Positions 1 through 64,000 of a stretch of 64,000 bases of DNA are shown here, in pieces. Within the stretch, counting starts at the first letter, position 1, and each line of letters begins with the position of its first letter. The notes beneath the pieces were generated by a model. It was not told where the DNA came from. It worked only from the letters and a program-made list of their open reading frames with translations, and did not search any database. The DNA is from Sphaerochaetaceae bacterium (GTDB lineage: Bacteria; Spirochaetota; Spirochaetia; Sphaerochaetales; Sphaerochaetaceae). The translations under genes were made by a program, and so were the position numbers. Where the stretch lies: the NCBI GenBank assembly GCA_024405015.1, contig JAKSPE010000002.1, positions 62,001-126,000 on the forward strand. The letters are read 5' to 3'.

Positions 1-68
1 TAAAAAGCTTAATGACAAGCTCAGAAAGCTGGGAATCTGAGAAAGTAAGCAGTACCAACAAAGTGCAT

Positions 69-86
69 TGTGATGCTATAATCACA
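69..86 (+). promoter_or_regulatory. -10 box inside an 18-bp palindrome, ROK gene promoter
   Basis: TGTGAT-GCTATA-ATCACA is a perfect inverted repeat with a 6-bp centre. The -10 hexamer TATAAT (77-82) lies inside it and ends 6 nt before the ATG at 89. A protein bound here would block RNA polymerase, so autorepression by the ROK protein or control by a CRP-like factor is inferred. No convincing -35 box is visible. Confidence 0.55.
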
Positions 87-88
87 GC

Positions 89-1195
89 ATGAAACTTTCA
101 CAGCCAAAATCAGCCAGAACCATCAACAATGCTAGAGTCTTCGGATGTCTAAGAACCCATAAGGACCTTTCCAAGGCCGAAATCGCCCGTGTGCTGGACC
201 TGAACAAGGTCTCCACCGGTGAAATCGTGGATGACCTGATTGCCGAAGGTCTTGTTTGTGAGACCGGCAAAATGGATAGCGCAAACGGCAGAAAGCCTAC
301 CTGCCTTTCCATCGTAGCCGATGCCAAATATGTTCTGAGTGTTGATATCGGAAGCCGCAACGTCACCGTTGCGCTTTGCAACCTGCTGTCCGAGCCTGTG
401 AACTTTGAACGAATTCCGACCAACACCAACGTGAAGAAGGTGGAGGAGTTCTGTGTCGAGATCATCAAAAGCTGCATTCGCGTCACGCGTCTTGCGGACC
501 AGTCCAAGATTCTTGGCGTGGGAATCTCCGTAGGCGGTAAGGTGTCATCTGATGGACGCACCATTGTCAGCTGTCCATACCTTCCGTGGAAAGATATTCC
601 AATTGCTGAAGCCTTTGAGCAGGTGATGAAACTGCAGGCTGTGGTGCGAAACAGCACCTATGCCTTGGTGGATGCTGAGCGTTATGCCAGTTTTGGGACG
701 GACCTTCTACAGTCGGAAGAACCTATACTATATATAGAATGGGGTGATTCCCTTGGTATGGCACTTGTTCTTCAGGACCGTGTGTTCGGTGCCTCCAACA
801 ACTTTGCCCACCTGAAGGTTTCCCAGAAAGGTCTTTGCACCTGTGGTGAAATCGGCTGCCTTTCTGCCAATGCCAGTGCATGGGCACTAAGCGGTAACAA
901 CGACCTTCACTTGAAGGATATGTGGGACAGGGTGGATACCTATGTGCTTTCCTGCATGGCCAATGCCATTGATATGTGTCGCCAGATCACCGGAAGCACC
1001 AAGGTAGTCATCAGCGGTGAGGGTGCCACCATGACCGATTCTTGTCTTTGTGAACTCAGACGCCTGTGTCCAGGTGTGGATGTGCAGAGATCCAACCTTG
1101 GCGAGAAAGCCAACATCATGGCAGCTGCTGAGATTGCCCTGGACAAGTGGGTGTACATGACCACCATGCTGGAGACCATGAGAAGTTGGCTCTGA
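89..1195 (+). CDS. ROK-family transcriptional regulator (NagC/XylR type)
   Basis: This 368-residue protein has an N-terminal winged helix (about residues 10-65, with AEIARVLDLNKVSTGEIVDDL as the helix-turn-helix) followed by a ROK sugar-kinase-like fold. The start of the kinase fold is visible as SVDIGSRN near residue 85, and the ROK zinc-type cluster CTCGEIGC with its upstream His is near residues 241-256. The glycine-rich GxGIGGG loop of active ROK kinases is replaced by WGDSLGMAL, so the protein is probably only a regulator that senses a sugar. It starts directly at ATG with no Shine-Dalgarno, 6 nt after TATAAT. It is the first gene upstream of, and codirectional with, the array of small secreted proteins, which makes it a candidate regulator of that array; this is inference from position only. 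Confidence 0.85.
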   Translation: MKLSQPKSARTINNARVFGCLRTHKDLSKAEIARVLDLNKVSTGEIVDDLIAEGLVCETGKMDSANGRKPTCLSIVADAKYVLSVDIGSRNVTVALCNLLSEPVNFERIPTNTNVKKVEEFCVEIIKSCIRVTRLADQSKILGVGISVGGKVSSDGRTIVSCPYLPWKDIPIAEAFEQVMKLQAVVRNSTYALVDAERYASFGTDLLQSEEPILYIEWGDSLGMALVLQDRVFGASNNFAHLKVSQKGLCTCGEIGCLSANASAWALSGNNDLHLKDMWDRVDTYVLSCMANAIDMCRQITGSTKVVISGEGATMTDSCLCELRRLCPGVDVQRSNLGEKANIMAAAEIALDKWVYMTTMLETMRSWL

Positions 1196-1223
1196 CAACA
1201 CTGAAAAGGATTTGAAAAATTCT

Positions 1224-1306
1224 TTTACAATTTGTAAAAAATATTTTCAAAAAATATTGACTGCACTTGAAAAAGGTTATATAACAGATAGTGGGCATTG
1301 GAAAAA
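1224..1306 (+). promoter_or_regulatory. Array promoter A
   Basis: TTTACAATTTGTAAA (1224-1238), -35 TTGACT (1257-1262), 17-bp spacer, -10 TATAAC (1280-1285), then TGGGCATTGGAAAAA (1292-1306) at the predicted transcript 5' end. The palindrome begins 33 bp before the -35 box, as in promoters B, D and F. Confidence 0.75.
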
Positions 1307-1340
1307 ATATATTTTCCGAACTAAATTAGGAGATAATAAA

Positions 1341-1922
1341 ATGAAGAAAGCATTCGCAATTCTTTTGGTTGTCCTTCTTGCAGCATCCACAGTTTTCGCT
1401 GCAACAAATGGCGGTAACACAGTTACAGTCAAGTCCATCGTTGGTAAGATCACACTTGCTCAGGCAAATGAACAGGCAGGAAACGACCCAACAGTATCTG
1501 GTCTCTATGAGCTTAAGGTAAACAATTCCGACGCTTATACAAGTGATAAGAACATCTCACAGGCTGATGTTGTTGCTTCTTTCACAGTTGTTCAGAACGC
1601 TGAGACAAGAACAAACGAAGGTATTCGTCTTGATGTTGAGGCTTCCACTCTCGCTTTCACAGAGAATGGCACAACATATCAGACAGCTCTTCCAGCAATC
1701 ACAGAGTTCGCTCCAGTAGTTTCTTCTGAAGACTGCGGTGTTGAAAACTCAGTTACAGGTGCTGCAGTTGCAATCAACCTTACATACAGAGGTGTTGACA
1801 GAGCAGTTGCTAAGGGTCAGGTCATGTGCAGCTTCAAGGCAACTTGGGCACAGAAAGAAGAGCTTGCAGCTCACCCAGGCACATACGCAGCTAACATCAC
1901 ACTCGCTTACACCATTCAGTAA
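1341..1922 (+). CDS. Small secreted array protein A
   Basis: A 193-residue protein of unrecognised family. Residues 1-21 form a classical Sec signal peptide (MKKAFAILLVVLLAASTVFA, cut before ATNGG). The mature part is rich in Thr, Ala and Val. It ends in the array-wide motif: an aromatic-Trp strand (CSFKATWAQK), then GTYAANITLAYTIQ at the C-terminus. The internal ATG at 1341 was chosen over the longer open frame because AGGAG lies just upstream and the signal peptide begins there. It is the most divergent member by its N-terminal half. It has its own promoter and a rho-independent terminator, so it is a single-gene unit. Function is unknown; a beta-sandwich surface or fibre subunit is inferred from the strand-like C-terminus. 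Confidence 0.85.
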   Translation: MKKAFAILLVVLLAASTVFAATNGGNTVTVKSIVGKITLAQANEQAGNDPTVSGLYELKVNNSDAYTSDKNISQADVVASFTVVQNAETRTNEGIRLDVEASTLAFTENGTTYQTALPAITEFAPVVSSEDCGVENSVTGAAVAINLTYRGVDRAVAKGQVMCSFKATWAQKEELAAHPGTYAANITLAYTIQ

Positions 1923-1948
1923 TCAGAGTCCTGAAAGTGAGGAAAAGG

Positions 1949-1972
1949 CGTCCCGGAAACGGGACGTTTTTT
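1949..1972 (+). terminator. Terminator after array gene A
   Basis: Hairpin CGTCCC-GGAAA-CGGGACG region followed by six T. Confidence 0.85.
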
Positions 1973-2045
1973 ATTGCCTTTAGAATGGATCTCCATTCCG
2001 GATCCAAGGTATGAAAAGATGTTGTATAAAATCGTTTCAAATAAT

Positions 2046-2127
2046 TTTACAAATTTGTAAAAAATTTTTGAAAAATAATTGACAATAAAAACAACCTATA
2101 GTACTTTACATATGGGCATTGGAAAAA
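2046..2127 (+). promoter_or_regulatory. Array promoter B
   Basis: Perfect palindrome TTTACAAATTTGTAAA (2046-2061), TTGACA (2079-2084), 17-bp spacer, weak -10 TACTTT (2102-2107), TGGGCATTGGAAAAA (2113-2127). With transcription starting near 2114 the palindrome centre is near -61, the position of a class I activator site. A strong -35 with a poor -10 also suggests dependence on an activator. Confidence 0.75.
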
Positions 2128-2153
2128 ATATATTCGTTTAAGAGGTAAAACAA

Positions 2154-2783
2154 ATGAAGAAAACAATCGCTATTCTTGCTGTTCTGGCTCTTGCACTTGC
2201 TTGCGTATTCGCAGCTGAGACTCACAAGATTACTCTGAGCACAACAATTGATGAAGTCATTCCATCATTCCAGTTTAGATATGGTACAGCTGGTGCTTAC
2301 ACAAACGACGATGCTGATTCAAATGACATCGCATCACAGGCATACTATGGCCAGTATGATGCAACAAATGACTTTTCAGTAGCCGATGCAATCGATACAG
2401 GAAAAGACCTTTCCAAAGAAGACATTTCTGCTGACTTCTATGCCGTTCTTGCAATTGGTGGAAAGCAGGACAACAAGACATATACATTGAAGTTCACAGC
2501 TGGTGCATTCAACACAACAGCTAATCATGTTGATGATCCAACACCTTGCACAAGTTCTTCAATCGAAAGTGTTCTTACAAGCGATTCTCAGTATGTCGTA
2601 GTTTCAGCTGGTGCTGGAAGCGACAGTGCAGACAATGTCAAGTCCTGGAAGATCAAGCTTGTCGGTTCTGCTGCAACATCAGCAATCGATCTTGTCAAGT
2701 TCTCAGCAACATGGGCAAAGAATACTGATGCTGATATGGGCACATTTACAGCCGATGTCACAATGGTTGTAACAGCTCAGTAA
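2154..2783 (+). CDS. Small secreted array protein B
   Basis: A 209-residue protein with a Sec signal peptide (MKKTIAILAVLALALACVFA). The mature part opens with THKITLSTTIDEVIPSFQFRYG, the array motif 'hydrophobic strand, then P-x-F-Q-F'. A central KTYTLKFTAGAF strand matches NTYTLRLNAGGF in protein C and xYTLTVTATDL in D to F. The C-terminus is KFSATWAKNTDADMGTFTADVTMVVTAQ in type (quoted in two parts: KFSATWAKN, GTFTADVTMVVTAQ). B and C form a close pair. Thr codons are almost all ACA, as in the two abundant binding-protein genes of the window, which suggests high expression. AGAGG precedes the start. The function is not recognised. Confidence 0.85.
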   Translation: MKKTIAILAVLALALACVFAAETHKITLSTTIDEVIPSFQFRYGTAGAYTNDDADSNDIASQAYYGQYDATNDFSVADAIDTGKDLSKEDISADFYAVLAIGGKQDNKTYTLKFTAGAFNTTANHVDDPTPCTSSSIESVLTSDSQYVVVSAGAGSDSADNVKSWKIKLVGSAATSAIDLVKFSATWAKNTDADMGTFTADVTMVVTAQ

Positions 2784-2808
2784 TCGATTGTATAAGTTCA
2801 ATGAATGG

Positions 2809-2832
2809 GGACCGGAGAAATCTGGTCCTTTT
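2809..2832 (+). terminator. Terminator after array gene B
   Basis: GGACC-stem paired with GGTCC across a GGAGAAATCT loop, followed by TTTTC. Confidence 0.7.
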
Positions 2833-2902
2833 CATTTTATGGAAAAAATCTCCAATATTGTAAAAAAAATTTTTATCTTAAATTATTATCAATGAAAAAT
2901 TA

Positions 2903-2931
2903 TTGACAGTTGTTGATATCATTGGTAATAT
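2903..2931 (+). promoter_or_regulatory. Array promoter C (divergent type)
   Basis: TTGACA (2903-2908), 17-bp spacer, TAATAT (2926-2931). This -10 is better than in the other members, but the upstream palindrome and the TGGGCATTGG start element are both missing. Confidence 0.75.
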
Positions 2932-2968
2932 CTAGATAGAAAGTAAAATCGGGTAAGGAGGGAGTGTA

Positions 2969-3595
2969 ATGAAGAAACTCTCAATTGTTCTTTTCATTTT
3001 TATTGCTGCACTTCCATCTGTTTTCGCTGCAACCCTTAGTGAAACCCATGAGATTCGTCTCAAAACACGTATTGGTAGTGAGACTCCTGTTTTTCAGTTT
3101 GAATTTACAAGTGGAATGAGATTCCCGAATTCTGATACCAACATTATTACTAACAAGGGTGAAAATGCTTTTGATGCCAACGTTTCATACAATGAATATG
3201 GAACACAGGAGACAGCAATTGAGGTAGAGGACATTTCCAGAAAAGATTTGGATCTGCTGTTTACCGTCTATCTTGCAAATGAGGCAAAGAGCAATAACAC
3301 ATATACGTTGCGATTGAATGCTGGTGGATTTGCAGTCACAAGGTTTGACGTTCCTGGTACCGTGGAACCAATGGATGTTCTGGTTTCTCCTGCTTCTGAC
3401 ATTGATGCGAGAGTTGGAGTCAGAGTCGGGTCGGTCGTGGATGGTTCTAGTATAGACATGTGTTTTAATGGTGCTGCATGTCGAATTGGTAAGTTGGCAA
3501 CATTTGAAGTGCTATATCAGAGGGATGGTACTATTGATCCTTCATTGTCAGGTTATTTTGCAAACATTACATTGGAGATTTCTTCCAGCAATTAA
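2969..3595 (+). CDS. Small secreted array protein C
   Basis: A 208-residue protein with a signal peptide (MKKLSIVLFIFIAALPSVFA). It is related to B: THEIRLKTRIGSETPVFQFEF, a KDLDLLFTVYLA strand, NTYTLRLNAGGF, and a C-terminal GYFANITLEISSSN. It starts after a strong Shine-Dalgarno (AAGGAGG). Codon choice is more mixed (Arg CGT, CGA, AGA; Thr ACC, ACG, ACT) than in its neighbours, it lacks the shared start element and palindrome, and no hairpin terminator is evident after it. It therefore appears to be a member outside the common control, probably less expressed, or an older copy. Confidence 0.8.
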   Translation: MKKLSIVLFIFIAALPSVFAATLSETHEIRLKTRIGSETPVFQFEFTSGMRFPNSDTNIITNKGENAFDANVSYNEYGTQETAIEVEDISRKDLDLLFTVYLANEAKSNNTYTLRLNAGGFAVTRFDVPGTVEPMDVLVSPASDIDARVGVRVGSVVDGSSIDMCFNGAACRIGKLATFEVLYQRDGTIDPSLSGYFANITLEISSSN

Positions 3596-3660
3596 GTGTT
3601 TTATGTAACCGGCATGGAATTTCGTTGTTAAAAAGATATAATAAAACAATGAAATAAATT

Positions 3661-3742
3661 TTTACAAATTTAAAAATAAGTTGTAAAAATTTATTGACAA
3701 TTATAGTCCTTTGGTATAGATTACAGTTGGGCATTGGAAAAA
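3661..3742 (+). promoter_or_regulatory. Array promoter D
   Basis: Left half-site TTTACAAATTT at 3661, again 33 bp before TTGACA (3694-3699); the right half-site is degraded. The -10 is TATAGA (3715-3720) or TAGATT (3717-3722). TGGGCATTGGAAAAA is at 3728-3742. Confidence 0.7.
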
Positions 3743-3763
3743 CATAAAAAAGAGGAAAAAGAA

Positions 3764-4423
3764 ATGAAGAAAGTTATTACAATTCTTGCAATCATGATGA
3801 TTCTGGTTTCTGCAGTATTCGCAGAAGTAGCAGCTGACGCTCACGGTGCAGCTAACATCAACATCAATGTCAACATTGGTGACGAATTCCCAAGATTCCA
3901 GCTTGCAACAAAGACTGGAACAACAGCAATTGTAAGCGATAATGTCGCAGCAAATGCAGGTACCCCAGCAGAGGCAACACTCACTGATGCAAATAAGGCA
4001 CTTCTTACACAGTCTGGAAAGCAGATTGAGGTTGTTTTCTCCATCAATCAGATCAAGAATGCTCGTTGTTTCGATGCTTACACACTCACTGTAACAGCAA
4101 CAGACCTTGTTCTTGTTAAGTCTACAGATGAGTCTGTAAAGAGAGATCTTGCAACAGCTCTTACAGCAGCAACAGATAAGCAGAAATTTACAGTTGTGTC
4201 AGGAACAGCAACACATACTTCATCAGCTGTCGCAGATATTGACTATACTGGAACAGACGAGGATGCAATCTTAATTGATTATCAGGGTGTTCTTGTTGCA
4301 GCAGAAGATGTAGATTCAAAGAGAGTCGAAATTGGAACAGCATCAGTCAAGTGGAATTCCAACATCGATGCTATGTCTGGTGACTACAAGGCAACAGTAA
4401 CTCTCACAGTTTCAGCTCAGTAA
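3764..4423 (+). CDS. Small secreted array protein D
   Basis: A 219-residue protein with a signal peptide ending SAVFA (MKKVITILAIMMILVSAVFA). The mature protein begins with an HGAANININVNIGDEFPRFQL segment (20-residue core NININVNIGDEFPRFQL). It has the FSINQIKNARCF-AYTLTVTATDLVL block shared with E and F, and ends GDYKATVTLTVSAQ. D, E and F are a subgroup of recent duplicates. The start at 3764 follows AGAGGAAAAAG and gives the signal peptide; an upstream ATG would add a charged extension encoded by the conserved leader. Function is unknown. Confidence 0.85.
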   Translation: MKKVITILAIMMILVSAVFAEVAADAHGAANININVNIGDEFPRFQLATKTGTTAIVSDNVAANAGTPAEATLTDANKALLTQSGKQIEVVFSINQIKNARCFDAYTLTVTATDLVLVKSTDESVKRDLATALTAATDKQKFTVVSGTATHTSSAVADIDYTGTDEDAILIDYQGVLVAAEDVDSKRVEIGTASVKWNSNIDAMSGDYKATVTLTVSAQ

Positions 4424-4447
4424 TAGAAATAATAAATGCAAAATAGA

Positions 4448-4473
4448 GGCGCTTCTTCGGAGGCGTCTTTTTT
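4448..4473 (+). terminator. Terminator after array gene D
   Basis: GGCGCTTC-TTCG-GAGGCGTC with two G-T pairs, followed by TTTTTT. Confidence 0.8.
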
Positions 4474-4479
4474 ATTATG

Positions 4480-4943
4480 CGCCTTTAAGACCGTGAGCCG
4501 GCGAAAGCCGGATCACAAATAAACCACCTGTTCTGCAGGTGTGGTAGGCCGAAGGGCTCTACCCAAAAAAAGCCTTACCTCTGGTAGAATGTGAAGTGTT
4601 CAAGTCCACATAAATACCAAGGAGGTAAGGCGAATGGCAAACAAACGTGACGAACACAGCCACACGAAGTGGCTATGCAAGTATCATATCGTATTCACGC
4701 CGAAATATCGACGCAAAATCATCTACGGATCGCTTCGGGGAGACATAGGGAAGATTCTGAAGGCGCTGTGCCAGTATGGTAGGGCTGAACGCTGAGACGA
4801 TAAGGAAATGCATCAGGAAACAGAAGATTGCTGACGTATTCCTGGACAAGCTGACGAGAGAGAGGAATGACCTCTTTGAGAAGTGGCTTATAACCGATGC
4901 AGTACATACCGCGTCTTTTAGATGTGTTTTTGATTTTTGGTAG
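4480..4943 (+). pseudogene. Decayed IS200/IS605-type element: left end and broken TnpA
   Basis: A coding start at 4634 (after GGAGGT) gives MANKRDEHSHTKW-LCKYHIVFTPKYRRKIIYG, the N-terminus of single-strand HUH (Y1) transposases, with stop at 4793-4795 after 53 residues. In another frame, 4782 onward reads GLNAETIRKCIRKQ, which matches the C-terminal region of the same family, so the middle, including the HUH motif and tyrosine, has been deleted with a frame change. Upstream, 4491-4560 contains subterminal hairpins (CCGGC-GAAA-GCCGG and an ACCACCTG/CAGGTGTGGT stem) typical of IS200 left ends. The element sits between the terminator of D and the promoter of E. Confidence 0.8.
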
Positions 4944-5042
4944 ACAAGCACATGATTTGATTTGGAATAGAGCTCAGTTTGAGTCCGGAACTCGTGGAGG
5001 AAGAGGGGAGAGTGACGTGATGTCGATTATTGATTAAAAAAT

Positions 5043-5127
5043 TTTACAAATATAGTTTAAAATTTTGAAAAAAATAATTGACAACAACTAGTATTCTACT
5101 GTACTTTATATGTGGGCATTGGAAAAA
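5043..5127 (+). promoter_or_regulatory. Array promoter E
   Basis: Degenerate palindrome TTTACAAATATAGTTT from 5043, TTGACA (5078-5083), TACTTT (5102-5107, 18-bp spacer), TGGGCATTGGAAAAA (5113-5127). Confidence 0.7.
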
Positions 5128-5150
5128 TATATAAAAAAGAGGAAAAACAA

Positions 5151-5822
5151 ATGAAGAAAGTTATTACAGTTTTCGCAATCATGATGGTTTTGGTTTCAGC
5201 CGTTTTCGCAGCAGAGGCAGCTTCTGATGCTCATGGTACAGCTAAGATTAACATTGACACTCTTATCACAGCACAGTATCCAGCATACCAGCTCGAGGCA
5301 AAGACAGTTAGTGCTGGTGCAATCACTACAGCAACAAGTGACGTCGCAGGTACACCAACTGCAGGTCTTGTTACCATTACAGACGATACCCTGCTTAAAG
5401 CAGATGCAACAGTTACATTCGCAATCAATCAGATTAAGACATCCAAGTGTTTCCACTCATATGATCTTACAGTTACAGCTACAGACCTCATTCTCATGAA
5501 TGCAGGTAAGACAGCTGCTGCTACAAAGACTGATGTTGGAATGGATGATGATGAGTTTGCTGCTGCTGTTAAGTCTTTTGCTGTAAACGATTCAACTCCA
5601 ACAATTACTGCTGCAGACAACATCGCTAGTTTGGCACAGGGTGTTGCTCGGTTCTCTGCTGAAGAAAACAAGCTTACAGCTAAGTATCTTGGTGGTATCA
5701 AGATTGCTGATGGCAAAGTTGAAGAAGTTGGAACATTCTCTTGCACATGGGCAAAGAATGAGCTGGCAATTCCTGGTCCTTATCAGGCAACAGTAACACT
5801 TACAGTTACAACAACTGTCTAA
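5151..5822 (+). CDS. Small secreted array protein E
   Basis: A 223-residue protein, the longest of the array. Signal peptide MKKVITVFAIMMVLVSAVFA is nearly the same as in D. The mature part has AKINIDTLITAQYPAYQLEAK, FAINQIKTSKCFHSYDLTVTATDLIL in two parts as in D (FAINQIKTSKCF, YDLTVTATDLIL), FSCTWAKN, and a C-terminal GPYQATVTLTVTTTV. The start at 5151 is preceded by AAGAGG. It is flanked by two IS200 remnants. It is a close relative of D and F; function unknown. Confidence 0.85.
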   Translation: MKKVITVFAIMMVLVSAVFAAEAASDAHGTAKINIDTLITAQYPAYQLEAKTVSAGAITTATSDVAGTPTAGLVTITDDTLLKADATVTFAINQIKTSKCFHSYDLTVTATDLILMNAGKTAAATKTDVGMDDDEFAAAVKSFAVNDSTPTITAADNIASLAQGVARFSAEENKLTAKYLGGIKIADGKVEEVGTFSCTWAKNELAIPGPYQATVTLTVTTTV

Positions 5823-5846
5823 GTACTTATCAGAGATAAGGGTAGG

Positions 5847-5872
5847 CTGCCGGAGAGATCCGGCAGTTTTTT
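5847..5872 (+). terminator. Terminator after array gene E
   Basis: CTGCCGG-AGAGAT-CCGGCAG followed by TTTTTT. The same hairpin sequence ends array gene F. Confidence 0.9.
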
Positions 5873-5877
5873 GTATA

Positions 5878-6118
5878 AACGAAAACCTCCACATCGTATG
5901 GAGGTTCCGGAGAGCTTTAGCTTTGCCCAAAACAAAAAGAATCTCCATAATCGAAGGTGCGACCCGCCAGTTGCACCGAAGATTAAGGAGATTCCTATGA
6001 ACGAGGAAAGTTTAGCTCATACGAAATGGAATTGCAAATACCACATAGTGTTTGCACCGAAGTACAGACGCCAGATTATTTATTAACGAGATCCTCCAGT
6101 ATGGTGAGAAGAATGTCT
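5878..6118 (+). pseudogene. Second IS200/IS605 TnpA fragment
   Basis: The frame 5997-6086 (after AAGGAG) encodes 29 residues, AHTKWNCKYHIVFAPKYRRQ being the diagnostic part, then stops. A further frame, NEILQYGEKNV, follows. This is the N-terminal tip of a Y1 transposase, distinct in sequence from the fragment at 4634, so it comes from a different element. Upstream, 5882-5908 and 5936-5995 hold inverted repeats (AACCTCCA/TGGAGGTT; AATCTCC/GGAGATT) as expected for a left end. Confidence 0.75.
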
Positions 6119-6148
6119 GACTTTTGTATAAACCCTTTTTATTATTTT

Positions 6149-6230
6149 TTTACAAATTTGTAAAAAATATTTGAAAAATAATTGACATCAAAAGCATACT
6201 AGTGTACTTTACACATGGGCATTGGAAAAA
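6149..6230 (+). promoter_or_regulatory. Array promoter F
   Basis: Perfect TTTACAAATTTGTAAA (6149-6164), TTGACA (6182-6187), 17-bp spacer, TACTTT (6205-6210), TGGGCATTGGAAAAA (6216-6230). Spacing is identical to promoter B. Confidence 0.8.
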
Positions 6231-6251
6231 AAGAATTAAGAGGAATAAGAA

Positions 6252-6878
6252 ATGAAAAAGATTATTACTATTCTTGCAGTTATGCTTATCGTTGTTTGTG
6301 CTGCATTTGCAGATGCAACAGAACCAAATGGTGATGCAAAGATTCTTGTCAACGCAAAGATTGGTAACCAGTATCCAGCTTTCCAGCTTCAGGCTGTTGG
6401 TGTTGCAGATGCAAAGGGATCTATTTCCGGATCTGCTGATAAAGCTCTCAAGGGAGAGACAAAGGATGCTGTTACTATTACAGAAGATGCTCTTCTTGGA
6501 GGAAACGTAACAGTCAATTTTGCTATCAATCAGGTCAAGATGTCCAGAACAAAGGTCGGATATGTCCTTACTGTTACAGCAACAGACCTTAAAATGGTGA
6601 ATGATGCTTCTGGCGCAGCTTATACAGGTGCAATTGATGCAAATAAGAAGTTCGAGGTTTCTGGAAATCCTACTATCACAAAGGGTACAGCAGGTGAGTA
6701 TACATATACTGAGGCTGCAAATGCTCTTACCGTTAGATACAATGGCAAGAAGGTTGATGCCTCAACAGCTAATGCTGTTCAGCTTGGAACTTTCTCTTGC
6801 GTATGGCAGCAGAATGCTGATGCAGATGCTGGTGACTACCAGGCAACTGTTACACTTACAATTACATCCGCAAGCTGA
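6252..6878 (+). CDS. Small secreted array protein F
   Basis: A 208-residue protein with signal peptide MKKIITILAVMLIVVCAAFA. The mature part has AKILVNAKIGNQYPAFQLQA, FAINQVKMSRTKVGYVLTV, TATDLKMV, FSCVWQQN, and ends GDYQATVTLTITSAS. It belongs to the D/E/F subgroup. AAGAGGAATAAG precedes the ATG. Function unknown; predicted exported beta-rich protein. Confidence 0.85.
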   Translation: MKKIITILAVMLIVVCAAFADATEPNGDAKILVNAKIGNQYPAFQLQAVGVADAKGSISGSADKALKGETKDAVTITEDALLGGNVTVNFAINQVKMSRTKVGYVLTVTATDLKMVNDASGAAYTGAIDANKKFEVSGNPTITKGTAGEYTYTEAANALTVRYNGKKVDASTANAVQLGTFSCVWQQNADADAGDYQATVTLTITSAS

Positions 6879-6904
6879 CAAAAGCTTTAGAGTAAAACAA
6901 GAGA

Positions 6905-6928
6905 CTGCCGGAGAGATCCGGCAGTTTT
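6905..6928 (+). terminator. Terminator after array gene F
   Basis: CTGCCGG-AGAGAT-CCGGCAG followed by TTTTATTTTG. Confidence 0.85.
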
Positions 6929-6975
6929 ATTTTGTCCAAATTTTTGAAATTTTCTTTTTAAAAATTTTCTTTTCG

Positions 6976-7039
6976 ATTTGTAAAAATAATTGACAAAAAG
7001 AAGTGAAATGCTGTAATTTACAACTGGGCATTGGGAAAA
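6976..7039 (+). promoter_or_regulatory. Array promoter G
   Basis: Only a right half-site, GATTTGTAAA, remains and it lies much closer to the -35 than elsewhere. TTGACA (6990-6995), TAATTT (7014-7019), TGGGCATTGGGAAAA (7025-7039). Confidence 0.65.
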
Positions 7040-7060
7040 CATAAATTAAGAGGAACGAAA

Positions 7061-7630
7061 ATGAAGAAAGTTATTTCAATTCTTGCAATTCTTATGGTTA
7101 TCGCATGTGCAGCATTTGCAGCAACTGGAGATTTGCTTAACATCAATGCAAAGGTTCCAGCAACAGATCCTATCTACTCTCTTAAGGGTGGACTTTCAGA
7201 TTCAACCGGTAAAGTAGCAACTGGTACAGCAGCAAATGGAACAATCACAACAGATGTTGATATTTCTACAACTGATATCTACATCTATGTCCAGGTTTTC
7301 CAGACAAATAAGTCAAAGACACTCAAGAGTGGAAGCCTTACTTTGGAAGGAACAGCACTTGAATATCTTACCAGCTCTACAGCCGCTCCAGCTGCTTCAA
7401 ATGCAACAGCCGGTTCAACAGATAAGGCAACTAATCATTATAAGGTTACAGCAGCTGTATCAGGAGCAACAGCAACATTCGCAGTTGAATACGATGGAAA
7501 AAACGTTGCAGAAAACTCTGTAATCGGTTCCGCTCTCTTCAAGTGGACTCACAATGACGAACTTGAGGTTGCTGATGGTGTTGAAAACTTCTACACAGCA
7601 ACAATCACACTTACTTACACAGTACAGTAA
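7061..7630 (+). CDS. Small secreted array protein G
   Basis: A 189-residue protein with signal peptide MKKVISILAILMVIACAAFA. The mature part starts ATGDLLNINAKVPATDPIYS-LKGG, very like protein H (DTLKITAKVPQEKPEFIMKGG in parts). It then has a VYVQVFQTNKSKTLK-type strand, FKWTHNDE, and a C-terminal FYTATITLTYTVQ. G and H form a subgroup. The start at 7061 follows AAGAGGAACG. Function unknown. Confidence 0.85.
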   Translation: MKKVISILAILMVIACAAFAATGDLLNINAKVPATDPIYSLKGGLSDSTGKVATGTAANGTITTDVDISTTDIYIYVQVFQTNKSKTLKSGSLTLEGTALEYLTSSTAAPAASNATAGSTDKATNHYKVTAAVSGATATFAVEYDGKNVAENSVIGSALFKWTHNDELEVADGVENFYTATITLTYTVQ

Positions 7631-7651
7631 GAAATAATTGTAATAGAGATT

Positions 7652-7681
7652 GAGGCTACCTTCGGGTAGCTTCTTTTTTTT
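7652..7681 (+). terminator. Terminator after array gene G
   Basis: GAGGCTACC-TTCG-GGTAGCTTC followed by seven or more T. Confidence 0.9.
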
Positions 7682-7799
7682 ATCTGTGGGCCATCTGTTT
7701 ATTGCCAACCGGATCTGTTTTGGTTGCCCGTTTTGCTCCCTGCCAAAGTCCTGGTAATTCAGATTGTCAAATCATAGTAAAAATCTATGTGAAAAATCT

Positions 7800-7880
7800 T
7801 TTTCAAATTTGTAAAAATAATTTTAAAAAATAATTGACGAAAAAATTTTATCTAACTATACTGTCATTGTTGGAAATGGA
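7800..7880 (+). promoter_or_regulatory. Array promoter H
   Basis: Near-palindrome TTTTCAAATTTGTAAA (7800-7815), 34 bp before TTGACG (7834-7839); 17-bp spacer; good -10 TATACT (7857-7862). The start element is degenerate (GTCATTGTTGGAAAT). From 7682 to 7800 nothing else is recognisable. Confidence 0.7.
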
Positions 7881-7901
7881 ATCCGACAAAGGTATATTCA
7901 G

Positions 7902-8453
7902 ATGAAGAAACTTCTTATGGTTCTGACATTCGTATTGATGACTCTTGCAGCTTGTGTAGCACTTGAAGGTGATACACTCAAGATCACTGCAAAGGTTCCT
8001 CAGGAGAAGCCGGAATTCATCATGAAGGGAGGTTTCACTTCAGCTGATGCTACAACAGTTGCTACACAGGCTGGTGCACTTCTTGCTTCCAACAAGGACA
8101 TCTCAGCAGAAAGCATCACAGTCTTTGTAAAGCTTTTCCAGAGCAACAAGGCTAAGTACAAGAACACATTTACTCTCACAGTCACAGCATCTGACATGTC
8201 TATGACTGATGCAAACGGAACCTATTCCACAACTGCAACAGCCCTTACAACAACAAAGATCACAACAACAAATCTTGAAGTCACAGGTTCTGCTGAAGCT
8301 AACGTCGCAAGTTTTGCAATGAACTACACAAACGGCAAGCCGGTTTCTGAGAACACAGCAATTGGCGAAGCATCCTTCACCTGGGAAGCAAACGAAGGTC
8401 TTCCAGTTGGAGACTATAGTGCAACTATTACATTGGGCTACACAGCACCATGA
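7902..8453 (+). CDS. Small secreted array protein H
   Basis: A 183-residue protein, the shortest and last of the array. Signal peptide is MKKLLMVLTFVLMTLAACVA (cut near ALEGD). It shares with G the N-terminal LKITAKVPQEKPEFIMKGG, a VFVKLFQSNKAKYKN block, FTLTVTASDMSM, FTWEANE and a C-terminal GDYSATITLGYTAP. No strong Shine-Dalgarno is visible (AAAGGTATATTCAG). Function unknown. Confidence 0.8.
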   Translation: MKKLLMVLTFVLMTLAACVALEGDTLKITAKVPQEKPEFIMKGGFTSADATTVATQAGALLASNKDISAESITVFVKLFQSNKAKYKNTFTLTVTASDMSMTDANGTYSTTATALTTTKITTTNLEVTGSAEANVASFAMNYTNGKPVSENTAIGEASFTWEANEGLPVGDYSATITLGYTAP

Positions 8454-8481
8454 TTTTCTCGTATACAATTTTTCTCTTTGC

Positions 8482-8508
8482 GCTGGTCGAAAGGCCAGCT
8501 CTTTTTTT
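8482..8508 (+). terminator. Terminator after array gene H
   Basis: GCTGGTC-GAAA-GGCCAGC, then CTCTTTTTTT. Confidence 0.85.
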
Positions 8509-8594
8509 GTCGGAGAGTAGGATGGAGTGCCTGTTGCGCTCTTGCCGTTTGGTCAAATATCAATTAACTTTGTTACTGAATTTCGGAGGGAATT

Positions 8595-10451
8595 ATGGAA
8601 AGAAAACAGTTCAAGACTGAAGTATCTGAACTTCTTCACCTTATCATTCATTCACTTTACTCACACAAGGAAATCTTTCTTCGCGAGCTCGTATCCAATG
8701 CATCCGATGCTTTGGACAAACTGAAATACAAGACTCTCGTCGACGGCAAATCACCAGAAGGCGAGCTTCGCATCGACATCAGCTTCACAGAGGGTAAGGA
8801 ACGAACCCTCACCATTTCCGATAACGGAATTGGAATGACCCATGACGAGCTGAACGAGAACCTGGGAACCATCGCAAGATCCGGAACTAAGCATTTCATC
8901 CAGAACCTCTCCGAGGACCAGAAGAAGGACAGCAACCTCATTGGTCAGTTCGGTGTCGGTTTCTATTCTGCCTACATGGTTGCCGACAAGGTTGAAGTCA
9001 CTTCCCGTGCCTACGGAAGCGAAGAGGCCTACAAGTGGACCAGTGACGGTAAGGAGAAGTACACCATCGAAGAGGCAACTCGTGACACCTGCGGAACCAC
9101 CATCGTCGTTTACCTGAACGAGGAAGGCAAGGAGTATGCAAACCGCTGGCAGATCGAAAACCTCATCAAGCAGTACAGCGACCACATTGCTTACCCAATT
9201 TTCCTGTCCTATGACCAGAACACCTACGATGACAAGTACAACGTCACCGGTACCGAGCACAAGGTCGAGCAGATCAACAGCGCAGCAGCACTGTGGAGAA
9301 GAAGCAAGAGCGAGCTCAAGGAAGAGGACTACAACGACTTTTACAAGAACACCTGCTACGACGAGGAGAACCCACTGTTCTACATCCATACAAAGGCAGA
9401 GGGTGCTACCGAGTACACAACACTGTTCTTCGTTCCAGCCAAGGCTCCGTTTGACATGTATCATGCCGACTACAAGCCAGGTGTGAAGCTCTACGTCAAG
9501 AGAGTCTACATCACTGACGATGAGAAGGAGCTTCTTCCAACCTACCTGCGCTTTGTCCGTGGTGTCATCGATAGTGAGGACCTGCCTCTGAACGTCTCCC
9601 GTGAGATTCTTCAGCAGAACAAGGTCATGACCACCATCCGAAACGCATCCGTGAAGAAGATTCTCGGTGAGTTCAAGAAGATCAGCGAGCAGAACCCTGA
9701 GCTTTACACAAAGTTCATTGAGCAGTTCAACCGCCCACTGAAGGAAGGTCTTTACCAGGATTATGCTAACCGTGATGAGCTTTTGGGTCTGGTTCGCTTC
9801 AAGAGCACAGCCGTGGAAGGCTACACCTCTCTTGCTGCCTACAAGGAGCGAATGATCGCTGACCAGAAGAGCATCTACTACATCACAGGTTCCGATGAGA
9901 GCGCTCTTCGCAACTCCCCACTTCTTGCTTCCTACAAGGAGAAGGGTATTGAAGTGCTTCTCATGACCGATGACATTGATGATATCGTCATCTCCTCTGT
10001 CGGTAAGTTCCAGGACATTGCACTGAAGGCTGTGAACAAGAGCGGTGCCATGGATGACTTCATGACCGAGGACGAGAAGAAGCAGGTCAAGGAGCAGGGT
10101 TCTGAAATCACCGAAAAGCTCAAGAAGGCTCTTGGAGACAAGGTCAAGGATGTTATCGTCTCCACAAGACTTGCCGATGTCTCTGCCGTTGTCGTCTCCG
10201 ACGAGAACGACCCATCGGTTCAGATGCAGCAGGTTCTCAAGGCTATGGGACAGGGTGCCTACGAGGCAACTGCTCCAATTCTTGAGGTCAATGCCAACGA
10301 CTCCTTCGTCAAGAAGATCGTTGCATCAGACGATGAAGAGTATGTGGCAAACGCAGCTAGCGTTCTTCTGGATCAGGCACTGCTTTCTGAGGGCGTAATG
10401 CCAAAGAACCCAGCTGAGTTTGCTAGAAAGCTTCACGCACTTCTCGGCTGA
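8595..10451 (+). CDS. htpG: Hsp90-family chaperone HtpG
   Basis: A cytosolic ATP-driven chaperone of 618 residues, the usual length for HtpG. The N-terminal GHKL ATPase shows the canonical boxes: ELVSNASDALDKLKY (about residue 30), SDNGIGMTHDEL (about 75) and GQFGVGFYSAYMVADKVEV in the lid/ATP region (about 117). The middle domain has FVRGVIDSEDLPLNVSREIL (about 320), and the last 110 residues fit the dimerisation domain. A Shine-Dalgarno GGAGGG precedes the ATG. Codon use is standard for the chromosome, unlike the ACA-rich array upstream. It is monocistronic with its own terminator. Confidence 0.98.
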   Translation: MERKQFKTEVSELLHLIIHSLYSHKEIFLRELVSNASDALDKLKYKTLVDGKSPEGELRIDISFTEGKERTLTISDNGIGMTHDELNENLGTIARSGTKHFIQNLSEDQKKDSNLIGQFGVGFYSAYMVADKVEVTSRAYGSEEAYKWTSDGKEKYTIEEATRDTCGTTIVVYLNEEGKEYANRWQIENLIKQYSDHIAYPIFLSYDQNTYDDKYNVTGTEHKVEQINSAAALWRRSKSELKEEDYNDFYKNTCYDEENPLFYIHTKAEGATEYTTLFFVPAKAPFDMYHADYKPGVKLYVKRVYITDDEKELLPTYLRFVRGVIDSEDLPLNVSREILQQNKVMTTIRNASVKKILGEFKKISEQNPELYTKFIEQFNRPLKEGLYQDYANRDELLGLVRFKSTAVEGYTSLAAYKERMIADQKSIYYITGSDESALRNSPLLASYKEKGIEVLLMTDDIDDIVISSVGKFQDIALKAVNKSGAMDDFMTEDEKKQVKEQGSEITEKLKKALGDKVKDVIVSTRLADVSAVVVSDENDPSVQMQQVLKAMGQGAYEATAPILEVNANDSFVKKIVASDDEEYVANAASVLLDQALLSEGVMPKNPAEFARKLHALLG

Positions 10452-10474
10452 ACACTTCACTAACTTAGATTACG

Positions 10475-10506
10475 ACTCCATGTCCTTCGGGATGTGGAGT
10501 TTTTTA
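10475..10506 (+). terminator. Terminator after htpG
   Basis: ACTCCATGTCC-TTCG-GGATGTGGAGT followed by TTTTTT. Confidence 0.9.
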
Positions 10507-10513
10507 TTATCTC

Positions 10514-10537
10514 TTATTGTTTCATTTATTGTGTCAT
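10514..10537 (+). repeat. Two tandem 12-bp repeats upstream of the ATP-binding regulator
   Basis: TTATTGTTTCAT (10514-10525) and TTATTGTGTCAT (10526-10537) abut exactly, differing at one base, and are followed by a TATAAT-like box near 10540. Short-period repeats also precede the related genes at 16214 and 21598. Confidence 0.6.
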
Positions 10538-10562
10538 GATATAATAAACCATCGAGGTTGAT

Positions 10563-11522
10563 ATGTTTGAAAGTGAGATGTCCTACTTCTATTCCAAACT
10601 GACTTTGGTAAATCAGGTTTCTCCGGTTCAGGATCTGACATTTGACTACATGACAGAACAGTACAGACGTAAAGGTTATGATGTTGGGGATAATCTTCTA
10701 GTCCAGTTGCAGCTTCTGATGCCAAGTGGAGAATACAACTATTTGGCTTACCTTCTCTCTGACCAAAACAGCCTCTATATCCAATATGCTCGCTATGCAA
10801 CAGATGATGTGTTTGATCTTGTAGAGCGCAAGGCTTTTACAAACCAGTCTCTGCTCAAGACTGCGCATGAACTCTATGATTTTCTGCAAAGCCATAACAC
10901 AACCTATTCACGGATACTTCCAACTGGACGTCTGGATCTGGAGAAGGTGAATTCCACAGCCCTCAGAGAGATTGTGACAAATGCGCTTGTTCATAACGAT
11001 TACAGAAAGGGTGGGCTTCCAACGTTCGAAGAGTTCACAGACCGAATGGAAATCTCTTCATATGGTGGTCTTCCGAATGATGTGACACCAGATGATTTCT
11101 TCAATGGTTATTCCCTTCCTGTGAACCCGCAGCTTATTCGAGTATTTCGAGATCTTGGACTTGCAGAGAGTCTTGGAACGGGAATCCGAAGAGTTCTTCA
11201 TTTCTATCCAAGAGACATCTTTCTATTCTCCTCAAATTTCCTTCGAGTCTCTTTGCCATTTTCATCTCCAGAAGATTTGAGAAAAGATGGAAGTGGAAAG
11301 CCAAAGACCGTGTTGGAACTTTTGAAATCCAGTCCTAATCTGACAATCAAGGAACTGTCCCTTGCACTGGGGGTCTCCGTATCAACCGTCAATCGCGAAA
11401 TTGCCAGATTGAGTGCAGAAGGAGCATTGTTCAGAATCGGATCAAAAAAGACCGGCTACTGGAATGTTGAGGATTCTTGTGATTATTCTGTGGCTGCTGA
11501 GACCGTGAAGGAATATAGGTAA
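10563..11522 (+). CDS. ATP-binding winged-helix regulator, RecG-C/COG2865 type, lacking the AlbA domain
   Basis: A 319-residue protein. The central part (about 110-230) matches the histidine-kinase-like ATPase domain of COG2865 proteins: STALREIVTNALVHNDYRKG, the box DRMEISSYGGLP, and the GLAESLGTGIRRVL loop. A C-terminal winged helix follows (KPKTVLELLKSSPNLTIKEL, then VSVSTVNREIARLSAEGAL). Family members normally carry an AlbA_2 domain first, as the 432-residue relative at 16214 does; here the protein opens after that domain, so it is either a short natural form or an N-terminal deletion. Shine-Dalgarno GAGG precedes the start. Probable autoregulator or defence/stress regulator; the target is unknown. 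Confidence 0.75.
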   Translation: MFESEMSYFYSKLTLVNQVSPVQDLTFDYMTEQYRRKGYDVGDNLLVQLQLLMPSGEYNYLAYLLSDQNSLYIQYARYATDDVFDLVERKAFTNQSLLKTAHELYDFLQSHNTTYSRILPTGRLDLEKVNSTALREIVTNALVHNDYRKGGLPTFEEFTDRMEISSYGGLPNDVTPDDFFNGYSLPVNPQLIRVFRDLGLAESLGTGIRRVLHFYPRDIFLFSSNFLRVSLPFSSPEDLRKDGSGKPKTVLELLKSSPNLTIKELSLALGVSVSTVNREIARLSAEGALFRIGSKKTGYWNVEDSCDYSVAAETVKEYR

Positions 11523-11532
11523 GGCTTTCTCG

Positions 11533-11712
11533 TCAAAGCTCTTCTTTCCCTAGGAAGTCTGAAATGTAGATGACCTCAATCCCTTCAATGTTCTGGATGT
11601 CATCAAGAAGAAGGCAGTATCCTGGCCTGAGTAGATCGGAATTGAAAGTTTTTCAAGTTCAACCTGAAAAACTTCCTGATTGTAGGTAGGTTTTTCAACT
11701 TCAAGTAGAAAA
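11533..11712 (-). pseudogene. Remnant of a gene with its upstream repeats, middle deleted
   Basis: Read on the minus strand, two copies of an inverted motif AAGTTTTTC-n-GAAAAACYT (11712 to 11647) run directly into the frame KTFNSDLLRPGYCLLLDDIQ-NIEGIEVIYISDFL ending at a stop at 11535-11533. There is no room for a protein start or body. The pattern, short operator-like repeats then only the C-terminal end, looks like an internal deletion of a gene of the repeat-fronted type seen elsewhere in the window. The original protein family is not recognised. Confidence 0.4.
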
Positions 11713-11778
11713 ACTTTCTTTTCTGTGGCAGTCCTTTACTCGTGTTTTGCTAATGGCTTGTTTTGGGAAATTTTGGAA

Positions 11779-12378
11779 TCAGTTCTTGTCCAGTCCAATG
11801 AGGTAGGTCTCAAAGCTGTCGTTTCTGCAGGCCTTTGGCTTTAGGGTCTTTGCCTTCTTGAACATGGTTCGCATGGTCTGGAGAATCTGCTGCTGACCGC
11901 CACCCTGGAAAATCTTGATCACCAGGTTTCCATGCTGCTTGAGCTGCTCCTGAGCTAGGTACACAACCTGCTCGGCAAGCCATTCGCTGCGGGTGGTATC
12001 CACGGTTCGGTTTCCGGTTGTCATTGGGGCTGCATCGCTGATGATGGCGTCAAATGGACCATGGCTTGTCAATTTTGCACGAATCTCTTTGGAAAAGGCA
12101 TCGCCTTCGTAGGCAATGACCGTCGGTGGAACTGGGTTGAGGTTCAGCGGATTCAGATCCACGCTGATGATCTGGCCTTTTCCCTTCAGCAGCATTCGAT
12201 GGGTGTACAGAGTCCAGCTTCCTGGGGCAGCTCCAACGTCGAGCACGGTATCACCTGGCTTGATGATGTTGTTTGCTTGTTGGATCTCTTCGAGTTTGTA
12301 GACGCTGCGTGCAGGGTAGCCCTCACGACGAGCACGTAATGTATAGGAATCTGCGGTATCTCTTCTGCTTGTAGCCAT
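11779..12378 (-). CDS. rlmE: 23S rRNA 2'-O-uridine methyltransferase RlmE (FtsJ/RrmJ)
   Basis: A 199-residue S-adenosylmethionine-dependent methyltransferase that modifies U2552 (E. coli numbering) in the large subunit. Visible motifs are ARSVYKLEEI with the first catalytic Lys, the SAM loop LDVGAAPGSWTLY, ISDAAPMTTGNR with the catalytic Asp, and LVIKIFQGG with the second catalytic Lys. I chose the ATG at 12378 (MATSRRD): the -10 box TACAAT (12390-12385) ends 6 nt before it and there is no Shine-Dalgarno, so the mRNA is predicted to be leaderless. An upstream in-frame TTG would place the start upstream of that promoter. Confidence 0.93.
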   Translation of the reverse strand: MATSRRDTADSYTLRARREGYPARSVYKLEEIQQANNIIKPGDTVLDVGAAPGSWTLYTHRMLLKGKGQIISVDLNPLNLNPVPPTVIAYEGDAFSKEIRAKLTSHGPFDAIISDAAPMTTGNRTVDTTRSEWLAEQVVYLAQEQLKQHGNLVIKIFQGGGQQQILQTMRTMFKKAKTLKPKACRNDSFETYLIGLDKN

Positions 12379-12487
12379 GCCTGCATTGTAGCACAATTTG
12401 CATTTATAAAAAAGTTTGCAGATGTCATGCCCTGGTGGTATACTGCATGTAGTTTAGTAAACACAATTAAAAGGGGAGATACTTTAC

Positions 12488-13417
12488 ATGAGCAGCTTCA
12501 AAGATCTTAGAGTTGTAGACAACTTCTATCAGACATCTCTGTTTTTCCCAATGCCTACCGTCCTGGTCAGCACATTGGCCGATGATGGTTCCACCTCACT
12601 TGGACCATATTCCCTCTGCCAGCCATACTACATCGCCGGCAAGGATTATTATGCAATGCTTTTGGAGTGCAGAAACTCATCCAATACTGCACAGCACATT
12701 CTCAAGACAAAGAAGTGCGTCATCAATTTCATCCCAGACGACAAGAAGTACTTCAAGGAAGCTGTTCGCCTTGGATGGCCAGGAGACACTCCTGCCGAGA
12801 AGATGAAGAACTGCAGCTTCACCCTGGAAGACGGACTTCGTGCAGAAGCCGATCCTAACGGTCTTTACCCAAAGGTCATCGCAGAAGCTTATCAGGCTAT
12901 CGAGTGCACATGGATGGACACTCTTGATGGAGCAGACAAGGACCAGCCAGGTATCCTGGACGGTTACGAGGGCCCATATCACGATTTCAACGGCATCACC
13001 TCCAAGTTCGGAGCACACTTCATTCTCCGCGTCGACAAGATTCTCATGAAGGAGAAGTATCACAGTGCCATCATCAATGGTGTCCGCGCCAAAGACTTCC
13101 CAAGAGTACCGGTTGACTATGGTTATCGCGACAGCAAGAACTTCTGGTACACAAAGTTCAGAAAGCCAATTCCTGAGCTTCTGCCAATGAGAAAGACAAC
13201 TGTCCAGTCTGTCATGTACGCCGCAAAGAGAATCGATCCAAGCGTCACATTCACCGAGGATGCATGCGCCAAGCTTGTCAACGTTCCTCGAATCTTCCTG
13301 CCTACCGCTCTCAAGGGCTGTGTCGCATGGGCAAAGGAACATGGCGTTTCCGTCATCACCGAAAAGGAGATGGCAATCATCAACGACAAGCGTGCAAAGG
13401 AAAAGGCACAGAAGTAA
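12488..13417 (+). CDS. Flavin reductase-like FMN-binding protein (flavoredoxin type)
   Basis: A 309-residue protein of the FMN-binding split-barrel superfamily. The first half carries the family pattern: FPMPTVLVSTLADDGSTSLG, then PYSLCQPYYIAGKDYYAMLL, then NSSNTAQHILKTKKCVINFI (the N-T-A-x-N/H phosphate-binding area). It probably binds FMN and acts in electron transfer or as a flavin reductase in the cytosol; the partner is not shown. It is longer than the usual 170-210 residues, with an extra C-terminal 100 residues. Start follows AGGGGAG. It is monocistronic. Confidence 0.75.
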   Translation: MSSFKDLRVVDNFYQTSLFFPMPTVLVSTLADDGSTSLGPYSLCQPYYIAGKDYYAMLLECRNSSNTAQHILKTKKCVINFIPDDKKYFKEAVRLGWPGDTPAEKMKNCSFTLEDGLRAEADPNGLYPKVIAEAYQAIECTWMDTLDGADKDQPGILDGYEGPYHDFNGITSKFGAHFILRVDKILMKEKYHSAIINGVRAKDFPRVPVDYGYRDSKNFWYTKFRKPIPELLPMRKTTVQSVMYAAKRIDPSVTFTEDACAKLVNVPRIFLPTALKGCVAWAKEHGVSVITEKEMAIINDKRAKEKAQK

Positions 13418-13450
13418 GAAGGGGCTTCTGTTTCAATAACCTCACATTGT

Positions 13451-13491
13451 CTACCATTTGGGTCAGTTCTGGCTCAAATGGTAGATTTTTT
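13451..13491 (+). terminator. Terminator after the flavin reductase gene
   Basis: CTACCATTTG paired with CAAATGGTAG, then ATTTTTTATT. Confidence 0.85.
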
Positions 13492-13619
13492 ATTCCAAAT
13501 GGGTTCTTTTTTCCGCAAAATAGACATTCCTTATCCTCAAGATGTTGCTTGCGGCCGGGCTTTGTGTAGAAACTGTGGCTTTGTTGACTATCTTGGGCAT
13601 CGCCATTATCTTTATTGGG

Positions 13620-14273
13620 ATGATGAAGGACAGTTTTCTCAACCGAAAGTTCAAATATACCTATTCCAACGCCTCGACCTATCTGATTCTCACCAATGTC
13701 CTGGTGTTTCTTGCAACTTACTATTCCAACATCCGCATCAAGAACATTCCACTGGTGTACTGGCTCAGTCTCATTCCAGGTTGTGTGAATATGGGTTGGG
13801 TGTGGCAGTTTGTCACCTATATGTTTGTCCATAACAGTCTGTCGCATCTGTTTTTCAATATGTTTGCACTTCTGATGTTCGGAAGGGCTGTGGAAAGGGC
13901 TCTGGGAACACGTGAGTTCCTGCTGTTCTACTTCCTGTGCGGTATTCTTGGTGGTGTGGTCAACTATCTGTTCTACATCATCCAGGGTGTCTACGGCGTG
14001 GCTGTCATGGGTGCTTCCGGATCTGTGTATGCACTTCTGTTTCTGTGTGCTGTGCTGTTTCCAACCGCAAGGATCCTGTTCTTCTTCATTTTCCCGGTGC
14101 GCATGCCTGTAGCTGTTTTCATCTACATTGCCATTGAGATTCTGGACCAGGCTCTTGGCCTCAGACTCGGTGTCGCACACCTGATTCACCTTTCCTGCAT
14201 CGCTATCGCATGGCTGTATGTCCTGATTCGCTTCCGCCTGAATCCGATTAGGGTCTGGCGCGAGAACCTGTAG
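13620..14273 (+). CDS. Rhomboid-family intramembrane serine protease
   Basis: About 217 residues with six predicted membrane segments. The catalytic serine motif is MGASGSVYALL (GxSG) and the catalytic His lies in VAHLIHLSCIAIAWLY; HNSLSHLFFNMFALLMFG is the conserved HxxxN-type segment of the second helix. It would cleave membrane proteins within the bilayer. Start choice: a TTGACT (13584-13589) / 17 bp / TATCTT (13607-13612) promoter ends 7 nt before the ATG at 13620, with a second ATG at 13623, so a leaderless message is predicted. An in-frame ATG at 13542 would add a seventh hydrophobic segment but has no ribosome site. Confidence 0.85.
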   Translation: MMKDSFLNRKFKYTYSNASTYLILTNVLVFLATYYSNIRIKNIPLVYWLSLIPGCVNMGWVWQFVTYMFVHNSLSHLFFNMFALLMFGRAVERALGTREFLLFYFLCGILGGVVNYLFYIIQGVYGVAVMGASGSVYALLFLCAVLFPTARILFFFIFPVRMPVAVFIYIAIEILDQALGLRLGVAHLIHLSCIAIAWLYVLIRFRLNPIRVWRENL

Positions 14274-14331
14274 GAGTCCGTTCTCCTTTGGCTTTTGTGT
14301 GCTATACTGTAAGTCCAAAGGAGTATTCTCC

Positions 14332-14982
14332 ATGAAAAAGTTTCTATGCCTGATTCTGGTTATTCTGTTTGTAGCCACATCCGCTTTTGCAGCTGATGGC
14401 TTTGACATCCATGCAGGAACCAGCCTGTATCTGACCCATGTAGGGGCTTCCTACAACGAAGGTCCTTTTGAGCTTGGTGTTTCCTTCAACACCGCCTTTC
14501 CGAATCTTGCCATTGCAGCCATTGTGCAGCAGGCAATCGACCATGCTTCTGCGCCGGAGTCTTTTGACGCCGTGACGCCAGAGTTCGTTGGTGGAACACT
14601 GCTTGAGTCTCTGATTCTTGGCGCAATCCTGTCTGTCGATACCTCTGTCGATGTGGTCCCTTCTGAGAAGTTTGACCTGGATTTGGGTCTTTCGGGGTGC
14701 GCTGTCGTTGCACCGGAGCTTTTTGGTGACGATCCGTTTACGATTCTTGCCATGTGCGCATCGCTAAGGGCCACTTGGAATTTCAATGAGCACAGTGGAC
14801 TCTATTTTGGAACCCAGTTCCCGCTGGCAGCTTTGACTTTGGGTTTTGATGAGGTGGATGGAAAGCGAACCTTGGATACTGAGTTTTGTTCCATTGTCCC
14901 ATATGACGATGACTCCTTCTTGCTGGTCGGTTATATTGTGTCCGTCTATACCGCAAGAATCGGTTACGTCTACCATTTCTAA
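14332..14982 (+). CDS. Exported, outer-membrane-like protein
   Basis: A 216-residue protein with a clear Sec signal peptide (MKKFLCLILVILFVATSAFA, cut before ADGF). The mature part alternates hydrophobic and polar residues in strand-like stretches (SGLYFGTQFPLAALTLGFDE), and the protein ends in an aromatic strand, YTARIGYVYHF, typical of small outer-membrane beta-barrels that are assembled by BamA. No specific family is recognised. Start at 14332 follows AAAGGAG; the promoter -10 TATACT is near 14304. Confidence 0.7.
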   Translation: MKKFLCLILVILFVATSAFAADGFDIHAGTSLYLTHVGASYNEGPFELGVSFNTAFPNLAIAAIVQQAIDHASAPESFDAVTPEFVGGTLLESLILGAILSVDTSVDVVPSEKFDLDLGLSGCAVVAPELFGDDPFTILAMCASLRATWNFNEHSGLYFGTQFPLAALTLGFDEVDGKRTLDTEFCSIVPYDDDSFLLVGYIVSVYTARIGYVYHF

Positions 14983-15008
14983 GATCAAGTGAAACAGGGG
15001 AGTCTTTT

Positions 15009-16025
15009 GTGAGGGTTGGGATCATTGGATGCGGTTCCATTGTGCGTAGCCGCCATGCCGTCGAGTTTTCGAACAACAGCCATGTGACGCTTGCTGGTTT
15101 TGTCGGTTTTGTTCCAGGTCATGCACAGCAGCTTGCAGCTCAATATGGCTGCACAGCCTATGACAGTGTCGATGCAATGCTTTGCGATAAGAGCATCGAT
15201 GCCGTATCTGTTTGTACATCCAATGCATTGCACGCAGAAGTTTCTATCAAAGCTCTTCGTGCAGGAAAGCATGTGCTTTGTGAAAAGCCTATGGCAACAA
15301 GCCTTGCAGAATGTGAGGCCATGCTTGCAGAAGCCCACAAGGCGAAGCGCCGTCTTTTGATTGCGCAAAACCAGCGCATGGACCTTGCCTATCAGAAGGC
15401 CCGCGACATGATTGCCTCAGGAAAGCTGGGAAAGGTTCTGTCGTTCCAGAGCATGCTGTGTCATGGTGGCCCTGAGCGCTGGGGTGTCAAGACCGACGGT
15501 GATACCTGGTTCTTCCGAAAAGACGCTGCAGCCTTCGGTTCTATGGCAGATCTTGGTGTGCATATGATTGATGTGCTTCGCTTTGTTTTGGATGATGATG
15601 TCTCAAATGTCTATTGCAACATGAATGTATTGGATAAGAGACTTCAGGACGGAAGTCCGATTGATGTGGATGACAACTCCATTGGGATTCTGCACTTCAA
15701 AGGCGGAGCCGTTGGTTCTGTGACCACAAGCTGGACCTGCTACGGCACCTTTCTGAGCCAGACGACACTGTTTTGCCAAAAGGGTGTGATCAAGATCAAC
15801 TGTGATCCGGATTTCCCTGTGATTGTCTGTCACGATGGCGGGCAGGAGGAGAAGTTCACCGTCGAAAGCTGTGAAAATAATAGCGGTGTGATTGATGAGT
15901 TTGTTGAATCTATAACCTCTGGTCGACCTAGCATTCTGGATGCCGATAGGGTACTAGGCTCCATGAAAGTGGTGTTTGCAAGTGTAAAGTCCAGCCAAAG
16001 TGGTAGAGTGGAACTCTGTAATTAA
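15009..16025 (+). CDS. Gfo/Idh/MocA-family oxidoreductase
   Basis: A 338-residue NAD(P)-dependent sugar or cyclitol oxidoreductase. The N-terminal Rossmann fold starts MRVGIIGCGSIVRSRH (GxGxx). The family hallmark HVLCEKPMATS (EKP, with the catalytic Lys) is near residue 97. The C-terminal domain has VHMIDVLRFVL with the GxHxxD-type segment (LGVHMID). It starts with GTG after GGGGAG. The substrate cannot be told from sequence. It follows the outer-membrane-like gene by 26 bp and may share its transcript. Confidence 0.9.
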   Translation: MRVGIIGCGSIVRSRHAVEFSNNSHVTLAGFVGFVPGHAQQLAAQYGCTAYDSVDAMLCDKSIDAVSVCTSNALHAEVSIKALRAGKHVLCEKPMATSLAECEAMLAEAHKAKRRLLIAQNQRMDLAYQKARDMIASGKLGKVLSFQSMLCHGGPERWGVKTDGDTWFFRKDAAAFGSMADLGVHMIDVLRFVLDDDVSNVYCNMNVLDKRLQDGSPIDVDDNSIGILHFKGGAVGSVTTSWTCYGTFLSQTTLFCQKGVIKINCDPDFPVIVCHDGGQEEKFTVESCENNSGVIDEFVESITSGRPSILDADRVLGSMKVVFASVKSSQSGRVELCN

Positions 16026-16073
16026 TAATTATTTATAATAAAACAAAATACAAAGAAACGTAATATAAAGCGG

Positions 16074-16158
16074 TGTGAAAAGCGGTGTGAAAGTGTTGTG
16101 AAAAGCGGTGTGAAAGTGTTGTGAAAAACTTAATAAAACGTTGTGAAAGTGTGTAGAA
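16074..16158 (+). repeat. Iterons TGTGAAA, 10-12 bp period
   Basis: TGTGAAA starts at 16074, 16086, 16097, 16109, 16120 and 16142, with a variant TGTAGAAA at 16152. Units alternate GCGGTGTGAAA and GTGTTGTGAAA, giving a 23-bp dimer period near one or two helical turns. TATAAT follows at about 16185. These are likely binding sites for the product of the gene just downstream. Confidence 0.75.
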
Positions 16159-16213
16159 AACTTTGCTTTTCCGTTGAATGAGTGTATAATAAAGATCGAG
16201 GTTTGCAGGTAAT

Positions 16214-17512
16214 ATGAAGATAAACATCGATTTCCCGGTCGAAGATGAGTTCTATGAGTTCAAGACTTCCTTGTCTGAGTTGGATAAAGGCATCGAAGCT
16301 ATTGCTGCCATGCTTAACAAACATTCTAAGGCAGAGGTTTTCTTTGGAGTTGCTAACGATGGTGAAGTTTTGGGATTGAAGGGACAAATTGGTCCGGAGA
16401 CAATCAAGAAGGTTGAGACACGAATCTCTGAAATTCTTAAGCCTGCGATTGTTCCTTTCGTTATCTTTGAGGATTATGACGGGGATAAAGTCATTCATGT
16501 GAGTGCAAAAGGAAACAGAAAGCCTTACTCGAGTTCTGGTGATTATAGGATAAGAGTTGGAAGCTCAAACAAAAAGATTGATCCTGAATTGCTTGGTGAA
16601 CTATTTTTTGATTCTGAATCATCTTCTTTGGAGTCCATTGAAAGCATTAACCAGGATCTCACATTCAACATATTGAAATACCACTATGTGAAGAATGGAC
16701 TTACCATCAATGAAGAGAATTTCTATCGAAATGCAGGGTTGAAGGTAAATGGAAAGTTCAATATGCTCGCGGAGCTTCTTGCCGATGAGAACAATGCTTC
16801 CATCAAGGTTGTTCGCTTTTCCGGATATGACAAGACCAAGATGGTTTCCAGAAATGAATATGGATTTAAATGTCTGCTTGCATCAATGCAGGAGGCAAAC
16901 GATTATGTGCTGTCTTTGAATGAGACAAAAGTCGATGTGGAATCTGGGCTAGCCAGAAAGGAGATTAGGCTCTTTGACTCTCATGCCTTTGAAGAGGCTT
17001 GGACAAATGCGTGTATCCATAACAAATGGGTCCGAAATGTCCCTCCTGCAATATATATTTTTGACAATCGTATCGAGATCGTCTCTACCGGTGGATTGCC
17101 TTTTGGCTATACCAAAGAGGATTTCTACAGTGGTGTTTCAAGGCCGATCAATAATGGACTGTTCAAAGTCATGGGTCAGTTGAACATGATTGAGCAGACA
17201 GGACATGGAAACCTTGTTATTGTCGATCGGTATGGAAAGGATGTATTTGACATTGCTGACAGCCACATTACCGTAACAATTCCATTTGCTTTTGCGCCTT
17301 CGATGAAGCAGGTGGATGTGAACGGTTTGACACCTATTCAAGCAAAAGTTCTGATGGCTATAAAAGATAATCCTACATGCACAACAAAGGATTTGTCTGT
17401 TTACTGTGGGATTGGTACGACTAGAGTCGGCGAAGTGACAAAGTCGTTGAAAGAACTTGGAAAAATCGAGCGCATCGGAGGAGCTAAAGGCGGATATTGG
17501 AAGGTCTGCTGA
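16214..17512 (+). CDS. AlbA/Schlafen-type ATP-binding winged-helix regulator (COG2865)
   Basis: A 432-residue protein with full domain order. An AlbA_2 (Schlafen-like) domain is at about 1-125 (EDEFYEFKTSLSE, GVANDGEVLGLKG, PYSSSGDYRIRVGSSN). A GHKL-like ATPase segment is at about 250-350 (HAFEEAWTNACIHNKW, DNRIEIVSTGGLPFG, EQTGHGNLVIV). A C-terminal winged helix is at about 370-432 (TTKDLSVYCGIGTTRVGEV). Such proteins are annotated as putative transcriptional regulators; some are defence-associated. Six or seven iterons lie upstream, so autoregulation is inferred. AT-rich codon use and an isolated position suggest an acquired gene. Confidence 0.82.
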   Translation: MKINIDFPVEDEFYEFKTSLSELDKGIEAIAAMLNKHSKAEVFFGVANDGEVLGLKGQIGPETIKKVETRISEILKPAIVPFVIFEDYDGDKVIHVSAKGNRKPYSSSGDYRIRVGSSNKKIDPELLGELFFDSESSSLESIESINQDLTFNILKYHYVKNGLTINEENFYRNAGLKVNGKFNMLAELLADENNASIKVVRFSGYDKTKMVSRNEYGFKCLLASMQEANDYVLSLNETKVDVESGLARKEIRLFDSHAFEEAWTNACIHNKWVRNVPPAIYIFDNRIEIVSTGGLPFGYTKEDFYSGVSRPINNGLFKVMGQLNMIEQTGHGNLVIVDRYGKDVFDIADSHITVTIPFAFAPSMKQVDVNGLTPIQAKVLMAIKDNPTCTTKDLSVYCGIGTTRVGEVTKSLKELGKIERIGGAKGGYWKVC

Positions 17513-17556
17513 TATGAATTCTGATTGATAACTGACTTACGAAGAATTAGGCCTCG

Positions 17557-17870
17557 TGCTCATGTGTATGGGTTGATGCATAGCCTGCTGCATGCTTCCC
17601 CTTCGGGACCGCAGCCGGCCAAAGACCGGCGCAGGGCTATCCTGCCCGCGCGCTCGTGGCCCTCGGCTTCTAGAACGCACAGGCTATGACACAACCAATC
17701 CACAATCACACAGCATATGGCATATGAGATAGAGAAAACGCCGTACTTGATGTCAATCGCCGGGACCGATGGGACCGCCGTACTCAATGCGCACGCTGGT
17801 ATCGCTGAGCACGAAAAGGAACGAACAGCTTAAACGAAAGGAGTGTCACAGATTCATCTGCAACACTCCC
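17557..17870 (-). repeat. 314-bp GC-rich repeat, copy 1 (inverted relative to copy 2)
   Basis: Nearly identical to the reverse complement of 22667-22980. The core 17579-17688 is bounded by CATAGCCTG and CAGGCTATG, which can pair, and contains several GC-rich hairpins (CCGGCC-AAAGA-CCGG; GCAGG-GCTAT-CCTGC). At its 17840-17870 end, on the minus strand, GGAGTGT...ACACTCC then TTT forms a terminator that ends the ankyrin gene. The rest of 17513-17897 holds no gene. A frame SVRIEYGGPIG is kept in both copies but has no convincing start. Confidence 0.85.
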
Positions 17871-17897
17871 TGTGTTTATGCGTTTCAAGCAAAGGAC

Positions 17898-18407
17898 TCA
17901 AAGACCGAGCTGCTTGAGGATAGTGATGATGTATGGTCTCTTCTCTCTGCGAGCATACTCCATGACATTGTGACCCTGCCAGTCGCAGATTCTGATGTCA
18001 GCACCGCATGTGATGAGCTGTGAGAAGATTCTTGTGTTATCGTTCTGGAGAACTGCCATGATCAGTGGAGTCTCACCAAGATAGTTTCTTGCATTGATGT
18101 CAGCACCAGCTTCGATGAGAGCTGCAACGACCTTTGGGTTGGAGCACTTGTTTGCTGCAAGGTGAAGAGCGTTTGAGCGATACTTTGGCTCGACAGCGAA
18201 CAGGTCGGCACCTTCCTTCAGAAGAGCCTTGAGGACGACGACATGAGTGTTGTACTGTGCTGCAAGCATGAGAGGGCTCATTCCCCACTCATTTGTGCAG
18301 TTGACATCCGCACCCTGTCTGATGAGGGTATGGATTTCAATGGCCTTGGTTGCGTCAACAGCGGCAGCAAGCAACTTCTTGTTAAGTGTTTTTTGCTTAT
18401 TTGTCAT
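17898..18407 (-). CDS. Ankyrin-repeat protein
   Basis: A 169-residue cytosolic protein made almost entirely of about four ankyrin repeats: IHTLIRQGADVNCTNEWGMS-PLMLAAQYN, LKALLKEGADLFAV...NALHLAANKC, VAALIEAGADINARNYLGET-PLIMAVLQN, FSQLITCGADIRICDWQGHN. The first repeat begins near residue 17. It would bind a partner protein; none is suggested by neighbours. A TATAAA/TAATAT box lies 5-9 nt upstream of the ATG and no Shine-Dalgarno is evident, so the leader is very short. It ends in the terminator hairpin contained in repeat copy 1. Confidence 0.88.
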   Translation of the reverse strand: MTNKQKTLNKKLLAAAVDATKAIEIHTLIRQGADVNCTNEWGMSPLMLAAQYNTHVVVLKALLKEGADLFAVEPKYRSNALHLAANKCSNPKVVAALIEAGADINARNYLGETPLIMAVLQNDNTRIFSQLITCGADIRICDWQGHNVMEYARREKRPYIITILKQLGL

Positions 18408-18588
18408 GTTGATTTATATTATTCCTTTTTGTGATTTGATTTACTGAAACCAATTATTTCAGAATTCTGAGAACGTGTAAAGATTTCCACAAGGCCGTTT
18501 CGCAAAAAACCTTTTATGTTTTCTCTTTATTACGTGGTATATTTGAATTATAATCGCAATAATAACCACCGCAAAATGGAGGATTGCC

Positions 18589-19680
18589 ATGATACCTCAT
18601 GAAATTATCAGAAAGATGCCGAAGGTTGAACTTCATGACCATCTCGATGGAGGACTCAGAACTTCCACCGTCATTGATCTTGCTCGCAAATACGACGTGG
18701 CGCTTCCGCATTATGAGGAGTCTTCTCTCCAGTCCTGGTTCGATGAGGGCTGTAGGCTCAAGAGCCTTACGCTGTACCTCAAGACCTTCGCGGTGACAAA
18801 TGCGGTGATGCAGACAGAAGAGTCTCTAAGGCGAGTGGCCTATGAAGCGGTTTTGGATTGGAAACTGCAGAACATCGTCTATGGCGAAATTCGCTTTGCT
18901 CCGGTACTTCATACCGCCAACGGCCTTACTCTTGACCAGGTGGTGCAGGCAGTGCTTTCCGGCCTTGAGGATGGCAAGCGGGAAACTGGGGTTCATTTCG
19001 GCCTCATCCTTTGTGCCATGCGAAACCAGAGTGCCAACGTGAGTCTCGATATCGCAAAGCTTGCCGTTGCCTATCGCGACAGGGGAGTCGTCGGCTTTGA
19101 TATTGCAGGTGATGAGAGTGGAAACCCTCCAAAGGCACACCTGGATGCCTTCCAGTACATCCGAAACAAGAATTTCAATATCACCATCCATGCCGGTGAG
19201 GCCTTTGGACTGGATTCCATCTGGCAGGCCATTCAGGTCTGTGGTGCACACAGAATCGGCCATGGTACACGCCTTGTCGATGACATGACGCTGGACGGAT
19301 CGCGCATCGAGTCCATGGGAGACCTTGCTCACTTTGTGCAGGACAAGAGAATTCCTCTTGAGATGTGCCTCTCCAGCAACGTCGGAACAGGGGCTGCCAA
19401 GGATTTCTCCAGCCATCCGTTCCCGGTCTTCTTCCGAAACCACTTCCGCGTAAGTCTTTGCACCGACAACAGACTTATGAGCAACACCACCCTCACAAAG
19501 GAGATGGAACTTGCTGTTGAGCACTATGGTTTGAGCCTGAAGGAACTGGAGAAGCTCAGCGTCAACGCCATGAAGAGTGCCTTTGTGCACCAGGAGGAGA
19601 AGCTTTCACTGATCTATGAGACCATCAAGAAGCAGTGCGCTGATCTCAGAAAGGAGTACGGCTACTCGGATTGGAACTAA
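18589..19680 (+). CDS. add: Adenosine deaminase
   Basis: A 363-residue metal-dependent hydrolase of the purine salvage pathway, converting adenosine or deoxyadenosine to inosine or deoxyinosine. Zinc-ligand and catalytic motifs are in place: KVELHDHLDGGLR (residue 10; HxH), ITIHAGEAFG (His and catalytic Glu), CGAHRIGHGTRL (catalytic His), and SLCTDNRLMSNTTL (metal Asp). Length is normal. A GGAGG Shine-Dalgarno lies 7 nt before the ATG. It is located between the two inverted 314-bp repeats. Confidence 0.95.
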   Translation: MIPHEIIRKMPKVELHDHLDGGLRTSTVIDLARKYDVALPHYEESSLQSWFDEGCRLKSLTLYLKTFAVTNAVMQTEESLRRVAYEAVLDWKLQNIVYGEIRFAPVLHTANGLTLDQVVQAVLSGLEDGKRETGVHFGLILCAMRNQSANVSLDIAKLAVAYRDRGVVGFDIAGDESGNPPKAHLDAFQYIRNKNFNITIHAGEAFGLDSIWQAIQVCGAHRIGHGTRLVDDMTLDGSRIESMGDLAHFVQDKRIPLEMCLSSNVGTGAAKDFSSHPFPVFFRNHFRVSLCTDNRLMSNTTLTKEMELAVEHYGLSLKELEKLSVNAMKSAFVHQEEKLSLIYETIKKQCADLRKEYGYSDWN

Positions 19681-19723
19681 TCTGTTATAGACAGAGAAAA
19701 CGGATTGAATTAGACTTGATGCC

Positions 19724-21421
19724 ATGGGTGAAGTAAAAATCAAGTGGATTCACATCTTTAATGTCATATTGGCAATCGCCATTGCCATCGTGGTGGGAGT
19801 TCTGTTTGTATCCGTGCAGCATTTCAACTCCGATCCGGCCTATGCCAAAAGTGAGTCCGTGACCCAGAATGTCAATGACGGCTGGTACCAGATTTCAGAC
19901 GATGGTACCATTTCGAAATTCGACGATTTCAGCCGTAGACTCGACATCAACGAACTTACCCTGAGCAGAATCTTCATCTTCGGTATGGATGAGGAGCGCG
20001 ACGCGCTGCGATTCAAGGCCTATTACAGCGCTGTTGAAGTTTATCAGGATGGCATTCTCATCTATTCCCATGGCAGTATCGATGATGTCAAAAGCGGCAC
20101 CATCCTTGGTGTCAATGAGTGCATTGTCCCACTGAACATCTACTATGGAGAAGCTTCCGAGATTGAGGTTCACCTTATCTCCAATATGACCATCAAAATC
20201 AATCCTTTCTTCTTCGGAAAAACGGGAGACTTCGTAACCGAAAAGTTCGGTGATGCCCTTATCACCACCTTGTTCTCCATTTCCCTGATTGTCATTTCTC
20301 TGATCATGCTGGTATTTGCCTTCATCGGAAGAAAGCGACTGAAGTTCTCCTTTGATTATTACTATTTCGTCACATTTCTTGTCTTTGTATCCATTTGGGC
20401 CATTACAGATACGCAGCTTCTTGGTGCTTTGGGTGTTACCTCTGGAATCGTCAGCATCCTTTCGTATGAATGCTTTGCTTTCATGATGCTGCCGTTCATG
20501 GTTTACATGTACTATTCAAATACGCGACTGAGAACCGTTGACCTTTGTATGGTCATTCTGCTGTTTGCGAACTTCATCATCGTCAATGTGTTGCATTTCG
20601 CAAAAGCCCTGAATCTGGTCCAGTCGGTTCTCTCTTCACAGATTCTCATTACATTGAGTCTTGGACTTGTCATTTTCCAGTCTCTGTACTCCTTCATCAA
20701 GGATAAGGATCTGCATTCCATCGTCATGACAACCAGCGTCATTCTGGTTATGGCTGGCGCTGTTGTGCAGCTGATTGATTTCTATGGCGTAAACAGATTC
20801 AACAGTACAGATTTCCTTTTGATTGGCATTCTTCTGTTTGTTGTTCTTCAGGTTGGAAGTCTTCTTTCTGGTGTGTTCAAACTCATCGATGAAGGTCGTA
20901 TGGCAAAGGACTATCTGAATATGGCAATGACAGACCCTCTGACAGGTCTTGGAAACAGACGAGGCCTGGATGCCTACATTTCCAGCATCGCCAAAAGTCC
21001 GACACCGTTCTACAGACTCGGTTGTATCGTCTGTGACCTCAACGATCTCAAGAAGACAAACGATGTCTATGGCCACGATGTCGGTGACCGCCTTATCAAG
21101 GATTTCGCAGATTGCCTGCAGGTTTGTTTTGAGAACCGCGGAAAGGTCTTCAGAACGGGTGGTGATGAGTTCTACATCATCTTCAGTGATGTTGAGGTGG
21201 ATATGTCTGCCATGATGAGAAGACTGTCCATTTGTCTTGACGGTTCTAACGTCACAGCCGAGTACAAGATCTCTTGCTCACGTGGTTGCTACGCCGATTA
21301 TGTTGCAGCCAACAACGAGGATGCCGTCTGGGACATCATCAAGTTCGCCGATGCTGAGATGTACAAGATGAAGAAGGCTGATCGCGCCAAGAGAAGAGTG
21401 GACGAGCCTTCTGAGGAGTAA
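19724..21421 (+). CDS. Membrane diguanylate cyclase with extracellular sensor and 7TM-type region
   Basis: A 565-residue protein. One membrane segment is at about 8-30. An extracytoplasmic sensor follows (about 35-180), with the look of a 7TMR-DISM extracellular domain. About seven membrane helices lie at 185-390. A GGDEF domain is at about 400-555. The active-site motif is intact (FRTGGDEFYIIFSD), as are DPLTGLGNRRGLDAY and CDLNDLKKTNDVYGHDVGD, so it should make cyclic-di-GMP. The product-inhibition I-site RxxD before GGDEF is missing (ENRGKVFR). TAGACA-17 bp-TAGACT ends 7 nt before the ATG with no Shine-Dalgarno, a predicted leaderless start. Confidence 0.9.
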   Translation: MGEVKIKWIHIFNVILAIAIAIVVGVLFVSVQHFNSDPAYAKSESVTQNVNDGWYQISDDGTISKFDDFSRRLDINELTLSRIFIFGMDEERDALRFKAYYSAVEVYQDGILIYSHGSIDDVKSGTILGVNECIVPLNIYYGEASEIEVHLISNMTIKINPFFFGKTGDFVTEKFGDALITTLFSISLIVISLIMLVFAFIGRKRLKFSFDYYYFVTFLVFVSIWAITDTQLLGALGVTSGIVSILSYECFAFMMLPFMVYMYYSNTRLRTVDLCMVILLFANFIIVNVLHFAKALNLVQSVLSSQILITLSLGLVIFQSLYSFIKDKDLHSIVMTTSVILVMAGAVVQLIDFYGVNRFNSTDFLLIGILLFVVLQVGSLLSGVFKLIDEGRMAKDYLNMAMTDPLTGLGNRRGLDAYISSIAKSPTPFYRLGCIVCDLNDLKKTNDVYGHDVGDRLIKDFADCLQVCFENRGKVFRTGGDEFYIIFSDVEVDMSAMMRRLSICLDGSNVTAEYKISCSRGCYADYVAANNEDAVWDIIKFADAEMYKMKKADRAKRRVDEPSEE

Positions 21422-21479
21422 AACTCCCAATTCCGATGATCTATCAATTGAGCATTTCTTGGGTTTTGAACTGGAAAAA

Positions 21480-21574
21480 GTTATAGCCAGTTATAGCCAG
21501 TTATAGATGATTTTTAAAGTTATAGCCAGTTATAGCTAGTTATAGATTGAAAAATCAGTTATAGTCAGTTATAG
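21480..21574 (+). repeat. Iterons GTTATAG, 10-bp period in three clusters
   Basis: GTTATAG starts at 21480, 21490, 21500, then 21519, 21529, 21539, then 21558, 21568. Spacing within a cluster is exactly 10 bp and between clusters exactly 19 bp, so all copies lie on nearly the same DNA face. The ATPase gene follows directly (AAAGGCGG then ATG at 21598). These are likely operator sites. Confidence 0.85.
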
Positions 21575-21597
21575 TTGAATCAGAAAGGCGGTATAGC

Positions 21598-22638
21598 ATG
21601 GACAATCCTTTTTCACTTTCATTTGGAACCATTCCACAGAAATATATCCAGAGACCTTCTGACTTGAACCTGATCCTTGATGAGTTCTCTGCCGAGATCC
21701 CATCAAATCATGTCCGAATCATCACCGGTGTCAGAGGATCCGGAAAGACTGTCCTTCTTACAGAACTTGGAGTAACGCTTCGCTCCAGAAAAGAGTGGGT
21801 GGTTGTTGAGGTGAATCCGGAAACCGATATCATGGATGACCTGGTCTCCAAGCTCTATAACCTGGAGGACGTGAAACCGCTGTTCACGAATCTGAGTGTC
21901 ACGTTAGGTTTCTCTGGAAGTGGTGTCTCCTTTGCAAACAGCCCTGTTCTTCCAACCAGTGATGTGATTGTTGAAAAGATGCTTGAGATTCTCAAACGCA
22001 AGGGAAAAAGGCTGATGATTTCATTGGATGAGGCTGTCAACAATGCCTATGTAAAGAAGTTTGTCCATTCTTTCCAGATTCTACTCAGAAAAGAATATCC
22101 TGTTTTTCTTGTCATGACGGGCCTGAGTGAGAACATCAGTAACCTTCAGGATGACAAGTCGTTGACCTTCCTTTATCGAGCCCCAAAGCTGTATTTGGGT
22201 TCATTGAGTCTGCCGATGATCTCAGATGTCTATCAGTCTGTGTTCTCCTTGGAAAAGGAAGTCGCAAACAGAATGGCGATTCTCACAAAGGGATATCCGT
22301 TTGCGTTTCAGGTGCTGGGATATCTGAAATGGGAAAGCAAGGATTCCTCTTTGGATGATCTTCTCAAGAAATATGACTTCTATCTATCTGAGTATGTGTA
22401 TGAGAAGATATGGTCTGAGCTTTCAGAAAAGTGCAGGCTGGTTCTCTCTGTCTTCAAGAATGACCAACCTCGAAAGGTCCAGGAGATACGAGACAGCATC
22501 GGATGCACATCAAGCCAGTTTTCCACTTATCGAAAAACTCTACTGGGAAAGGGCCTTGTTGAAGAATCTGATTATGGCTACCTCAGGCTTTCTCTGCCTA
22601 GGTTCTGCGACTTCATCCAGAATATGCTTGAGTGGTGA
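21598..22638 (+). CDS. AAA/STAND-type ATPase with C-terminal winged helix
   Basis: A 346-residue protein. Walker A is IITGVRGSGKTVLL (about residue 45) and Walker B is KRLMISLDEAVNN (about 142). A sensor-like VFLVMTGLSENI and an arginine-containing FLYRAPKLYLGSL follow. The last 80 residues form a winged helix (RKVQEIRDSIGCTSSQFSTY, then RKTLLGKGLVEESDYGYL). This layout matches the archaeal-type ATPases annotated as ATP-binding proteins of unknown role, often in defence or mobile contexts. Eight GTTATAG iterons directly upstream suggest the protein regulates its own gene. The terminator after it is part of repeat copy 2. Confidence 0.8.
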   Translation: MDNPFSLSFGTIPQKYIQRPSDLNLILDEFSAEIPSNHVRIITGVRGSGKTVLLTELGVTLRSRKEWVVVEVNPETDIMDDLVSKLYNLEDVKPLFTNLSVTLGFSGSGVSFANSPVLPTSDVIVEKMLEILKRKGKRLMISLDEAVNNAYVKKFVHSFQILLRKEYPVFLVMTGLSENISNLQDDKSLTFLYRAPKLYLGSLSLPMISDVYQSVFSLEKEVANRMAILTKGYPFAFQVLGYLKWESKDSSLDDLLKKYDFYLSEYVYEKIWSELSEKCRLVLSVFKNDQPRKVQEIRDSIGCTSSQFSTYRKTLLGKGLVEESDYGYLRLSLPRFCDFIQNMLEW

Positions 22639-22666
22639 TTTGCTGACCCTCGATAGCCAAAAGAAT

Positions 22667-22980
22667 GGGAGTGTTGCAGAATGAAACTGCGACACTCTTT
22701 TAGTTTAATCAGCTCGATCATTTTCGTGCTCAGCGATACCAGCGTGCGCATTGAGTACGGCGGTCCCATCGGTTCCGGCGATTGACATCAAGTTCAGCTT
22801 TTTCTCTATCTCATGTGCCATATGCTGTGTGATTGTGGATTGGTTGTGTCATAGCCTGTGCGTTCTAGAAGCCGAGGGCCAAGAGCGCGCGGGCAGGATA
22901 GCCCTGCGCCGTCTTTTGGCCGGCTGCGGTCCCGAAGGGAAGCATGCATCAGGCTATGCATGACCCATACACATGAACAC
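22667..22980 (+). repeat. 314-bp GC-rich repeat, copy 2
   Basis: Inverted partner of 17557-17870. It starts with the ATPase-gene terminator (GAGTGTTGCAG...CTGCGACACTC then TTTT) and runs through the GC-rich hairpin core to TGCATGACCCATACACATGAACAC. In both copies the element lies immediately 3' of a gene and in the same orientation relative to it. The interval 22639-23146 has no gene. Confidence 0.85.
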
Positions 22981-22991
22981 GTGAGTTGAAG

Positions 22992-23029
22992 CACCGCATG
23001 AAACCCGTTTTTCAAGATTTCATGCGGTG
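22992..23029. other. Strong isolated hairpin
   Basis: CACCGCATGAAA and TTTCATGCGGTG form a perfect 12-bp stem with a 14-nt loop, just beyond repeat copy 2. No T-run follows, so it is not an obvious terminator; it could mark an insertion end. Confidence 0.6.
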
Positions 23030-23087
23030 AAAATTCCGCATAGGACCTGAAATAAGAAAAAAAGTCGGAACTTTTTACCACTTCAAA

Positions 23088-23120
23088 TAAAAAAGGGATC
23101 ATTGCATATGCAACAATCCC
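23088..23120 (-). terminator. Terminator after proS
   Basis: On the minus strand GGGATTGTTGCATATGCAATGATCCC (stem GGGAT/ATCCC with inner TTGCAT/ATGCAA) is followed by TTTTTTATTT. Confidence 0.85.
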
Positions 23121-23146
23121 ACATATATTGGATCAAAGCCCATAAA

Positions 23147-24877
23147 TCATGCTCTCTGTTCGAGCTTTGCAATGAGAGCCTTAATTTCAGGTACGAGATT
23201 CTCAAGATCAACGAGCACTGCTTCTTCTTCGCTGCCTCTGACCTTGACTTCGCACTTTCCTTCCTTGAAGGTTCTGTTTCCAAGAGTGATTCTCACAGGG
23301 ACACCAATGAGGTCAGCATCGGCGAACTTGACGCCAGCTGTCTCCTTGCGGTCATCGTAGAGAACCTCAATTCCTGCATCCTCAAGCTGCTTGTAGATCT
23401 TGTCAGAGACCTCAGCATCCTTGATGAGGCTGATGAAGTTGACCTGGTAAGGAGCAACGGAGATAGGAAGCTTGAGTCCGCTTTCGTCGTTGTACTCTTC
23501 ACAAAGGCAGGCAAGAAGTCTTCCGATACCGATACCGTAGCTTCCCATGATGACCGGCTTTCTCTGACCGTTCTCATCCTGGTAGTAGCAGTTCATTGCC
23601 TCAGAATATCTGGTTCCGAGCTGGAAGATGTTACCGACCTCAACACCCTTGGAAGCTGTAATCGGCTTTCCGCAGGTTGGGCACTTGTAGCCGCTTGCTG
23701 CACTTGCGATGTCTGCGACGGTTCCGTTGTAGTCAACACCATAGTTTGTGTTGATGTAGTGATAGCCTTCCTTGTTTGCGCCGGCAACGAGGTTGTTGGA
23801 CTTGGCAACAGAGTCATCGATGATCACGATGGTGCCTTCCTTGCATCCGATTGGGGAACCGAAGCCTGGAACCATACCAGCCTCAAGAATCTCTTCTGGG
23901 TGTGCTGGTCTCATGCTGTTGGCTCTTGCTGCGTTCTGGAGCTTGTTCTCCTCAATGTCCATATCGCCACGAACGATTCCGACGATGAGCTTTGTGGTCT
24001 CTTCACCGTTTTCTGCATTGATGAATGTTCCGACCATGAACAGAGCCTTGGCTGTCTTGGTTGCTGGGATGTTGAGGCACTTGCAAAGGTCATCGATTGT
24101 CTTTGCATCTGGTGTGCTGACAAGCTCCTTGGCCTTTGGCTCTTCTGCGAAGTAGTCCTTCTGGAATGTGGCAACCTGACGGTTTGCTGTGTATCCGCAC
24201 TCTGGGCAGTAGATGATGGTGTCTTCACCGATTGGGGAAAGGTACATGTACTCGTGAGAGACCTTTCCGCCCATCATACCGCTGTCGGCACCGACGGCGA
24301 TGACTGGAAGTCCGCATCTCTTGAAGATTCTGAAGTATGCATCGTAGTGAGCCTTGTAGACCTTCTCAAGACCTGCCTGGTCCTTGTCGAAGCTGTAGCT
24401 GTCCTTCATGGTGAACTCACGGACACGAATGAGACCTGCTCTTGGTCTTGGGTCATCTCTCCACTTTGTCTGGAGCTGATAGACCAAAAGTGGAAGTCTC
24501 TTGTAGGAGTCGATGACGTTTCTTCCGAGGTCTGTACAGCACTCCTCGTGTGTCATGGCAAGGACCATGTCACTGTCCTTTCTGTCCTTGAAGCGGCTCA
24601 TTTCCTTGTCGATGCTGTAGAATCTGCCGGTCTCTTTCCAAAGGTCTCCTGGGTTGACGACTGGCATCAGGATCTCCTGGGCACCGAGTGCGTTCATCTC
24701 TTCACGGACGATGGTTGAGATCTTCTGGATGGATCGGAATCCGAGTGGAAGAAGAGAGAAGATTCCAGCGGAGAGCTGATCGATATATCCTGCTCTGAGA
24801 AGGTATTCATAGCCTTTGCAGTCTGCACCGTTTGGTGCCTCACGTAAGGTCTTTGAAAACAGATTGCTCATTCTCAT
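23147..24877 (-). CDS. proS: Prolyl-tRNA synthetase, bacterial type
   Basis: A 576-residue class II synthetase that charges tRNA-Pro. The length and the large insertion between motifs 2 and 3 (about 230-400, with the CPECGYTANRQVATF and CPTCGKPITASKG zinc-like segments) are those of bacterial-type ProRS with an INS editing domain. Motif 1 is in the GFRSIQKISTIVREEMNALG stretch, motif 2 is KWRDDPRPRAGLIRVREFTM, and motif 3 is IMGSYGIGIGRLLACL. The first ATG (MRMSNLFSKTL) is placed 9 nt after AAGGAG. It is transcribed away from the transketolase genes. Confidence 0.97.
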   Translation of the reverse strand: MRMSNLFSKTLREAPNGADCKGYEYLLRAGYIDQLSAGIFSLLPLGFRSIQKISTIVREEMNALGAQEILMPVVNPGDLWKETGRFYSIDKEMSRFKDRKDSDMVLAMTHEECCTDLGRNVIDSYKRLPLLVYQLQTKWRDDPRPRAGLIRVREFTMKDSYSFDKDQAGLEKVYKAHYDAYFRIFKRCGLPVIAVGADSGMMGGKVSHEYMYLSPIGEDTIIYCPECGYTANRQVATFQKDYFAEEPKAKELVSTPDAKTIDDLCKCLNIPATKTAKALFMVGTFINAENGEETTKLIVGIVRGDMDIEENKLQNAARANSMRPAHPEEILEAGMVPGFGSPIGCKEGTIVIIDDSVAKSNNLVAGANKEGYHYINTNYGVDYNGTVADIASAASGYKCPTCGKPITASKGVEVGNIFQLGTRYSEAMNCYYQDENGQRKPVIMGSYGIGIGRLLACLCEEYNDESGLKLPISVAPYQVNFISLIKDAEVSDKIYKQLEDAGIEVLYDDRKETAGVKFADADLIGVPVRITLGNRTFKEGKCEVKVRGSEEEAVLVDLENLVPEIKALIAKLEQRA

Positions 24878-25024
24878 AATGGTATTCTCCTTGGCTTATA
24901 GATTAAGCGCTTTGATTATATTCAATATTATGTTCGAGCACAAGAACGGTTTCCGTTTTCCCATTGAAATGCCATTGTATGAGTGGTATATTAGTTTTGA
25001 TATCAACTTACAAGAGGAACACTA

Positions 25025-25861
25025 ATGCTTGATAAACAGACTATTGAGTCTTTAGAGGCTAAGGCTACAGACATTAGGATTTCAACAATCTCTGAGATCG
25101 CACATCTCGGAAGCGGTCACATCGGTGGCGCCATGTCCATTGTTGAGGTCCTTACTTATCTCTATTTCCATGAGATGAACATTGATCCTTCCAACCCAAA
25201 GATGGAAGGTCGCGACAGATTCGTCTGTTCAAAGGGTCATGCAGGTCCTTCCGTCTATGCAACACTTGCACACAAGGGCTTCTTCCCAATGGATTGGCTT
25301 AAGACACTCAATCAGGGCGGAACAAATCTTCCTAGCCACTGTGATATGAACAAGACTCCTGGAGTCGATTTCACAACAGGTTCCCTCGGACAGGGTTTCA
25401 GCGCAGCAACTGGAATTGCACTTGGTCAGAAGATTAAGGGTGAGAAGTCCTATACCTACGTCATGATCGGAGATGGTGAGAGCCAGGAAGGTCAGATCTG
25501 GGAAGCTGCAGAGTTCGCATCCACACAGAAGCTTGGCAACCTCATCGCTTTCACAGACTTCAACCGCCAGCAGCTTGACAGTTACACAAAGGACATCATC
25601 TGCATGGACAACATCGATACCCGTTGGCTCGGTTTCAACTGGCATGTCCAGAGAATCAACGGCCATGACTACAACCAGATCTCTGAGGCCATCGAGGCAG
25701 CAAAGAAGGTCACAGACAGACCAAGCATGATCATTCTCGATACCATCAAGAGCAAGGGTTATGCACCAGGCGAAGGCATCAAGGCCAACCACAGCATGGC
25801 AATCAGCCACGATGACGAGGCTTATGCAATCAGCGTACTTCAGGGAGGAGCCAGAAAATGA
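25025..25861 (+). CDS. Transketolase, N-terminal (thiamine diphosphate) subunit
   Basis: A 278-residue protein equal to the first third of transketolase. It holds the pyrophosphate-binding half: GSGHIGGAMSIVEVLTYLYF, KGHAGPSVYATLAHKG, GSLGQGFSAATGIALG and the GDGE...N motif MIGDGESQEGQIWEA with TDFNRQQ. Split transketolases of this kind act as two-chain enzymes in the pentose phosphate pathway or in pentose/apulose catabolism; the substrate cannot be told here. The stop overlaps the start of the C-terminal subunit (ATGA), so the two are translationally coupled. Confidence 0.93.
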   Translation: MLDKQTIESLEAKATDIRISTISEIAHLGSGHIGGAMSIVEVLTYLYFHEMNIDPSNPKMEGRDRFVCSKGHAGPSVYATLAHKGFFPMDWLKTLNQGGTNLPSHCDMNKTPGVDFTTGSLGQGFSAATGIALGQKIKGEKSYTYVMIGDGESQEGQIWEAAEFASTQKLGNLIAFTDFNRQQLDSYTKDIICMDNIDTRWLGFNWHVQRINGHDYNQISEAIEAAKKVTDRPSMIILDTIKSKGYAPGEGIKANHSMAISHDDEAYAISVLQGGARK

Positions 25862-26805
25862 GAGATACATCAGATGTCGCAAACATGAGAGATGCCGTTA
25901 TCCTGGCAGCTATGGATCTCGCAGCAGAGCATCCAGAAGTCGTTTTCCTTGAGTCCGACCTTGCAGGTTGCAGCAACAGCACAATGTTCCAGAAGCAGTA
26001 TCCAGACAGATTCTTCAACTGTGGTATTGCAGAGGCAAACATGGTTGGTGTCGCAGCAGGTCTCTCCTCCATGGGTTTTGTTCCATTCGCACACTCTTTC
26101 GGATGCTTTGCAACAAGACGTGCCTATGACCAGCTGTTCCTTTCTGTTGGTTACGCAAAGCAGAGAGTCATCCTCATCGGTACCGATGCAGGTGTCACAG
26201 CTCAGCTCAATGGTGGAACACACATGCCATTTGAGGATGTAGGACTTACAAGACTCATTCCAGATCTCATCGTCCTCGATCCTTCCGATACACAGAGCTG
26301 CTACGAACTGGTTCGCCAGGCTTACGAGAGCGGTCACAGCGTATACATCAGACTTCGCAGAAAGGGAAGCACTCACCGCTATGCACTTGGTACAAAGATC
26401 GAGCTCGGTAAGGGTATCGTTCTCAACGAGGGTAAGGACCTTTCCATCGTCGCAACCGACGAGGCTATGGTCAACGAAGCTGTCAAGGCTGTTGAGGCTC
26501 TTAAGGAAAAGGGCATCAGCGCAGGTCTTGTTGACATGCACACCATCAAGCCTCTGGATACAGAGCTTCTTGAGAAGCTTTCCCAGCAGACAGGCCGCAT
26601 CCTCGTTTGTGAGAATGCTCGCTATGCTGGTGGAATCGGTGAAGCTATCGCTGCTCACCTTGCTAAGACCTGTCCTGCAAAGATGGACTTCGTCTGTGTC
26701 GGCGAGGAGTTCGGTGAAGTCGGTAAGCAGGATTACCTCATGAAGAGATTCAACCTCACTTGTGCTGATATTGTTGCCAAGGCTGAGGCTCTCGCAAAGA
26801 GATGA
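25858..26805 (+). CDS. Transketolase, C-terminal (pyrimidine and regulatory) subunit
   Basis: A 315-residue partner of the preceding gene. It has the pyrimidine-binding domain (VVFLESDLAGCSNSTMF; RFFNCGIAEANMVGVAAGLS, with the catalytic Glu that activates thiamine diphosphate; FVPFAHSFGCFATRRAYDQL) and the C-terminal domain (GLVDMHTIKPLDTELLEKL, CENARYAGGIGEAIAAHL). The gene pair has its own promoter region in the proS intergenic space and ends in a terminator. Confidence 0.93.
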   Translation: MRDTSDVANMRDAVILAAMDLAAEHPEVVFLESDLAGCSNSTMFQKQYPDRFFNCGIAEANMVGVAAGLSSMGFVPFAHSFGCFATRRAYDQLFLSVGYAKQRVILIGTDAGVTAQLNGGTHMPFEDVGLTRLIPDLIVLDPSDTQSCYELVRQAYESGHSVYIRLRRKGSTHRYALGTKIELGKGIVLNEGKDLSIVATDEAMVNEAVKAVEALKEKGISAGLVDMHTIKPLDTELLEKLSQQTGRILVCENARYAGGIGEAIAAHLAKTCPAKMDFVCVGEEFGEVGKQDYLMKRFNLTCADIVAKAEALAKR

Positions 26806-26827
26806 TTTTCTGAAATGGTGATTTCGG

Positions 26828-26856
26828 GCCGTGGGAAACCACGGCTCTTTCTTTTT
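26828..26856 (+). terminator. Terminator after the transketolase genes
   Basis: GCCGTGG-GAAA-CCACGGC then TCTTTCTTTTT. Confidence 0.85.
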
Positions 26857-26898
26857 GTTTTTGGCCTTAGGTTCTATGATTTGCGTGCTTTTTTTACT

Positions 26899-27026
26899 GC
26901 ATCGTAGTCTTTTTCTACGATGCAAACCATTTTTCTTTCAAATCGTAGTCGGTCAGTTTGATAGGGGAATCATTTTTCAATGATTTTCATTGTCTAGCGT
27001 GTTAATCGTAGTCTTTCACTACGATT
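26899..27026. repeat. Orphan TCGTAGTC direct and inverted repeats
   Basis: ATCGTAGTC occurs at 26901, 26942 and 27005; CTACGAT occurs inverted at 26915 and 27019, giving hairpins GCATCGTAG/CTACGATGC and AATCGTAG/CTACGATT. The array lies between two converging genes with no regulator gene attached. It resembles the operator-like repeats in front of the ATPase genes. Confidence 0.55.
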
Positions 27027-27057
27027 TTGGGAAAACGGGGTGCGAATCCTGGAAAAA

Positions 27058-27780
27058 TCAGCTGTTCTCGCAGCGGCCCTGACCGATTTCCTTGTAGACG
27101 GCACGCTTTTGTGCGTCTTCACAGCCGTTCCAAGGCTTGTCGCGGTTTTCGCTCTTGTAATGCTCGGTCATGTAGGTGAGGTCATGGGCTGTACGTTCGA
27201 GGTTCTTCTGCTGAAGGGTGCTGAGACTTTTTGCGAATTCCTTCTGCTGCTTTGCATCCAACGCTTCCAAGGACATGCGCAGGACGTGTGACATGTGGTG
27301 CAGGCAAAAGCCCTTGCTGCTTGAGAATGCTTTTCTGAATTCCTGGTCGGTTGCCCAGATGTACGGAATGGTGAAGGCATAGCGCTTGAGACGTTCTTCC
27401 ATGCGCTGACAGATCAGACATCCGTCCTCGCGTTTCTTGAGAACCTCATCCAGGTTTGCCAGTGCCTTCTTCACATTGCGTGGGTTGTCAAGGCTTTTGA
27501 ACGTTCCGGCCAAGGCTGCTCTGGTATTCTCCAGATGGGTCTCCCAAAGTACTGCCATGGAGTTTGGATGTCCGGATTCGACAAGCTTTGCCGTATGCTC
27601 TGGACAAAAGCCTGTGGCATTGACTTTGACGCGGGTCTCTGGGTTCATGACCGATGAGCCAAGATAGAACTCAAGACTGTCTTTCTCAGCCTTTTTCATG
27701 AGGTCGCAGATGAAGCATTCGCTCTGGCTTTGGATGCCGTCCCACACAGGGATCGTCTCAAGTTGGTATTTGACTCCCAT
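27058..27780 (-). CDS. Four-CxxC/CxxH zinc-ribbon-like protein (DUF6062 type)
   Basis: A 240-residue cytosolic protein without signal peptide. Four metal-ligand-like pairs are evenly placed: ECFICDLM (about residue 22), GFCPEHTA (about 58), GCLICQRM (about 120) and GFCLHHMS (about 158). This matches the DUF6062 family, of unknown function. It is encoded immediately after the 178-residue gene (stop and start adjoin at 27780), so the two form an operon. Confidence 0.7.
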   Translation of the reverse strand: MGVKYQLETIPVWDGIQSQSECFICDLMKKAEKDSLEFYLGSSVMNPETRVKVNATGFCPEHTAKLVESGHPNSMAVLWETHLENTRAALAGTFKSLDNPRNVKKALANLDEVLKKREDGCLICQRMEERLKRYAFTIPYIWATDQEFRKAFSSSKGFCLHHMSHVLRMSLEALDAKQQKEFAKSLSTLQQKNLERTAHDLTYMTEHYKSENRDKPWNGCEDAQKRAVYKEIGQGRCENS

Positions 27781-28316
27781 CAGCGTCTCCTAAGCAGCTT
27801 GTCCAATGTAAGCTGGTCCTTGCTCTCCGTCTCACTGGCGATGGCTCTCTGTTTGAACGGCTGAATGGTCAGTGAGTTGCGGTCAAAGTGGTAATATTCG
27901 ATTCTGTCCTCGTGTGTGACATAGATGAGCATGTAGTTCTTCTGGGTAAGAAAGGAAAGGCCAAGTACAAGCTCGCACTTGCTGTTGGCTCTGAGCTGGA
28001 TCAGTTCCAGCTGCTCCTGCTCGGTCAGATAATCGTTTCTGCAGACCACAGAAAGGATCTGGTTTTCCGTTTCTCGGTTATGCACCAGAATGTCCGGATT
28101 CAGGATTTTGGAGGTCTTGTACAGGACAGGACAGAGGTCAACGGAGAAGCTGTTTTCCGATGCCTGGAGAAGGTCATGCAGGTGCTGTGCAAGGGCATGC
28201 GAAATCGCGATTCTGTTCCTCTGCCAGCCGTACAGATTTCTGTCCTGCTCCTCCAAGAGGTTCAGAGCCTTTGCGAAAATGTCAAAAACCTTGATTTTGC
28301 TTCTCTTCGTGCTCAT
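27780..28316 (-). CDS. Conserved hypothetical protein, possible degenerate nuclease fold
   Basis: 178 residues, not confidently assigned. The segment NPDILVHNRETENQILSVVC, followed by a helix and a second strand pair (CELVLGLSFLTQ, YMLIYVTHEDRIEYYHF), has the order of a PD-(D/E)xK nuclease core, but the usual ExK is QILSV, so catalysis is doubtful. TATGAT ends 6 nt before the ATG and no Shine-Dalgarno is present, a predicted leaderless start. It is the first gene of an operon with the DUF6062-type protein. Confidence 0.6.
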   Translation of the reverse strand: MSTKRSKIKVFDIFAKALNLLEEQDRNLYGWQRNRIAISHALAQHLHDLLQASENSFSVDLCPVLYKTSKILNPDILVHNRETENQILSVVCRNDYLTEQEQLELIQLRANSKCELVLGLSFLTQKNYMLIYVTHEDRIEYYHFDRNSLTIQPFKQRAIASETESKDQLTLDKLLRRR

Positions 28317-28364
28317 GGATCAATCATAGCAGTTATTGCCTATCGTGGCAAAAGTTTTCTGGCT

Positions 28365-29192
28365 TCAGAGTGCAACTGCCTCAAAAGTGCTTCCGTTGAA
28401 CTGCAGCTGGGTCTTGAAGCCGACACTTCTCAAAAGTTCCTCAGCCATGTCAAAGGCAAAGGTGATGGTCTTTGTGCTGTGTGAATCCGAGGAAATGGTT
28501 ACAGGGACCTTCTTCTCATGAAGCCTCTGCAGAATGAAGCGGGCAGGATAAGGTTCGGTGCGATAGCCCTTGGACATGGCTCCAGTGTTGACCTCAAAGA
28601 TCTTTCCCGTCTTGGCAATCTCATCGATGTAGTCAATCGTCATGTCCGTGTACCACTTGGCATCTGGGTCGAAATAGTGCATGTTCTCGTTCAGTTTTGC
28701 ATAGATGTCCACGTGGCCGATAATGTCAAACGGTACTTCCTTTGCAAAAGAAATATACTCCTGATAATAGTCTTCGATAAGTTTTTTTGCACTACCAAAG
28801 GATATTAGGGCATCGTCAATCATGGATGGTAGATAGTCGATGCAAAAGAACTGGCTGTTGTTTCTGATGTAGTGGCAAGACCCGATGGTGTAGTCGCAGC
28901 GGTTGTCGATGACAGGTCTTCCTTCCCCGAGAACGCGGCATTCAAGCTCCATGCCTTTGTAGATGGCAATGCTGCTTTTGTACTGCTGCTTCAAGCTTTC
29001 AAGTTCCTCAAAGTAGGCGTCGAGCTTGCCGATATCCATCTGCACATCGTCAAAATCATACTGGGTTGGGTAGTGGCTGGAAAAGCCAATGGAGGTTAGC
29101 CCTGCATCGATGGCAGCTTGGACCATGTCCTGCATGCTGTCGTTTCCGTCGCAGTAGGTGCAATGTGTGTGAAGGTTTGATCTTGTGGTCAT
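28365..29192 (-). CDS. PHP-family phosphatase, histidinol-phosphatase (HisJ/HisK) type
   Basis: A 275-residue metal-dependent phosphoesterase. The N-terminal SNLHTHCTYCDGNDSMQDMV holds the HxH and is the hallmark of the PHP histidinol-phosphatase group; GFSSHYPT, GMELECRV, DIIGHVDIYA and ISSDSHSTKT carry the remaining ligands. Histidine biosynthesis (histidinol phosphate to histidinol) is the likely role, although no other his gene is nearby. TAGAAT ends 6 nt before the ATG, with no Shine-Dalgarno: predicted leaderless. Confidence 0.85.
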   Translation of the reverse strand: MTTRSNLHTHCTYCDGNDSMQDMVQAAIDAGLTSIGFSSHYPTQYDFDDVQMDIGKLDAYFEELESLKQQYKSSIAIYKGMELECRVLGEGRPVIDNRCDYTIGSCHYIRNNSQFFCIDYLPSMIDDALISFGSAKKLIEDYYQEYISFAKEVPFDIIGHVDIYAKLNENMHYFDPDAKWYTDMTIDYIDEIAKTGKIFEVNTGAMSKGYRTEPYPARFILQRLHEKKVPVTISSDSHSTKTITFAFDMAEELLRSVGFKTQLQFNGSTFEAVAL

Positions 29193-29253
29193 ACTTGGAT
29201 TCTACCGAAATGGAGTGCGCTTAATCTAGATGACAATTACGTGCGCGCGCATA

Positions 29254-29282
29254 TTGAAGAACCGTTTTTATAGTGTTAGAAT
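29254..29282 (+). promoter_or_regulatory. aspS promoter
   Basis: TTGAAG (29254-29259), 17-bp spacer, TAGAAT (29277-29282), about 19 nt before the start codon with its Shine-Dalgarno. Confidence 0.7.
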
Positions 29283-29307
29283 CATAACACTTAAAGAGGG
29301 ACAAAGA

Positions 29308-31095
29308 ATGAACTTTGATCAGCGAACCGTAACATGCGGACAGCTCAGAGCTGCCGATGCAGGAAAGACCGTTATCCTTAACGGTTGGGTGCACCGTGAC
29401 CGTAACCATGGAGCACTTCACTTCATCAACCTGAGAGACAGATATGGAATCACACAGGTCGTCGTAGATGACGACGCAAGCCCAGAGCTTCAGAGCGCAG
29501 CCTCCGAGCTCAAGATGGAGTACTGCATTGCCGTTACAGGTACAGTAAGACTCAGACCAGACACCATGATCAACAAGGACATGGCAACCGGTGAGGTTGA
29601 GGTCAAGGCAGAGAAGATTGAGATTCTCTCCCGTTGTGCCACACTGCCATTTGTCATTGATGGTGCCGACACTCCAAACGAGGACCTCAGACTCAAGTAC
29701 AGATTCCTGGACCTCCGTTCCAACGGAATGCAGGAAAGAATCAGACTCAGACATGATTTCATCAAGGCCATTCGTGAGTACATGTACACAAAGGACTTCT
29801 ACGAGATTGAGACTCCGACCCTCATCCGATCCACTCCAGAGGGCGCCAGAGACTTCCTTGTTCCATCCAGAAAGTATCCAGGCAAGTTCTATGCTCTTCC
29901 ACAGAGCCCACAGCTTTACAAGCAGCTTCTCATGGTCAGCGGATTTGACAAGTATTTCCAGATCGCACGTTGCTACCGCGACGAGGATGCTAGAGGAGAC
30001 AGACAGCTTGAGTTCACACAGTTCGACGTTGAGATGAGCTTCGTCAAGAGAGACGACATCCTGAACCTCATGGAAGAGCTCTTCGGCTATGTCTTCAAGA
30101 AGGTCATGAACTACGACCTGCCAGCTCACTTCAGAAGAATCGATTACTACGATGCCATGAACACCTACGGCTGCGACAAGCCGGATCTCAGATTCGAGTG
30201 TGAGATCAAGGACATCAAGGACATCATCGAGAAGTCCTCTTTCGAAGCCTACAAGACAATCCTTGCCAACAAGGGTTTTGCAAAGGCAGTCGTTGCACCA
30301 AAGACAGCTGGTTTCGATTTCACAAGAAAGTATCTTGATGAGATTGCTGCTGCAGCAAAGACCTATGGTGCTGCATTTGTTCCATTCATCAAGGTCGGTG
30401 CAGACAACGCCATCTCCGGCAGTGCCGCCAAGTTCTTCACAGGACTTGAGGCAGAGCTTTGCCAGTACATGGGAGCCAAGGAAGGTGATGTCATTCTCAT
30501 GGTCGCACACGAGTCCTGGAAGAAGTGCTGTGCTTCCGCTGGTGCTATCCGTTCCAAGCTTGGTAAGGACCTCAAGCTCATCAGACCGGGCTTCGAGTTC
30601 TGCTGGATCGTTGATTTCCCACTGTTCGAGTACAATGAGGACGAAGGTCACTGGGAGGCTGCACACCATATGTTCAGCATGCCACAGGCTCGCTTCATCC
30701 CAACTCTGGAAGAGAACCCAGGTGAGGTTCGTGGTGACCTGTACGACATGGTCTGTAACGGCTATGAGTGTGCTTCCGGTTCCATCAGAATCCACGATAT
30801 CGAGCTTCAGAAGAGAATCTTCAGAATCTGTAACTTCTCCGATGAAGAGGCACAGAAGAAGTTCGGCTTCCTCCTGGATGCCTTCAAGTTCGGACCACCT
30901 CCACACGGTGGAATCGCTCCTGGCGTAGACCGTATGGTCATGATCATGGCAGAGCAGACATCCATCAAGGAGGTCATCCCGTTCCCAAAGAACAGCTTCG
31001 CTGTCTCTCCAATGGACGAGTCTCCAAACGATGTAGACCAGAAGCAGCTTGATGAGCTCAAGATCTGTTTCAAGCTCGACGAAGAGAAGAAATGA
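29308..31095 (+). CDS. aspS: Aspartyl-tRNA synthetase, bacterial type
   Basis: A 595-residue class IIb synthetase, normal length for bacterial AspRS. It has an N-terminal OB-fold anticodon domain (VILNGWVHRDRNHGALHFIN), motif 2 around FQIARCYRDEDARGDRQLEF, a bacterial GAD insertion (about 300-420) and motif 3 GIAPGVDRMVMIM. The start at 29308 (MNFDQRTVTCGQLRAADAGK) follows AGAGGG. Whether it is discriminating or also charges tRNA-Asn cannot be judged from the window. Confidence 0.97.
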   Translation: MNFDQRTVTCGQLRAADAGKTVILNGWVHRDRNHGALHFINLRDRYGITQVVVDDDASPELQSAASELKMEYCIAVTGTVRLRPDTMINKDMATGEVEVKAEKIEILSRCATLPFVIDGADTPNEDLRLKYRFLDLRSNGMQERIRLRHDFIKAIREYMYTKDFYEIETPTLIRSTPEGARDFLVPSRKYPGKFYALPQSPQLYKQLLMVSGFDKYFQIARCYRDEDARGDRQLEFTQFDVEMSFVKRDDILNLMEELFGYVFKKVMNYDLPAHFRRIDYYDAMNTYGCDKPDLRFECEIKDIKDIIEKSSFEAYKTILANKGFAKAVVAPKTAGFDFTRKYLDEIAAAAKTYGAAFVPFIKVGADNAISGSAAKFFTGLEAELCQYMGAKEGDVILMVAHESWKKCCASAGAIRSKLGKDLKLIRPGFEFCWIVDFPLFEYNEDEGHWEAAHHMFSMPQARFIPTLEENPGEVRGDLYDMVCNGYECASGSIRIHDIELQKRIFRICNFSDEEAQKKFGFLLDAFKFGPPPHGGIAPGVDRMVMIMAEQTSIKEVIPFPKNSFAVSPMDESPNDVDQKQLDELKICFKLDEEKK

Positions 31096-31112
31096 GAATC
31101 TTTGATTTGGAA

Positions 31113-31325
31113 GGGGCTGTAACAAAATTCGGTTTTTCCGAATGGGTGTTGCAGCTCCATTCTTATATCAGCATGTAGTGTCTGCTGGTTTTTCTCCCAA
31201 AATTGCCAAAATATGGGTTTTTGGGAGAAATTTTCTCCCAAATGGACCAAAATCCGTCCATTTGGAATACATCGATTCATTCGGTCAAATCCGTTTTATT
31301 CTTTCTTCCTGTTTTTGTTACAGCC
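31113..31325 (+). mobile_element. Possible MITE-like element between aspS and rsmI
   Basis: A perfect 13-bp inverted pair, GGCTGTAACAAAA (31115-31127) and TTTTGTTACAGCC (31313-31325), bounds about 210 bp with no open frame. Inside are further inverted repeats (TTTCTCCCAAA / TTTGGGAGAAA; CCAAATGGAC / GTCCATTTGG). The size, termini and lack of coding fit a small non-autonomous transposable element; a long-range RNA hairpin is the alternative. No clear target duplication is seen. Confidence 0.5.
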
Positions 31326-31344
31326 TTTTTCTGTGAGGACAAAT

Positions 31345-32049
31345 ATGAGTACCCTTTACATTGTAGCAACACCAATCGGAAACCTCGACGACATGACATT
31401 CAGAGCGGTCAAGACGCTTAAGGAAGTGGATGTCATAGCCTGTGAGGACACGCGCCATACCCAGAATCTTCTGACCCATCTGGAGATTACCGGAAAGCGT
31501 CTGATTGCCTGCCATGCTCACAATGAGGCTGCTTCCAGTCAGGGTATCATCAACCTCATGGAGCAGGGGCTCAGCGTTGCTTACTGCTCGGATGCCGGAA
31601 CCCCTGGTGTCAGTGATCCTGGCAGCCGTCTGGTCCGTGCCGTCCGCGAAGCAGGTTTCACGGTTGTCCCAATTCCTGGAGCCAGCGCATCGGTGACACT
31701 GATCAGTGCAAGCGGACTTTCCGGCAAAACCTTCACCTTTGAGGGTTTTCTGAGCCCAAAGAGCGGCAGAAGAAAGACAAGGCTCAAGGAGCTTTTGGAT
31801 CGCAACGAGGCGTTCATCGTCTATGAGTCTCCATTTCGCATCATCAAGACCTTGGAAGAGCTCAAGGCCATTGATGATACCAGAAAGCTCGTCCTTGGTC
31901 GGGAAATGACCAAGGCCTTTGAGCAGTTCATCTACGGAACTCCATCTGAGGTCATTTCACAGCTGAAAGTGGTCAAGGGTGAGTTTGCCATGTGCGTCCT
32001 TCCTCCAGAAAAGCAGCGCGACGATGAAGATGCCGAGGAAGAGGCATGA
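31345..32049 (+). CDS. rsmI: 16S rRNA 2'-O-ribose C1402 methyltransferase RsmI
   Basis: A 234-residue tetrapyrrole-methylase-fold enzyme that modifies C1402 of 16S rRNA. Motifs: TLYIVATPIGNLDDMTFRAV at the start, ACEDTRHTQNLLTHL, AYCSDAGTPGVSDPGSRLVR and VPIPGASASVTLISASGL, FTFEGFLSPKSGRRKTRL, and VLGREMTKAFEQF. It is shorter than the approximately 280 residues of E. coli, missing the C-terminal extension. Start at 31345 follows GAGGAC; a longer in-frame extension lies in the MITE-like element and is not convincing. Its last four bases overlap the next gene (ATGA). Confidence 0.93.
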   Translation: MSTLYIVATPIGNLDDMTFRAVKTLKEVDVIACEDTRHTQNLLTHLEITGKRLIACHAHNEAASSQGIINLMEQGLSVAYCSDAGTPGVSDPGSRLVRAVREAGFTVVPIPGASASVTLISASGLSGKTFTFEGFLSPKSGRRKTRLKELLDRNEAFIVYESPFRIIKTLEELKAIDDTRKLVLGREMTKAFEQFIYGTPSEVISQLKVVKGEFAMCVLPPEKQRDDEDAEEEA

Positions 32050-32786
32050 TCACCAAGAAAAAACTGACCACCCTGAAGGAGCGCACCCGACTCAGAAAGA
32101 TCTCTATGGTCCTTCATGAGGCTGCGGTGTCTTTGACAAATGGTGGAGAGGCCGACTATGACTACATCGATGATATTGTGCCTCTTGCCGGGTTTGAGCC
32201 TGTAGACCGCAATTGCGAGAAGAAGACCCTTGCGTTCCGTTATGAGGACATGAGTCAGGAACTTTTGAAGCGCCTTGGGGCCGAGCCATCTGACTGGGAT
32301 TTCAGAACCCAGGATGGAGAGTTGGACAAAACCCACAGGGTGATTCAGGACAAGGTTCTTGTGTTGGACCGACTCAGAAGTCCCTATAATGTAGGTGCCA
32401 TCTTCCGAAGTGCCGATTCCTTTGGTATCGGAAAGATCATTCTCGTGGAGGGGACTGCTTCTCCTGAGCATGTGAGAGCCCAAAGGACATCCCGTGGTAC
32501 GACAGAGACTGTCGCGTGGGAGTTCCTGTCCGAAAGCGACACAATTGCATTTCTCAAGACCTATGACCCAAAGGATGTTCTTGCCCTGGAACTTGGTGGA
32601 CAGAGCATCAACGAGTTTGAATTTCCGCAGCGTGGGGTAGCCATCATGGGCTCGGAAGAATTTGGTATCAGCCCTGAGGTGTTAGCATGCTCTGCAAGCA
32701 GAATCACCATTCCCATGGGTGGTTCAAAAGGGTCCCTGAACGTCTCTGTCGCTGCCGGTATTCTGATGCAGCGCTGGTTCAGTTAA
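32046..32786 (+). CDS. SpoU/TrmH-family RNA 2'-O-methyltransferase
   Basis: A 246-residue SPOUT methyltransferase. The trefoil-knot motifs are SPYNVGAIFRSADSFGIGKI (motif 1), GVAIMGSEEFGISPEVL (motif 2) and ITIPMGGSKGSLNVSVAAGI (motif 3, with the conserved SLNVS). The first 100 residues are a variable substrate-binding extension. The target nucleotide in tRNA or rRNA is not evident. It is translationally coupled to rsmI, consistent with a two-gene RNA-modification operon. Confidence 0.9.
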   Translation: MITKKKLTTLKERTRLRKISMVLHEAAVSLTNGGEADYDYIDDIVPLAGFEPVDRNCEKKTLAFRYEDMSQELLKRLGAEPSDWDFRTQDGELDKTHRVIQDKVLVLDRLRSPYNVGAIFRSADSFGIGKIILVEGTASPEHVRAQRTSRGTTETVAWEFLSESDTIAFLKTYDPKDVLALELGGQSINEFEFPQRGVAIMGSEEFGISPEVLACSASRITIPMGGSKGSLNVSVAAGILMQRWFS

Positions 32787-32789
32787 GAG

Positions 32790-32824
32790 TTGGTAAATTT
32801 CACCAATTGCCATATTTTTGGCAA
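32790..32824. promoter_or_regulatory. Paired PspF-type upstream activator sites for pspA-1
   Basis: Two abutting palindromes, TTGGTAAATTTCACCAA (32790-32806) and TTGCCATATTTTTGGCAA (32807-32824), lie about 85 bp upstream of the sigma54 promoter. A second pair of the same type lies upstream of the other pspA gene. Confidence 0.75.
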
Positions 32825-32891
32825 ATCTTGAGAAGCTGAAATTTTAAACAAACAGAATAATTTCTTTTAACCGAATGATTTACTCTTAACT

Positions 32892-32907
32892 TGGCACGCC
32901 TTGTGCT
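32892..32907 (+). promoter_or_regulatory. Sigma54 promoter of pspA-1
   Basis: TGGCACGCCTTGTGCT has GG and GC in the -24/-12 spacing of the sigma54 consensus. Confidence 0.85.
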
Positions 32908-32959
32908 ATATGGTTTGTGTCCAAAACAGGATAATTTCGAAAGAAAACAGGAGTAGATT

Positions 32960-33619
32960 ATGAACGCATTCAAAAGAATTCACGACATCTTCAGTTCTAA
33001 TGTTAACAGTGCACTTGATAAGTTTGAGGATCCAGCAAAGATGATCCGCTATACCATTGTAGAGATGGAGCACAGCCTCGAGAAGGCCAAGGCTTCTGCC
33101 TCAGAGACCCTCACTACCATCAAAGCCAGAGAGGTCGAACTCAAGAGCTACAAGGAAGCTGTTGCCCGCTGGGACGTTCGTTCTCAGCTTGCCGTCAAGA
33201 ACGGAAAAGATGACCTTGCCAGAGAGGCTCTTGCCGAGAAGCAGTCATACAGCGCCAAGGTAACAGCCTTGGAGACGGAGGTCGCTGAACTCAAGAATAT
33301 CAGCGCAAGCCAGGAAGCACAGATTGCAAAGCTCATCGAGAAGTTGGAAGAGGTGAAGAGCAAGGAGAGAACCCTTGTTGCTCGCGCCCAGCATGCAAAG
33401 CAGAAGATCGAGATCGAAAAGCAGCTGAGCAGCACCGACTGCAGCGCCGCCATCAAGCGCTTCAATGAGATGGAAGAGAAGGTTGAGCGTCTTGAGGCGC
33501 AGGCCGAAGTGGCTTCCAAAAGCTATGTGAATGAGGCCCAGTTCTCAGAGATGGAACAGTCCGACAGCATCGAGAAGGAGCTTGAGAGCCTTAAGGCTCA
33601 GATGGCAACAAACAGTTAA
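32960..33619 (+). CDS. pspA: PspA/IM30/Vipp1-family membrane stress protein, copy 1
   Basis: A 219-residue, almost fully alpha-helical coiled-coil protein. The N-terminal FKRIHDIFSSNVNSALDKFE-DPAKMIRYTIVEMEHSL is the family signature, followed by long heptad stretches rich in Lys, Glu and Ala. PspA proteins form oligomers that bind and protect the inner membrane and, in enterobacteria, hold PspF inactive. The gene has its own sigma54 promoter and activator sites and ends 4 bp into the convergent pspF gene, so the two messages overlap tail to tail. Confidence 0.92.
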   Translation: MNAFKRIHDIFSSNVNSALDKFEDPAKMIRYTIVEMEHSLEKAKASASETLTTIKAREVELKSYKEAVARWDVRSQLAVKNGKDDLAREALAEKQSYSAKVTALETEVAELKNISASQEAQIAKLIEKLEEVKSKERTLVARAQHAKQKIEIEKQLSSTDCSAAIKRFNEMEEKVERLEAQAEVASKSYVNEAQFSEMEQSDSIEKELESLKAQMATNS

Positions 33620-34653
33620 GCCTTGTTGTGCTTTCGGTAGAGACCTCGGAACTGGTCGTAGGTGATCTTCATCAGGTTGGCAGCCTCTTTCTGGTTGCCA
33701 CCGGCCTGAAGAAGAGCACGCTTTATGAAGCTTGCCTCAAGCTCATCCTTGGTCTTGTTCAGGCTGTCCAGCGGAAGGTCTTCGAAGGAAAACACTTTTG
33801 TTGGAACAATATTCGATTTAACAGGAGAGACGTTAGTTTCTTCTTCACTTCCTAATTTCGGGACATTGTCTTGTGTATTCACGTATGGATTCTCAAAAGG
33901 ATCCAGCTGGATGGATGAGATGATGTCCCCTTTGCTTCTGTAGACGGCACGTTCGATTGTGTTCTTGAGTTCTCTCACGTTTCCTGGCCAGTTGTAGCTT
34001 AGAAGTTTCTGCTGAACCTCTTGTGAGAACACCGGAGTGTCAAGCAAGCCGCATTCCATGGCCATTCTCTGCGCAAAGTAATTTGCGAGAATCAGGATGT
34101 CCTCTCCTCGTTCGCGAAGTGGTGGAATGAAAATGACTTCAAAGCTGAGTCTGTCCAGTAGATCTTCCTTGAATTTCCCTTCCTTACACATCTGTTTCAG
34201 GTCCGCATTGGTTGCACCGATGATTCTGACATCGGCTTCATGCGTAACAGAGGATCCGACTCGTTCATAGGTGCCGTATTCAACGACTCTGAGAATCTTC
34301 TCCTGAACCTGCATGGGAATGTTTCCGATCTCATCGAGAAAGAGCGTGCCGCCTTGAGCTTCCTCAAAGCGGCCTTTTCTCATTTTGGTGGCTCCGGTGA
34401 AAGCTCCCTGTTCATAGCCGAACAGTTCGCTTTCGATCAGAGTCGGGGCAAGGGCTGCGCAGTTGACGGTCACCAGGTTCTTTTGCCAACGCTTTGACAG
34501 GTAATGGAGACGGCTTGCTGCCACCTCCTTTCCGCTACCGCGCTCTCCTAATACTAGAACGCTTCTGTCCACAGATGCCGCGTCGGCGATGCGTCGTTGG
34601 AAGTCGAGGAAAACTTCTGATTCACCTATGTAACTGTCGTTATAACTGCTCAC
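33616..34653 (-). CDS. pspF: PspF-type sigma54 enhancer-binding activator
   Basis: About 345 residues. An AAA+ sigma54-activation domain begins at once: VLVLGERGSGKEVAASRLHY (Walker A), FGYEQGAFTGATKMRKGRFE with the GAFTGA loop that contacts sigma54, GGTLFLDEIGNIP (Walker B) and the WPGNVRELKNTIERAVYRSK box. A short C-terminal Fis-like helix-turn-helix ends the protein (NQKEAANLMKITYDQFRGLY). There is no N-terminal receiver domain, as in PspF. The GTG at 34653 is preferred; the open frame runs on to a TTG at 34689, but that stretch is the activator-site pair. No clear Shine-Dalgarno. Confidence 0.9.
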   Translation of the reverse strand: MSSYNDSYIGESEVFLDFQRRIADAASVDRSVLVLGERGSGKEVAASRLHYLSKRWQKNLVTVNCAALAPTLIESELFGYEQGAFTGATKMRKGRFEEAQGGTLFLDEIGNIPMQVQEKILRVVEYGTYERVGSSVTHEADVRIIGATNADLKQMCKEGKFKEDLLDRLSFEVIFIPPLRERGEDILILANYFAQRMAMECGLLDTPVFSQEVQQKLLSYNWPGNVRELKNTIERAVYRSKGDIISSIQLDPFENPYVNTQDNVPKLGSEEETNVSPVKSNIVPTKVFSFEDLPLDSLNKTKDELEASFIKRALLQAGGNQKEAANLMKITYDQFRGLYRKHNKA

Positions 34654-34654
34654 G

Positions 34655-34689
34655 TGGTTAAATTTACCATAGTTGGTAAAAAATGCCAA
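34655..34689. promoter_or_regulatory. Paired PspF-type activator sites for pspA-2
   Basis: TGGTTAAATTTACCA (34655-34669) and TTGGTAAAAAATGCCAA (34673-34689), between the divergent pspF and pspA-2 starts and about 60 bp upstream of the sigma54 promoter. They share the TTGG(T/C)AAA...TTTRCCAA form with the sites at 32790-32824. Confidence 0.75.
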
Positions 34690-34743
34690 TATAAAGTACG
34701 AAATAATATTGATAAAAGCGTTCTTTTATAGAAGAATGGCACT

Positions 34744-34759
34744 TGGCACGGTACTTGCT
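34744..34759 (+). promoter_or_regulatory. Sigma54 promoter of pspA-2 and pspC
   Basis: TGGCACGGTACTTGCT matches the -24/-12 consensus fully. Confidence 0.92.
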
Positions 34760-34792
34760 TTATAGATTGCGTAACGATAAGGAGAATTTGAA

Positions 34793-35446
34793 ATGGGAGT
34801 TTTTTCACGTTTTTTGGATATAGTAAATTCCAACATCAATGCACTTCTTGATCAGGCTGAAGATCCTGAGAAGATGATCAAGCTCATGATCAATGAGATG
34901 GAAGATACCATCATAGAAATCAAGACCAACTGTGCTGCCGCAATCGGAGCCGAGAACACAGCAAAGAGAAAGGTTGCTGACCTTGAGGCTTTGGTTGACC
35001 GCTGGCAAAAGCGTGCAGAGCTTGCCATCAGCAAGGGACGTGAGGACCTGGCTCGAGAGGCACTTCTTGAGAAGAAGAAGCTTGCCGCTGAGTTGGAAAA
35101 GCTCAAAGAGGAAAGTGATCGCTACGACAGACTTGTGCTGAAGTACAAAGCTGATATCGCAGCCCTTGATGAGAAACTTGCTTCTGCAAAGGCCAAGTTC
35201 CAGGCAATGCGAGAGAAGGCGAGAGCCGAGGCGGAGAGCAAGTCCAGCTTCCAGAGTAAGGCGACAGGCAAGAATGCAGATCCGATGGACCGCTTCAACC
35301 GCATGGAGGAGCGCATCGACAAGATGAACGCCAGACGCGAGCAGGAAGACAGTGCCAAGGATACCGAGGCAAAGTTCAAGGACCTTGAGGAAATGGATGA
35401 GATTGAGAGCGAACTCGAGCAGCTCAAAAAGAAGATGAACGGCTGA
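34793..35446 (+). CDS. pspA: PspA/IM30/Vipp1-family membrane stress protein, copy 2
   Basis: A 217-residue coiled-coil protein. It begins FSRFLDIVNSNINALLDQAE-DPEKMIKLMINEMEDTIIEI, closer to the standard PspA/Vipp1 N-terminus than copy 1. Heptads run to about residue 150, then a charged tail follows (RMEERIDKMNARREQEDSAK). Expected on the cytoplasmic face of the inner membrane during envelope stress. It is followed by pspC 28 bp downstream in the same operon, driven by the consensus sigma54 promoter. Confidence 0.93.
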   Translation: MGVFSRFLDIVNSNINALLDQAEDPEKMIKLMINEMEDTIIEIKTNCAAAIGAENTAKRKVADLEALVDRWQKRAELAISKGREDLAREALLEKKKLAAELEKLKEESDRYDRLVLKYKADIAALDEKLASAKAKFQAMREKARAEAESKSSFQSKATGKNADPMDRFNRMEERIDKMNARREQEDSAKDTEAKFKDLEEMDEIESELEQLKKKMNG

Positions 35447-35474
35447 CAGAGCTGGAAATTAGGAGAGAGAAATC

Positions 35475-35849
35475 ATGGCAACAAAGAGACTTTATAGAGC
35501 AAGAAAAGGTGAGATTCTGGGTGTATGCAGAGGAATCGCAGAATGGAGAGACCTTCCAGTGGATGCAGTCAGACTCATTTTCATCCTCATCGCCATTTTC
35601 ACAGCTGTATTCCCATGCCTTCTGATTTACATCGCACTAGGCCTGATTCTTCCAGTCAATCCATATGACGACGATGAAAATCGTGCCTACGGCGGAAGCA
35701 GAAGAGAGAGAAAGGCCAATCACAAGTACTACTACAATCCGGAACCTGAGGATTTTGTGAACGAGGAGCCAAAGGCTCAGGCAAATTCTGAGGACTATGA
35801 GAGAATGAAGAAGGAAAACGATTGGGACAATCGCTTCAGCAACAGCTGA
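35475..35849 (+). CDS. pspC: PspC-domain inner-membrane protein
   Basis: A 124-residue protein with the PspC domain in the first 65 residues: RLYRARKGEILGVCRGIAEW, then DLPVDAVRLIFILIAIF and a hydrophobic hairpin (FPCLLIYIALGLILPVNP). The remaining half is polar and charged and is probably cytoplasmic. PspC senses membrane damage and recruits PspA. No pspB is present. Start follows AGGAGAG. Confidence 0.93.
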   Translation: MATKRLYRARKGEILGVCRGIAEWRDLPVDAVRLIFILIAIFTAVFPCLLIYIALGLILPVNPYDDDENRAYGGSRRERKANHKYYYNPEPEDFVNEEPKAQANSEDYERMKKENDWDNRFSNS

Positions 35850-35863
35850 CAGTCAGAATAGAA

Positions 35864-37813
35864 TCAACTTGCAGGCTTCGAAAGGTCATACAACTTTCGG
35901 AGCCTGTTTTCTATGGTGTGGTTGATGGTATCTGGTGGGAAGTTTCCCTTGACGTTACGCTTTCCGCTCTGGCGCAGTGTCAGGATCTCCATGCCTTCAT
36001 CAATAGAGGAAATCGGATAGATGTGGAACTTGCCGCACTCGATTGCCTTAAGAACCTTCTCCGGCAAGATGAGCGTCTTGATGTTCTGCTTCGGAATGAT
36101 GACACCCTGGCGTCCGGTCAGACCCATGATTTCGCAGATGGAGAAGAATCCTGTGATCTTTTCGTTGATGCCTCCAACCGGCTGGATGTCACCAAGCTGG
36201 TTGACCGATCCCGTTACGGCAATGTCCTGTCGAACCGGAAGCTCACCAATGGCGGAAAGCAAGGCAAAAAGTTCTGCCGATGAGGCGCTGTCGCCGTCGA
36301 CCTCGGCATAGGACTGTTCAAAACAGATTCCGGCATAGACCGAAAGCGGGAAGGTTCTTGCATACTGCTTTCGAAGATATCCCTGCAAAATCAGAAGACC
36401 CTTGTCGTGGATTTCTCCGGAAAGTCCTGCCTCGTGCTCAATGTTCACAATGCCCTCAGAGCCAGGGGCGACGGAAACGGAAATGACAGTAGGGGTTCCA
36501 AACGATGCCAGGCCGCGGTCCATGACTGCAAGGCCATTGAGAACTCCAACTTTGGTTCCCTCAAGCGAAATGACCATCTCACCGTTTCGGATCTCCTGGT
36601 TGATCTTGTCTTCGGTAAGTCCATTGGCGAAATCGCGCTCTTCCATGGCACGCCTGATGCAGATGTCATCGATGATATCGATGCCTTCGCGTTGGGCAAT
36701 GTAGTTTGCTTCAAAGAGAAGGTCCCCCAAGAACGAAAGCTTTGTGGTAAGCTCCTCTCGCATTTCCGCATACCAGGAACTGTAGACAAGCATTTCGCAA
36801 ATGGCGGAGTCTGTCACATCCTTAAGACTGTTTTTCTCGATGATGTTCAGAATATAGGCAATTGTTCCGCTGATATTCTCATCGGTTGCCGGCATGGAGA
36901 AGTCAAACTCTGAGGAGACTTTGAAGAGTCTCAGGAACTCGTCGTCGGACTCGCAGAGCTTGTCGTAAAGCTCATCGCTTCCGATGAGAATCACCTTGGT
37001 GGCAATCGGTTCTGTGACAGGTCTTATGAAGGCAGGATCCTTGTCGCTGTTGCTTCGGATGATGAAGCTTGAACTTTCCGCATACAGTTTCAGGCTGTCC
37101 CAAAGACCTTCCTGGGAAAGCACCTTGTCGGCTCGTACCACAAAGAACCCTCCTGCTGCATCAATGATGGAGCCAGAGGTTAGTCTCATATGGGTGAATT
37201 CACTTCTTGCAGTGATCTGTCCAAAGAGGTTTGTGTGGGTTGGATGGTATTCCTCAATGAGTGCGCAATCGTTCTTTCCCTGATTGTCGCAAATGAGGTT
37301 TACACGATATTTCTCGCTCTGGTCGTCGTGGCAGGCAAGTGCTTCTCGTACCTGGGAGAAATACTGGTCAACAAGGACGGATGAGCTGCCCTGTAGCTGT
37401 TTTTGGGCTTCGCAGGCTTCCTTTGTGGCCTCGTCCCAGTATTTTCGCTCGACAAGGTCTGCGACAAAGTCCATCTTGGTTCTGAGAGTGCTTCCCATAG
37501 GGCTTGGGAGGGTCAGAAGGAACGGGGACTGTGGTCGTTTGAAGTTGAAGACGTAGGCGACATCGCAGATCTGCCTTGGCTTTGTCAGCGTCTTTGCAAG
37601 CTCGCGCACTGCACTGTGTCTACCAGTTCCATCTTCACCGCTGATGTAGATGTTGTAGCCTTTTGTGTTGACGTTCATTCCCATCTGGAGGGCACGGATG
37701 GCACGTGGCTGACCGATGATTCCGCTTTTGTTGCAGGCTTTTCTCAGTTTGGAGATTCTGCTTTCGTCATATGTGAAATGTGCCTGCTGGGCACTAAGTT
37801 CCTCGTTCTTCAT
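35864..37813 (-). CDS. Lon-like S16 protease with AAA_32-type ATPase domain
   Basis: A 649-residue protein. The P-loop is YNIYISGEDGTGRHSAVREL, with Arg in place of the usual Lys, as is common in the AAA_32 Lon-like group. A coiled middle segment follows. The C-terminal serine-lysine protease domain is intact: AEVDGDSASSAELFALLSAI with the nucleophile Ser, and PVGGINEKITGFF with the catalytic Lys. It is presumably a cytosolic protease. Its promoter is textbook: TTGACA (37848-37843), 17 bp, TAAAAT (37825-37820), then only 6 nt to the ATG, so it is predicted to be leaderless; it overlaps the divergent NIF3 promoter. Confidence 0.87.
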   Translation of the reverse strand: MKNEELSAQQAHFTYDESRISKLRKACNKSGIIGQPRAIRALQMGMNVNTKGYNIYISGEDGTGRHSAVRELAKTLTKPRQICDVAYVFNFKRPQSPFLLTLPSPMGSTLRTKMDFVADLVERKYWDEATKEACEAQKQLQGSSSVLVDQYFSQVREALACHDDQSEKYRVNLICDNQGKNDCALIEEYHPTHTNLFGQITARSEFTHMRLTSGSIIDAAGGFFVVRADKVLSQEGLWDSLKLYAESSSFIIRSNSDKDPAFIRPVTEPIATKVILIGSDELYDKLCESDDEFLRLFKVSSEFDFSMPATDENISGTIAYILNIIEKNSLKDVTDSAICEMLVYSSWYAEMREELTTKLSFLGDLLFEANYIAQREGIDIIDDICIRRAMEERDFANGLTEDKINQEIRNGEMVISLEGTKVGVLNGLAVMDRGLASFGTPTVISVSVAPGSEGIVNIEHEAGLSGEIHDKGLLILQGYLRKQYARTFPLSVYAGICFEQSYAEVDGDSASSAELFALLSAIGELPVRQDIAVTGSVNQLGDIQPVGGINEKITGFFSICEIMGLTGRQGVIIPKQNIKTLILPEKVLKAIECGKFHIYPISSIDEGMEILTLRQSGKRNVKGNFPPDTINHTIENRLRKLYDLSKPAS

Positions 37814-37866
37814 GGCTTGATTTTAGGTAGTGGCAAAACGCATGTCAATAAACTATAATCTGCACT

Positions 37867-38625
37867 ATGAAAATGAATGATTTCGTGCAGAGAATGACAG
37901 AGGTACTGAATATCGGTGACTATGCGTCCACCGACATTTCGCTCAACGGCCTTCAGGTGGGAGACCTGAATAAGGACATCCATAAGGTTGCCTTCGCCGT
38001 GGATGCAAGTCTTGCCACCATCAAGGCTGCAATTGACCTTGGTGCAGACCTTCTGTTCACCCATCACGGAATCTTCTGGGGAAAGCCTCTTGCCATAACA
38101 GGTCGCCATTACGACCGCGTGAAGGCAATGCTGGATGCAGACCTTGCGCTGTTTGCCTGTCATTTGCCATTGGATTGTCATCCGACTTTGGGAAACAATG
38201 CCCAGATGGCGATGCGCCTTGGCATGACCGCTATTGAGCCGTTCTCCTATTACCGTGGTGTCAAGGTCGGCTACAAGGGAGTTCTTCCGACTCCTATGAC
38301 AGCCGACCAGATCATTGAAAAACTCGGTATCCGAAGAAACCCGACGAATTTCTTCATCCATGGGGATAAGGCGTTTCGAACGGTCGGAATCGTATCGGGC
38401 GAGGGTGCCTTTGACGTCTATCAGGCAATGGCCCAAGGGCTTGATTGCCTCATCAGTGGAGAAAGCCAGTACTCGACGGTCAATGACTGCTTGGAAGCTG
38501 GAATGTCCATGCTGTGCATCGGCCACTATGAGACGGAGACGTTTGGCGTCAAGGCCGTCATGGACATGGTCAAAAACGAATATGGACTTGATGTGTGCTT
38601 TGTTGATATCCCGCTTGGTTTGTAA
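37867..38625 (+). CDS. NIF3/GTP cyclohydrolase I type 2-like dinuclear metal protein
   Basis: A 252-residue protein of the NIF3 (YbgI) family. Metal-binding segments are visible: LGADLLFTHHGIFWGKPLAI, FACHLPLDCHPTLGNNAQ, and the C-terminal GIVSGEGAFDVYQAM and CIGHYETETFGVKAV. It probably forms a ring-shaped hexamer; the molecular function of the family is unclear. TATAAT (37854-37859) ends 7 nt before the ATG, with no Shine-Dalgarno. It is the first gene of a run continuing into lspA. Confidence 0.92.
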   Translation: MKMNDFVQRMTEVLNIGDYASTDISLNGLQVGDLNKDIHKVAFAVDASLATIKAAIDLGADLLFTHHGIFWGKPLAITGRHYDRVKAMLDADLALFACHLPLDCHPTLGNNAQMAMRLGMTAIEPFSYYRGVKVGYKGVLPTPMTADQIIEKLGIRRNPTNFFIHGDKAFRTVGIVSGEGAFDVYQAMAQGLDCLISGESQYSTVNDCLEAGMSMLCIGHYETETFGVKAVMDMVKNEYGLDVCFVDIPLGL

Positions 38626-38637
38626 TATATTTCAGTT

Positions 38638-39150
38638 ATGAAGAACGCAAAGAGATATCTTCCACTTCTATTGACTCTCTTTCTTGTGGTGTTTGACCAG
38701 ATCACAAAGGTCCTGGTCATGAAAAACATCCCAGTCGATACGATTGCTGCGCGTTATCTCAATGATTTTCTGATCATCTGTCATGTCAGAAACACTGGTG
38801 CCGCCTTCAGTTTCGGTGCAAACGGTTCCCAGTTCTTCCGCATTCTGATGTTCATCATCATGCCTGTCGCCCTCATGGGTGCTCTGCTTTGGACCATCGT
38901 CACAAAGAGAGAGATTCTCACAACGGTGCAGCGTTGGTTCGTGGCTGGAATCCTTGGCGGCGGAATCGGAACCCTGATTGACAGGATCTTCCGTTTCCAT
39001 GATGGAGTTGTCGATTTCATCAGTGTGAAGTTCTTTGGTATCCTTGGAATGGATCGCTGGCCGACATTCAACATAAGCGACAGTTGCGTTGTCGTATTCG
39101 TGATTCTATTCGCCGTTTCCGTACTTTTCACAAAGGAGAACAAAAAATGA
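38638..39150 (+). CDS. lspA: Lipoprotein signal peptidase (signal peptidase II)
   Basis: A 170-residue inner-membrane aspartyl protease with four membrane helices, which cleaves prolipoprotein signal peptides. Motifs: HVRNTGAAFSFGANG, GGGIGTLIDRIFRFHDGVVD with the first catalytic Asp, and FNISDSCVVVFVILF with the second. Length is normal. TTGATA-17 bp-TATATT places the start of transcription at or beside the ATG, so it is another predicted leaderless start, although read-through from the NIF3 gene 12 bp upstream is also possible. Confidence 0.95.
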   Translation: MKNAKRYLPLLLTLFLVVFDQITKVLVMKNIPVDTIAARYLNDFLIICHVRNTGAAFSFGANGSQFFRILMFIIMPVALMGALLWTIVTKREILTTVQRWFVAGILGGGIGTLIDRIFRFHDGVVDFISVKFFGILGMDRWPTFNISDSCVVVFVILFAVSVLFTKENKK

Positions 39151-39470
39151 AAAACAAAAAGGCCAATACAGCTCTATTCATGGTCATTGCCACCATTCTC
39201 AATGTCGTTCTGATGCTTTTATTTTTGACTATCGGTTTTGTTCTGCTTGCAGCTTTCGGTAGCGGTGATGACAGCAACGGCCAGGTCGCCTGGACCATGA
39301 TTATCTTCATCGGTTCCCTGGCTCTGTCCTGGACACTGTATGCACTGATGGTCAAGGCCTATTCCAAGCGTGTGGACATGGACGAGACCTTTGCTCCGAT
39401 TTCCTTTAAGGGAAAGAAGTCCAAGAAACCAGCCCAGGGTAGTGACAGCATGTCCAGCATGAAGGGGTGA
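39147..39470 (+). CDS. Small two-helix membrane protein
   Basis: A 107-residue protein with two hydrophobic helices (TALFMVIATILNVVLMLLFL and MIIFIGSLALSWTLYALMVK) and a basic C-terminal tail (FKGKKSKKPAQG). Its ATG overlaps the lspA stop (ATGA) and is preceded by AAGGAG within lspA, so expression is coupled to lspA. Function unknown; position suggests a link to lipoprotein or envelope biogenesis. Confidence 0.75.
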   Translation: MKNKKANTALFMVIATILNVVLMLLFLTIGFVLLAAFGSGDDSNGQVAWTMIIFIGSLALSWTLYALMVKAYSKRVDMDETFAPISFKGKKSKKPAQGSDSMSSMKG

Positions 39471-39474
39471 CCGT

Positions 39475-40467
39475 TTGCAGGACCTTGAGAAATGCCGCTG
39501 GTTTCCGTTCAGCGATGAACCGCTGGTGACGGGAAAGGACTACATACCAAAATGCTGTGATCCTCAGATTCTCCTTCCGGAGCAGAGTTGCGACGGCAAA
39601 TGGCATCTGTTCTTCCATTCCTGGATCGGACTTCACCATTTCATTTCCACAAGTGGCATTGCCTGGGAACCTCGAAAGATGATTGAGGTTCGAGGCCATT
39701 CTCCATTCATTTTCACCGAGAACGAGAACTACTACCTCATCTATGAGAAGCACGATCGGAACATTCCTTTCGTCAGCCGCAGAACTGGAGACGGAAAGCG
39801 TGACAGTTACTCCTGCATCGAGATGCGATCCAGTACAGACCTGGTGACATGGAGTAAGCCTAGAATCCTTCTTGATAGCCGTACAATTCCATTTGCTGGT
39901 GATTATTTGCGCTATCCTCGCATTTCACGCCCTCAGCTGATCAAGGCTGGCGATGAGTACCGACTGTATTTTGGCGCTTCCCATCTGGAACTTCCGGATA
40001 CCAGACAGAAGGTCTCCAGGTATTTTGGCTATGTGTCTTCCATGTCTCTCAATGGACCATACACCATGCCAAAACCAGAGCGTCCACTGCTGGAGCCGAT
40101 TCCTGACGACAAGTGGTCGAACCTCGGTTGCGGAAGCATCCGTGTCGTCCCATGCGATGATGTGCTTTATGCTTTCCAGTGCCCTGTGTATTGGGATTCG
40201 GAAAAGAGAAGGACAAGTTCGTGCCTGATTCTTCTCAGAAGCTTTGATGGCTTTAACTGGGAGCGCGTCAGCGACACACCGATTCTTGTGCCTGCAGAAC
40301 GTGGCTGGTCCAGCTCATACATCATGGGCTGTGATGTCCACTACAAGGCCGATGAGAAATGCTGGTATTGCTATTTCTCCGCAAGTGGCAGCAAGAAGCT
40401 TCTGTTCAAGATGGAGTCCATTGGTCTTCTGATTGGAAGTGTTCCTGACAAACGCCAGAGAATCTGA
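39475..40467 (+). CDS. Five-bladed beta-propeller, glycoside hydrolase-like (GH43/GH130 clan look)
   Basis: A 330-residue protein without signal peptide. Its blade-like repeats are typical of clan F/J propeller enzymes: CCDPQILLPEQ near residue 28, GKWHLFFHSW, HSPFIFTENENYYLIYEKHD, SRPQLIKAGDEYRLYFGASH, and GCGSIRVVPCDDVLYAFQCP. Catalytic carboxylates cannot be assigned, so it may be an inactive or unusual glycosidase. It starts with TTG, 8 nt after GGGG, directly after the small membrane protein gene, in the same run. Confidence 0.6.
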   Translation: MQDLEKCRWFPFSDEPLVTGKDYIPKCCDPQILLPEQSCDGKWHLFFHSWIGLHHFISTSGIAWEPRKMIEVRGHSPFIFTENENYYLIYEKHDRNIPFVSRRTGDGKRDSYSCIEMRSSTDLVTWSKPRILLDSRTIPFAGDYLRYPRISRPQLIKAGDEYRLYFGASHLELPDTRQKVSRYFGYVSSMSLNGPYTMPKPERPLLEPIPDDKWSNLGCGSIRVVPCDDVLYAFQCPVYWDSEKRRTSSCLILLRSFDGFNWERVSDTPILVPAERGWSSSYIMGCDVHYKADEKCWYCYFSASGSKKLLFKMESIGLLIGSVPDKRQRI

Positions 40468-41502
40468 TCACTGAACGATCAGATGCGGTTTCTTCTCAAG
40501 CTCTTTCCTTTCTTTCTTGGAAAGGAGCTCAATTCCATTGACACCTCTTCCTCCGACGAATGCGCTGATTGCGAACATGGCGTCCTTCCATGCCTCTAGA
40601 GATGGGAAGTCAATGAAACTGTGTACCATGCCCTTGATTTCAAGGAATTTTGAAGGAGTGTCTGCGCTGGAAAGTGCTTCGCTGTAGAGTTTGGAGTCGT
40701 CAAGAAGCGGATCCAGCTCTCCGGACAGGATGAGAGTTTCCGGAAGACGGGAGTGGTCTTTGGCAAGAAGTGGTGAGAACATCGGATCAAGGATATCCTT
40801 CGGTTCGCGAGAGTAGTTCTGGATGAAGAAGTTCATCTTCTTGTCTGTCAGCGTTGGGCTGTCCTTGAACTTCTCGTGGCTTTCGGTTCTCATTCTGCAG
40901 TCTGTAATTGGAGAAATCAGAATCTGGCCCGCAATTTTCGGACCTTTTCTGTCACGTGCAAGCCTACTGACATTGGCCGCGAGGTTTCCACCTGCGCAGT
41001 TTCCCATGACATAGATCTTGTCTGGGTCGACCTTCCAGTATCGTGCACCCTGTGCTGCCCAAAGGAATGCACTGTAGCAATCCTCGACCGGGGTTGGGAA
41101 CTTGAACTGTGGGGCCAGTCGGAAATCAACTGCCAGAACGGTGGCTCCTGTGGTATTGCAGATGTTGCTGCACACAGCAGCGCATTTTCCCATGTTTCCA
41201 AGCATCCATCCGCCATCATGGAAGTAGATGATCAGGGAGTTCTGACCTGTGATGGCTTTGTCTCTGACCTTCTCGAACAGGTAGCCTGTAACGGCACCGT
41301 CGGTGACCGGAATGATGAACGTCCGCTTGAGGATGTCCTTGGTCTTTGGGCTGTACAGTTTGCGGAATGCTCTTGAGTTGAAATCGGAACGGTTGTATGA
41401 ATCGATCTCTGCCTGCGTTGCAGTTGTGACGTCTGCAAGTCCGACAGTCTTTTTTACCTTGAGGATTCTTTTGAGATCAGATGGCAATTCATAATCGTTC
41501 AT
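40468..41502 (-). CDS. Alpha/beta hydrolase of the hormone-sensitive-lipase group with Cys nucleophile
   Basis: A 344-residue protein. The oxyanion motif is LIIYFHDGGWMLGN (HGG type), and the nucleophile elbow is YVMGNCAGGNLAA, where the family has GDSAGG: the Ser is replaced by Cys. The Asp (LSGELDPLLDDSKLY) and His (IKGMVHSFIDF) of the triad are kept. It may be a cysteine variant with altered acyl chemistry or a weak esterase. Start is the ATG at 41502 (MNDYELPSDL); an in-frame TTG three codons upstream is less likely. Its stop meets the convergent propeller gene. Confidence 0.85.
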   Translation of the reverse strand: MNDYELPSDLKRILKVKKTVGLADVTTATQAEIDSYNRSDFNSRAFRKLYSPKTKDILKRTFIIPVTDGAVTGYLFEKVRDKAITGQNSLIIYFHDGGWMLGNMGKCAAVCSNICNTTGATVLAVDFRLAPQFKFPTPVEDCYSAFLWAAQGARYWKVDPDKIYVMGNCAGGNLAANVSRLARDRKGPKIAGQILISPITDCRMRTESHEKFKDSPTLTDKKMNFFIQNYSREPKDILDPMFSPLLAKDHSRLPETLILSGELDPLLDDSKLYSEALSSADTPSKFLEIKGMVHSFIDFPSLEAWKDAMFAISAFVGGRGVNGIELLSKKERKELEKKPHLIVQ

Positions 41503-41665
41503 AATCGCCAAATATGATATAATAAAACCTGTTTTGGTTCAACTTTTTAGTTTGGCCCAAAATTTGACGTGATTTTTTTAGTAAAATGGACAAAAGAAAT
41601 GCGTTCCACTTGTGCTTTTTCAGCAGGATACACAAGGGTGGAAGGCAGGTGTCCGAGGTGGTGAT

Positions 41666-42679
41666 ATGATTTTAGTTACTGGTGGAGCAGGTTTCATTGG
41701 AACCCATGCCTGTGTAGAACTGATGCAGGCCGGCTATGAGGTCGTTGTTGTGGACAATCTGGTCAATAGCCATGAGAAGTCATTGGATCGTGTTGCAATG
41801 ATTACCGGAAAGCGCCCTCTATTCTTTAAGGTAGATGTGTGTGATGAAAAGGCCCTGAATCAGGTCTTTGACCAGTGTGACATTGAAGGAGTCATCCATT
41901 TTGCGGGACTCAAGGCAGTAGGCGAGAGTGTGCAGAAGCCTCTTGAGTACTACCAGAACAACCTGGATGCTGACTTTGTCCTGTGCAAGGTTATGAAAGC
42001 CCATGGTGTGAAGAACCTTGTCTTCTCCTCCAGTGCAACCGTCTATTCCGGTGACAATGAGATGCCGCTCAACGAATCCAGCAAGACTGGAAACTGCACA
42101 AATCCTTATGGTTGGACAAAATACATGGGAGAGCAGATCTTCAAGGGTCTTTGCGTTGCAGACCCAGAGCTCTCCATTGTGCTTCTTCGTTACTTCAATC
42201 CGGTTGGAGCCCACGAATCCGGTCTCATCGGAGAGGACCCGCAGGGAATTCCAAATAACCTCATGCCATATGTGTCCCAGGTTGCCATCGGAAAGCGAGA
42301 CCACCTTACCGTCTTTGGTGATGACTACGATACCCCAGATGGAACCGGTGTCCGCGACTATATCCATGTCGTGGACCTTGCAAAAGCCCATGTTCTGGCT
42401 GTGCGTTATGCTGCAGAGCACAAGGGTTGTGAGATCTTCAACATCGGAACCGGTAACGGATCCAGCGTTTTGGATATGGTGCATGCCTTTGAGAAGGCAA
42501 GTGGGAAGAAGGTCCCTTATGTCGTGGGTCCTAGAAGAGCTGGAGACCTTGCAACTGTCTATGCTGGAACTGAAAAGGCAAGAAAAGAACTAGGATTTGT
42601 GGCACAGTATGATCTTGAGCGTATGTGCGCCGACTCCTGGAGATGGCAGAGCATGAACCCAAACGGCTTCGAAAATTGA
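41666..42679 (+). CDS. galE: UDP-glucose 4-epimerase
   Basis: A 337-residue extended short-chain dehydrogenase interconverting UDP-glucose and UDP-galactose (often also the GlcNAc pair). It has the NAD-binding MILVTGGAGFIGTHACVELM, FAGLKAVGESVQKPLEYY, the catalytic VFSSSATVYS with the active-site Ser and NPYGWTKYMGE (YxxxK), and LRYFNPVGAHESGLIGEDPQ. Start at 41666 follows GAGGTGG. It is a stand-alone gene; precursor supply for surface glycans is the likely role. Confidence 0.96.
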   Translation: MILVTGGAGFIGTHACVELMQAGYEVVVVDNLVNSHEKSLDRVAMITGKRPLFFKVDVCDEKALNQVFDQCDIEGVIHFAGLKAVGESVQKPLEYYQNNLDADFVLCKVMKAHGVKNLVFSSSATVYSGDNEMPLNESSKTGNCTNPYGWTKYMGEQIFKGLCVADPELSIVLLRYFNPVGAHESGLIGEDPQGIPNNLMPYVSQVAIGKRDHLTVFGDDYDTPDGTGVRDYIHVVDLAKAHVLAVRYAAEHKGCEIFNIGTGNGSSVLDMVHAFEKASGKKVPYVVGPRRAGDLATVYAGTEKARKELGFVAQYDLERMCADSWRWQSMNPNGFEN

Positions 42680-42720
42680 AAAAAATTGGTATTTTTTGGA
42701 AAATCTTCTTTTCGATTTTA

Positions 42721-42762
42721 TTGACACATTTATAGTAATAGTGGTGAACTAAGAAAGTTCAC
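42721..42762 (+). promoter_or_regulatory. opp operon promoter with overlapping inverted repeat
   Basis: TTGACA (42721-42726) is preceded by an A/T tract similar to the array promoters (CTTTTCGATTT). The -10 region is covered by GTGAAC-TAAGAAA-GTTCAC (42744-42762), a probable operator or 5' hairpin. The -10 itself is weak (TGAACT). Confidence 0.5.
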
Positions 42763-42815
42763 GCCTTTTGTGGTTTCGGACAAATATATTTAGATTCTAT
42801 TCCAGGAGGAAGAAA

Positions 42816-44939
42816 ATGAAAAAACTGACAGTTATCATGTTGATTCTTGCAGTTGCTCTCACTTCTGTCTTCGCACAGGGTTCTTCAGAGCCAGCAACAA
42901 CAACACAGACAACAGCACCAGCTGCAGCTCCAGTTGCAGCACCAGCACCAAAGACATATGTCCGTGCTGAGGATGAGGATGTCTTCAACGCTATTCTCGG
43001 CGAGTATGAAGAGCTCCTGAACAAGGCTGCAGATGCACAGAACATCTCTGAGAAGTTCGTCATCTACGCACAGGCAGAGGCAGCACTCCTTGATTCTGCT
43101 GTTATGATTCCTACAACAACACAGAACGGTGCTTACACAATTTCCAGAGTCGCTCCAAGAACAGTTCCATATGTTCAGTGGGGTAACGACGATGACAGAT
43201 GGAAGGGTATGGTCATTTCTGCTGACACATTCCTTACACCTGCAGAGAGAGACGAGCTCCTTTCCGTTTGGGCACAGGCAGTTAAGGGTGAGGCAGTCTA
43301 CGATCCAGCAGCTATCCTTGCAAAGAATGGCCACGCAATCGCAAAGGACTACAGAACAACATTCTCCACAGCTCCTGTTACACTTGATACTCTCAACACA
43401 TCAAGCCAGGCAGATACAGAGATTCTCGTAAACGTCACAGACAACCTCGTTCAGTACAACAACCTCGGACAGATGATCCCAGCTTGTGCTGAGTCCTGGT
43501 CAGTTTCCGATGACGGTCTCACATACACATTCAACATCAGAAAGGGCGCAACATGGTCCACATCTGAGGGTGCAGTCTACGCAGAAGTCACAGCTAAGGA
43601 CTTCGAGGCTGGTTTCCACCACATGCTCGACACACAGGCCGGTCTTGAGTGGCTCGTTGAAGGCATCGTCACAGGTGTTTCCGAGTACCTCTATGATGGT
43701 GGCAAGTGGGATGCAGTTGGATACAAGGCAGTTGACAAGTACACTCTCCAGGTCACTCTCTGCCAGCCAACTTCCTACTTCATGACAATGCTCACATACA
43801 GCTGTTTCGCACCAATCTGCGAGAGCTTCTATGTTGCTCACGGCGGAGTCTTCGGTATCGAGGAGTACGCAGCAGCATCTGCTGATGTCAACACATTCAC
43901 ATATGGTAAGGCTACAGACGTTTCTTCACAGGTCTACAATGGCGCATTCCTGCTCCAGCAGCTCAACGATGCTTCCATCATCAAGATTGTCAGAAACCCT
44001 AACTACTATGCTCCAGAGACAGTCGTTCTCGATTCCATCACATGGGTCTACGACAACGGCGAGAACATGGCACAGTACTACAAGGATGTCTGTGACGGTA
44101 TCTACGCAGGTTCCGGCCTGACAGAGGCTTCCGGTACACTTGCTTGGGCAAAGGCTGACGGAAACTTCGACAAGTATCACTACATTTCTGAGACAACTTC
44201 CACAACTTACTTCGGCGGACTCAACCTCAACAGAGGTACATTCGCTCTCGCAAGTGGTGCAGCTGCAACTCCAAAGACAGAGGCTCAGAAGGTTGATACA
44301 AACACAGCTATGCAGAACAAGAACTTCAGAAAGGCTGTCCAGTATGCATTCGACAAGGAAATGCAGAACGCAGTTAGCCGTGGTGCTGACCTCGCTCTCA
44401 CAAACCTCAGAAACATGTATACACATCCTGAGTTCGTCCAGCTTGAAGAGGATGTCACAGTTGATGGTCACAAGTTCGTTGCTGGTACACTCTATGGTGA
44501 GCTCGTTCAGTACTACTGCGATCAGCTTGGCACAGGCATCACAGTTGCTGACGGTTGCAACGGTTGGTATCAGCCAGAAGCAGCTAAGCAGTACCTTGCT
44601 AAGGCAAAGGCAGAGCTCGGCAACACAGTTGAGTGGCCAATCTGCATTGACGTCGTCTACTACTCAGCTTCCGCTACAAACACAGCTCAGGCACAGGCAT
44701 ACAAGCAGTCCATCGAAGGTGTCCTCGGTGCAGAGAATGTAACAGTCAACCTCATTGAGACAACAACTTCCGCTGACTACTATGCAGCTGGTTACAGAGC
44801 TTCCAATGGAGAAGCCGGTGACTTCGATATGTTCTATGGCTCCGGTTGGGGTCCAGACTTCGGTGATCCTTGCACATACCTCGACACATTCCGTGGATAT
44901 GGTGCTGGTTACATGACAAAGGTTATCGGTCTGTTCTAA
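42816..44939 (+). CDS. oppA: Oligopeptide ABC transporter, periplasmic substrate-binding protein
   Basis: A 707-residue solute-binding protein (SBP family 5). Signal peptide MKKLTVIMLILAVALTSVFA ends before QGSSE, with no lipobox Cys, and is followed by an Ala/Pro/Thr linker. The family entry signature is at about 190-235 (TTFSTAPVTLDTLNTSSQAD). Later segments WSVSDDGLTYTFNIRKGATW and NKNFRKAVQYAFDKEMQNAV are typical of OppA/DppA. Thr is nearly always ACA, a sign of high expression. Start at 42816 follows AGGAGGAAG. It heads the oppABCDF set. Confidence 0.95.
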   Translation: MKKLTVIMLILAVALTSVFAQGSSEPATTTQTTAPAAAPVAAPAPKTYVRAEDEDVFNAILGEYEELLNKAADAQNISEKFVIYAQAEAALLDSAVMIPTTTQNGAYTISRVAPRTVPYVQWGNDDDRWKGMVISADTFLTPAERDELLSVWAQAVKGEAVYDPAAILAKNGHAIAKDYRTTFSTAPVTLDTLNTSSQADTEILVNVTDNLVQYNNLGQMIPACAESWSVSDDGLTYTFNIRKGATWSTSEGAVYAEVTAKDFEAGFHHMLDTQAGLEWLVEGIVTGVSEYLYDGGKWDAVGYKAVDKYTLQVTLCQPTSYFMTMLTYSCFAPICESFYVAHGGVFGIEEYAAASADVNTFTYGKATDVSSQVYNGAFLLQQLNDASIIKIVRNPNYYAPETVVLDSITWVYDNGENMAQYYKDVCDGIYAGSGLTEASGTLAWAKADGNFDKYHYISETTSTTYFGGLNLNRGTFALASGAAATPKTEAQKVDTNTAMQNKNFRKAVQYAFDKEMQNAVSRGADLALTNLRNMYTHPEFVQLEEDVTVDGHKFVAGTLYGELVQYYCDQLGTGITVADGCNGWYQPEAAKQYLAKAKAELGNTVEWPICIDVVYYSASATNTAQAQAYKQSIEGVLGAENVTVNLIETTTSADYYAAGYRASNGEAGDFDMFYGSGWGPDFGDPCTYLDTFRGYGAGYMTKVIGLF

Positions 44940-44948
44940 GAACCGCTT

Positions 44949-44974
44949 CTACACCTGACTGCGTTCAGGTGTAG
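44949..44974 (+). other. Hairpin between oppA and oppB, first
   Basis: CTACACCTGA-CTGCGT-TCAGGTGTAG, a perfect 10-bp stem just after the oppA stop, followed by AGTTAACT rather than a T-run. It could stabilise the oppA message or act as a leaky attenuator. Confidence 0.8.
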
Positions 44975-45015
44975 AGTTAACTCCATTACCTTTAAGAAGT
45001 TAACAAGCAGAATGT

Positions 45016-45041
45016 GGGAGGATATCCGTTGATATCCTCCC
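45016..45041 (+). other. Hairpin between oppA and oppB, second
   Basis: GGGAGGATATC-CGTT-GATATCCTCCC, a perfect 11-bp stem with a 4-nt loop, not followed by T residues. A second strong structure in the same 194-bp gap. Confidence 0.85.
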
Positions 45042-45133
45042 ATGTTCGTCTTATTGCTTCTTTGAATAAGGATCTGATCTTTCGTTGTCTTATCGATGGA
45101 TCGGGTTCTGATCCGAAGGAGAAAAAGAGCGCT

Positions 45134-46714
45134 ATGGGAAAATATGTTCTGAAACGTATTATCTATTCCATCTTCTCCCTGCTTGTCGTCGTATGGGCGG
45201 TTATGCTTCTTGTCTATAGTCTTACAGACAGAAGTGCCATCTTCCAGACCGATGATGTATGGAACAAGAGAAGCAACAATGACCGTGTGCTTTATGAGTA
45301 CACACAGTACTCCAAGTACGGTTATCTGGAATTTGTGAACTTCAACAACTACAGTAAACAGAAGTGGACTGAAGTATATGGAGAGGCATATGACTCTGCA
45401 AAAGAGTTTGTGGATGACAAAGCTGCCATCCAGAAGACAGGCGAGGCCTATCTTGACAATGCCACCGTTCAGGAGTTCATCAATTACTATTCCTCAAAGG
45501 GCTATAACATCATCCGTCTCGATACACAGAAATACAGCACCGGAAAGACAAAACCAGGTGGAACAGGTTATCTGCTTGCCGTCAAGGAAAGACTGATGAT
45601 TGTTAGACTCTTTGATTACATCAAGGGGCTGTTCACCATTGAGACAACAAAGGATGTGGCGGATGAAAGTCTCACAGACCGATATATCCGCGTAGAGAAG
45701 GATCCATATGGTGGACCATTCGCCGTTGTCGGTAGCGGTACAACCCACAAGTATCTTTTCTATTTTGACTCAAGATTCCCATTCATCCACCAGAACTGGA
45801 TTCACCTCAACCTTGGTGTCTCTTTCACACGATTCCGTGGTCAGGAGATTACAAGTGTCATTTCAGAGCCGGCTGGTGACCTCAAGACCATTCGAACCCA
45901 GTATCCTGCTCAGCTTGGTACTGATATCTATGTAGATACCGCATCAGATTTCCATACTCTGACCTATAACATGGGTGAGCTTACCGCTGCAGAAAAGGAG
46001 CAGTTCAACGACAAGTATACCATTGCGACCTATAGGCGCTCAGGTCTCAGTATGCTTGAGAACTCCTTCGTCATCGGTATCATCGCCACCGTCATCGAGT
46101 ATTTCATCGGTCTTCCACTGGGAATCCTGATGGCAAGAAAGAAGGACTCCTGGATTGATACCGTCGGTATGTGGTACATCATCTTCATCATGGCTGTCCC
46201 ATCACTGGCTTACATCTTCATGTTCGCCGCCATCGGTACCAGGGTCTTCAACCTGCCATACAAGTTCGCAAACGCTGAGATCAAGGTTCTGGCCTATATC
46301 CTGCCAACCATTTCCCTGGCACTGCCTTCCATCGGTAGCCTGATGAAGTGGATGCGCCGTTACATGATCGACCAGATGAACAGCGACTACGTCAAGTTCG
46401 CTCGTGCGGAAGGTCTTTCCGAGAAGGAGATCTACAGCATCCATATTTCCAAGAACGCTATGATCCCAATCGTTCATGGTATTCCGGGAACCATCCTTGG
46501 ATGTCTGACCGGTGCAATCGTCACCGAGCGTGTCTATTCTGTTCCTGGTGTCGGTAACCTGCTGACCCAGGCCATCAACAGCCACGACAACGGAATCATC
46601 ATTGCTTGTACCGTGTTCTATACAACATTATCACTGATTTCACTTATCCTTGGCGACCTGCTTATGGCAAAGGTCGATCCAAGAATCTCATTCGAATCAA
46701 AGGGAGGTAGATGA
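45134..46714 (+). CDS. oppB: Oligopeptide ABC transporter permease, enlarged OppB
   Basis: A 526-residue inner-membrane permease. The first helix is YSIFSLLVVVWAVMLLVYSL. About 270 residues of polar sequence follow before the next helices, against roughly 80 in standard OppB/DppB (306-340 residues total), so there is a large extracytoplasmic insertion (about 40-330). The C-terminal core is normal, with the EAA loop RYMIDQMNSDYVKFARAEGL. Start at 45134 (MGKYVLKRIIYS) lies after GAAGGAG. It overlaps the start region of oppC. Confidence 0.9.
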   Translation: MGKYVLKRIIYSIFSLLVVVWAVMLLVYSLTDRSAIFQTDDVWNKRSNNDRVLYEYTQYSKYGYLEFVNFNNYSKQKWTEVYGEAYDSAKEFVDDKAAIQKTGEAYLDNATVQEFINYYSSKGYNIIRLDTQKYSTGKTKPGGTGYLLAVKERLMIVRLFDYIKGLFTIETTKDVADESLTDRYIRVEKDPYGGPFAVVGSGTTHKYLFYFDSRFPFIHQNWIHLNLGVSFTRFRGQEITSVISEPAGDLKTIRTQYPAQLGTDIYVDTASDFHTLTYNMGELTAAEKEQFNDKYTIATYRRSGLSMLENSFVIGIIATVIEYFIGLPLGILMARKKDSWIDTVGMWYIIFIMAVPSLAYIFMFAAIGTRVFNLPYKFANAEIKVLAYILPTISLALPSIGSLMKWMRRYMIDQMNSDYVKFARAEGLSEKEIYSIHISKNAMIPIVHGIPGTILGCLTGAIVTERVYSVPGVGNLLTQAINSHDNGIIIACTVFYTTLSLISLILGDLLMAKVDPRISFESKGGR

Positions 46715-46716
46715 TT

Positions 46717-47688
46717 ATGGCAAATAACGTCAATGTCAAAGCCGTCAACGAAGACGAGCTGTTTACCTTCATCAATAATGACTCCATTGAATCCGAGAAG
46801 ATCATTGCTCCAAGATATTCCTATTGGAAATCTGTATTCAGGGTTTTCTTCCGAAAGAAGACGAACTGGGTCATGCTTGGCATTCTTGCCTTGCTGCTCA
46901 TCTGCACCTTTGTGATCCCTGTTTTCTGCAACTATGATCCGAACGAGAACGTCACGGTTGCAACGATGTTCAACCAGAGCCCTGTCAATGCCATGAAGGC
47001 AACAGGCGGTTTCTCCTTCAAGTGGTGCCTCGGTTCCGGTCAGCTTGGAAACTCCATCTTCTATGGAATCTGGGCTTCTGCAAGAACATCGCTTCTGCTT
47101 GCTGTCATCTGTGCTGCAATCAATATGACAGTCGGTATCCTCATGGGTGCTGTCTGGGGATATTCCAAGGCAGTTGATAAGGTCATGCTGGTTGTCTACA
47201 GCATCATCGCAAATATCCCTTACATCCTGATGATCTCCGTTCTGGTCTACGTCATCGGAGCTGGTTTCTGGAGTTTCGTATTCGCACTGACCATCACAGG
47301 ATGGGTCAGCATCAGCTACTTCTTCCGAACCCAGGTTCTCATCATCAGAGACCGAGAGTATTCCCTTGCATCCAGATGTCTCGGAACACCGATTACAAGA
47401 ATCGTCTCCAAGAACATTCTTCCGTTCCTGACATCTGTCATCGTCACGCTGCTTGCAACTGAACTTCCTTCCTACATTTCCATGGAGGTCTTCCTTTCCT
47501 TCATTGGTGTCGGTCTTTCCGCCTCTGTTCCATCACTTGGTAGAATGATCCAGGAAGCTCAGACAGCATTCCTTTCCTATCCTTGGGAGTTCTGGCCACC
47601 AGTTGCCATTGCCTCCCTTTTGACAATCATCCTTTACGTTCTTGGTCAGAACCTCGCAGATGCTTCCGACCCAAGAACACACATGTGA
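46717..47688 (+). CDS. oppC: Oligopeptide ABC transporter permease OppC
   Basis: A 323-residue permease with the N-terminal cytoplasmic tail, first helix (NWVMLGILALLLICTFVIPV), periplasmic loop and five further helices usual for OppC/DppC. The EAA loop is IIRDREYSLASRCLGTPITR, then IVSKNILPFLTSVIVTLLAT. Start: two ATGs (46711 and 46717) exist; the second sits 9 nt after GGAGG and is preferred. The first overlaps the oppB stop. Confidence 0.92.
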   Translation: MANNVNVKAVNEDELFTFINNDSIESEKIIAPRYSYWKSVFRVFFRKKTNWVMLGILALLLICTFVIPVFCNYDPNENVTVATMFNQSPVNAMKATGGFSFKWCLGSGQLGNSIFYGIWASARTSLLLAVICAAINMTVGILMGAVWGYSKAVDKVMLVVYSIIANIPYILMISVLVYVIGAGFWSFVFALTITGWVSISYFFRTQVLIIRDREYSLASRCLGTPITRIVSKNILPFLTSVIVTLLATELPSYISMEVFLSFIGVGLSASVPSLGRMIQEAQTAFLSYPWEFWPPVAIASLLTIILYVLGQNLADASDPRTHM

Positions 47689-47703
47689 TAAGGAGGCACT
47701 GAA

Positions 47704-49497
47704 ATGGAAGACAAGAAAGTACTTCTTTCACTGAAGGATGTTGACGTAAAGTTCAACGTCAGAGGTAGAATCCTCACCGCTATCAGACATGTCTCATTGG
47801 ATGTCTACGAGAACGAGTCATTGGCCATCGTCGGCGAGTCCGGTTCCGGAAAGTCCGTTCTGACAAAGACCTTCGCCGGTATGCTCGATTCCAACGGCTT
47901 CATCAGCAATGGAAGCATCGTTTTCAGCGATGATGAACTGGCTAAGACGGATGTCGTCATCGATGATCGCAAGCAGAAGATCCTGGACAAGATCTACGAC
48001 AGACTGAACCGATACTCAAAACTGGAGCGTGGCGCCAAGGAATATGTCGCCATTGCCCAGAAGAGAATGGACATCCAGCATGCCCAGAGCCTTACTCCGG
48101 AAGAGGAGACCTCCTATGCTCTGAAGATCAAGACTCTTGAGGATGACATTGTTGACAGAACCAACTACATGCTCACCTTGGACAGCAAGAATGCAGAAGA
48201 CGCTGCAGAGATCGCTGAAATCGGCGCTAAGATCAAGGACTGGAAGGCTCAGTTAAAGGCACTGAAGCAGGAGATGGTAGGTCTTACCCGAAAGAGAACC
48301 TCCGACTACAAGGCTGATCAGCAGAAGGTCCATGCCGACCAAAAGGAGATCAATGACCTTATCACAGCAAGAATGCAGAAGGTCGCAACCGAAGACAAAC
48401 CTGGCAATCCTTATGGCCTTTCGGATGAAATCCTTGAAAGGAACAAGGTCATGGCCTATGAGGTTCTTCTTTCCATTGGACGCTATCCGGTCAAGACCCA
48501 GTTCGTGTTCCTTGCCAAGCTTGCTAAAGCCTTCAAGCTAGCCATGTGCTCTGGTGAGAACCTGAGCGATCCAGCTGTCAGAAACAAGATCTTTGAAGTC
48601 TGCACCTTCCGTGTGGATTTCAGAAGTTATGACGAGGCAACAAAGACTGTTCATGGCTATGCCATCATCGACTGTGCAAAAGTCAAATACACAAAGGACT
48701 GGCAGCAGATCCGTGGATGCAAGATCGCAACGGTCTTCCAGGATCCTATGACCAGCCTGAACCCTGTTCTCACCATTGGTAAGCAGATCATGACCGTTAT
48801 CCTGAAGCACCAGAAGTGCTCAGAGAGTGAGGCCAAGGCCCGAACTTTGGATATTATGTCCAAGGTCGGTATCTCCGATCCTGAGAAGAGATTTGATGAC
48901 TATCCGTTCCAGTACTCTGGTGGAATGAGACAGCGAATCGTCATTGCCATTGCTCTTTCCTGTCAGCCGAAGATTCTCATCTGTGATGAGCCTACAACCG
49001 CATTGGATGTCACCATCCAGGCTCAGATCATCAAGCTGATCAAGGATCTGCAGCACCAGCTCGGATTCACAACCGTCTACATCACACACGACCTTGGTGT
49101 CGTCGCCAATGTTGCAGAGCGTGTTGCTGTTCTCTATGGTGGACAGATTGTTGAGCTTGGTACTGTCGAGGATATCTTCTATGAACCGAAGCACCCATAC
49201 ACATGGGCATTGCTGTCATCCCTGACACAGCTTGCCGAGAAGGGTGATGACCTGTTCTCCATTTCCGGAACACCACCTTCACTTTACAACAAGATCGTCG
49301 GTGATGCCTTTGCGCCTAGAAACCAGTATGCAATGGCAATTGACCGCGTGAAGGAACCGCCAATGTTCCAGGTCAACGACCATCACTGGGCAAAGACCTG
49401 GCTGCTTGATCCGAGAGCTCCAAAGGTAGAGCCTCCAAAGATCATCCAGAATCTGCACGAGAAAATGCTCAAGAGCTATGTCAACATTGAAGACTGA
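47704..49497 (+). CDS. oppD: Oligopeptide ABC transporter ATPase OppD with a large helical insertion
   Basis: A 597-residue ATP-binding subunit; typical OppD is about 330. Walker [14 protein letters not shown] is at 42-53, but the Q-loop [12 protein letters not shown] comes only at 345. The intervening approximately 260 residues are charged and partly coiled coil ([40 protein letters not shown]). Signature YSGGMRQR, Walker [13 protein letters not shown] and the H-loop ITHDLGVV are normal, and the C-terminal oligopeptide extension is present. ATP hydrolysis should be intact. Start follows AAGGAGG. Confidence 0.92.
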
Positions 49498-49507
49498 GGA
49501 GGGTGAT

Positions 49508-50452
49508 ATGGAAGAAAATAAGAGAGAGGTAGTCCTCTCAATTCAGAATCTTGATGTCATCTTCAAGCAGAAGAAGCAGTCCTTCAAGGCTGTCGACAAT
49601 GCAAGCTTTGACATCTACAAAGGTGAGACATTCTCATTGGTTGGAGAGTCCGGATCCGGAAAGACAACAATCGGAAGAGCCATTGTCAGAATCAATCCAT
49701 GTTCCAATGGTGCCATCTACTACAAGGGAAAGAAGATTTCCGGAAAGCTTTCCAGAAAGGATGACCGTGAGGTCGTCCGAAAGATCCAGATGATCTTCCA
49801 GGACCCTGCAGCATCCCTGAACGAGAGAGCTACCATCGAGTACATCATCTCTGAGGGTCTGTACAACTTCCATCTATACAAGGATGAGAAGGATAGAATG
49901 CAGAAGGTCGAGAACATCATCAAGGAAGTTGGTCTTCTTCCTGAGCATCTGACACGATACCCACATGAGTTCTCTGGTGGACAGAGACAGAGAGTCGGTC
50001 TTGCCAGATCCATTGTCATGGAGCCTGAGTTCATCATCGCCGATGAGCCGATCAGTGCTTTGGATGTGTCCATTCGTGCACAGGTTCTGAACCTTCTGAA
50101 GAAGTTCCAGAAGGAAAGAGGACTCAGCTATCTGTTCATTGCCCATGACCTGAGTATCGTCCGCTTCATCTCCGACAGAATCGCTGTCATCCATAAGGGT
50201 AAGATTGTTGAGATCGCAGAGACGGAAGAGCTTTTCAACTATCCACTGCATCCATATACAAAGAGCCTTATGAGTGCTATTCCAATTCCAGATCCGATTC
50301 TTGAGAAGCAGAAGAAGCTGTATGTCTATGATCCTTCCATGCACGATTACTCTGTTGACAAGCCAAAGATGGTTGACCTTGGAAACGGACACTTCATCTT
50401 CGGTAACGACGCAGAAATCGAGAAGTATAAGGCCGTCAGATTCGCAAAATGA
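49508..50452 (+). CDS. oppF: Oligopeptide ABC transporter ATPase OppF
   Basis: A 314-residue ATP-binding subunit of normal size. Walker [18 protein letters not shown]-loop [16 protein letters not shown], signature [15 protein letters not shown], Walker [14 protein letters not shown]-loop [11 protein letters not shown], and the oligopeptide-transporter C-terminal [16 protein letters not shown]. Start at 49508 follows GAGGAGGGTG. It pairs with OppD; the next gene overlaps its stop (ATGA). Confidence 0.95.
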
Positions 50453-51594
50453 AATTAGAAGTAAGCACCAAGCATCTTAAGCTGAGAATTGCTCTGTTTG
50501 TGGTCCTGTTCTTCGTGATTGTGACTTCCTTTACCTTGGGAGTCCTCAGTCTCGGGAACAAGACCAGCGGTTATCAGACCATCAAGGCCGATACGGATAC
50601 AGAGGCGCTTACCTACAACAACTGGGTGACCTTCAAGTACTATCTTGAAGGTTCCAGTAACCAGATCAAGCGGGATATCAAACAGCTTGAGTCCATCTAC
50701 ACACCAATTCTCGCAGCTGCCTACAAACAGCTTGATCCGATTAATACCTACACAGGCCATGTCAGCCTGGCAACCATCAATCAGAATCTTGGTAATATCG
50801 TCTCGGTAAGCCCACAGCTTTATGGCATCCTGCAGGATGCCTATGCCCATACTTTGGAGAAAAACGGCTTCAACATGTTTGCAGGAGCCCTGTACGAAGA
50901 ATGGAAGAGTATCCTCATCCTTGAGGACCCAACCGAGTTCGACCCTTTGTACAACGACTATCAGGCTTCTCGCATCCATGACATTGCCGCCATGGTCTCT
51001 GACCTTTCCAATTTCCGTCTTGAGTTCTTGGATGATACGACCTGCAGCATCCGTTTTGACGTTTCAGATGCTTACAAAGCCTTCTGTGCAGAATATGAAA
51101 TCGAGGCTCCTGTCTTGGATCTGAATGTGATGACCGACGCCTATCGTCTTCAGATGATGCGTCAGGAACTGGGGCTTTCCGGCCTTTGGTCCGGTTACCT
51201 TTCCACACCTGAGGGTCTTGCTGTTAACATGAACACCTCCAGCTCTCTGGAATATGGCCTATACACACTGGAAAACGGCAGTAACGTGAACTATGCGACA
51301 CTTCCGATGAACGGTATGTTCAGTGCCGTTACAACCGCAGCTTACAAAAATGCAAGTCCGTACGGCTATGTGCTGGACGACCATTATCGAAGCCTCTGGT
51401 TCAATCCTGGTACCGGAGAGTTCTCCGATGTTCTTATGTCCTTGTCGGTCATAAGCGAAGATTTGGATATTGTCCAGAACATGTATCATGCCCTTGCGAT
51501 GAACATTCTGCAGTCCGAGAAGGCTGTGCAGACTTATGCCGATAAGCTTCAGGGCGACAGAGTCGTCTCCTTTGTCCTGCAGAGCTCCTACTAA
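50449..51594 (+). CDS. Membrane-anchored ApbE-like protein
   Basis: A 381-residue protein with an uncleaved N-terminal membrane helix ([20 protein letters not shown]). The extracytoplasmic part resembles the FAD:protein FMN transferase ApbE in order: [31 protein letters not shown] then an [14 protein letters not shown] segment, and a late [20 protein letters not shown]. The usual Gly/Asp-rich FAD and magnesium motifs are not evident, so activity is doubtful. It is translationally coupled to oppF, which suggests a job alongside peptide uptake. Confidence 0.5.
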
Positions 51595-51656
51595 TTTTAT
51601 AGTTTTTCTCGAAAAACTGCATTCTGCGTGCTATAATCCACTCATTGGAGGAAACC

Positions 51657-52319
51657 ATGGGTAGAGTCATTACAATTGGAAGACAGTTCGGAAGTGGAGG
51701 TCATGAGGTTGGACTCAGACTTGCAAAGAGACTTGGAATCCCATTCTATGACAAGGAAATCATCACGCTGACAGCTGAAAACAGCCGTTTTGCGGAAAGC
51801 TATCTCAAGAAGATGGATGAGCAGAAGCCAAACTTCCTCAACATCGGCTCCACAACCATGGTCTCCGGTGCAGGTGTTTCAACCTCTGCGGAAAGCGCCA
51901 TGAACCAGTTCTATCATCTTTCTCCAAATGACCAGATCTTTTTGGCAAAGTCCAAGGTCATGCAGGACCTTGCTGCCAAGGGACCTTGTGTCATCGTCGG
52001 TCGCTGTGCGGATTACATTCTCAGAGACCTTGATCCTGTGAATTTCTTCATCTATGCAGATCTCAAGGACAGAGTGGAGAGAAAACTCGCGCTGGAAGAG
52101 CACGCCGGCATGACTGCACAGGCTATGGAGAAGCTCATCAAGAACACCGACAAGAACCGTTCCAAGTTCTATGAGTATTACAGCCATCAGGTTTGGGGTG
52201 ATGCCAAGAACTACAATCTGTGCATTGATACCAGTTCTGTCGGAGTCGATGGCGCTGTAGAGATCATGATGAAGTTCATTGAAGAGTTCCGAAAGAAGAA
52301 TATTCTTCCAGACAAATGA
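51657..52319 (+). CDS. Cytidylate kinase-like family protein
   Basis: A 220-residue P-loop kinase-like protein (cytidylate kinase-like family, common in anaerobes). The N-terminal MGRVITIGRQFGSGGHEVGL carries the P-loop (GRQFGSGG), FYDKEIITLTAEN follows, and VIVGRCADYILRDLDPVNFF is the second conserved block. The family is distinct from true Cmk and its substrate is not settled. Start at 51657 follows GGAGGAAAC; a TATAAT box is near 51632. Confidence 0.85.
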   Translation: MGRVITIGRQFGSGGHEVGLRLAKRLGIPFYDKEIITLTAENSRFAESYLKKMDEQKPNFLNIGSTTMVSGAGVSTSAESAMNQFYHLSPNDQIFLAKSKVMQDLAAKGPCVIVGRCADYILRDLDPVNFFIYADLKDRVERKLALEEHAGMTAQAMEKLIKNTDKNRSKFYEYYSHQVWGDAKNYNLCIDTSSVGVDGAVEIMMKFIEEFRKKNILPDK

Positions 52320-52377
52320 GTTACGTGATTCTCTGATTTTGATTTCAAAAAGTGTACCAACTGAAAGAAACTTTTTC

Positions 52378-52406
52378 TTGACGCATGAATAGGGCAATGT
52401 TATTCT
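52378..52406 (+). promoter_or_regulatory. Promoter of the second ROK gene
   Basis: TTGACG (52378-52383), 17-bp spacer, TATTCT (52401-52406). The ROK operator overlaps its downstream edge. Confidence 0.7.
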
Positions 52407-52408
52407 AA

Positions 52409-52431
52409 GTTTGTTAAAGCAGTGAACAAAC
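52409..52431. promoter_or_regulatory. ROK operator, site 1
   Basis: GTTTGTT, nine bases, AACAAAC: an inverted repeat covering the predicted start of transcription of the ROK gene. It matches the two sites upstream of the transporter-binding protein gene at 55520 and 55586. Confidence 0.75.
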
Positions 52432-52443
52432 CTAGAGGATATT

Positions 52444-53613
52444 ATGCCTGTAAACAATAACCTATTCCAGAAAAATGCGAATACATCACTTGTCGCGCAG
52501 CTGATCTGGAAGAAAAAGTGCATTTCCAGAGTGGATATCGCAAGAGAACTGTCCCTCTACAGATCCACGGTCAGTAACATCATAACCTATCTACTCAATG
52601 CCGGTGTCGTCTACGAAGGTGAGCACATGGCTTCCCATGTCCAGGGTGGACGTAAGGCCATTGAGATTTCACTGAACAACAACTTCGGCTGTGTGTTTGG
52701 ATTCGATATTCAGCCATCTCATTATCGAGCTGTGCTGCTGGCTATGGATGGAACCGTACTTTGGACAGAGACCGGATCCTTCGGCCTGATTCCACTGGAG
52801 CAAATGGTCGATACCATGGTTGAGCATGCCTTGGAAGTCCATCATCAGTTCAACATTCCGATTCTGGCGCTGAGCTTTTCGATTCCAGGTATCGTCGACT
52901 CCGAAAACGGAATCATCAACTATTCTGAGCCGTTTAAGCTCACCGAGGCTTTTGATCTCAGGGCATATGTCAAAGCAAAGCATAACTATCCGGTCTATGT
53001 GGAGAACGATGCCAACTGCGCAGCTTGGATGGACATCTATTCCAAGGGACATGCCCTTGAGAATGCCTTGTCGGTTGTCGGTGATTTCCATGAGGAATCC
53101 AAGAAGACTGACGAAATCATCGGTATCGGTACCGGTTTTGGAATCATCATTGATGGAACCGTCTATCGGGGTGCCCACAACGCCTCTGGTGAGTTCTGTT
53201 CCATCTCCTGGGCACCAGGAAACCCGAACCAAAGTGGTCTGGACATCGATGTTCTTCGAAAGACTGCAGACGACAAGATGTGTCTGGAGCAGTGGATTGA
53301 GGATACGTTCCGTTCCTTCGTGCCGCTTTGCTCTGTGATGGATTTTGAGAAGGTGATTCTTCACGGTAACCCATTCAAGGACGAAATGTGGGTGCGTGAG
53401 GTTCTTCAGAGGAGGGCCGCTGCCTTCCTTGGGGCACTGGAGAAGTCCCACACGGAACTTCTGTTTGATGCAAATGATGAATGCATCTCCGCAAAGGGTG
53501 CTGCCATCATGTATCTGCATTATCTGTTCTCCGTACCGGATCTGGAGAGCAGTAACAGCGAATGGATGGGGTGGGATGAACTGATTGAGTTCTCCAAAGC
53601 CCAGATGAATTGA
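52444..53613 (+). CDS. ROK-family transcriptional repressor of the carbohydrate locus
   Basis: A 389-residue ROK protein. An N-terminal winged helix is at about 15-75 (KCISRVDIARELSLYRSTVS), then a kinase-like fold (FGCVFGFDIQPSHYRAVLLA; YVENDANCAAWMDIYSKG; IGIGTGFGIIIDGTVYRGAH). The CxCGxxGC zinc cluster of most ROK proteins is absent (GEFCSISWAPGNPN), so the sugar site differs from the family norm and from the ROK protein at 89. It is predicted to repress itself and the downstream ABC operon through the three shared operators and to be released by an imported glycan sugar. Start follows AGAGGA. Confidence 0.87.
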   Translation: MPVNNNLFQKNANTSLVAQLIWKKKCISRVDIARELSLYRSTVSNIITYLLNAGVVYEGEHMASHVQGGRKAIEISLNNNFGCVFGFDIQPSHYRAVLLAMDGTVLWTETGSFGLIPLEQMVDTMVEHALEVHHQFNIPILALSFSIPGIVDSENGIINYSEPFKLTEAFDLRAYVKAKHNYPVYVENDANCAAWMDIYSKGHALENALSVVGDFHEESKKTDEIIGIGTGFGIIIDGTVYRGAHNASGEFCSISWAPGNPNQSGLDIDVLRKTADDKMCLEQWIEDTFRSFVPLCSVMDFEKVILHGNPFKDEMWVREVLQRRAAAFLGALEKSHTELLFDANDECISAKGAAIMYLHYLFSVPDLESSNSEWMGWDELIEFSKAQMN

Positions 53614-53653
53614 GAAAAGAAAAAAGGTCATATACCAACAATTGGAGGAGAAA

Positions 53654-54643
53654 ATGAAAGGAACTGAAGTTTCCAAGAAGAGGGAGGACCGCATCGGTCA
53701 GGCCCCTAAGAACTTTCTTGGACTTTCAAGTAGAGGTGAGGAGGTTATGGCATATTGGACATTTGTCCTGCCAGGCTTTCTGATCTATTTGTTTGTCATG
53801 GCATTCCCGACATTCTTTGCCGCATTCCTGAGCCTTACCAACTATCGTGGAGGAGCTCTGTTCGGACCAAAGAGCGTCATTTGGGGAAACATCGCACCAG
53901 AAAGGAAAATGAAGATCATCGGATTCGACTACTATGCACAGATGTTCCACGACAAGTATTTCTGGCTTGCTCTCAAGAACAACATGTGGATCGTCTTCAT
54001 TTCTGTCTTTGGTCAGATTCCACTTGGATTCATCATGGCTTACCTGATTTTCAGAGGCATGATCAAGGGTAAGGATTTCTTCCAGACCGTCATTTATCTT
54101 CCATGTGTCATCTCAACCGTTGTCATTGGTAGACTTTGGGGTGCTTTCACAGCTCCAAACGGTGCTTTGCCTGACCTTATCCGACTGTTCAAACCTGGTT
54201 ACGTCGCAGGAAACAGCACCCATCCGATGATTCCGGTTCTGTTTGTCATCCTTTGGATGTATACCGGAACCTACCTGATCATCTTCCTTGCCAACCTCCA
54301 GAAGATTGATACTTCTGTCATTGAGGCTGCAAAGATTGACGGAGCCACTGAGATGCAGGCTCTGCGCTACATCATTCTGCCAGCTCTTTCTGGTGTTATC
54401 GTCACAAGTGCCATCCTGGCAATTTCCGGATCGCTTAAGAGCTTCGACCTGATCTATGTCATGACAAGTGGTGGACCTGCAAAGCAGACCTACGTCCTTT
54501 CCATCTTCATGTACGATTCTGCGTTCAAGGGTGCACCTAACTACCCACTTGCCAATGCAGTTTCCATGGTCATGTGTATCATCAGCTTCACCATGATCGG
54601 CATCACAAAAGCCGTTGAGAAAAAGTTCGGAGGTAGAGAATGA
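53654..54643 (+). CDS. Sugar ABC transporter permease (MalF/UgpA type)
   Basis: A 329-residue inner-membrane permease of the carbohydrate CUT1 class with six helices (first: TFVLPGFLIYLFVMAFPTFF). The EAA loop is IEAAKIDGATEMQALRYIIL. It follows the ROK gene and precedes its partner permease with a 4-bp overlap. No ATP-binding subunit is encoded here, as is usual when a shared MsmK-like ATPase serves several CUT1 transporters. Start at 53654 follows GGAGGAG. Confidence 0.93.
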   Translation: MKGTEVSKKREDRIGQAPKNFLGLSSRGEEVMAYWTFVLPGFLIYLFVMAFPTFFAAFLSLTNYRGGALFGPKSVIWGNIAPERKMKIIGFDYYAQMFHDKYFWLALKNNMWIVFISVFGQIPLGFIMAYLIFRGMIKGKDFFQTVIYLPCVISTVVIGRLWGAFTAPNGALPDLIRLFKPGYVAGNSTHPMIPVLFVILWMYTGTYLIIFLANLQKIDTSVIEAAKIDGATEMQALRYIILPALSGVIVTSAILAISGSLKSFDLIYVMTSGGPAKQTYVLSIFMYDSAFKGAPNYPLANAVSMVMCIISFTMIGITKAVEKKFGGRE

Positions 54644-55494
54644 GCACAAAGATCAAAGATACCAATTCTGTCGGAAGCAAGATCTTCAAGGCTATCACCT
54701 ATGTGATTCTGATCCTTTTCGCTCTCCTTGCCATTTTGCCGATCCTTTGGCTGATTATGAGCTCCTTCAAGACCAGCCAGGAGTATCAGCTTGACCGACT
54801 TGGACTGCCAAAGGGAATCTTCTACAAGAACTATATTGAGGCTTGGAAGAGAGGAAACTTCGGCGTTTACATCATCAACAGCGTCGTCTATACCTCAATT
54901 ACCACCATTGCAATCTGTATCCTTGGTATGATGAGCGGCTTTGCTTTCGCAAAGATCCCAAACAAGGCCACCAAGGGAATCTATGCCTCTTATGTTGTCG
55001 GTATTCTGATGACATTGCAGTCCATCATGATTCCACTGTTCATCATCATCAACCAGGTCAAACTGTATGATACAAAGCTTGGTGTTCTGATTCCTTACAT
55101 CGGAATTGGACTTCCAATGGGTGTGTACCTCTGTACCGAGTTCATCCGCAGTGTTCCGAATGCTCTTGTGGAAAGTGCAAGAATCGACGGAGCCCCTTAC
55201 GGTAGGATCTTCTTCGGAATCATCGTTCCGATGTCCGCTCCTGTTGCAACAACACTTGCCATTCTGACCGTTTCCGGTACCTGGAATGAGTTCATGCTCA
55301 TCAACATGCTCACCTCCAGTACCAAGAACAAGAGCTTGCCTGTTGGAATCCAGAGCTTCGCCGGCTCCCTTTCCACAGACTATGGAAAGCTGTTTGCATC
55401 CCTTACCATTGGTCTTTTGCCAATGCTGATCTTCTATCTTGTTTTCAGAAAGGAGATTACAAAGGGTGTTGCTGCTGGAGCTGTCAAGGGTTGA
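54640..55494 (+). CDS. Sugar ABC transporter permease (MalG/UgpE type)
   Basis: A 284-residue CUT1 permease partner. First helix YVILILFALLAILPILWLIM; EAA loop VESARIDGAPYGRIFFGIIV; C-terminal FRKEITKGVAAGAVKG, typical of the family. Its ATG overlaps the stop of the preceding permease gene. The binding protein gene lies 213 bp downstream with its own regulated promoter. Confidence 0.93.
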   Translation: MSTKIKDTNSVGSKIFKAITYVILILFALLAILPILWLIMSSFKTSQEYQLDRLGLPKGIFYKNYIEAWKRGNFGVYIINSVVYTSITTIAICILGMMSGFAFAKIPNKATKGIYASYVVGILMTLQSIMIPLFIIINQVKLYDTKLGVLIPYIGIGLPMGVYLCTEFIRSVPNALVESARIDGAPYGRIFFGIIVPMSAPVATTLAILTVSGTWNEFMLINMLTSSTKNKSLPVGIQSFAGSLSTDYGKLFASLTIGLLPMLIFYLVFRKEITKGVAAGAVKG

Positions 55495-55519
55495 CGGACT
55501 GGGCATCGCGGAAAGAGAA

Positions 55520-55542
55520 GTTTGTACAAAGATTGTTCAAAT
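55520..55542. promoter_or_regulatory. ROK operator, site 2
   Basis: GTTTGTACAAAG-AT-TGTTCAAAT, directly upstream of the -35 box of the binding-protein gene; same layout as site 3. Confidence 0.65.
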
Positions 55543-55547
55543 TTAAT

Positions 55548-55576
55548 TTGACAACCGTTATTACGCATGCTACAGT
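55548..55576 (+). promoter_or_regulatory. Promoter of the sugar-binding protein gene
   Basis: TTGACA (55548-55553), 17-bp spacer, TACAGT (55571-55576), flanked on both sides by operator-like sites. Confidence 0.8.
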
Positions 55577-55585
55577 TATTGTGTA

Positions 55586-55608
55586 GTTTGTACAAAGTGT
55601 GAACAAAT
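55586..55608. promoter_or_regulatory. ROK operator, site 3
   Basis: GTTTGTACAAAG-TG-TGAACAAAT, overlapping the predicted start of transcription. Half-sites GTTTGT/ACAAAY match site 1. Sites 2 and 3 are 66 bp apart, allowing repression loops. Confidence 0.75.
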
Positions 55609-55707
55609 AGTGTCTAAACACTATGTTTATAAAAAGGGATTGCAGAGAAATCTGCATTTGGGGAGGCGAGAAAAGCCGACCTCGTATTCATCTAAGGAGG
55701 AAAAAAG

Positions 55708-57048
55708 ATGAAGAAACTTGCAATGGTAGTACTTTCACTGGTACTTCTTTGTTCAATGGTTTTCGCTCAGGCAGCTGCAGAAGCAAACAGCGGAAAGACA
55801 ACAATCAGAGTTCTGAACTATATCGATATGTCAGAGCCAAACAGTGCTAACGAAATTGCACAGATCTGGGACAAGTTCTCAGCAGAGCACCCAGAGATCG
55901 AAGTTATCCGTGAGGACCTTTTCAATGAGCCATTCCACCAGAAGGTAGAGGCTTACGCAGCACAGGGCAACCTCCCAGATGTCATGTATGCTTGGCCAAG
56001 CGGAAGATCAGAGACTCTCCACAAGGATGGATATCTCTACAACCTCAAGTCACTCCTCGAGAGAGACGGTCTTGATAAGGTCTACAGCGCAACATCCATG
56101 GCTGATCAGGCTGGTAAGGTTGGTTACGTTGGTGAGCTTCCAAACGGACTTACAGCAACATCCATGATGTTCGTCAACACAAAGGTTCTTCGCGAGAATG
56201 GTCTCGAGATGCCAAAGACATATGCTGACCTCGTAGCTATGGTTCCTGTCCTCAACGCAAAGGGTATCGAAGTTGTATCCATGGACTGTAAGGACGCTTG
56301 GGTCATGCAGAGCTGCCTCTTCTCCCTCATCACAGGTAGATTCGGTGGTGCTGACTGGGCTGACAGAGTATTCGCTGGCGAGACAGATTTCGCTGACGAG
56401 TGGTTCGTCAAGTCTCTCACAGCTGTTGACAACCTCTACAAGGATGGCGTCATCAACCGCAACACACTGTCTATCGGTTACGGTTCAGGCAGAGGTGACT
56501 TCGCTAATGGCAAGTCTGCATTCTACATTGATGGTGACTGGGCATGTGCTTCCTTCCAGACAGATGTCACAACAGGTCAGGCTCTCTTCGCTCCAGAAGC
56601 TCAGAAGACTGACATTGAGCTGATCAACTTCCCAGCATTCGACGGTGAGGTCATCCACGAGTCCAACTCCGCTGTTGTTGGAACAGGTTGGGCAATTGCT
56701 GCAGATATCGATGCTGACAAGCTCGAGGCTGCATGGACACTCGTTAAGTTCCTCGAGAGCGAATATGCTCAGACATGGAGACTTACAACTGGTGCTTCCT
56801 TCCCATCACTCACAACTATCGACGTTGCTAAGGTTTGTGAAGAGTACAACCTCGAGCCACTCGTAGCAAAGAGATCCGATTGGTACAACAACATCCAGGT
56901 TGCTACACCAGTTATCGACGGTGTTCTCCCAGCTGCTGTCTTCGAAGTCATCAACACAGTTCTCCAGGAGATTGGTCTTGGTTCCACAACTGTTGAGAAG
57001 GGTGTTGCAGATGTCAATGCTGCATGGCACGCATACATCGGAAAGTAA
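55708..57048 (+). CDS. Sugar ABC transporter substrate-binding protein (CUT1)
   Basis: A 446-residue periplasmic binding protein (SBP family 1). Signal peptide MKKLAMVVLSLVLLCSMVFA ends before QAAAE; no lipobox. Typical segments: AQGNLPDVMYAWPSGRSETL, YVGELPNGLTATSMMFVNTK, FANGKSAFYIDGDWACASFQ and GTGWAIAADIDADKLEAAWT. Thr codons are nearly all ACA, as in oppA and the small-protein array, indicating strong expression. Start follows AAGGAGG. It ends in a terminator that abuts the next promoter. Confidence 0.95.
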   Translation: MKKLAMVVLSLVLLCSMVFAQAAAEANSGKTTIRVLNYIDMSEPNSANEIAQIWDKFSAEHPEIEVIREDLFNEPFHQKVEAYAAQGNLPDVMYAWPSGRSETLHKDGYLYNLKSLLERDGLDKVYSATSMADQAGKVGYVGELPNGLTATSMMFVNTKVLRENGLEMPKTYADLVAMVPVLNAKGIEVVSMDCKDAWVMQSCLFSLITGRFGGADWADRVFAGETDFADEWFVKSLTAVDNLYKDGVINRNTLSIGYGSGRGDFANGKSAFYIDGDWACASFQTDVTTGQALFAPEAQKTDIELINFPAFDGEVIHESNSAVVGTGWAIAADIDADKLEAAWTLVKFLESEYAQTWRLTTGASFPSLTTIDVAKVCEEYNLEPLVAKRSDWYNNIQVATPVIDGVLPAAVFEVINTVLQEIGLGSTTVEKGVADVNAAWHAYIGK

Positions 57049-57072
57049 TTTTCGGTTAAGTGAAAATGTTTC

Positions 57073-57104
57073 AGAGGCTGTCTTTATGGCAGCCTCTGTT
57101 TTTT
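57073..57104 (+). terminator. Terminator after the sugar-binding protein gene
   Basis: AGAGGCTG-TCTTTATGG-CAGCCTCT then GTTTTTT. The -10 box of the hexosaminidase gene starts 3 nt later. Confidence 0.88.
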
Positions 57105-57118
57105 GGTAGAATTGAATT

Positions 57119-58492
57119 ATGAACACAAGAATTGAGAATCTGCTTGTTCCGCAGATCGCATCCACAAATGTCGTTGTCACAGAGCTTGTTGACCTAACTC
57201 CCGTGACAGTCAACCCAAAGGCCTCTGTCAATGAGGTCATCATCGAGCAGGGTAGAATCGTCGTCAACGCCCAGTGCGAAGAATCTGCTCGTCAGGGACA
57301 GAATTACGTCAAGCAGCTGGAATTGCTGTTTGAGGGAAAGGTCCCAACCTGTCAGTTTGATTTTTATAACCCGGTATGGCGATATCGTGGTTTCCATATA
57401 GATGTCGTGCGCCATTTCATGAGCGTCAAGGAACTCAAGAGAATCATCAGAGCCATGGCCCTTGTCGGCTTCAACCATTTCCATTGGCACCTGACCGATG
57501 ACCAGGGCTGGCGCTTTGCTGTGGATGGCTATGAGAAACTTGAGAGCATCTCCTCAAAGCGCGTCAAATATGAGTTCGATGACGAGCGCAATGTCCACAG
57601 CGGTTTCTATTCCGATGCTGACCTCAAGGACGTTGTCGACTACTGTAGCGAGCTTGGAATCGAAGTTATCCCTGAAGTAGAGATGCCAGGCCATGCCGAG
57701 GCTCTTCTTGCCGCCTATCCTGAGTTTGGCTGTACCGGAAAGGAGATTCCGGTTCAGAACAGCTGGGGAATCTTTGAGAATGTCATGAACCCAGCCTCTG
57801 AACAGCTGTGGACCTTCCTCAAGGCTACCATTGCAAAGCTTGTCTCCATTTTCCCTTCTAAGTACATCCACATCGGTGGTGATGAGTGTCCGCATGTGCA
57901 GTGGGAGACCAATGAGGGCTGTCAGAGAATCATGAAGGAGAACGGACTTAAGGATACCAATGAACTTCAGGGTTGGTTCACCTCCAAGGCTTCTGCCCTG
58001 GTGAAGAGCTTTGGAAAGCGTGCCATCGGTTGGGATGAAGTGGTGGATGCTCCTGAGATTGATGAGAGCGTTGTCGTCATGTCCTGGAGAGGCCTTGAAG
58101 GTGCAAAGATCGCATCCTCACGTGGCCATGAGGTCATTCTGACACCACAGAACGCAGGTTGCTATCTGGACCGCTATCAGACCTCCGAGGACTATGAGCT
58201 TGGCAACTGGAGTATCTGCACCGCACGCGATGCCTTTGATCTGGACATTAGCATGAAGGACCTTCCACAGAAGCAGCGAGACCTCATTCTGGGTGCCCAG
58301 TGCAACCTTTGGGCAGAGAAGATCCATACCGGACGTGAGGCCGAGTACATGATGTTCCCAAGAGCCTTCATTCTGGCCGATAACCTGTGGCTTGGAGAGA
58401 AGAGGGATTGGGATAGCCTGTGTGCCCGCAAGAAGGCTATGGCCGACCTTTGCTACTATCTGGATCTGGTCTGTTCCCCAGCCAAATGGTGA
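57119..58492 (+). CDS. Beta-N-acetylhexosaminidase, GH20
   Basis: A 457-residue glycoside hydrolase family 20 enzyme that removes terminal beta-linked GlcNAc or GalNAc by substrate-assisted catalysis. A short N-terminal GH20b-like domain precedes the TIM barrel. Motifs: RYRGFHIDVVRHFMS, NHFHWHLTDDQGWRF, VIPEVEMPGHAEALLAAYPE and the catalytic pair in KYIHIGGDECPHVQW. No signal peptide, so it acts on imported sugars in the cytosol. TAGAAT (57107-57112) ends 6 nt before the ATG with no Shine-Dalgarno: predicted leaderless, and separate from the ROK-controlled unit. Confidence 0.93.
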   Translation: MNTRIENLLVPQIASTNVVVTELVDLTPVTVNPKASVNEVIIEQGRIVVNAQCEESARQGQNYVKQLELLFEGKVPTCQFDFYNPVWRYRGFHIDVVRHFMSVKELKRIIRAMALVGFNHFHWHLTDDQGWRFAVDGYEKLESISSKRVKYEFDDERNVHSGFYSDADLKDVVDYCSELGIEVIPEVEMPGHAEALLAAYPEFGCTGKEIPVQNSWGIFENVMNPASEQLWTFLKATIAKLVSIFPSKYIHIGGDECPHVQWETNEGCQRIMKENGLKDTNELQGWFTSKASALVKSFGKRAIGWDEVVDAPEIDESVVVMSWRGLEGAKIASSRGHEVILTPQNAGCYLDRYQTSEDYELGNWSICTARDAFDLDISMKDLPQKQRDLILGAQCNLWAEKIHTGREAEYMMFPRAFILADNLWLGEKRDWDSLCARKKAMADLCYYLDLVCSPAKW

Positions 58493-58510
58493 TCGCTTGC
58501 TGAAAAACGA

Positions 58511-58533
58511 AAGGCTCCCAGGTCGGGAGCCTT
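58511..58533. terminator. Hairpin between converging hexosaminidase and mannosidase genes
   Basis: AAGGCTCCC-AGGTC-GGGAGCCTT; the T-run is poor on both strands, but the position fits a bidirectional terminator. Confidence 0.6.
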
Positions 58534-58555
58534 CGTTGTCTTTGCACAATTGCCA

Positions 58556-61084
58556 TCAGTGTGTTGCGCTGTAGAGGTCGTTCATGTGGAACTGCACCTT
58601 ATCGGCATCGGATGCATCCTTTGGCAGGAATCGGATCTTTGCAGGTTTGTCTGGCAGGATTGTCAGGTTGTTGTCACTGAATTGTCCTTCGGTAGAGCCG
58701 CTATCCACCATGACGTTGAAAGCCGGGAATCTGGAAGTGATTCTCAGATCCATACTTCCGTTTGCATACCTACGGACAACGGTCAGCTCAAGCTCTGGAT
58801 CCTCCAAGCAGGCATCCTTCGGCTTGGACAGCATGATCGGATAGGAAAGCTCCTTGTCATCGACCCAAAGGTATGCGATACAGAAGGTGTCATCCACATC
58901 CAGATCCAGTTCTGTCATATCCAGCTGGTCGAGCTGTTTTGAGGTAGCTGGCTTGAGTGTCTCCTTGTAGCTGAAGAAATCAAAGCCATTGCCATAGTAA
59001 TCGTAGAACATCAGAAGGACATTCACCTTCTTGGACTCGATTCCGTCGTTGACGGCATAGAGGTTGATCTTGTTGTCCTTGATGTAGACAAGCGGGGTGA
59101 CACTTTCGTAGAAGCGTCTGGCATCCCAATGCAGTGCCTTGAAACGGCCGCTGTACTCCAGACTGGACCAGGAAGAGACTGGCCAAACATCGTTGAGCTG
59201 CCAGTAGAGGGTTCCCATACAATATGGGGTGAGGGAACGCCAGTAGGTGATGGCAGTCTTGATGGCCTGTGCCTGCTGGATCTGGGACAGGTATAGCATC
59301 TTCGGGAATTCCAGCTTGCGAGCCTGCTCCTCAATGCTCTGTCCTTCCTCCTGATTCAAGAACAGTCGATAGAAATGCTCGGTGATGATCTGGTTGCCGC
59401 TGAGGTTCTTCTGGTGATGGAGCATGACTTCTGAGAACAGGTCAAGCTGGTCCTCCGGACAGAAGGTCTTCACTTCCTGAAGCGATGGGAAGCTCTGGTA
59501 TCCAAACTCTGAGCAAAATCGTGGTCGGATGTTCTGATACTCATCAAAATCCTTTCCTTCGTGCCAGACGGACCAGAAGTGCATGTCGCCCTTGCCATCG
59601 GAATGCCAGTTGTCGGAGCGGTCGCCAGGACCTGCACAAGGGGAGGATGGCCAGAACATTCTGGAAGGGTCCTCCTTCATGACCACGCGACCGACTGTAT
59701 CTGTATTGAGCTTCTCATAGTCCTTGTAGTATTTCTCCAGGTCTGCCTTTGTCTCGTCATACCAGGTCAGGGCTCCAAGGTCCTCGTTGTTTCCACAGTA
59801 CAGAGCAATGCAAGGGTGACCTTTGATTCTGCGGATCTGGTCGGTCAGCTCCTTTTCGACGGACTGGAGGAACCAGTCGTCGGCTGGGTAGGTGGAGCAG
59901 GCGAACATCATGTCATGGAACAGCATGATGCCGTGGCGGTCACAGGCGTCGTAGAATTCCTCTTTCTCATACCAGCCGCCTCCCCATACGCGAAGCATGT
60001 TCATGTTTGCCCATGCGGCGTCAGAAATGATCTTGTCGTAGCGCTCGGCGCTCATTTTACCAGCAATGGCATCCAGTGGAATCCAGTTGGCACCCTTGGC
60101 GAAGATGTCCTTGCCGTTGACGCAGATGGTCATCTCCTTACCGCCCATGGTCGGCTTGTTCTTGATGGTGATGGTTCGGAAGGCTGTCTTTGCGCTGATG
60201 GTGCTCTTGTCCTGGTCACCGACGGTTACCTTGATGTTGTAGAGGTTCTGCTTACCATAGCCATTTGGCCACCAGAGCTCAACGCTGTCCTTTGGTACCA
60301 GCATGGTGAACTTGTAGACATGGTTGCCCTTCTTGAGGTTGAGGGTAGCGGTCTTGCTGAGTTTTCTGCCCTTGGCGGAAAGCACTGTATGGACCTTGGT
60401 CTGTGTGGCGACGGAGGACTGGATCTGGACTTCGATGTTGAGTTTCCAGTTGTCCTTTGCGCTGACAGCAGTGGTATTGAAGCTTTCAAAAAGGAAATCC
60501 TGTGCCTGCACAAGGCGAACGCTTTCATGGATTCCGATTGTCATGATGCATGGACCCCAGTCCCAACCGGCGTTGCACTGTGCCTTTCGGACAAGGTTTC
60601 TGTTTGCCGAGTCGTTCGGATAGCGGGAGCAAGGGATCGGGTAGGCAAGCTTTGCATTGCGCTCCACTGCCAGATCCTCTGCGGATGTGAAATCGAATCG
60701 AATGGTGTTGGTGCCTTCTTTGACGAAATCCGTTACATCGAGGTAATGGATATGATGCTCATTGTCAAAGGATGCGACTTTCTGGTCATTGATGAAAAGG
60801 TCTGCGACCGTATCCACTTTCTCAAGGCACAGATAGGTCTTGTTCAGCTGCTTTGTGAATTCAAAGGTGCGCTCGATGGTCCAGTCGGACTTGCCGATCC
60901 ACAGGGTATCAAGCTCATTGGTTCCAAAGTATGGATCTTTGATGAAGTTTCCATTGATGAGAGTGTCATGGACATCTCCCGGGATATTCATCTCAAAAGT
61001 ATCACCTGCTGTGATGCCTGCTGCGTTTTCAAGGACTGTGACAGCTGTCAGATCCCATTTTCCATCCAGTAGTTGCGTTATCAT
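58556..61084 (-). CDS. Beta-mannosidase, GH2
   Basis: An 842-residue glycoside hydrolase family 2 enzyme that releases beta-linked mannose, normal length for bacterial beta-mannosidases. Domain order: jelly roll (MITQLLDGKWDLTAVTVLEN onward), immunoglobulin-like domain, TIM barrel, and C-terminal beta domains. Acid/base Glu is in CIALYCGNNEDLG, nucleophile Glu in RPRFCSEFGYQSFPSL, and the barrel entry is MLRVWGGGWYEKEEFYDACD. No signal peptide, so it is intracellular. The ATG at 61084 has GAGGTGGAGG upstream; an in-frame GTG four codons earlier lies inside that ribosome site. Confidence 0.93.
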   Translation of the reverse strand: MITQLLDGKWDLTAVTVLENAAGITAGDTFEMNIPGDVHDTLINGNFIKDPYFGTNELDTLWIGKSDWTIERTFEFTKQLNKTYLCLEKVDTVADLFINDQKVASFDNEHHIHYLDVTDFVKEGTNTIRFDFTSAEDLAVERNAKLAYPIPCSRYPNDSANRNLVRKAQCNAGWDWGPCIMTIGIHESVRLVQAQDFLFESFNTTAVSAKDNWKLNIEVQIQSSVATQTKVHTVLSAKGRKLSKTATLNLKKGNHVYKFTMLVPKDSVELWWPNGYGKQNLYNIKVTVGDQDKSTISAKTAFRTITIKNKPTMGGKEMTICVNGKDIFAKGANWIPLDAIAGKMSAERYDKIISDAAWANMNMLRVWGGGWYEKEEFYDACDRHGIMLFHDMMFACSTYPADDWFLQSVEKELTDQIRRIKGHPCIALYCGNNEDLGALTWYDETKADLEKYYKDYEKLNTDTVGRVVMKEDPSRMFWPSSPCAGPGDRSDNWHSDGKGDMHFWSVWHEGKDFDEYQNIRPRFCSEFGYQSFPSLQEVKTFCPEDQLDLFSEVMLHHQKNLSGNQIITEHFYRLFLNQEEGQSIEEQARKLEFPKMLYLSQIQQAQAIKTAITYWRSLTPYCMGTLYWQLNDVWPVSSWSSLEYSGRFKALHWDARRFYESVTPLVYIKDNKINLYAVNDGIESKKVNVLLMFYDYYGNGFDFFSYKETLKPATSKQLDQLDMTELDLDVDDTFCIAYLWVDDKELSYPIMLSKPKDACLEDPELELTVVRRYANGSMDLRITSRFPAFNVMVDSGSTEGQFSDNNLTILPDKPAKIRFLPKDASDADKVQFHMNDLYSATH

Positions 61085-61104
61085 AGTTACCTCCACCTCA
61101 GAAT

Positions 61105-61125
61105 AATGATATCATATATATCATT
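61105..61125. promoter_or_regulatory. Inverted repeat between mannosidase and rsuA-like genes
   Basis: AATGATAT-CATAT-ATATCATT, perfect 8-bp half-sites in the 54-bp divergent intergenic space, placed to overlap promoters of both genes. Confidence 0.6.
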
Positions 61126-61138
61126 GTTTGAGGATATT

Positions 61139-61957
61139 ATGGACCGTTTGGATAAGATATTAGGTGATGCTGGAATCGGTTCCAGAAAGGATTGCGAAAA
61201 GCTGGTTCGCAGAGGCTATGTGACCGTCAATGGTGAGGTTGTGCGAACAGCCAGCCTGAAGGTTGCCGACTCGGATGTGGTTGCCGTCGATGGAGAGGTT
61301 GTCCCTCGCCATCGTGATGTGGTCTGCATCATGAACAAGGTTGCAGGTCTTGTCACTTCCACCGAAGATGGACGCAACAGAACCGTCATGGAGCATCTGC
61401 CTCAGGATATGCAGGTGCAGAAGGTTCTGCCGGTCGGAAGACTGGACAAGGATACCGAAGGTCTTCTTGTATTCTCCAATCAGGGAGATCTTATCCATAG
61501 GCTCATCTCTCCAAAGCATGAGGTTCCAAAAGTCTACTATGTGGAGCACGAAGGCGATGTGACTTCTACCGAGGTCGAAAAGGCCTTTTCCGGTATTGCA
61601 CTCAAGGATGGCAGTGTCTGTCGCAGTGCAGATCTGATGCGCATTGCAGAAGGCAGAAGCCTGATTCTGATTCGCCAGGGTATGTATCACCAGGTAAAGC
61701 GCATGTATGCTGCCATGGGTCTTCACGTGAACTATCTCAAGAGGGTTCAGATTGGCTCTCTGGTTCTTGGAGACCTGGCCCCGGGAGAGGTTCGTGAGCT
61801 GTTAGAGTCTGAGATTGCACTTCTTTCGGACAAGGATGCCCGCATCGTGTTTACATCTGCTGACGATCCTGTCTATTCCCAGAGCCCAGCCTTTCAGCAG
61901 TTTCTGAAACTCACAGAGGTGGAAAGGGAATCGGATAGTGAAATGGAGGACGTCTGA
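61139..61957 (+). CDS. RsuA/RluB-family rRNA pseudouridine synthase
   Basis: A 272-residue protein. The N-terminal S4 RNA-binding domain (MDRLDKILGDAGIGSRKDCE) is followed by the catalytic domain with VGRLDKDTEGLLVFSNQGDL, which carries the catalytic Asp. The closing motif GMYHQVKRMYAAMG is closer to RsuA (16S position 516) than to the NREVRRL form of RluB. A charged 35-residue tail extends beyond the family norm. Start at 61139 follows GAGGA. Its stop overlaps the next start (TGATG). Confidence 0.9.
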   Translation: MDRLDKILGDAGIGSRKDCEKLVRRGYVTVNGEVVRTASLKVADSDVVAVDGEVVPRHRDVVCIMNKVAGLVTSTEDGRNRTVMEHLPQDMQVQKVLPVGRLDKDTEGLLVFSNQGDLIHRLISPKHEVPKVYYVEHEGDVTSTEVEKAFSGIALKDGSVCRSADLMRIAEGRSLILIRQGMYHQVKRMYAAMGLHVNYLKRVQIGSLVLGDLAPGEVRELLESEIALLSDKDARIVFTSADDPVYSQSPAFQQFLKLTEVERESDSEMEDV

Positions 61958-63153
61958 TGCAGGAACTTGCCGCAAAAGCCTACCGTATGCTGACTAAGCA
62001 GATTGTCCCATTCTGGCTTGGTCTCAAGGATGAGGAGAATGGTGGATTTTATGGATATCTGAGCTATGACCTTGCCTTGGACAAGAAATATGACAAGGGC
62101 TGCATTCTGAACAGCCGCATCCTTTGGTTCTTCTCTGAGGCAGCCTTGCTATTGAAGTCGGAGAATTCCAAACTCTATCTTGCTTGTCGCGATGCGGCAG
62201 ACCATGCCTATGAGTTTCTGGTCTCCCATTGCCTGGATCCGAAGTTTGGTGGTGTATTCTGGTCTGTGGACTACCTTGGAAGCCCAAGTGACACCACAAA
62301 GCATACCTATAACCAGGCGTTTGCCATCTATGCCTTAAGTGCCTACTACAAGATGAGCGGCAACGCCGATGCCCTGAGCCATGCCTTCGACCTCTATGAG
62401 GTGGTGGAGCGCCGCTGTACCGATGACATCGGTTATCTGGAAAGCTTTTCGGTGGACTGGAAGCCGTCTGAGAATGACAAGCTTTCTGAGAATGGCATCA
62501 TTGCCCAGAAGACGATGAACACGCTTTTGCATGTCTTTGAAGGCTACAGTGCCCTGTATCAGGTCAGCGGAGACTCTAGGGTGGAATCCTCCTTGCGTTG
62601 GATTCTGGATATCTATGAGAACCGGATCTTTGACCCGAAGCAGAGAAGGCTGCTTGTTTTCTTTGATGAGAACTACAACTCCATTTTGGATCTCTACAGC
62701 TATGGTCATGACATTGAGTCTTCGTGGCTTGTGGATTGGGGTTGCTCCCTTTTGGGCGATATGGATCTGATTGAGCGAATTGCATCCATCAACTCCATTC
62801 TTGCACAGAATGTGTACCGCGAAGGCTATGTGAATCACTCCTTGAGAGCCGAGCGTGACCGCGGGGTGGAGGATGAAACCCGTAACTGGTGGGTTCAGGC
62901 GGAGACTGTCCTGGGCTTTGCGCATGAGGCTCTGAAGAATCCAGGAGATGATACTTATCTTGAGGCGGCAAAGGATGTCTTTGCGTTCATTGAGACGAAG
63001 ATGGTTGACCCAAGAGAGGGCAGTGAGTGGCTTTCTGCTTTGGATGGGGATATGAATCCGATTCACAAACCTATCGTGGAGCCTTGGAAGTGCCCTTACC
63101 ACAATGGAAGAATGTGCATGAACCTGATTGCCCTTGCCAAGGATTTTGAGTGA
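61957..63153 (+). CDS. AGE-family epimerase, cellobiose/mannobiose 2-epimerase type
   Basis: A 398-residue (alpha/alpha)6-barrel isomerase. Conserved segments match cellobiose 2-epimerases: KTMNTLLHVFEGYSALY, DLYSYGHDIESSWLVDWG, TRNWWVQAETVLGF and WKCPYHNGRMCMNL; these contain the catalytic His pair. Such enzymes convert the reducing-end glucose of beta-1,4 disaccharides to mannose or the reverse; N-acylglucosamine 2-epimerase is the related alternative. It is coupled to the pseudouridine synthase gene yet lies in the mannose/GlcNAc locus, so a role in processing imported disaccharides is inferred. No signal peptide. Confidence 0.88.
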   Translation: MQELAAKAYRMLTKQIVPFWLGLKDEENGGFYGYLSYDLALDKKYDKGCILNSRILWFFSEAALLLKSENSKLYLACRDAADHAYEFLVSHCLDPKFGGVFWSVDYLGSPSDTTKHTYNQAFAIYALSAYYKMSGNADALSHAFDLYEVVERRCTDDIGYLESFSVDWKPSENDKLSENGIIAQKTMNTLLHVFEGYSALYQVSGDSRVESSLRWILDIYENRIFDPKQRRLLVFFDENYNSILDLYSYGHDIESSWLVDWGCSLLGDMDLIERIASINSILAQNVYREGYVNHSLRAERDRGVEDETRNWWVQAETVLGFAHEALKNPGDDTYLEAAKDVFAFIETKMVDPREGSEWLSALDGDMNPIHKPIVEPWKCPYHNGRMCMNLIALAKDFE

Positions 63154-63265
63154 GGGTCTATGCACATGAGAACCTATAGCCCATAGATCCGTAGCTCCTG
63201 CGGACCTCTTCATCAATCGACTAACCAATACACCTAAAGGATTACTATACTGATTCCTCCAATAA

Positions 63266-63407
63266 TGCTCATGTTCATAAACCGTGCAAGGCCTGATGTG
63301 TGCTGCCCGTTGGGCCCGCCATGCTTGCGGCTACGTTTGGCTTTACGGCCCACTTGCCGCCTGACAGGCTAGAACACACAGGCATCGCACCGCCAATGAA
63401 CAATCGC
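63266..63407 (+). repeat. Divergent third copy of the GC-rich intergenic repeat
   Basis: Same plan as 17557-17700: TGCTCATGT at the start, a GC-rich hairpin core (GGGCCCGCC, GGCTTTACGGCC, TTGCCGCCTGACAGG), then CTAGAACACACAGGC (CTAGAACGCACAGGC in copy 1) and a final CCAATGAACAATCGC (CCAATCCACAATCAC in copy 1). Sequence identity elsewhere is low. The interval 63154-63467 has no gene. Confidence 0.6.
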
Positions 63408-63424
63408 TTTGGAAATGTCTTGCC

Positions 63425-63448
63425 AATGTAATATTTTTGAATTACATT
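63425..63448. promoter_or_regulatory. Toxin-antitoxin operator
   Basis: AATGTAAT, eight bases, ATTACATT, a perfect inverted repeat 20 bp before the antitoxin start; the expected place for autorepression by the antitoxin or the complex. Confidence 0.65.
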
Positions 63449-63467
63449 AGTTGTGTAAGAGGTGTTT

Positions 63468-63752
63468 ATGGCAAAAGATGCTTTAATTCAAGTCCGAATT
63501 GATGAGGATCTCAAGAATCAAGTAGAGGCTCTTTACAAGTCTTTGGGAACAACTTTCTCTGAAGTTGTCAGAATGCTTGCTGTACAAAGTCTTGAAGAGC
63601 AGGGGATTCCATTTGAGGTGAAATCAGGGTTTCGACCACATAAGAATCTTGTTGCAAGAGGTGTTGCCCACAAATATGCAGATCCTTCCAAGATTCCTTT
63701 TGAAAAAGATGCCTGGAGACAGGCTGCCGTGAGGAAACATGCAGATAATTGA
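63468..63752 (+). CDS. RelB/DinJ-family antitoxin
   Basis: A 94-residue protein. The N-terminal ribbon-helix-helix is characteristic: ALIQVRIDEDLKNQVEALYK, then SLGTTFSEVVRMLAVQSLEE, followed by the GIPFEVKS segment typical of RelB/DinJ and a flexible tail that would wrap the toxin. Start at 63468 follows AGAGG; an in-frame GTG two codons earlier is unlikely. Its end overlaps the toxin gene by 14 bp, giving coupled translation. Confidence 0.88.
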   Translation: MAKDALIQVRIDEDLKNQVEALYKSLGTTFSEVVRMLAVQSLEEQGIPFEVKSGFRPHKNLVARGVAHKYADPSKIPFEKDAWRQAAVRKHADN

Positions 63753-64000
63753 CGCAAATATCATTCTACGCTACCTGATGGACGATCATCCAGAACAGAG
63801 TGAAGAAGCTGCAAAGATAATTGCTGAAGATGTTTCAACAACATTTGAGGTGATTGCCGAAGTGGTTTATGTCATGGAAAGTTTTTATGATATGCCAAGA
63901 TCGGAAATCACATGGGATTTACACAAACTTCTTTGTGATGTCAGAGTATCAGACCGCAAGGCTCTTATGTATGCACTCGGAGTTTTCAATAGGACATCTT
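63739..64000 (+). CDS. PIN-domain toxin (VapC-like), cut by the window end
   Basis: The first 87 residues are visible. MQIIDANIILRYLMDDHPEQ carries the first PIN acidic residue (Asp5), and the later Glu of the family fits VIAEVVYVMESFYDM. PIN toxins are magnesium-dependent RNases that act on tRNA, rRNA or mRNA. Pairing a PIN toxin with a RelB/DinJ-type antitoxin is a known hybrid arrangement. The C-terminal part lies beyond the window. Confidence 0.85.
   Translation, partial: MQIIDANIILRYLMDDHPEQSEEAAKIIAEDVSTTFEVIAEVVYVMESFYDMPRSEITWDLHKLLCDVRVSDRKALMYALGVFNRTS

Follow-up and report, generated by a model that had tools for sequence, protein, structure and literature searches.

Eight tandem secreted proteins of a spirochaete, probable subunits of a divergent chaperone–usher pilus

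The window analysed here, a stretch of 64,000 nucleotides from a contig of a Sphaerochaetaceae spirochaete (host genome 2.03 Mb, 85% complete), carries eight codirectional paralogous genes spanning 1341-8453 on the forward strand. We propose, with a probability of roughly 0.83, that their products (183-223 aa, subunits A to H) serve as pilin subunits, either alternative or joint, in a divergent chaperone–usher (CU) pilus. An earlier note on this DNA had described eight small secreted paralogues that might represent an undescribed surface fibre or adhesin family. The former description is borne out by the forward-strand ORFs and by signal peptides on all eight proteins, each starting with MKK followed by a hydrophobic stretch and Ala; the latter is supported, and narrowed to CU pilins, by relatives located in CU operons and by the Foldseek search of subunit F. 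The shared motifs named at that time, from the N-terminal P-x-F/Y-Q type to the C-terminal G-x-[YF] ending, correspond to common alignment columns in the eight. In the proposed subgroup D/E/F, the one compared, F shares 40-42% identity with D and E.

With regard to gene linkage, eight loci (seven from genus g16 and one from g11) share a uniform order of chaperone, usher, three subunit genes, and a fourth gene coding for 183-207 aa. The family profile matches this fourth gene at all of these loci except L177, and in the congener G004, a family member, a chaperone and an usher follow one another in a row. Relatives are thus linked to CU genes in seven of the eight operons and in G004, while the array genes of the window are unlinked to the CU pair of their own genome. 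The 11 regions read for linkage represent a non-random sample, since most were chosen for a known family match or an usher.

The genome possesses a single CU pair, located on contig C48, where a PapD_N chaperone adjoins an usher of 1123 aa. The absence of usher and chaperone genes pointed out by the earlier note is correct for the window and misleading otherwise, since the pair is present on this contig. The predicted PapD-type periplasmic chaperone reaches 31.8 bits against PF00345 (cut-off 23), being the sole PapD_N protein above the curated cut-off in the genome, and its profile (A5) aligns in hhalign with seven known chaperones at a probability of 99.6 (E 7e-24). An outer-membrane usher is likewise predicted by profile–profile match, though it remains under the Pfam curated cut-off: the usher profile (A4) aligns with five known ushers, including no spirochaete row, over 726 columns (probability 99.9, E 1.1e-35), and the protein itself scores 20.1 bits against Pfam Usher (cut-off 27.1), a model with matches in none of 13 genomes. 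In control comparisons, A4 gave 0.2% with one other spirochaete protein of 564 aa and 0.5% with chaperones, and A5 gave 8% with classical pilins, via the signal peptide only. Searched against PDB sequences, the chaperone profile matched EcpB alone (E 0.0023), and nothing credible was found for the usher profile. The latter detected 107 positive genomes and was strong in 104 of 139 genomes of the bacterial family; G001, G021 and G157, matching only its N-terminal part, were not counted as strong. In the genome search for chaperone and usher, G058 appeared as weak among 26 (E 8e-8, 25% identity). Furthermore, two C4 genes coding for 203 and 449 aa have homologues among the subunit genes of the other-genus CU operons, at the second and third subunit positions.

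No Pfam or NCBIfam family fits the eight proteins; weak matches to thymidine phosphorylase, DUF6465, PAD_M and others fell under the cut-offs and were taken as chance, and no credible PDB match by sequence was obtained for array proteins or family members. A profile built from the eight finds long matches in 11 of 11 genomes of the genus, its own included, with best E-values per genome from 2e-65 to 2e-21. Conversely, a profile of the fourth subunit gene, with rows from two other genera and none from the window, recovers five of the eight window proteins among 357 proteins (E 5e-6 to 8e-5), A, C and G not being listed at E<=0.5 in the same set. Following removal of the signal peptides, three (D, E and F) are recovered, with E from 8e-4 to 1e-3; the list up to E<=1 contains 21 proteins, every one a family member. 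On these comparisons, the features shared by the eight exceed chance. Because signal peptides accounted for much of the earlier match lists, a second family profile (A6) was built from mature chains; it comprises 33 of 37 collected members and two phage rows, omitting L071_1354, L069_3991, L076_4575 and L066_8761. Member collection was restricted to lengths of 140-260, and one long protein (L065_7726) and two ORFs that were mis-framed or fused (L080_9015 and L072_8250) were removed by hand before iteration. There are 36 family-positive genomes, several of them matching via the C-terminal part of the profile only, and 33 show a strong usher match, the remaining three being 63-73% complete. The co-occurrence of family and usher is modest (p 0.007, in a statistic that ignores relatedness).

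By sequence, the family stands apart from known pilins. SCPU (PF05229) gave no match in the eight (E<=1) or in 35 members (E<=0.1), and hhalign probabilities were not significant with archaic pilins (2%) and with classical pilins of the FimA type (0.2%). By these values, neither classical pilin nor spore-coat-U membership is supported by sequence, and the resemblance to spore-coat-U folds put forward earlier does not extend to family membership. According to the part of PMC4654587 consulted, archaic pilin domains have invariant cysteines; these were not found here, and no cysteine column is common to the eight because mature G and H are cysteine-free. A donor-like N-terminal pattern, defined post hoc from the sequences, occurs in 19 of 35 mature chains, compared with a mean of 3.8 and a maximum of 11 in 1000 rounds of shuffling. 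It is present in five of the eight window proteins, A, E and F lacking it, and lies off the aligned segment in two of the 19 (L064 and L082:14184). The G-x-Y ending stands just ahead of the C-terminus, an arrangement that the archaic pilins in alignment A11 also show.

Structure prediction of the mature F chain yielded a model with a pLDDT of 80.6 and a pTM of 0.75, residues 1-22 lying outside the fold. In a Foldseek search of the PDB, CU pilus chains made up 13 of the best 20 matches, with CfaB as the top structural match (E 5e-4) and CsuA/B at 0.018, which fits the suggestion of an ending similar to the strand that closes pilin-like Ig folds. Only three matches reached E<=0.001, and the query TM-scores of pilus chains in the best 20 were 0.20-0.36. 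With VIA-align, Z was at most 6.7, glycosidase domains leading and CU pilus chains at 5.1-6.0; cohesins, glycosidase domains and sortase pilins obtained like Z, and no pilin family stood out. The subunit A model is poor (pLDDT 60.7), and its structural matches point nowhere clearly. An incomplete Ig-like fold, devoid of the last strand, is a tentative prediction, F resembling pilus chains at low TM and Z. Nothing at E<=0.001 was found in a viral structure library.

Upstream of the genes (Table 1), a TTGAC(A) box lies within 90 bp of the start in all eight, and six share a leader, TGGGCATTGG[AG]AAA (also given as GGGCATTGG), the exact form of which occurs six times only in the whole genome. Terminator-like hairpins follow seven genes, and the array region holds 15 on both strands, compared with 5.7 expected. 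These features favour the earlier view that each gene is a separate transcription unit, whereas the promoter scan speaks for it only at C, D and H, where a consensus-type pair was found at the TTGAC(A) box; at A, B, E, F and G, the -10 was under the scan threshold. No Rfam family passed the gathering threshold in the window. Subunit A is located behind a ROK-type regulator, a position repeated in five further contigs of the genus; this regulator is not claimed as the palindrome binder, because the palindrome was absent before the group A genes of the relatives examined. Among Thr codons, the share of ACA is 72% in the eight genes, compared with 37% in 14 selected other genes of the window, 81% in the gene at 55708 and 22% in htpG. 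Expression of the eight genes may be very high.

Table 1. Coding sequences and putative regulatory elements of the array (window coordinates)
Feature	Position	Strand	Details
Box and leader before A	1257-1305	+	TTGACT (1257), leader motif GGGCATTGGAAAA (1293-1305)
Subunit A	1341-1922	+	193 aa
Terminator-like hairpin after A	1943-1972	+	
Module before B	2046-2126	+	palindrome TTTACAAATTTGTAAA (2046-2061), TTGACA (2079), leader motif (2114-2126)
Subunit B	2154-2783	+	209 aa
Promoter-like site before C	2903-2931	+	TTGACA-17-TAATAT
Subunit C	2969-3595	+	208 aa; without shared leader motif, without terminator-like hairpin after it
Module before D	3661-3741	+	palindrome with 2 mismatches (3661-3676), TTGACA (3694), leader motif (3729-3741)
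Subunit D	3764-4423	+	219 aa
Box and leader before E	5078-5126	+	TTGACA, leader motif (5114-5126)
Subunit E	5151-5822	+	223 aa
Module before F	6149-6229	+	palindrome (6149-6164), TTGACA (6182), leader motif (6217-6229)
Subunit F	6252-6878	+	208 aa; mature chain modelled
Box and leader before G	6990-7038	+	TTGACA, leader motif GGGCATTGGGAAA (7026-7038)
Subunit G	7061-7630	+	189 aa
Elements before H	7800-7862	+	palindrome with 1 mismatch (7800-7815), promoter-like TTGACG-17-TATACT
Subunit H	7902-8453	+	183 aa; without shared leader motif
Remaining terminator-like hairpins	2807-2830, 4445-4470, 5844-5869, 6901-6928, 7652-7673, 8482-8499		after B, D, E, F, G, H

In the proposed pathway, each subunit would be exported by Sec and adopt an incomplete Ig-like fold; the C48 chaperone would hold it, and the C48 usher would thread the subunits into a fibre. 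The N-terminal segment, with alternating hydrophobics ahead of the P-x-[FY] strand, would fill the groove of the next subunit. The two C4 proteins may act as minor or tip subunits, and most of the fibre would consist of the eight, provided that their expression is as strong as the upstream regions suggest.

The eight could instead be monomeric Ig-like secreted proteins, for instance periplasmic or surface-bound binding proteins, that make no use of the CU pair. The distance of the array from the pair in its own genome, the VIA-align Z of cohesins, glycosidase domains and sortase pilins, equal to that of pilus chains, and the lack of sequence match to known pilins all suit this explanation, which we nevertheless regard as improbable given that relatives reside within CU operons, that Foldseek ranks CU pilus chains first, and that the N-terminal pattern and the G-x-Y ending are as in the archaic pilins of A11. 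It is even harder to credit that the array builds a surface sheath or S-layer-like coat independently of an usher: an envelope protein made in bulk may be what the common upstream modules and the codon bias point to, but relatives are encoded alongside chaperone and usher.

A tailed-phage contig (L166) harbours homologues of two array groups and tip-like subunits beside head genes, the major head gene being immediately followed by two family members. The latter arrangement could indicate that the bacterium domesticated tailed-phage proteins with a structural or surface role. Such an origin seems very unlikely, as a single phage contig stands against presence in every genome of the genus, operons with chaperone and usher, and signal peptides on the members; moreover, no usher was found in the phage record, possibly a fragment. 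The F-like phage protein had no counterpart among the phage records of INPHARED, and searching viral sequences with the tip-like protein of the phage returned the same contig only; another viral match (L167) was rejected as a signal peptide alone, within an 81-aa ORF. Returning to the CU pilus, a rather doubtful extension would be a mosaic fibre, in which about a dozen subunits from at least four places depend on one usher, the eight being alternative major subunits set by eight promoters, and the phage, carrying its own major and tip-like subunits, rebuilds the host fibre during infection, e.g., to block rival phages.

Most likely, both the pilin family and the occurrence of CU pili in Spirochaetota are new, as are the dispersal of subunits from a single usher and their amplification as separate units. 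No report of CU pili in this phylum was found in the literature searched, including the parts of PMC4793230 and PMC11833123 consulted, most subscription papers and all preprints being outside its scope. The usher distribution would extend the CU pathway to these spirochaetes and explain many unannotated secreted proteins in this bacterial family. Surface fibres and chaperone complexes are predicted for subunits that were recognised by none of the family libraries tried, and the phage contig provides a case of phage-borne pilin-like genes.

As far as the consulted part of a 2015 paper extends (PMC4654587), archaic CU pili are placed in Proteobacteria, Cyanobacteria and Deinococcus-Thermus, whilst two proteobacterial classes are given for the other CU types. 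The spirochaete system resembles archaic (sigma) pili, such as Csu of Acinetobacter baumannii, in its PapD-type chaperone and usher, in subunits that have a putative alternating segment at the N-terminus and a G-x-Y strand at the C-terminus, and in several small subunits accompanied by one gene of about twice the size. It differs in its phylum, in subunits devoid of an SCPU match and a shared cysteine column, in subunit genes located away from the pair in their own genome, and in ushers that, among those read, are mostly of 1050-1180 aa (975 in G004) and begin with a long region rich in proline and charged residues. Alternative (alpha) pili, represented by CFA/I and ECP, provide the top structural match of F (CfaB) and the match of the chaperone profile (EcpB), but have another gene layout and no subunit sequence match was found. 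A CU locus of another spirochaete family (G045, L165) likewise contains both chaperone and usher, together with an adjoining 215-aa gene matching the family profile weakly (E 8e-4); it differs in encoding an SCPU protein (PF05229, E 5.7e-10) and an 803-aa usher that is 28% identical to one annotated in Leptolyngbya.

The array of eight secreted paralogues proposed in the earlier note is real: every product starts with a signal peptide, and all share a strand in the TLTVTATDL region, an aromatic/Trp strand and the C-terminal ending G-x-[YF]-x-A-x-[IV]-T-[LM], from which single members deviate. The genes are codirectional and flanked by what we take, from reading the sequences, to be a ROK-type regulator gene and htpG. 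The suspicion that the family is undescribed is supported; no fitting model was found in either the Pfam or the NCBIfam library. Long family matches occur in all 11 genomes of the genus, and the two named matches of a contig search are 'Spirochaetes bacterium isolate MAG-R016' and 'Sphaerochaeta sp. Phil3'. The genome studied here, a 2.03-Mb draft that is 85% complete and whose contig C12 supplies the window (62001-126000), holds two further clear members outside the array and one weak member on contig C4. In five congener loci (L069, L071, L073, L075, L078), relatives of gene A (group A) lie 3' of the ROK gene, and in L075 one further member lies between group A and htpG, so the length of the array varies at a fixed place. 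In genome G062 of genus g11, roughly 3.5 kb separate a gene that by eye resembles htpG from a nine-gene secreted array, six genes of which match the pilin profile; the array may be old at the htpG site.

Features and their coordinates
Feature	Location	Remark
ROK-type regulator gene	window 89-1195	
Genes A-H	window 1341-8453, +	
D/E gap	window 4424-5150	transposase-like remnant
E/F gap	window 5823-6251	transposase-like remnant
htpG	window 8595-10451	
208-aa family member	own C12 50601-51227 (L067 6602-7228)	
Further clear member	own C48:54313	
Five consecutive secreted genes	own C4, L066 7890-12047	upstream of leuS-like gene (named by eye)
Nine-gene array	L174 (G062) 772-12683	
Second small secreted family	L071 823-1308; L078 8201-8692	161-163 aa
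Six secreted phage genes	L166 7301-11709	directly behind major head gene
Phage terminase	L166	phrog_2, 4e-34
Phage portal	L166	phrog_213, 2e-61
Phage head protease	L166	phrog_207, 5e-48
Phage major head protein	L166	phrog_138, 8e-56
Phage tail sheath	L166	phrog_23, 1e-43

Several side observations concern these neighbourhoods. The 208-aa member, whose upstream region is unlike that of the array, adjoins a MatE-type transporter, an arrangement kept in four congeners (L069, L071, L073, L076; names by eye). The second secreted family, with the motif VLIAxxPPASEVxQVIS, adjoins group A in both congeners. The D/E and E/F gaps, the two long ones, contain remnants (HTKWxCKYHIVFxPKYRRxII) resembling by eye the start of IS200-type transposases.

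TTGAC(A) occurs within 90 bp upstream of the start of all eight genes, and the promoter scan listed a consensus-type promoter at this box for C, D and H only. Downstream of it, GGGCATTGG[AG]AAA is present in six genes and absent from C and H; the exact TGGGCATTGG[AG]AAA has six copies genome-wide, and TTTACAAATTTGTAAA, when one mismatch is allowed, is found at three places, in both cases all within the array. Terminator-like hairpins follow seven of the eight genes. By eye, several family genes of congeners are preceded by A/T tracts, by TTGAC(A) and by a leader resembling GTGGGCATT. Of the Thr codons, 72% are ACA in the array genes and 37% in 14 other window genes, but the value is 22% in htpG, which is often a busy gene. 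The array genes may be highly expressed.

For the surface fibre guessed at earlier, the best reading is a chaperone-usher pilus whose new pilin family is the array family, and we give a probability of about 0.83 to the eight proteins being subunits handled by a chaperone-usher machine. Congener G004 encodes, after a 190-aa family member, a PapD_N protein (E 7e-8) and then a protein of 975 aa. A search with the latter gave matches in 26 of 61 genomes (one weak), and PF00345 in 23 of the 61 (21 above the cut-off); our genome has one usher and one PF00345 chaperone match, adjoining each other on contig C48. The Pfam Usher model matched in 0 of 13 genomes yet was positive for E. coli, so that a spirochaete usher can escape the usual annotation. 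In profile-profile comparisons, the usher profile matched five known ushers (E 1.1e-35 across 726 columns) and the chaperone profile known chaperones (E 7e-24), three controls reaching probabilities of 0.2-8%. Judged by these profiles, the 975-aa-type family is an usher family. In several other genera (L154, L157, L158, L160-L164), V-type ATPase-like genes (named by eye) follow the usher gene; this neighbourhood is fixed and may be of use in locating ushers elsewhere.

Among the 139 genomes of the bacterial family, the mature-chain profile found the pilin family in 36 and the usher profile matched 107 (104 strongly). A strong usher is present in 33 of the 36, the others (G003 and G008 with none, G001 with a weak match) being 63-73% complete, versus 71 of the 103 pilin-negative genomes (p 0.007, kinship among genomes being ignored). 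This association is modest, and in many usher genomes the mature-chain profile reached no subunit. Gene order is stronger evidence than co-occurrence. An usher is present in eight of 11 fetched regions, most of them chosen for an already known family match or usher, and all eight show the order chaperone, usher, three subunit genes (220-245, 204-243 and 423-565 aa) and a fourth gene of 183-207 aa, after which come additional genes (about 160-240 aa), many of whose products end in G-x-Y-like strands. Seven of the eight fourth genes match the family profile; conversely, a profile built from the fourth genes recovers five of the eight window proteins (three once signal peptides are removed), and family members only among 357 proteins from 21 sources plus the phage. 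In our genome, the second-gene profile matches a 203-aa gene on C4 (2e-9) and, weakly, subunit F (0.0026), the third-gene profile matches a 449-aa gene on C4 (2e-8), and the first-gene profile matched no gene. Within the C4 cluster, two of the five secreted genes match these second and third subunits, and a 183-aa gene weakly matches the pilin family.

The predicted structure of mature F (12-row alignment; pLDDT 80.6, pTM 0.75) leaves residues 1-22 outside the fold. Chaperone-usher pilus chains make up 13 of its top 20 Foldseek matches in the PDB, a list including CfaB, CS17, FimG, FimF, Caf1, the CFA/I tip complex and CsuA/B; TM-scores against pilus chains are low (0.20-0.36), and a second structural aligner gave no clear winner. 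The group A model is poor (pLDDT 60.7), its match list being headed by a fimbrial lectin. Of 35 chains, 19 carry within residues 1-30 a donor-like pattern that was defined post hoc from the sequences (misplaced in two of the 19); shuffles gave a mean of 3.8 and a maximum of 11.

Subunit-like genes also occur on the 207,680-base tailed-phage contig IMGVR_UViG_3300021399_000101 (L166), which we label T4-like. The first of its six secreted genes (222 aa) shares 34% identity with group A and the next (211 aa) 39% with F, over mature parts; two of the remaining four match the second- and third-subunit profiles (1e-9, 2.5e-16). No usher was found in this record, nor a second such phage in phage-record and viral searches with its F-like and tip-like proteins. 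Array subunits may be used as alternatives, and the phage copies may have a role.

In the archaic pilin CsuA/B, mutation showed that such a donor-like pattern drives polymerisation (PMC4654587). Within the class to which our genome belongs, a genome of a different family (G045, locus L165) carries an archaic-type chaperone-usher locus that includes an SCPU protein.

Follow-up and report, generated by a model that had tools for sequence, protein, structure and literature searches.

The window, the whole stretch of 64,000 nucleotides that was analysed, belongs to a genome (G000) of 48 contigs and 2.03 Mb that is approximately 85% complete. In it we detected an array of eight genes, A to H, encoding secreted proteins of 183 to 223 aa. 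All coordinates are window positions unless a contig or locus is named, and the window genes and promoter boxes lie on the forward strand. The array is located between a ROK/NagC-like regulator (89-1195), which is syntenic within the genus, and htpG (8595-10451). It consists of gene A (1341-1922), a signal-peptide protein of 193 aa, followed by B (2154-2783; 209 aa), C (2969-3595; 208 aa), D (3764-4423; 219 aa), E (5151-5822; 223 aa), F (6252-6878; 208 aa), G (7061-7630; 189 aa) and H (7902-8453; 183 aa). Seven of the eight genes have their own terminator (1943-1972 for A, 2807-2830 for B, 4445-4470 for D, 5844-5869 for E, 6901-6928 for F, 7652-7673 for G and 8482-8499 for H), the exception being C, and most are therefore single transcription units. 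The terminators of E and F have the same stem, CTGCCGGAGAGATCCGGCAG, which is a trace of duplication. Degenerate IS200/IS605-like fragments (MANKRDEHSHTKWLCKYHIVFTPKYRR... type) were found between D and E (4500-4930) and between E and F (5880-6110). The second fragment overlaps an Rfam match to the IS-associated STnc490 (5884-5989, below the gathering score), and a further weak Rfam match lies at 6882-6965.

The order ROK regulator, secreted-protein genes and htpG was also seen in other species of the genus, the array often being interrupted by contig ends, and in one genome of another genus the ROK gene and htpG are directly adjacent. Relatives of the array proteins were identified by profile search in all 11 genus genomes. 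The predicted structure of the gene F protein is a beta-sandwich (18 sequences, mean pLDDT 74). It showed no match by sequence in PDB, and the fold search returned a weak likeness to chaperone-usher pilins, for example CfaB and FimG (E ~1e-3, TM ~0.3). Judging from this model, the array proteins may be surface or pilus-like proteins. In G006 (C40; L164:989-6412), several consecutive signal-peptide genes (products of 197-414 aa) come after two array-family genes and may form a cluster for secretion or assembly. There is also a shorter related family of secreted proteins (162-165 aa; L082 rc 2721, L104, L117 and L068:3489); upstream, its members conserve another segment, around TGTAAGGAAAAAC, and lack TTGACA.

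Core promoters and the predicted transcription start

Upstream of gene B, the -35 box TTGACA (2079-2084) is followed after a 17-bp spacer by a weak -10 box, TACTTT (2102-2107). We also located the -35 and -10 boxes of A (TTGACT and TATAAC, 1257-1285), D (TTGACA and TAGATT, 3694-3722), E (TTGACA and TACTTT with an 18-bp spacer, 5078-5107), F (TTGACA and TACTTT, 6182-6210) and G (TTGACA and TAATTT with an 18-bp spacer, 6990-7019). A preliminary description had proposed one promoter type common to the array members, which is supported here. The poor -10 box TACTTT that it ascribed to this promoter is present in B, E and F but not in A, whose -10 box is TATAAC.

The sequence TGGGCATTGG occurs exactly at 1292, 2113, 3728, 5113, 6216 and 7025, that is, in A, B, D, E, F and G, at distances of 35, 34, 34, 35, 34 and 35 bp, respectively, from the first T of the -35 box. 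All positions given in the preliminary description, which had placed the element 34-35 bp past the start of the -35 box in six members, were reproduced. These six copies on the forward strand compare with 0.09 expected from dinucleotide shuffles. Together with the A-run behind it, TGGGCATTGG is found within the 2.03-Mb genome only in the array. The start-site element as a whole spans 1292-1306 in A and 2113-2127 in B (TGGGCATTGGAAAAA in both), 3728-3742 in D, 5113-5127 in E, 6216-6230 in F and 7025-7039 in G (TGGGCATTGGGAAAA). Among the eight array promoters inspected, those of C and H lack it, so the element is dispensable for some family members.

We aligned 16 promoters from eight species: six in the window (A, B, D, E, F and G) plus ten more. 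Their -10 pattern is TAcnTT (TA in 16/16, T at position 5 in 13/16) and their spacers measure 16, 17 or 18 bp. The gap between the -10 box and TGGG is 5 nt in 13 of the 16 promoters, which places the first G 7 nt past the -10 box in these 13. Seven bases past the -10 box is the usual place of +1. As TGGG moves with the -10 box when the spacer varies, its first G is very probably +1, corresponding to the G at 2114 in gene B. The predicted transcripts start at GGGCAUUGG, consistent with the previous suggestion that the mRNAs begin with the element, whose position follows the -10 box and not the -35 box. A second promoter that would use CATA/TATATT behind TGGG as its -10 box was rejected, because it would place the 5' ends of the D and E transcripts within or beyond the ribosome-binding site.

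The GGG columns of the alignment hold 1.8-2.4 bits, above every -35 or -10 position, in a set of 16 promoters that is not independent (six come from one genome) and was aligned using a -35/TGG anchor chosen by eye. As a control, we used 30 promoters of the form TTGACA-N16-18-TATAAT from the same genomes. GGG was found near the start in one of these 30 (Fisher test of the array set against controls, ~7e-9, with a rounded count of 14/16).

Upstream of the relatives in sister species the arrangement is the same. Their start elements include TGGGCATTGAAAAACATA (G005), TGGGCATTAAAACATAA (G009), TGGGCATAAAAACATAA (G002), TGGGCATTAAAAAAACATA (G007), TGGGTATTAAAGACATT (G006) and TGGCATTGAAAAAAATAAATT (G003), and a family member outside the array (G005:C49, L120) carries TGGGTAAAACATT. 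The predicted first transcribed bases, already noted as conserved within the array, are kept across species and at a gene outside the array, with conservation extending to about +17. Within the window, the 10-mer has an identity of 1.00 versus 0.38-0.47 at positions -30 to -1, and identity among the array genes is 0.34 beyond +20, 0.66 in the first 20 codons and 0.31 in codons 21-60. Since the 10-mer is invariant while the neighbouring sequence diverges, these comparisons argue for selection and against recent duplication, and they support the view that the first transcribed bases are under selection. The original observation is real and stronger than was stated at the time.

A broad scan with TTGAC-N-TGGGNA was unspecific, most matches resembling coding sequence, and was dropped. 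A spread of the start motif through the family was likewise rejected, as the matches outside the genus lacked promoter context. In L203 and L204 (near 1246-1295), which are orthologues in G007 and G001, the expected start of a TTGAC promoter carries TTGGGAAAAC or GTGGGAAAAC; this may be another GGG-start promoter, outside the family.

The predicted UP element and the upstream palindrome

The segment between the palindrome and the -35 box, overlooked in the preliminary description, is by its sequence a near-perfect UP element. We scored it at 14 positions as NNAAAWWTWTTTTNNNAAANNN, the E. coli consensus (PMC5664571), which may not be that of this organism. On this E. coli scale, gene A matches at 14/14 positions (1235-1256), gene B, whose full UP element GTAAAAAATTTTTGAAAAATAA adjoins the -35 box (2057-2078), at 13/14, F (6160-6181) and D at 12/14, and most sister promoters at 12-13/14. 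The block lies directly at the -35 box or at most 2 bp away. The mean score against this E. coli consensus was 11.7, compared with 9.2 in shuffles of the same bases. None of the 30 control promoters scored at least 12 (control mean 7.2; Fisher test of array against controls ~5e-8, with a rounded count of 12/16). In G (8/14), E and a few sister promoters the match is not above that of shuffled sequence, and the low score of G007b is an artefact of a misplaced anchor. In its A-tract/T-tract/A-tract block just before the -35 box, which in most copies agrees with the consensus at 12-14 of 14 positions, the array promoter resembles UP-element promoters of the rrnB P1 type (Estrem et al. 1998; PMC5664571). 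The array promoters differ from these in their weak TAcnTT -10 box, in the conserved transcribed GGGCATT element and in serving secreted-protein genes instead of rRNA.

The palindrome is most complete in B, where the 16-bp TTTACAAATTTGTAAA (2046-2061) is perfect to 18 bp, and in F, where the exact copy (6149-6164) is perfect to 22 bp; TTTACAAATTTGTAAA occurs at no other place in the genome. With the first G taken as +1, its centre is at -60.5 in both genes, and 5 bp of it fall within the outer edge of the UP element. Gene A has a 15-bp form, TTTACAATTTGTAAA (1224-1238), gene D an intact left half with a changed right half (3661-3676), and gene H a version with one mismatch (7800-7815) in front of a promoter without the start element. 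Gene E retains just the left half (TTTACAAAT at 5043), 35 bp upstream of the -35 box. The promoter of G lacks the palindrome, and that of C lacks both palindrome and start element. We reproduced the spacing reported earlier, with the palindrome starting 33 bp before the -35 box in A, B, D (left half) and F and 34 bp before it in H; the range is 33-35 bp in all carriers, including those of G005 and G006. Matches within one mismatch were found in three of the eight upstream regions, versus a shuffle mean of 0.0005 and a maximum of 1 in 2,000 trials.

Across the 11 genus genomes, the palindrome with at most one mismatch is confined to five array promoters, and the reversed-palindrome control had no match in these genomes. 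The carriers represent three species, namely the window species, G005 and G006, and most homologous promoters lack it. These other promoters keep the UP element, the -35 box and the start element, and the palindrome is thus an addition to the basic promoter. In the genome-wide motif search, both the palindrome and the start element with its A-run were array-specific and therefore not spread at random through the genome. Among 139 family genomes we found one further exact TTTACAAATTTGTAAA (L216:1501-1516 in G034), immediately preceding the toxin-antitoxin genes brnT/brnA. Antitoxins of the brnT/brnA type are autorepressors. This copy may hint at a binder of the ribbon-helix-helix type, or may be due to chance.

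The neighbouring ROK regulator was considered as the palindrome-binding protein and rejected. Its recognition helix (LNKVSTGEIVD) is kept in G002, G007, G009 and others, where the palindrome (at most one mismatch) is absent, and is invariant also where the array does not adjoin the ROK gene. Binding of the palindrome by this protein therefore appears unlikely. The sole cNMP-domain protein of the window genome (G000:C15:14300-14563, L205) is a stand-alone binding domain of 152 aa that lacks a helix-turn-helix (HTH), and similar proteins are present in several genus genomes.

Alternative readings of the two elements

The preliminary description had interpreted the palindrome as a site for class I activation. 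On this reading, a dimeric activator bound at -61 would touch one alpha C-terminal domain and offset the weak -10 box. The centre at -60.5 agrees with the geometry of class I CRP-type promoters, the distance to the -35 box is held at 33-35 bp in every carrier, including G005 and G006, the palindrome is exclusive to array promoters, and the -10 box is weak. However, a full UP element and a consensus -35 box mean that strong polymerase recruitment need not require an activator. Most homologous promoters lack the palindrome, which is unlike the CRP site TGTGA-N6-TCACA, and the carriers G000, G005 and G006 (MAGs that are 80-86% complete) yielded no CRP/FNR-type protein containing an HTH. The cNMP-domain proteins detected there are of a short, HTH-less type in G000 and G005, and G006 has none. 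Class I activation as originally stated is thus not supported, and we regard it as unlikely. Given that no such CRP/FNR protein was detected in the carriers, an activator and a repressor or modulator are equally likely. A repressor operator, at which the bound protein would cover the outer UP subsite and possibly loop between array operators, is a possible but still doubtful reading. It would agree with the 5-bp overlap of palindrome and UP element in B and F, with the repetition of operators along one locus, and with the sole exact copy elsewhere in the 139 family genomes preceding a brnT/brnA pair. That single copy may be chance, and the recognition helix of the adjacent ROK protein is invariant even where the palindrome is absent and where the ROK gene has no array next to it.

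For the start element, the possibility that it acts only in the mRNA, as a pairing site for a small RNA or a site for an RNA-binding protein, can be entertained tentatively. The conservation to about +17 exceeds the needs of start-site choice, the start codon lies anywhere between 32 and 59 nt away, and the A-rich leaders, when compared, had no common hairpin that would hide the tag. No leader had an Rfam match, and a leader hairpin or riboswitch was therefore rejected. On the other side, Hfq was missing in all 11 genus genomes, in which the positive controls were detected, and our search for perfect complements of the element found none conserved elsewhere in the genomes. A small RNA with a perfect complement was rejected, as the non-array matches examined lay in coding sequence or were not kept between species. 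The strict position of GGG at the start site also suits a role in transcription. A further alternative is reiterative initiation sensitive to CTP, known from pyrG of B. subtilis, where Gs added at the start prevent attenuation in pyrimidine starvation (PMC4448216). The array promoters resemble pyrG in that most predicted transcripts start with GGGC, at which G stuttering would occur at low CTP, but the short leaders have no attenuator, several sister promoters have GGGU and the array genes have no visible pyrimidine link, making this mechanism very unlikely. We consider it highly improbable that recent tandem duplication or gene conversion accounts for the similarity of the promoters. The tandem arrangement, the similar first 20 codons and the common terminator stem of E and F would agree with it, but it is contradicted by the low identity just upstream and beyond +20 around an invariant 10-mer, and by the retention of the element between species and outside the array.

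A proposed family-specific promoter with a conserved transcript 5' end

We favour, with a probability of roughly 0.55, a UP-element promoter specific to this gene family that has a GGG start, a 5' end conserved for initial transcription or as an mRNA tag, and the palindrome as a clade-specific operator. Each element-bearing gene would have its own copy of this one specialised promoter. The UP element abutting the consensus -35 box would hold the C-terminal domains of the RNA-polymerase alpha subunits, giving strong recruitment. The -10 box would be kept weak (TAcnTT), and open-complex stability or escape would then be the likely limiting step. Transcription would begin at the conserved GGG, producing an mRNA 5' end of GGG(C/U)AUU(G/A)AAAA, and the first bases may fix the start point and make initiation GTP-dependent. 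In B. subtilis, the GTP level influences promoters that start with G and whose open complexes are short-lived (PMC7824091). The array promoters would share with the GTP-initiated rRNA promoters of B. subtilis (PMC7824091) a G start and a sensitivity to the starting nucleotide, and differ from these in their conservation to about +17 and in the type of gene. By analogy, the combination of UP element, weak -10 box and GGG start would fit the GTP-responsive pattern.

GTP dependence would leave CATT and the A-run beyond +3 unexplained, which leaves room for a role at the mRNA level. The whole tag of 12-17 nt probably also has a function in the mRNA, be it in stability, in translation or as the target of an RNA or protein acting in trans. 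A bolder version, which we put forward tentatively, is that a 5'-terminal mRNA tag of ~15 nt within the promoter controls the whole secreted-protein family through an Hfq-independent trans-acting RNA or protein, and has persisted as protein identity fell to 20-40%. Within the clade that contains the window species, the palindrome at -60.5 would be an added operator, from which a regulator may help or block binding of the alpha subunits.

Promoters whose first transcribed bases are the best-kept part across many genes and species are unusual. The same start signal at the same place in related species points to a dedicated control step. If the start element works as proposed, it would offer a compact means of controlling a diverging secreted-protein family jointly, with no coding sequence in common. 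It would also make this uncultured bacterial lineage a ready test case for RNA control without Hfq and for the effects of start-site sequence.

Follow-up and report, generated by a model that had tools for sequence, protein, structure and literature searches.

The window, i.e. the whole 64-kb stretch of DNA analysed here, contains an intact gene for an ATPase preceded by an array of short repeats (Table 1). The heptamer GTTATAG starts on the + strand at positions 21480, 21490 and 21500, then at 21519, 21529 and 21539, and finally at 21558 and 21568. The first-pass annotation had described eight copies in a 10/10/19 rhythm; both positions and spacing proved exact (10, 10, 19, 10, 10, 19 and 10 bp). 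Over both strands of the window 14 matches to GTTATAG were found against 2.66 expected, a number reached by none of 100 shuffles, and 8 of the 14 fall inside 95 bp. TRF reports the array as 2.5 copies of a 39-bp period, and the ATPase ORF begins 23 bp past the last copy. When the search was extended to the whole genome, the unit pair GTTATAGNNNGTTATAG (two units 10 bp apart) was present without mismatch at this array only. With up to 2 mismatches it had two scattered matches elsewhere, fewer than the 13 of a reversed control pattern, and the whole-genome pattern search gave no second GTTATAG array. No Rfam family was detected in 15900-23100. By arithmetic rather than measurement, units within a cluster lie on about the same face of the DNA, because 10 bp is nearly one turn at the 10.5 bp per turn taken here; the same arithmetic rotates the next cluster by about 70 degrees at each 19-bp step.

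Table 1. Position of the features of the window, with the observation on which each assignment rests
Feature	Position	Strand	Basis or remark
Array of GGTGTGAAA units, 11-12 bp spacing, before GHKL gene 16214-17512	16067..16163	+	
SLFN_AlbA_2 + HATPase_c_4 + MarR-like wHTH protein, 432 aa, GHKL-type	16214..17512	+	Pfam
Putative private operator array: eight GTTATAG units, 3+3+2 clusters	21478..21576	+	Unique in genome
Candidate sigma-70-type promoter TTGAAA-N17-TATAGT	21547..21575	+	Consensus match 10/12
346-aa ATPase: NB-ARC/Orc-like P-loop domain, helical lid, C-terminal winged helix	21598..22638	+	Intact ORF
Walker A, residues 44-51, GVRGSGKT	21727..21750	+	Most residues invariant, 61 homologues
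Walker B, residues 140-145 (D144, E145)	22015..22032	+	Alignment of 61 homologues
Predicted recognition helix, residues 305-317	22510..22548	+	305, 309 and 310 covary with repeat unit
Wing hairpin, residues 321-331	22558..22590	+	Tip residue Y326 covaries with unit position 3

The protein had been read as a Walker ATPase joined to a C-terminal winged helix, and this description holds: the GVRGSGKT motif is present, and in the AlphaFold model (pLDDT 90.6) a helical lid follows the P-loop domain, and the chain closes with the predicted winged helix (helices at 294-301 and at 305-317, strands of the wing at 321-325 and at 328-331). D144 and three residues of the recognition helix, Y311, R312 and L315, are invariant in the 61 homologues. 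Pfam yields sub-threshold matches only (ATPase_2, AAA_14, nSTAND and NB-ARC). With 28.9 bits (E 1.2e-6) the match to ATPase_2 (PF01637) does not reach the gathering cut-off of 33.2 bits; judged by sequence similarity, the protein is a relative of this family that stands outside its membership by the cut-off. PADLOC and NCBIfam gave weak P-loop matches and nothing more. The best fold matches to the model are archaeal 2QEN and 2FNA, plant NLR, CED-4 and Apaf-1 chains and Orc2, and the best Foldseek matches are the Orc1/Cdc6 structures 1FNN, 2QBY and 1W5T. SSO1545 (2FNA) and PABY2304 (2QEN), two archaeal proteins of the ATPase_2 type, are the closest whole-chain folds (Z 21.6 and 22.8 over 311-315 residues); they too have a P-loop domain, a lid and a winged helix, with an identity of 13-14%. 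The CED-4, Apaf-1 and NLR chains match across most of the model, which follows the STAND/NB-ARC domain order (P-loop NBD, helical domain, winged helix).

The candidate promoter of Table 1 is the only one of sigma-70 type in the array region; it is kept as a candidate because 0.7 such matches are expected there by chance. The last two GTTATAG units are placed in its spacer and over its -10 box, the -10 being inside the eighth unit. The term "iteron array", used in the first-pass annotation, finds no support in the replication sense; the repeats are laid out like an operator that spans the promoter of the gene itself.

Comparison with homologues generalizes this organization. Absence of repeats upstream of homologues had been named as an observation that would speak against a module; in 159 of 178 homologue loci we observed arrays that exceed the 99% level set by dinucleotide shuffles, and arrays were also present in 56 of 59 held-out homologues. 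The first nine upstream regions have the same rhythm in other letters, e.g. GTTGTAAAAG, AACAGTAAAG, AATTATAAAG and GATAAAAAT, and the units as a whole vary widely (102 distinct cores) while the rhythm is kept. In 88 loci with spacing left unconstrained, steps of 10 bp (252) and 19 bp (114) dominate between successive copies. The 19 loci below threshold include weak arrays and loci truly devoid of one (e.g. L047, L065 and L198). As a control, 265 upstream regions of neighbouring genes were scored, and 10 were positive. By coordinates, nine of them belong to divergently transcribed genes whose upstream region runs into the array of the ATPase gene, and the remaining one is an AGAAC microsatellite (5-bp), so that 1 of 256 independent neighbour upstreams is positive. 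An AGAAC pentanucleotide microsatellite was seen in L064 at about 3950-4030, downstream of the ATPase gene. These data bear on the idea of a functionless tandem repeat prone to slippage. Tandem arrays do grow by slippage, and that of L064 includes a long pure 10-bp run; yet the rhythm, including its 19-bp step, is kept across widely differing sequences and phyla, neighbouring genes lack arrays, and the units covary with the protein. We find this explanation scarcely credible; single loci excepted, it is refuted by the homologue survey. Selection for differing units among paralogues of one genome was also considered and rejected: 111 of 112 pairs differ, but as expected from protein distance.

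The overlap with a promoter recurs in the family. A TTGACA-like -35 followed by a TATAAT-like -10 was recognized in 106 of 159 loci compared to 52 of 159 in mononucleotide shuffles, so part of these calls is due to chance. Where a promoter is recognizable, a unit overlaps the -10 in 93 of 106 loci, and the first unit past the promoter start is most commonly found 7-8 bp from the start of the -35.

To relate the array letters to the protein, the units of the 159 loci were set in one register of 12 positions, in which positions 3-6 and 8-10 vary and position 7 is nearly always T. Covariation was scored as the mutual information of each protein column with each unit position, after correction for column background. 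Leading pairs are residue 326 with position 3 (z 9.4), residue 309 with position 6 (z 6.5) and, in fourth place, residue 305 with position 4 (z 5.9). In the model, residues 305 and 309 are exposed in the opening turns of the predicted recognition helix, and residue 326 sits at the wing tip. The correspondences are distributed as follows: Y326 is accompanied by G or C at position 3 in 86 of 88 cases and R or H326 by A in 45 of 52; S309 by A at position 6 in 105 of 109 and N309 by G in 19 of 24; S305 by T at position 4 in 63 of 76, K305 by G in 10 of 12, and T305 by C or A. The window conforms to all three, with S305, S309 and Y326 facing T4, A6 and G3. Once protein identity is controlled, the leading columns are 309, 335, 260, 310, 305 and 326. 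When units were permuted only inside clusters of 55% identity, every pair examined reached p=0.0005, the lowest value that the test allows. Lineage effects partly remain, because columns 335 and 260 covary strongly from outside the helix and wing; some columns of the ATPase domain also have high z. A sister-pair test ranks residue 309 with position 6 first, and the identity-controlled version was used because pairs of unequal divergence confound this test.

Rules fixed beforehand were then applied to 56 held-out genes with less than 90% identity to the training set. Position 3 fell into the class predicted from residue 326 (Y with G/C, others with A/T) in 51 of 56 genes (p=2e-9); all 14 held-out genes with Y326 had G or C. 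The base at position 6 was right in 48 of 56 from residue 309, compared to 43 by always choosing A, and that at position 4 in 39 of 56 from residue 305, compared to 33 by always choosing T. The rule for 326 is well supported, that for 309 fairly and that for 305 weakly. Each ATPase very probably binds and controls its own promoter, as can be inferred from unit letters that change with the DNA-reading residues across 215 relatives. It could be argued that some other factor reads the repeats, or that they control translation from within the mRNA leader, the correlation with the protein being phylogenetic: at many loci transcription includes part of the array, and some covarying columns are outside the winged helix. 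We consider this very improbable, since helix and wing hold four of the six best columns (309, 305, 326 and 310) under the identity control and the signal is kept within close clusters, the 326 rule predicts held-out genes, and units extend upstream of the -10 into the promoter spacer.

The arrays are also private to their genes. Searched in six genomes, the CAGTAAA pair had all of its 14 matches at an ATPase gene; one of these belongs to a second small array in L075, about 300 bp upstream. There, at about 2680-3000 of L075, the second CAGTAAA array is followed by an ORF of 41 codons, which encodes a hydrophobic peptide with a single span and immediately precedes the ATPase gene. As this array stands before the ORF, one operator code may serve two genes in L075. 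The TTATGAA pair, searched in eight genomes, gave 30 matches, of which 26 are in the ATPase gene's own array, one is inside a coding gene and three precede no recognizable ATPase. A solo TTATGAA array of two pairs, with no recognizable ATPase gene behind it, was seen in L325 (G1174:C1, about 1663375-1663419); it may be a relic or a second target. No other target array or regulon was found for GTTATAG in its own genome, for CAGTAAA in the six genomes or for TTATGAA in the eight. The designation "regulator" given earlier is consequently retained for the gene itself, with its private array and winged-helix covariation, and dropped as far as other targets are concerned.

The array, its rhythm, its privacy, its covariation with the protein and its promoter overlap are computational observations; binding of the ATPase to the array we infer from the sequences. 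The array is probably a private operator, through which each ATPase would read and repress its own promoter. According to this proposal, every 10-bp unit would accommodate one C-terminal winged helix of the ATPase whose gene follows, with unit positions 4-6 (and 9) read by the start of the recognition helix and position 3 by the wing tip. Several protomers would sit side by side within a cluster, one per helical turn, with clusters set off by 19 bp. With units in the promoter spacer and on top of the -10 box, bound protein would most likely keep the ATPase gene from being transcribed; autorepression rather than activation is suggested by this placement. By analogy with the NB-ARC/STAND and Orc/Cdc6 folds, ATP or ADP in the NTPase domain could set the position of the winged helix and thereby tune cooperative binding. 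Alternatively the ATPase might bind the array mainly to activate or assemble, as an ATP-driven oligomer on DNA acting e.g. in positive feedback or as a sensor platform. The fold matches to NB-ARC apoptosomes, resistosomes, Orc/Cdc6 and TnsC, mostly oligomeric workers, are in line with this, as are 6-9 sites, more than simple repression needs, and the lack of a second target in the genomes searched. We nevertheless hold it to be unlikely, as protein bound in the spacer and over the -10 should exclude RNA polymerase.

The distribution of the gene is patchy. Among relatives of the window's genome it is present in 9 of 101 genomes, and in a class-wide sample it is rare (12 of 391 genomes at E<=1e-20). 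The family is large, found mainly in gut Firmicutes and common in gut Lachnospiraceae: in the family of L060, a Lachnospiraceae MAG, matches at E<=0.001, many of them weak, were obtained in 122 of 397 genomes, with up to five copies per genome. No recurring neighbour or partner gene of the homologues was found apart from near-identical synteny. A phage origin was examined and discarded, because the viral contigs matched by the pattern encode no relative and a phage collection gave one fragment of 57 residues. Replication iterons have to be weighed here too, the gene and its array then being a small replicon or its remnant and the ATPase an Orc/DnaA-like initiator. The Orc/Cdc6-like fold, the repeats directly upstream of the gene as in plasmid rep genes, and some homologues on plasmids of Bacillota and Actinomycetota agree with this reading; but nearly all copies are chromosomal and solitary, without partner genes and up to five per genome, and an operator accounts for the promoter overlap. 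Its probability appears minimal. Possible roles of this solitary and patchy gene are those of a defence sensor, a stress switch and a selfish module. A broader proposal, for which we see the balance as even, is that of a mobile, self-insulated module: a minimal NB-ARC/Orc-like ATPase whose own promoter array would be its only DNA target, with a readable residue-base code, more than 100 operator specificities, a fixed 10/19-bp rhythm and hence a fixed assembly geometry on DNA, and a winged helix, regulatory in NLR proteins, that still reads DNA.

No description of the family or its arrays was found in the open-licence papers searched, and comparison with known systems underlines several differences. 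NB-ARC/STAND proteins (Apaf-1, CED-4 and plant NLRs; Z 13-20) share the order NBD, helical lid and winged helix; unlike them, the window ATPase totals 346 aa and its model ends with the winged helix, without a sensor superstructure (TPR, LRR or WD40 repeats) or effector domain. The DNA-binding domain of MalT is separate and C-terminal, whereas in the window ATPase the winged helix of the NTPase module itself covaries with DNA. MalT is described as a STAND transcription factor switched by ADP/ATP (PMC4381067). The likeness to Orc1/Cdc6 lies in AAA+ plus a DNA-binding winged helix, and archaeal Orc1-2 is described as a non-initiator that regulates DNA-damage-responsive expression (PMC9738581); the window ATPase differs in probably having no replication link and, as putative target, its own promoter array, the letters of which vary between genes. 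In type Ia plasmid partition, the ATPase ParA is presented as regulating its own operon by assembling cooperatively on the promoter (PMC8465637). It has another ATPase fold, the window ATPase has neither a partner ParB nor a centromere, and no family-wide private array is known for ParA. In IniR, a regulator of mycobacteria, the ATPase domain resembles SSO1545 (PMC5760070); IniR differs from the window ATPase by its 818 aa, its MalT-like sensor domain, its separate SdiA-like DNA-binding domain and its action on iniBAC. As operator and protein adjoin, the sequence by itself reveals the putative operator of each member, and the specificity code of the winged helix and the co-change of regulator and operator are therefore directly testable, in hundreds of natural parallel experiments on one DNA-reading domain. 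Through this family, the winged helix that binds DNA in Orc/Cdc6 may be connected to its counterpart in apoptosomes and plant resistosomes, which does not bind DNA; the family could also supply sets of mutually insulated repressors.

Two further genes of the window had been grouped with this one as ATPase/winged-helix genes bearing repeats of their own. The grouping does not stand: 10563-11522 (HATPase_c_4 + HTH_11 by Pfam) and 16214-17512 are GHKL-type HATPase_c_4 proteins, not Walker ATPases, and their differing Pfam folds indicate that they are unrelated to the 346-aa P-loop ATPase. The two 12-bp repeats at 10514-10537 are at chance level, 53% of shuffles being as good, while the repeats noted at 16074-16158 form a real array before an intact gene (Table 1). 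The "recurring self-contained module" is thus valid within the ATPase family (159 of 178 loci with arrays) and not across the three genes, which belong to unlike families. Among the nearest relatives of 16214-17512 with enough upstream sequence, 5 of 7 exceed nearly all shuffles in repeats, with other letters (shuffles matching: 0/60 for L243, L246, L247 and L249; 7% for L245), and distant relatives are mostly without such arrays. The AlbA_2-HATPase_c_4-wHTH family, of which the genome holds five members, may thus follow a like design with a period of its own, 11-12 bp in the window gene and these nearest relatives. A non-coding element of about 315 bp occurs in two inverted copies, 93% identical, at 17555-17870 and 22667-22981, just downstream of the AlbA_2/GHKL gene and of the ATPase gene; its 151-bp core has 26 full or partial matches in the genome. 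Between the two repeat-bearing genes, 17898-18407 (-) encodes a 169-aa ankyrin-repeat protein. Several direct repeats of 50-170 bp, 76-88% identical, are located at 2039-7845, in the first 8 kb of the window.
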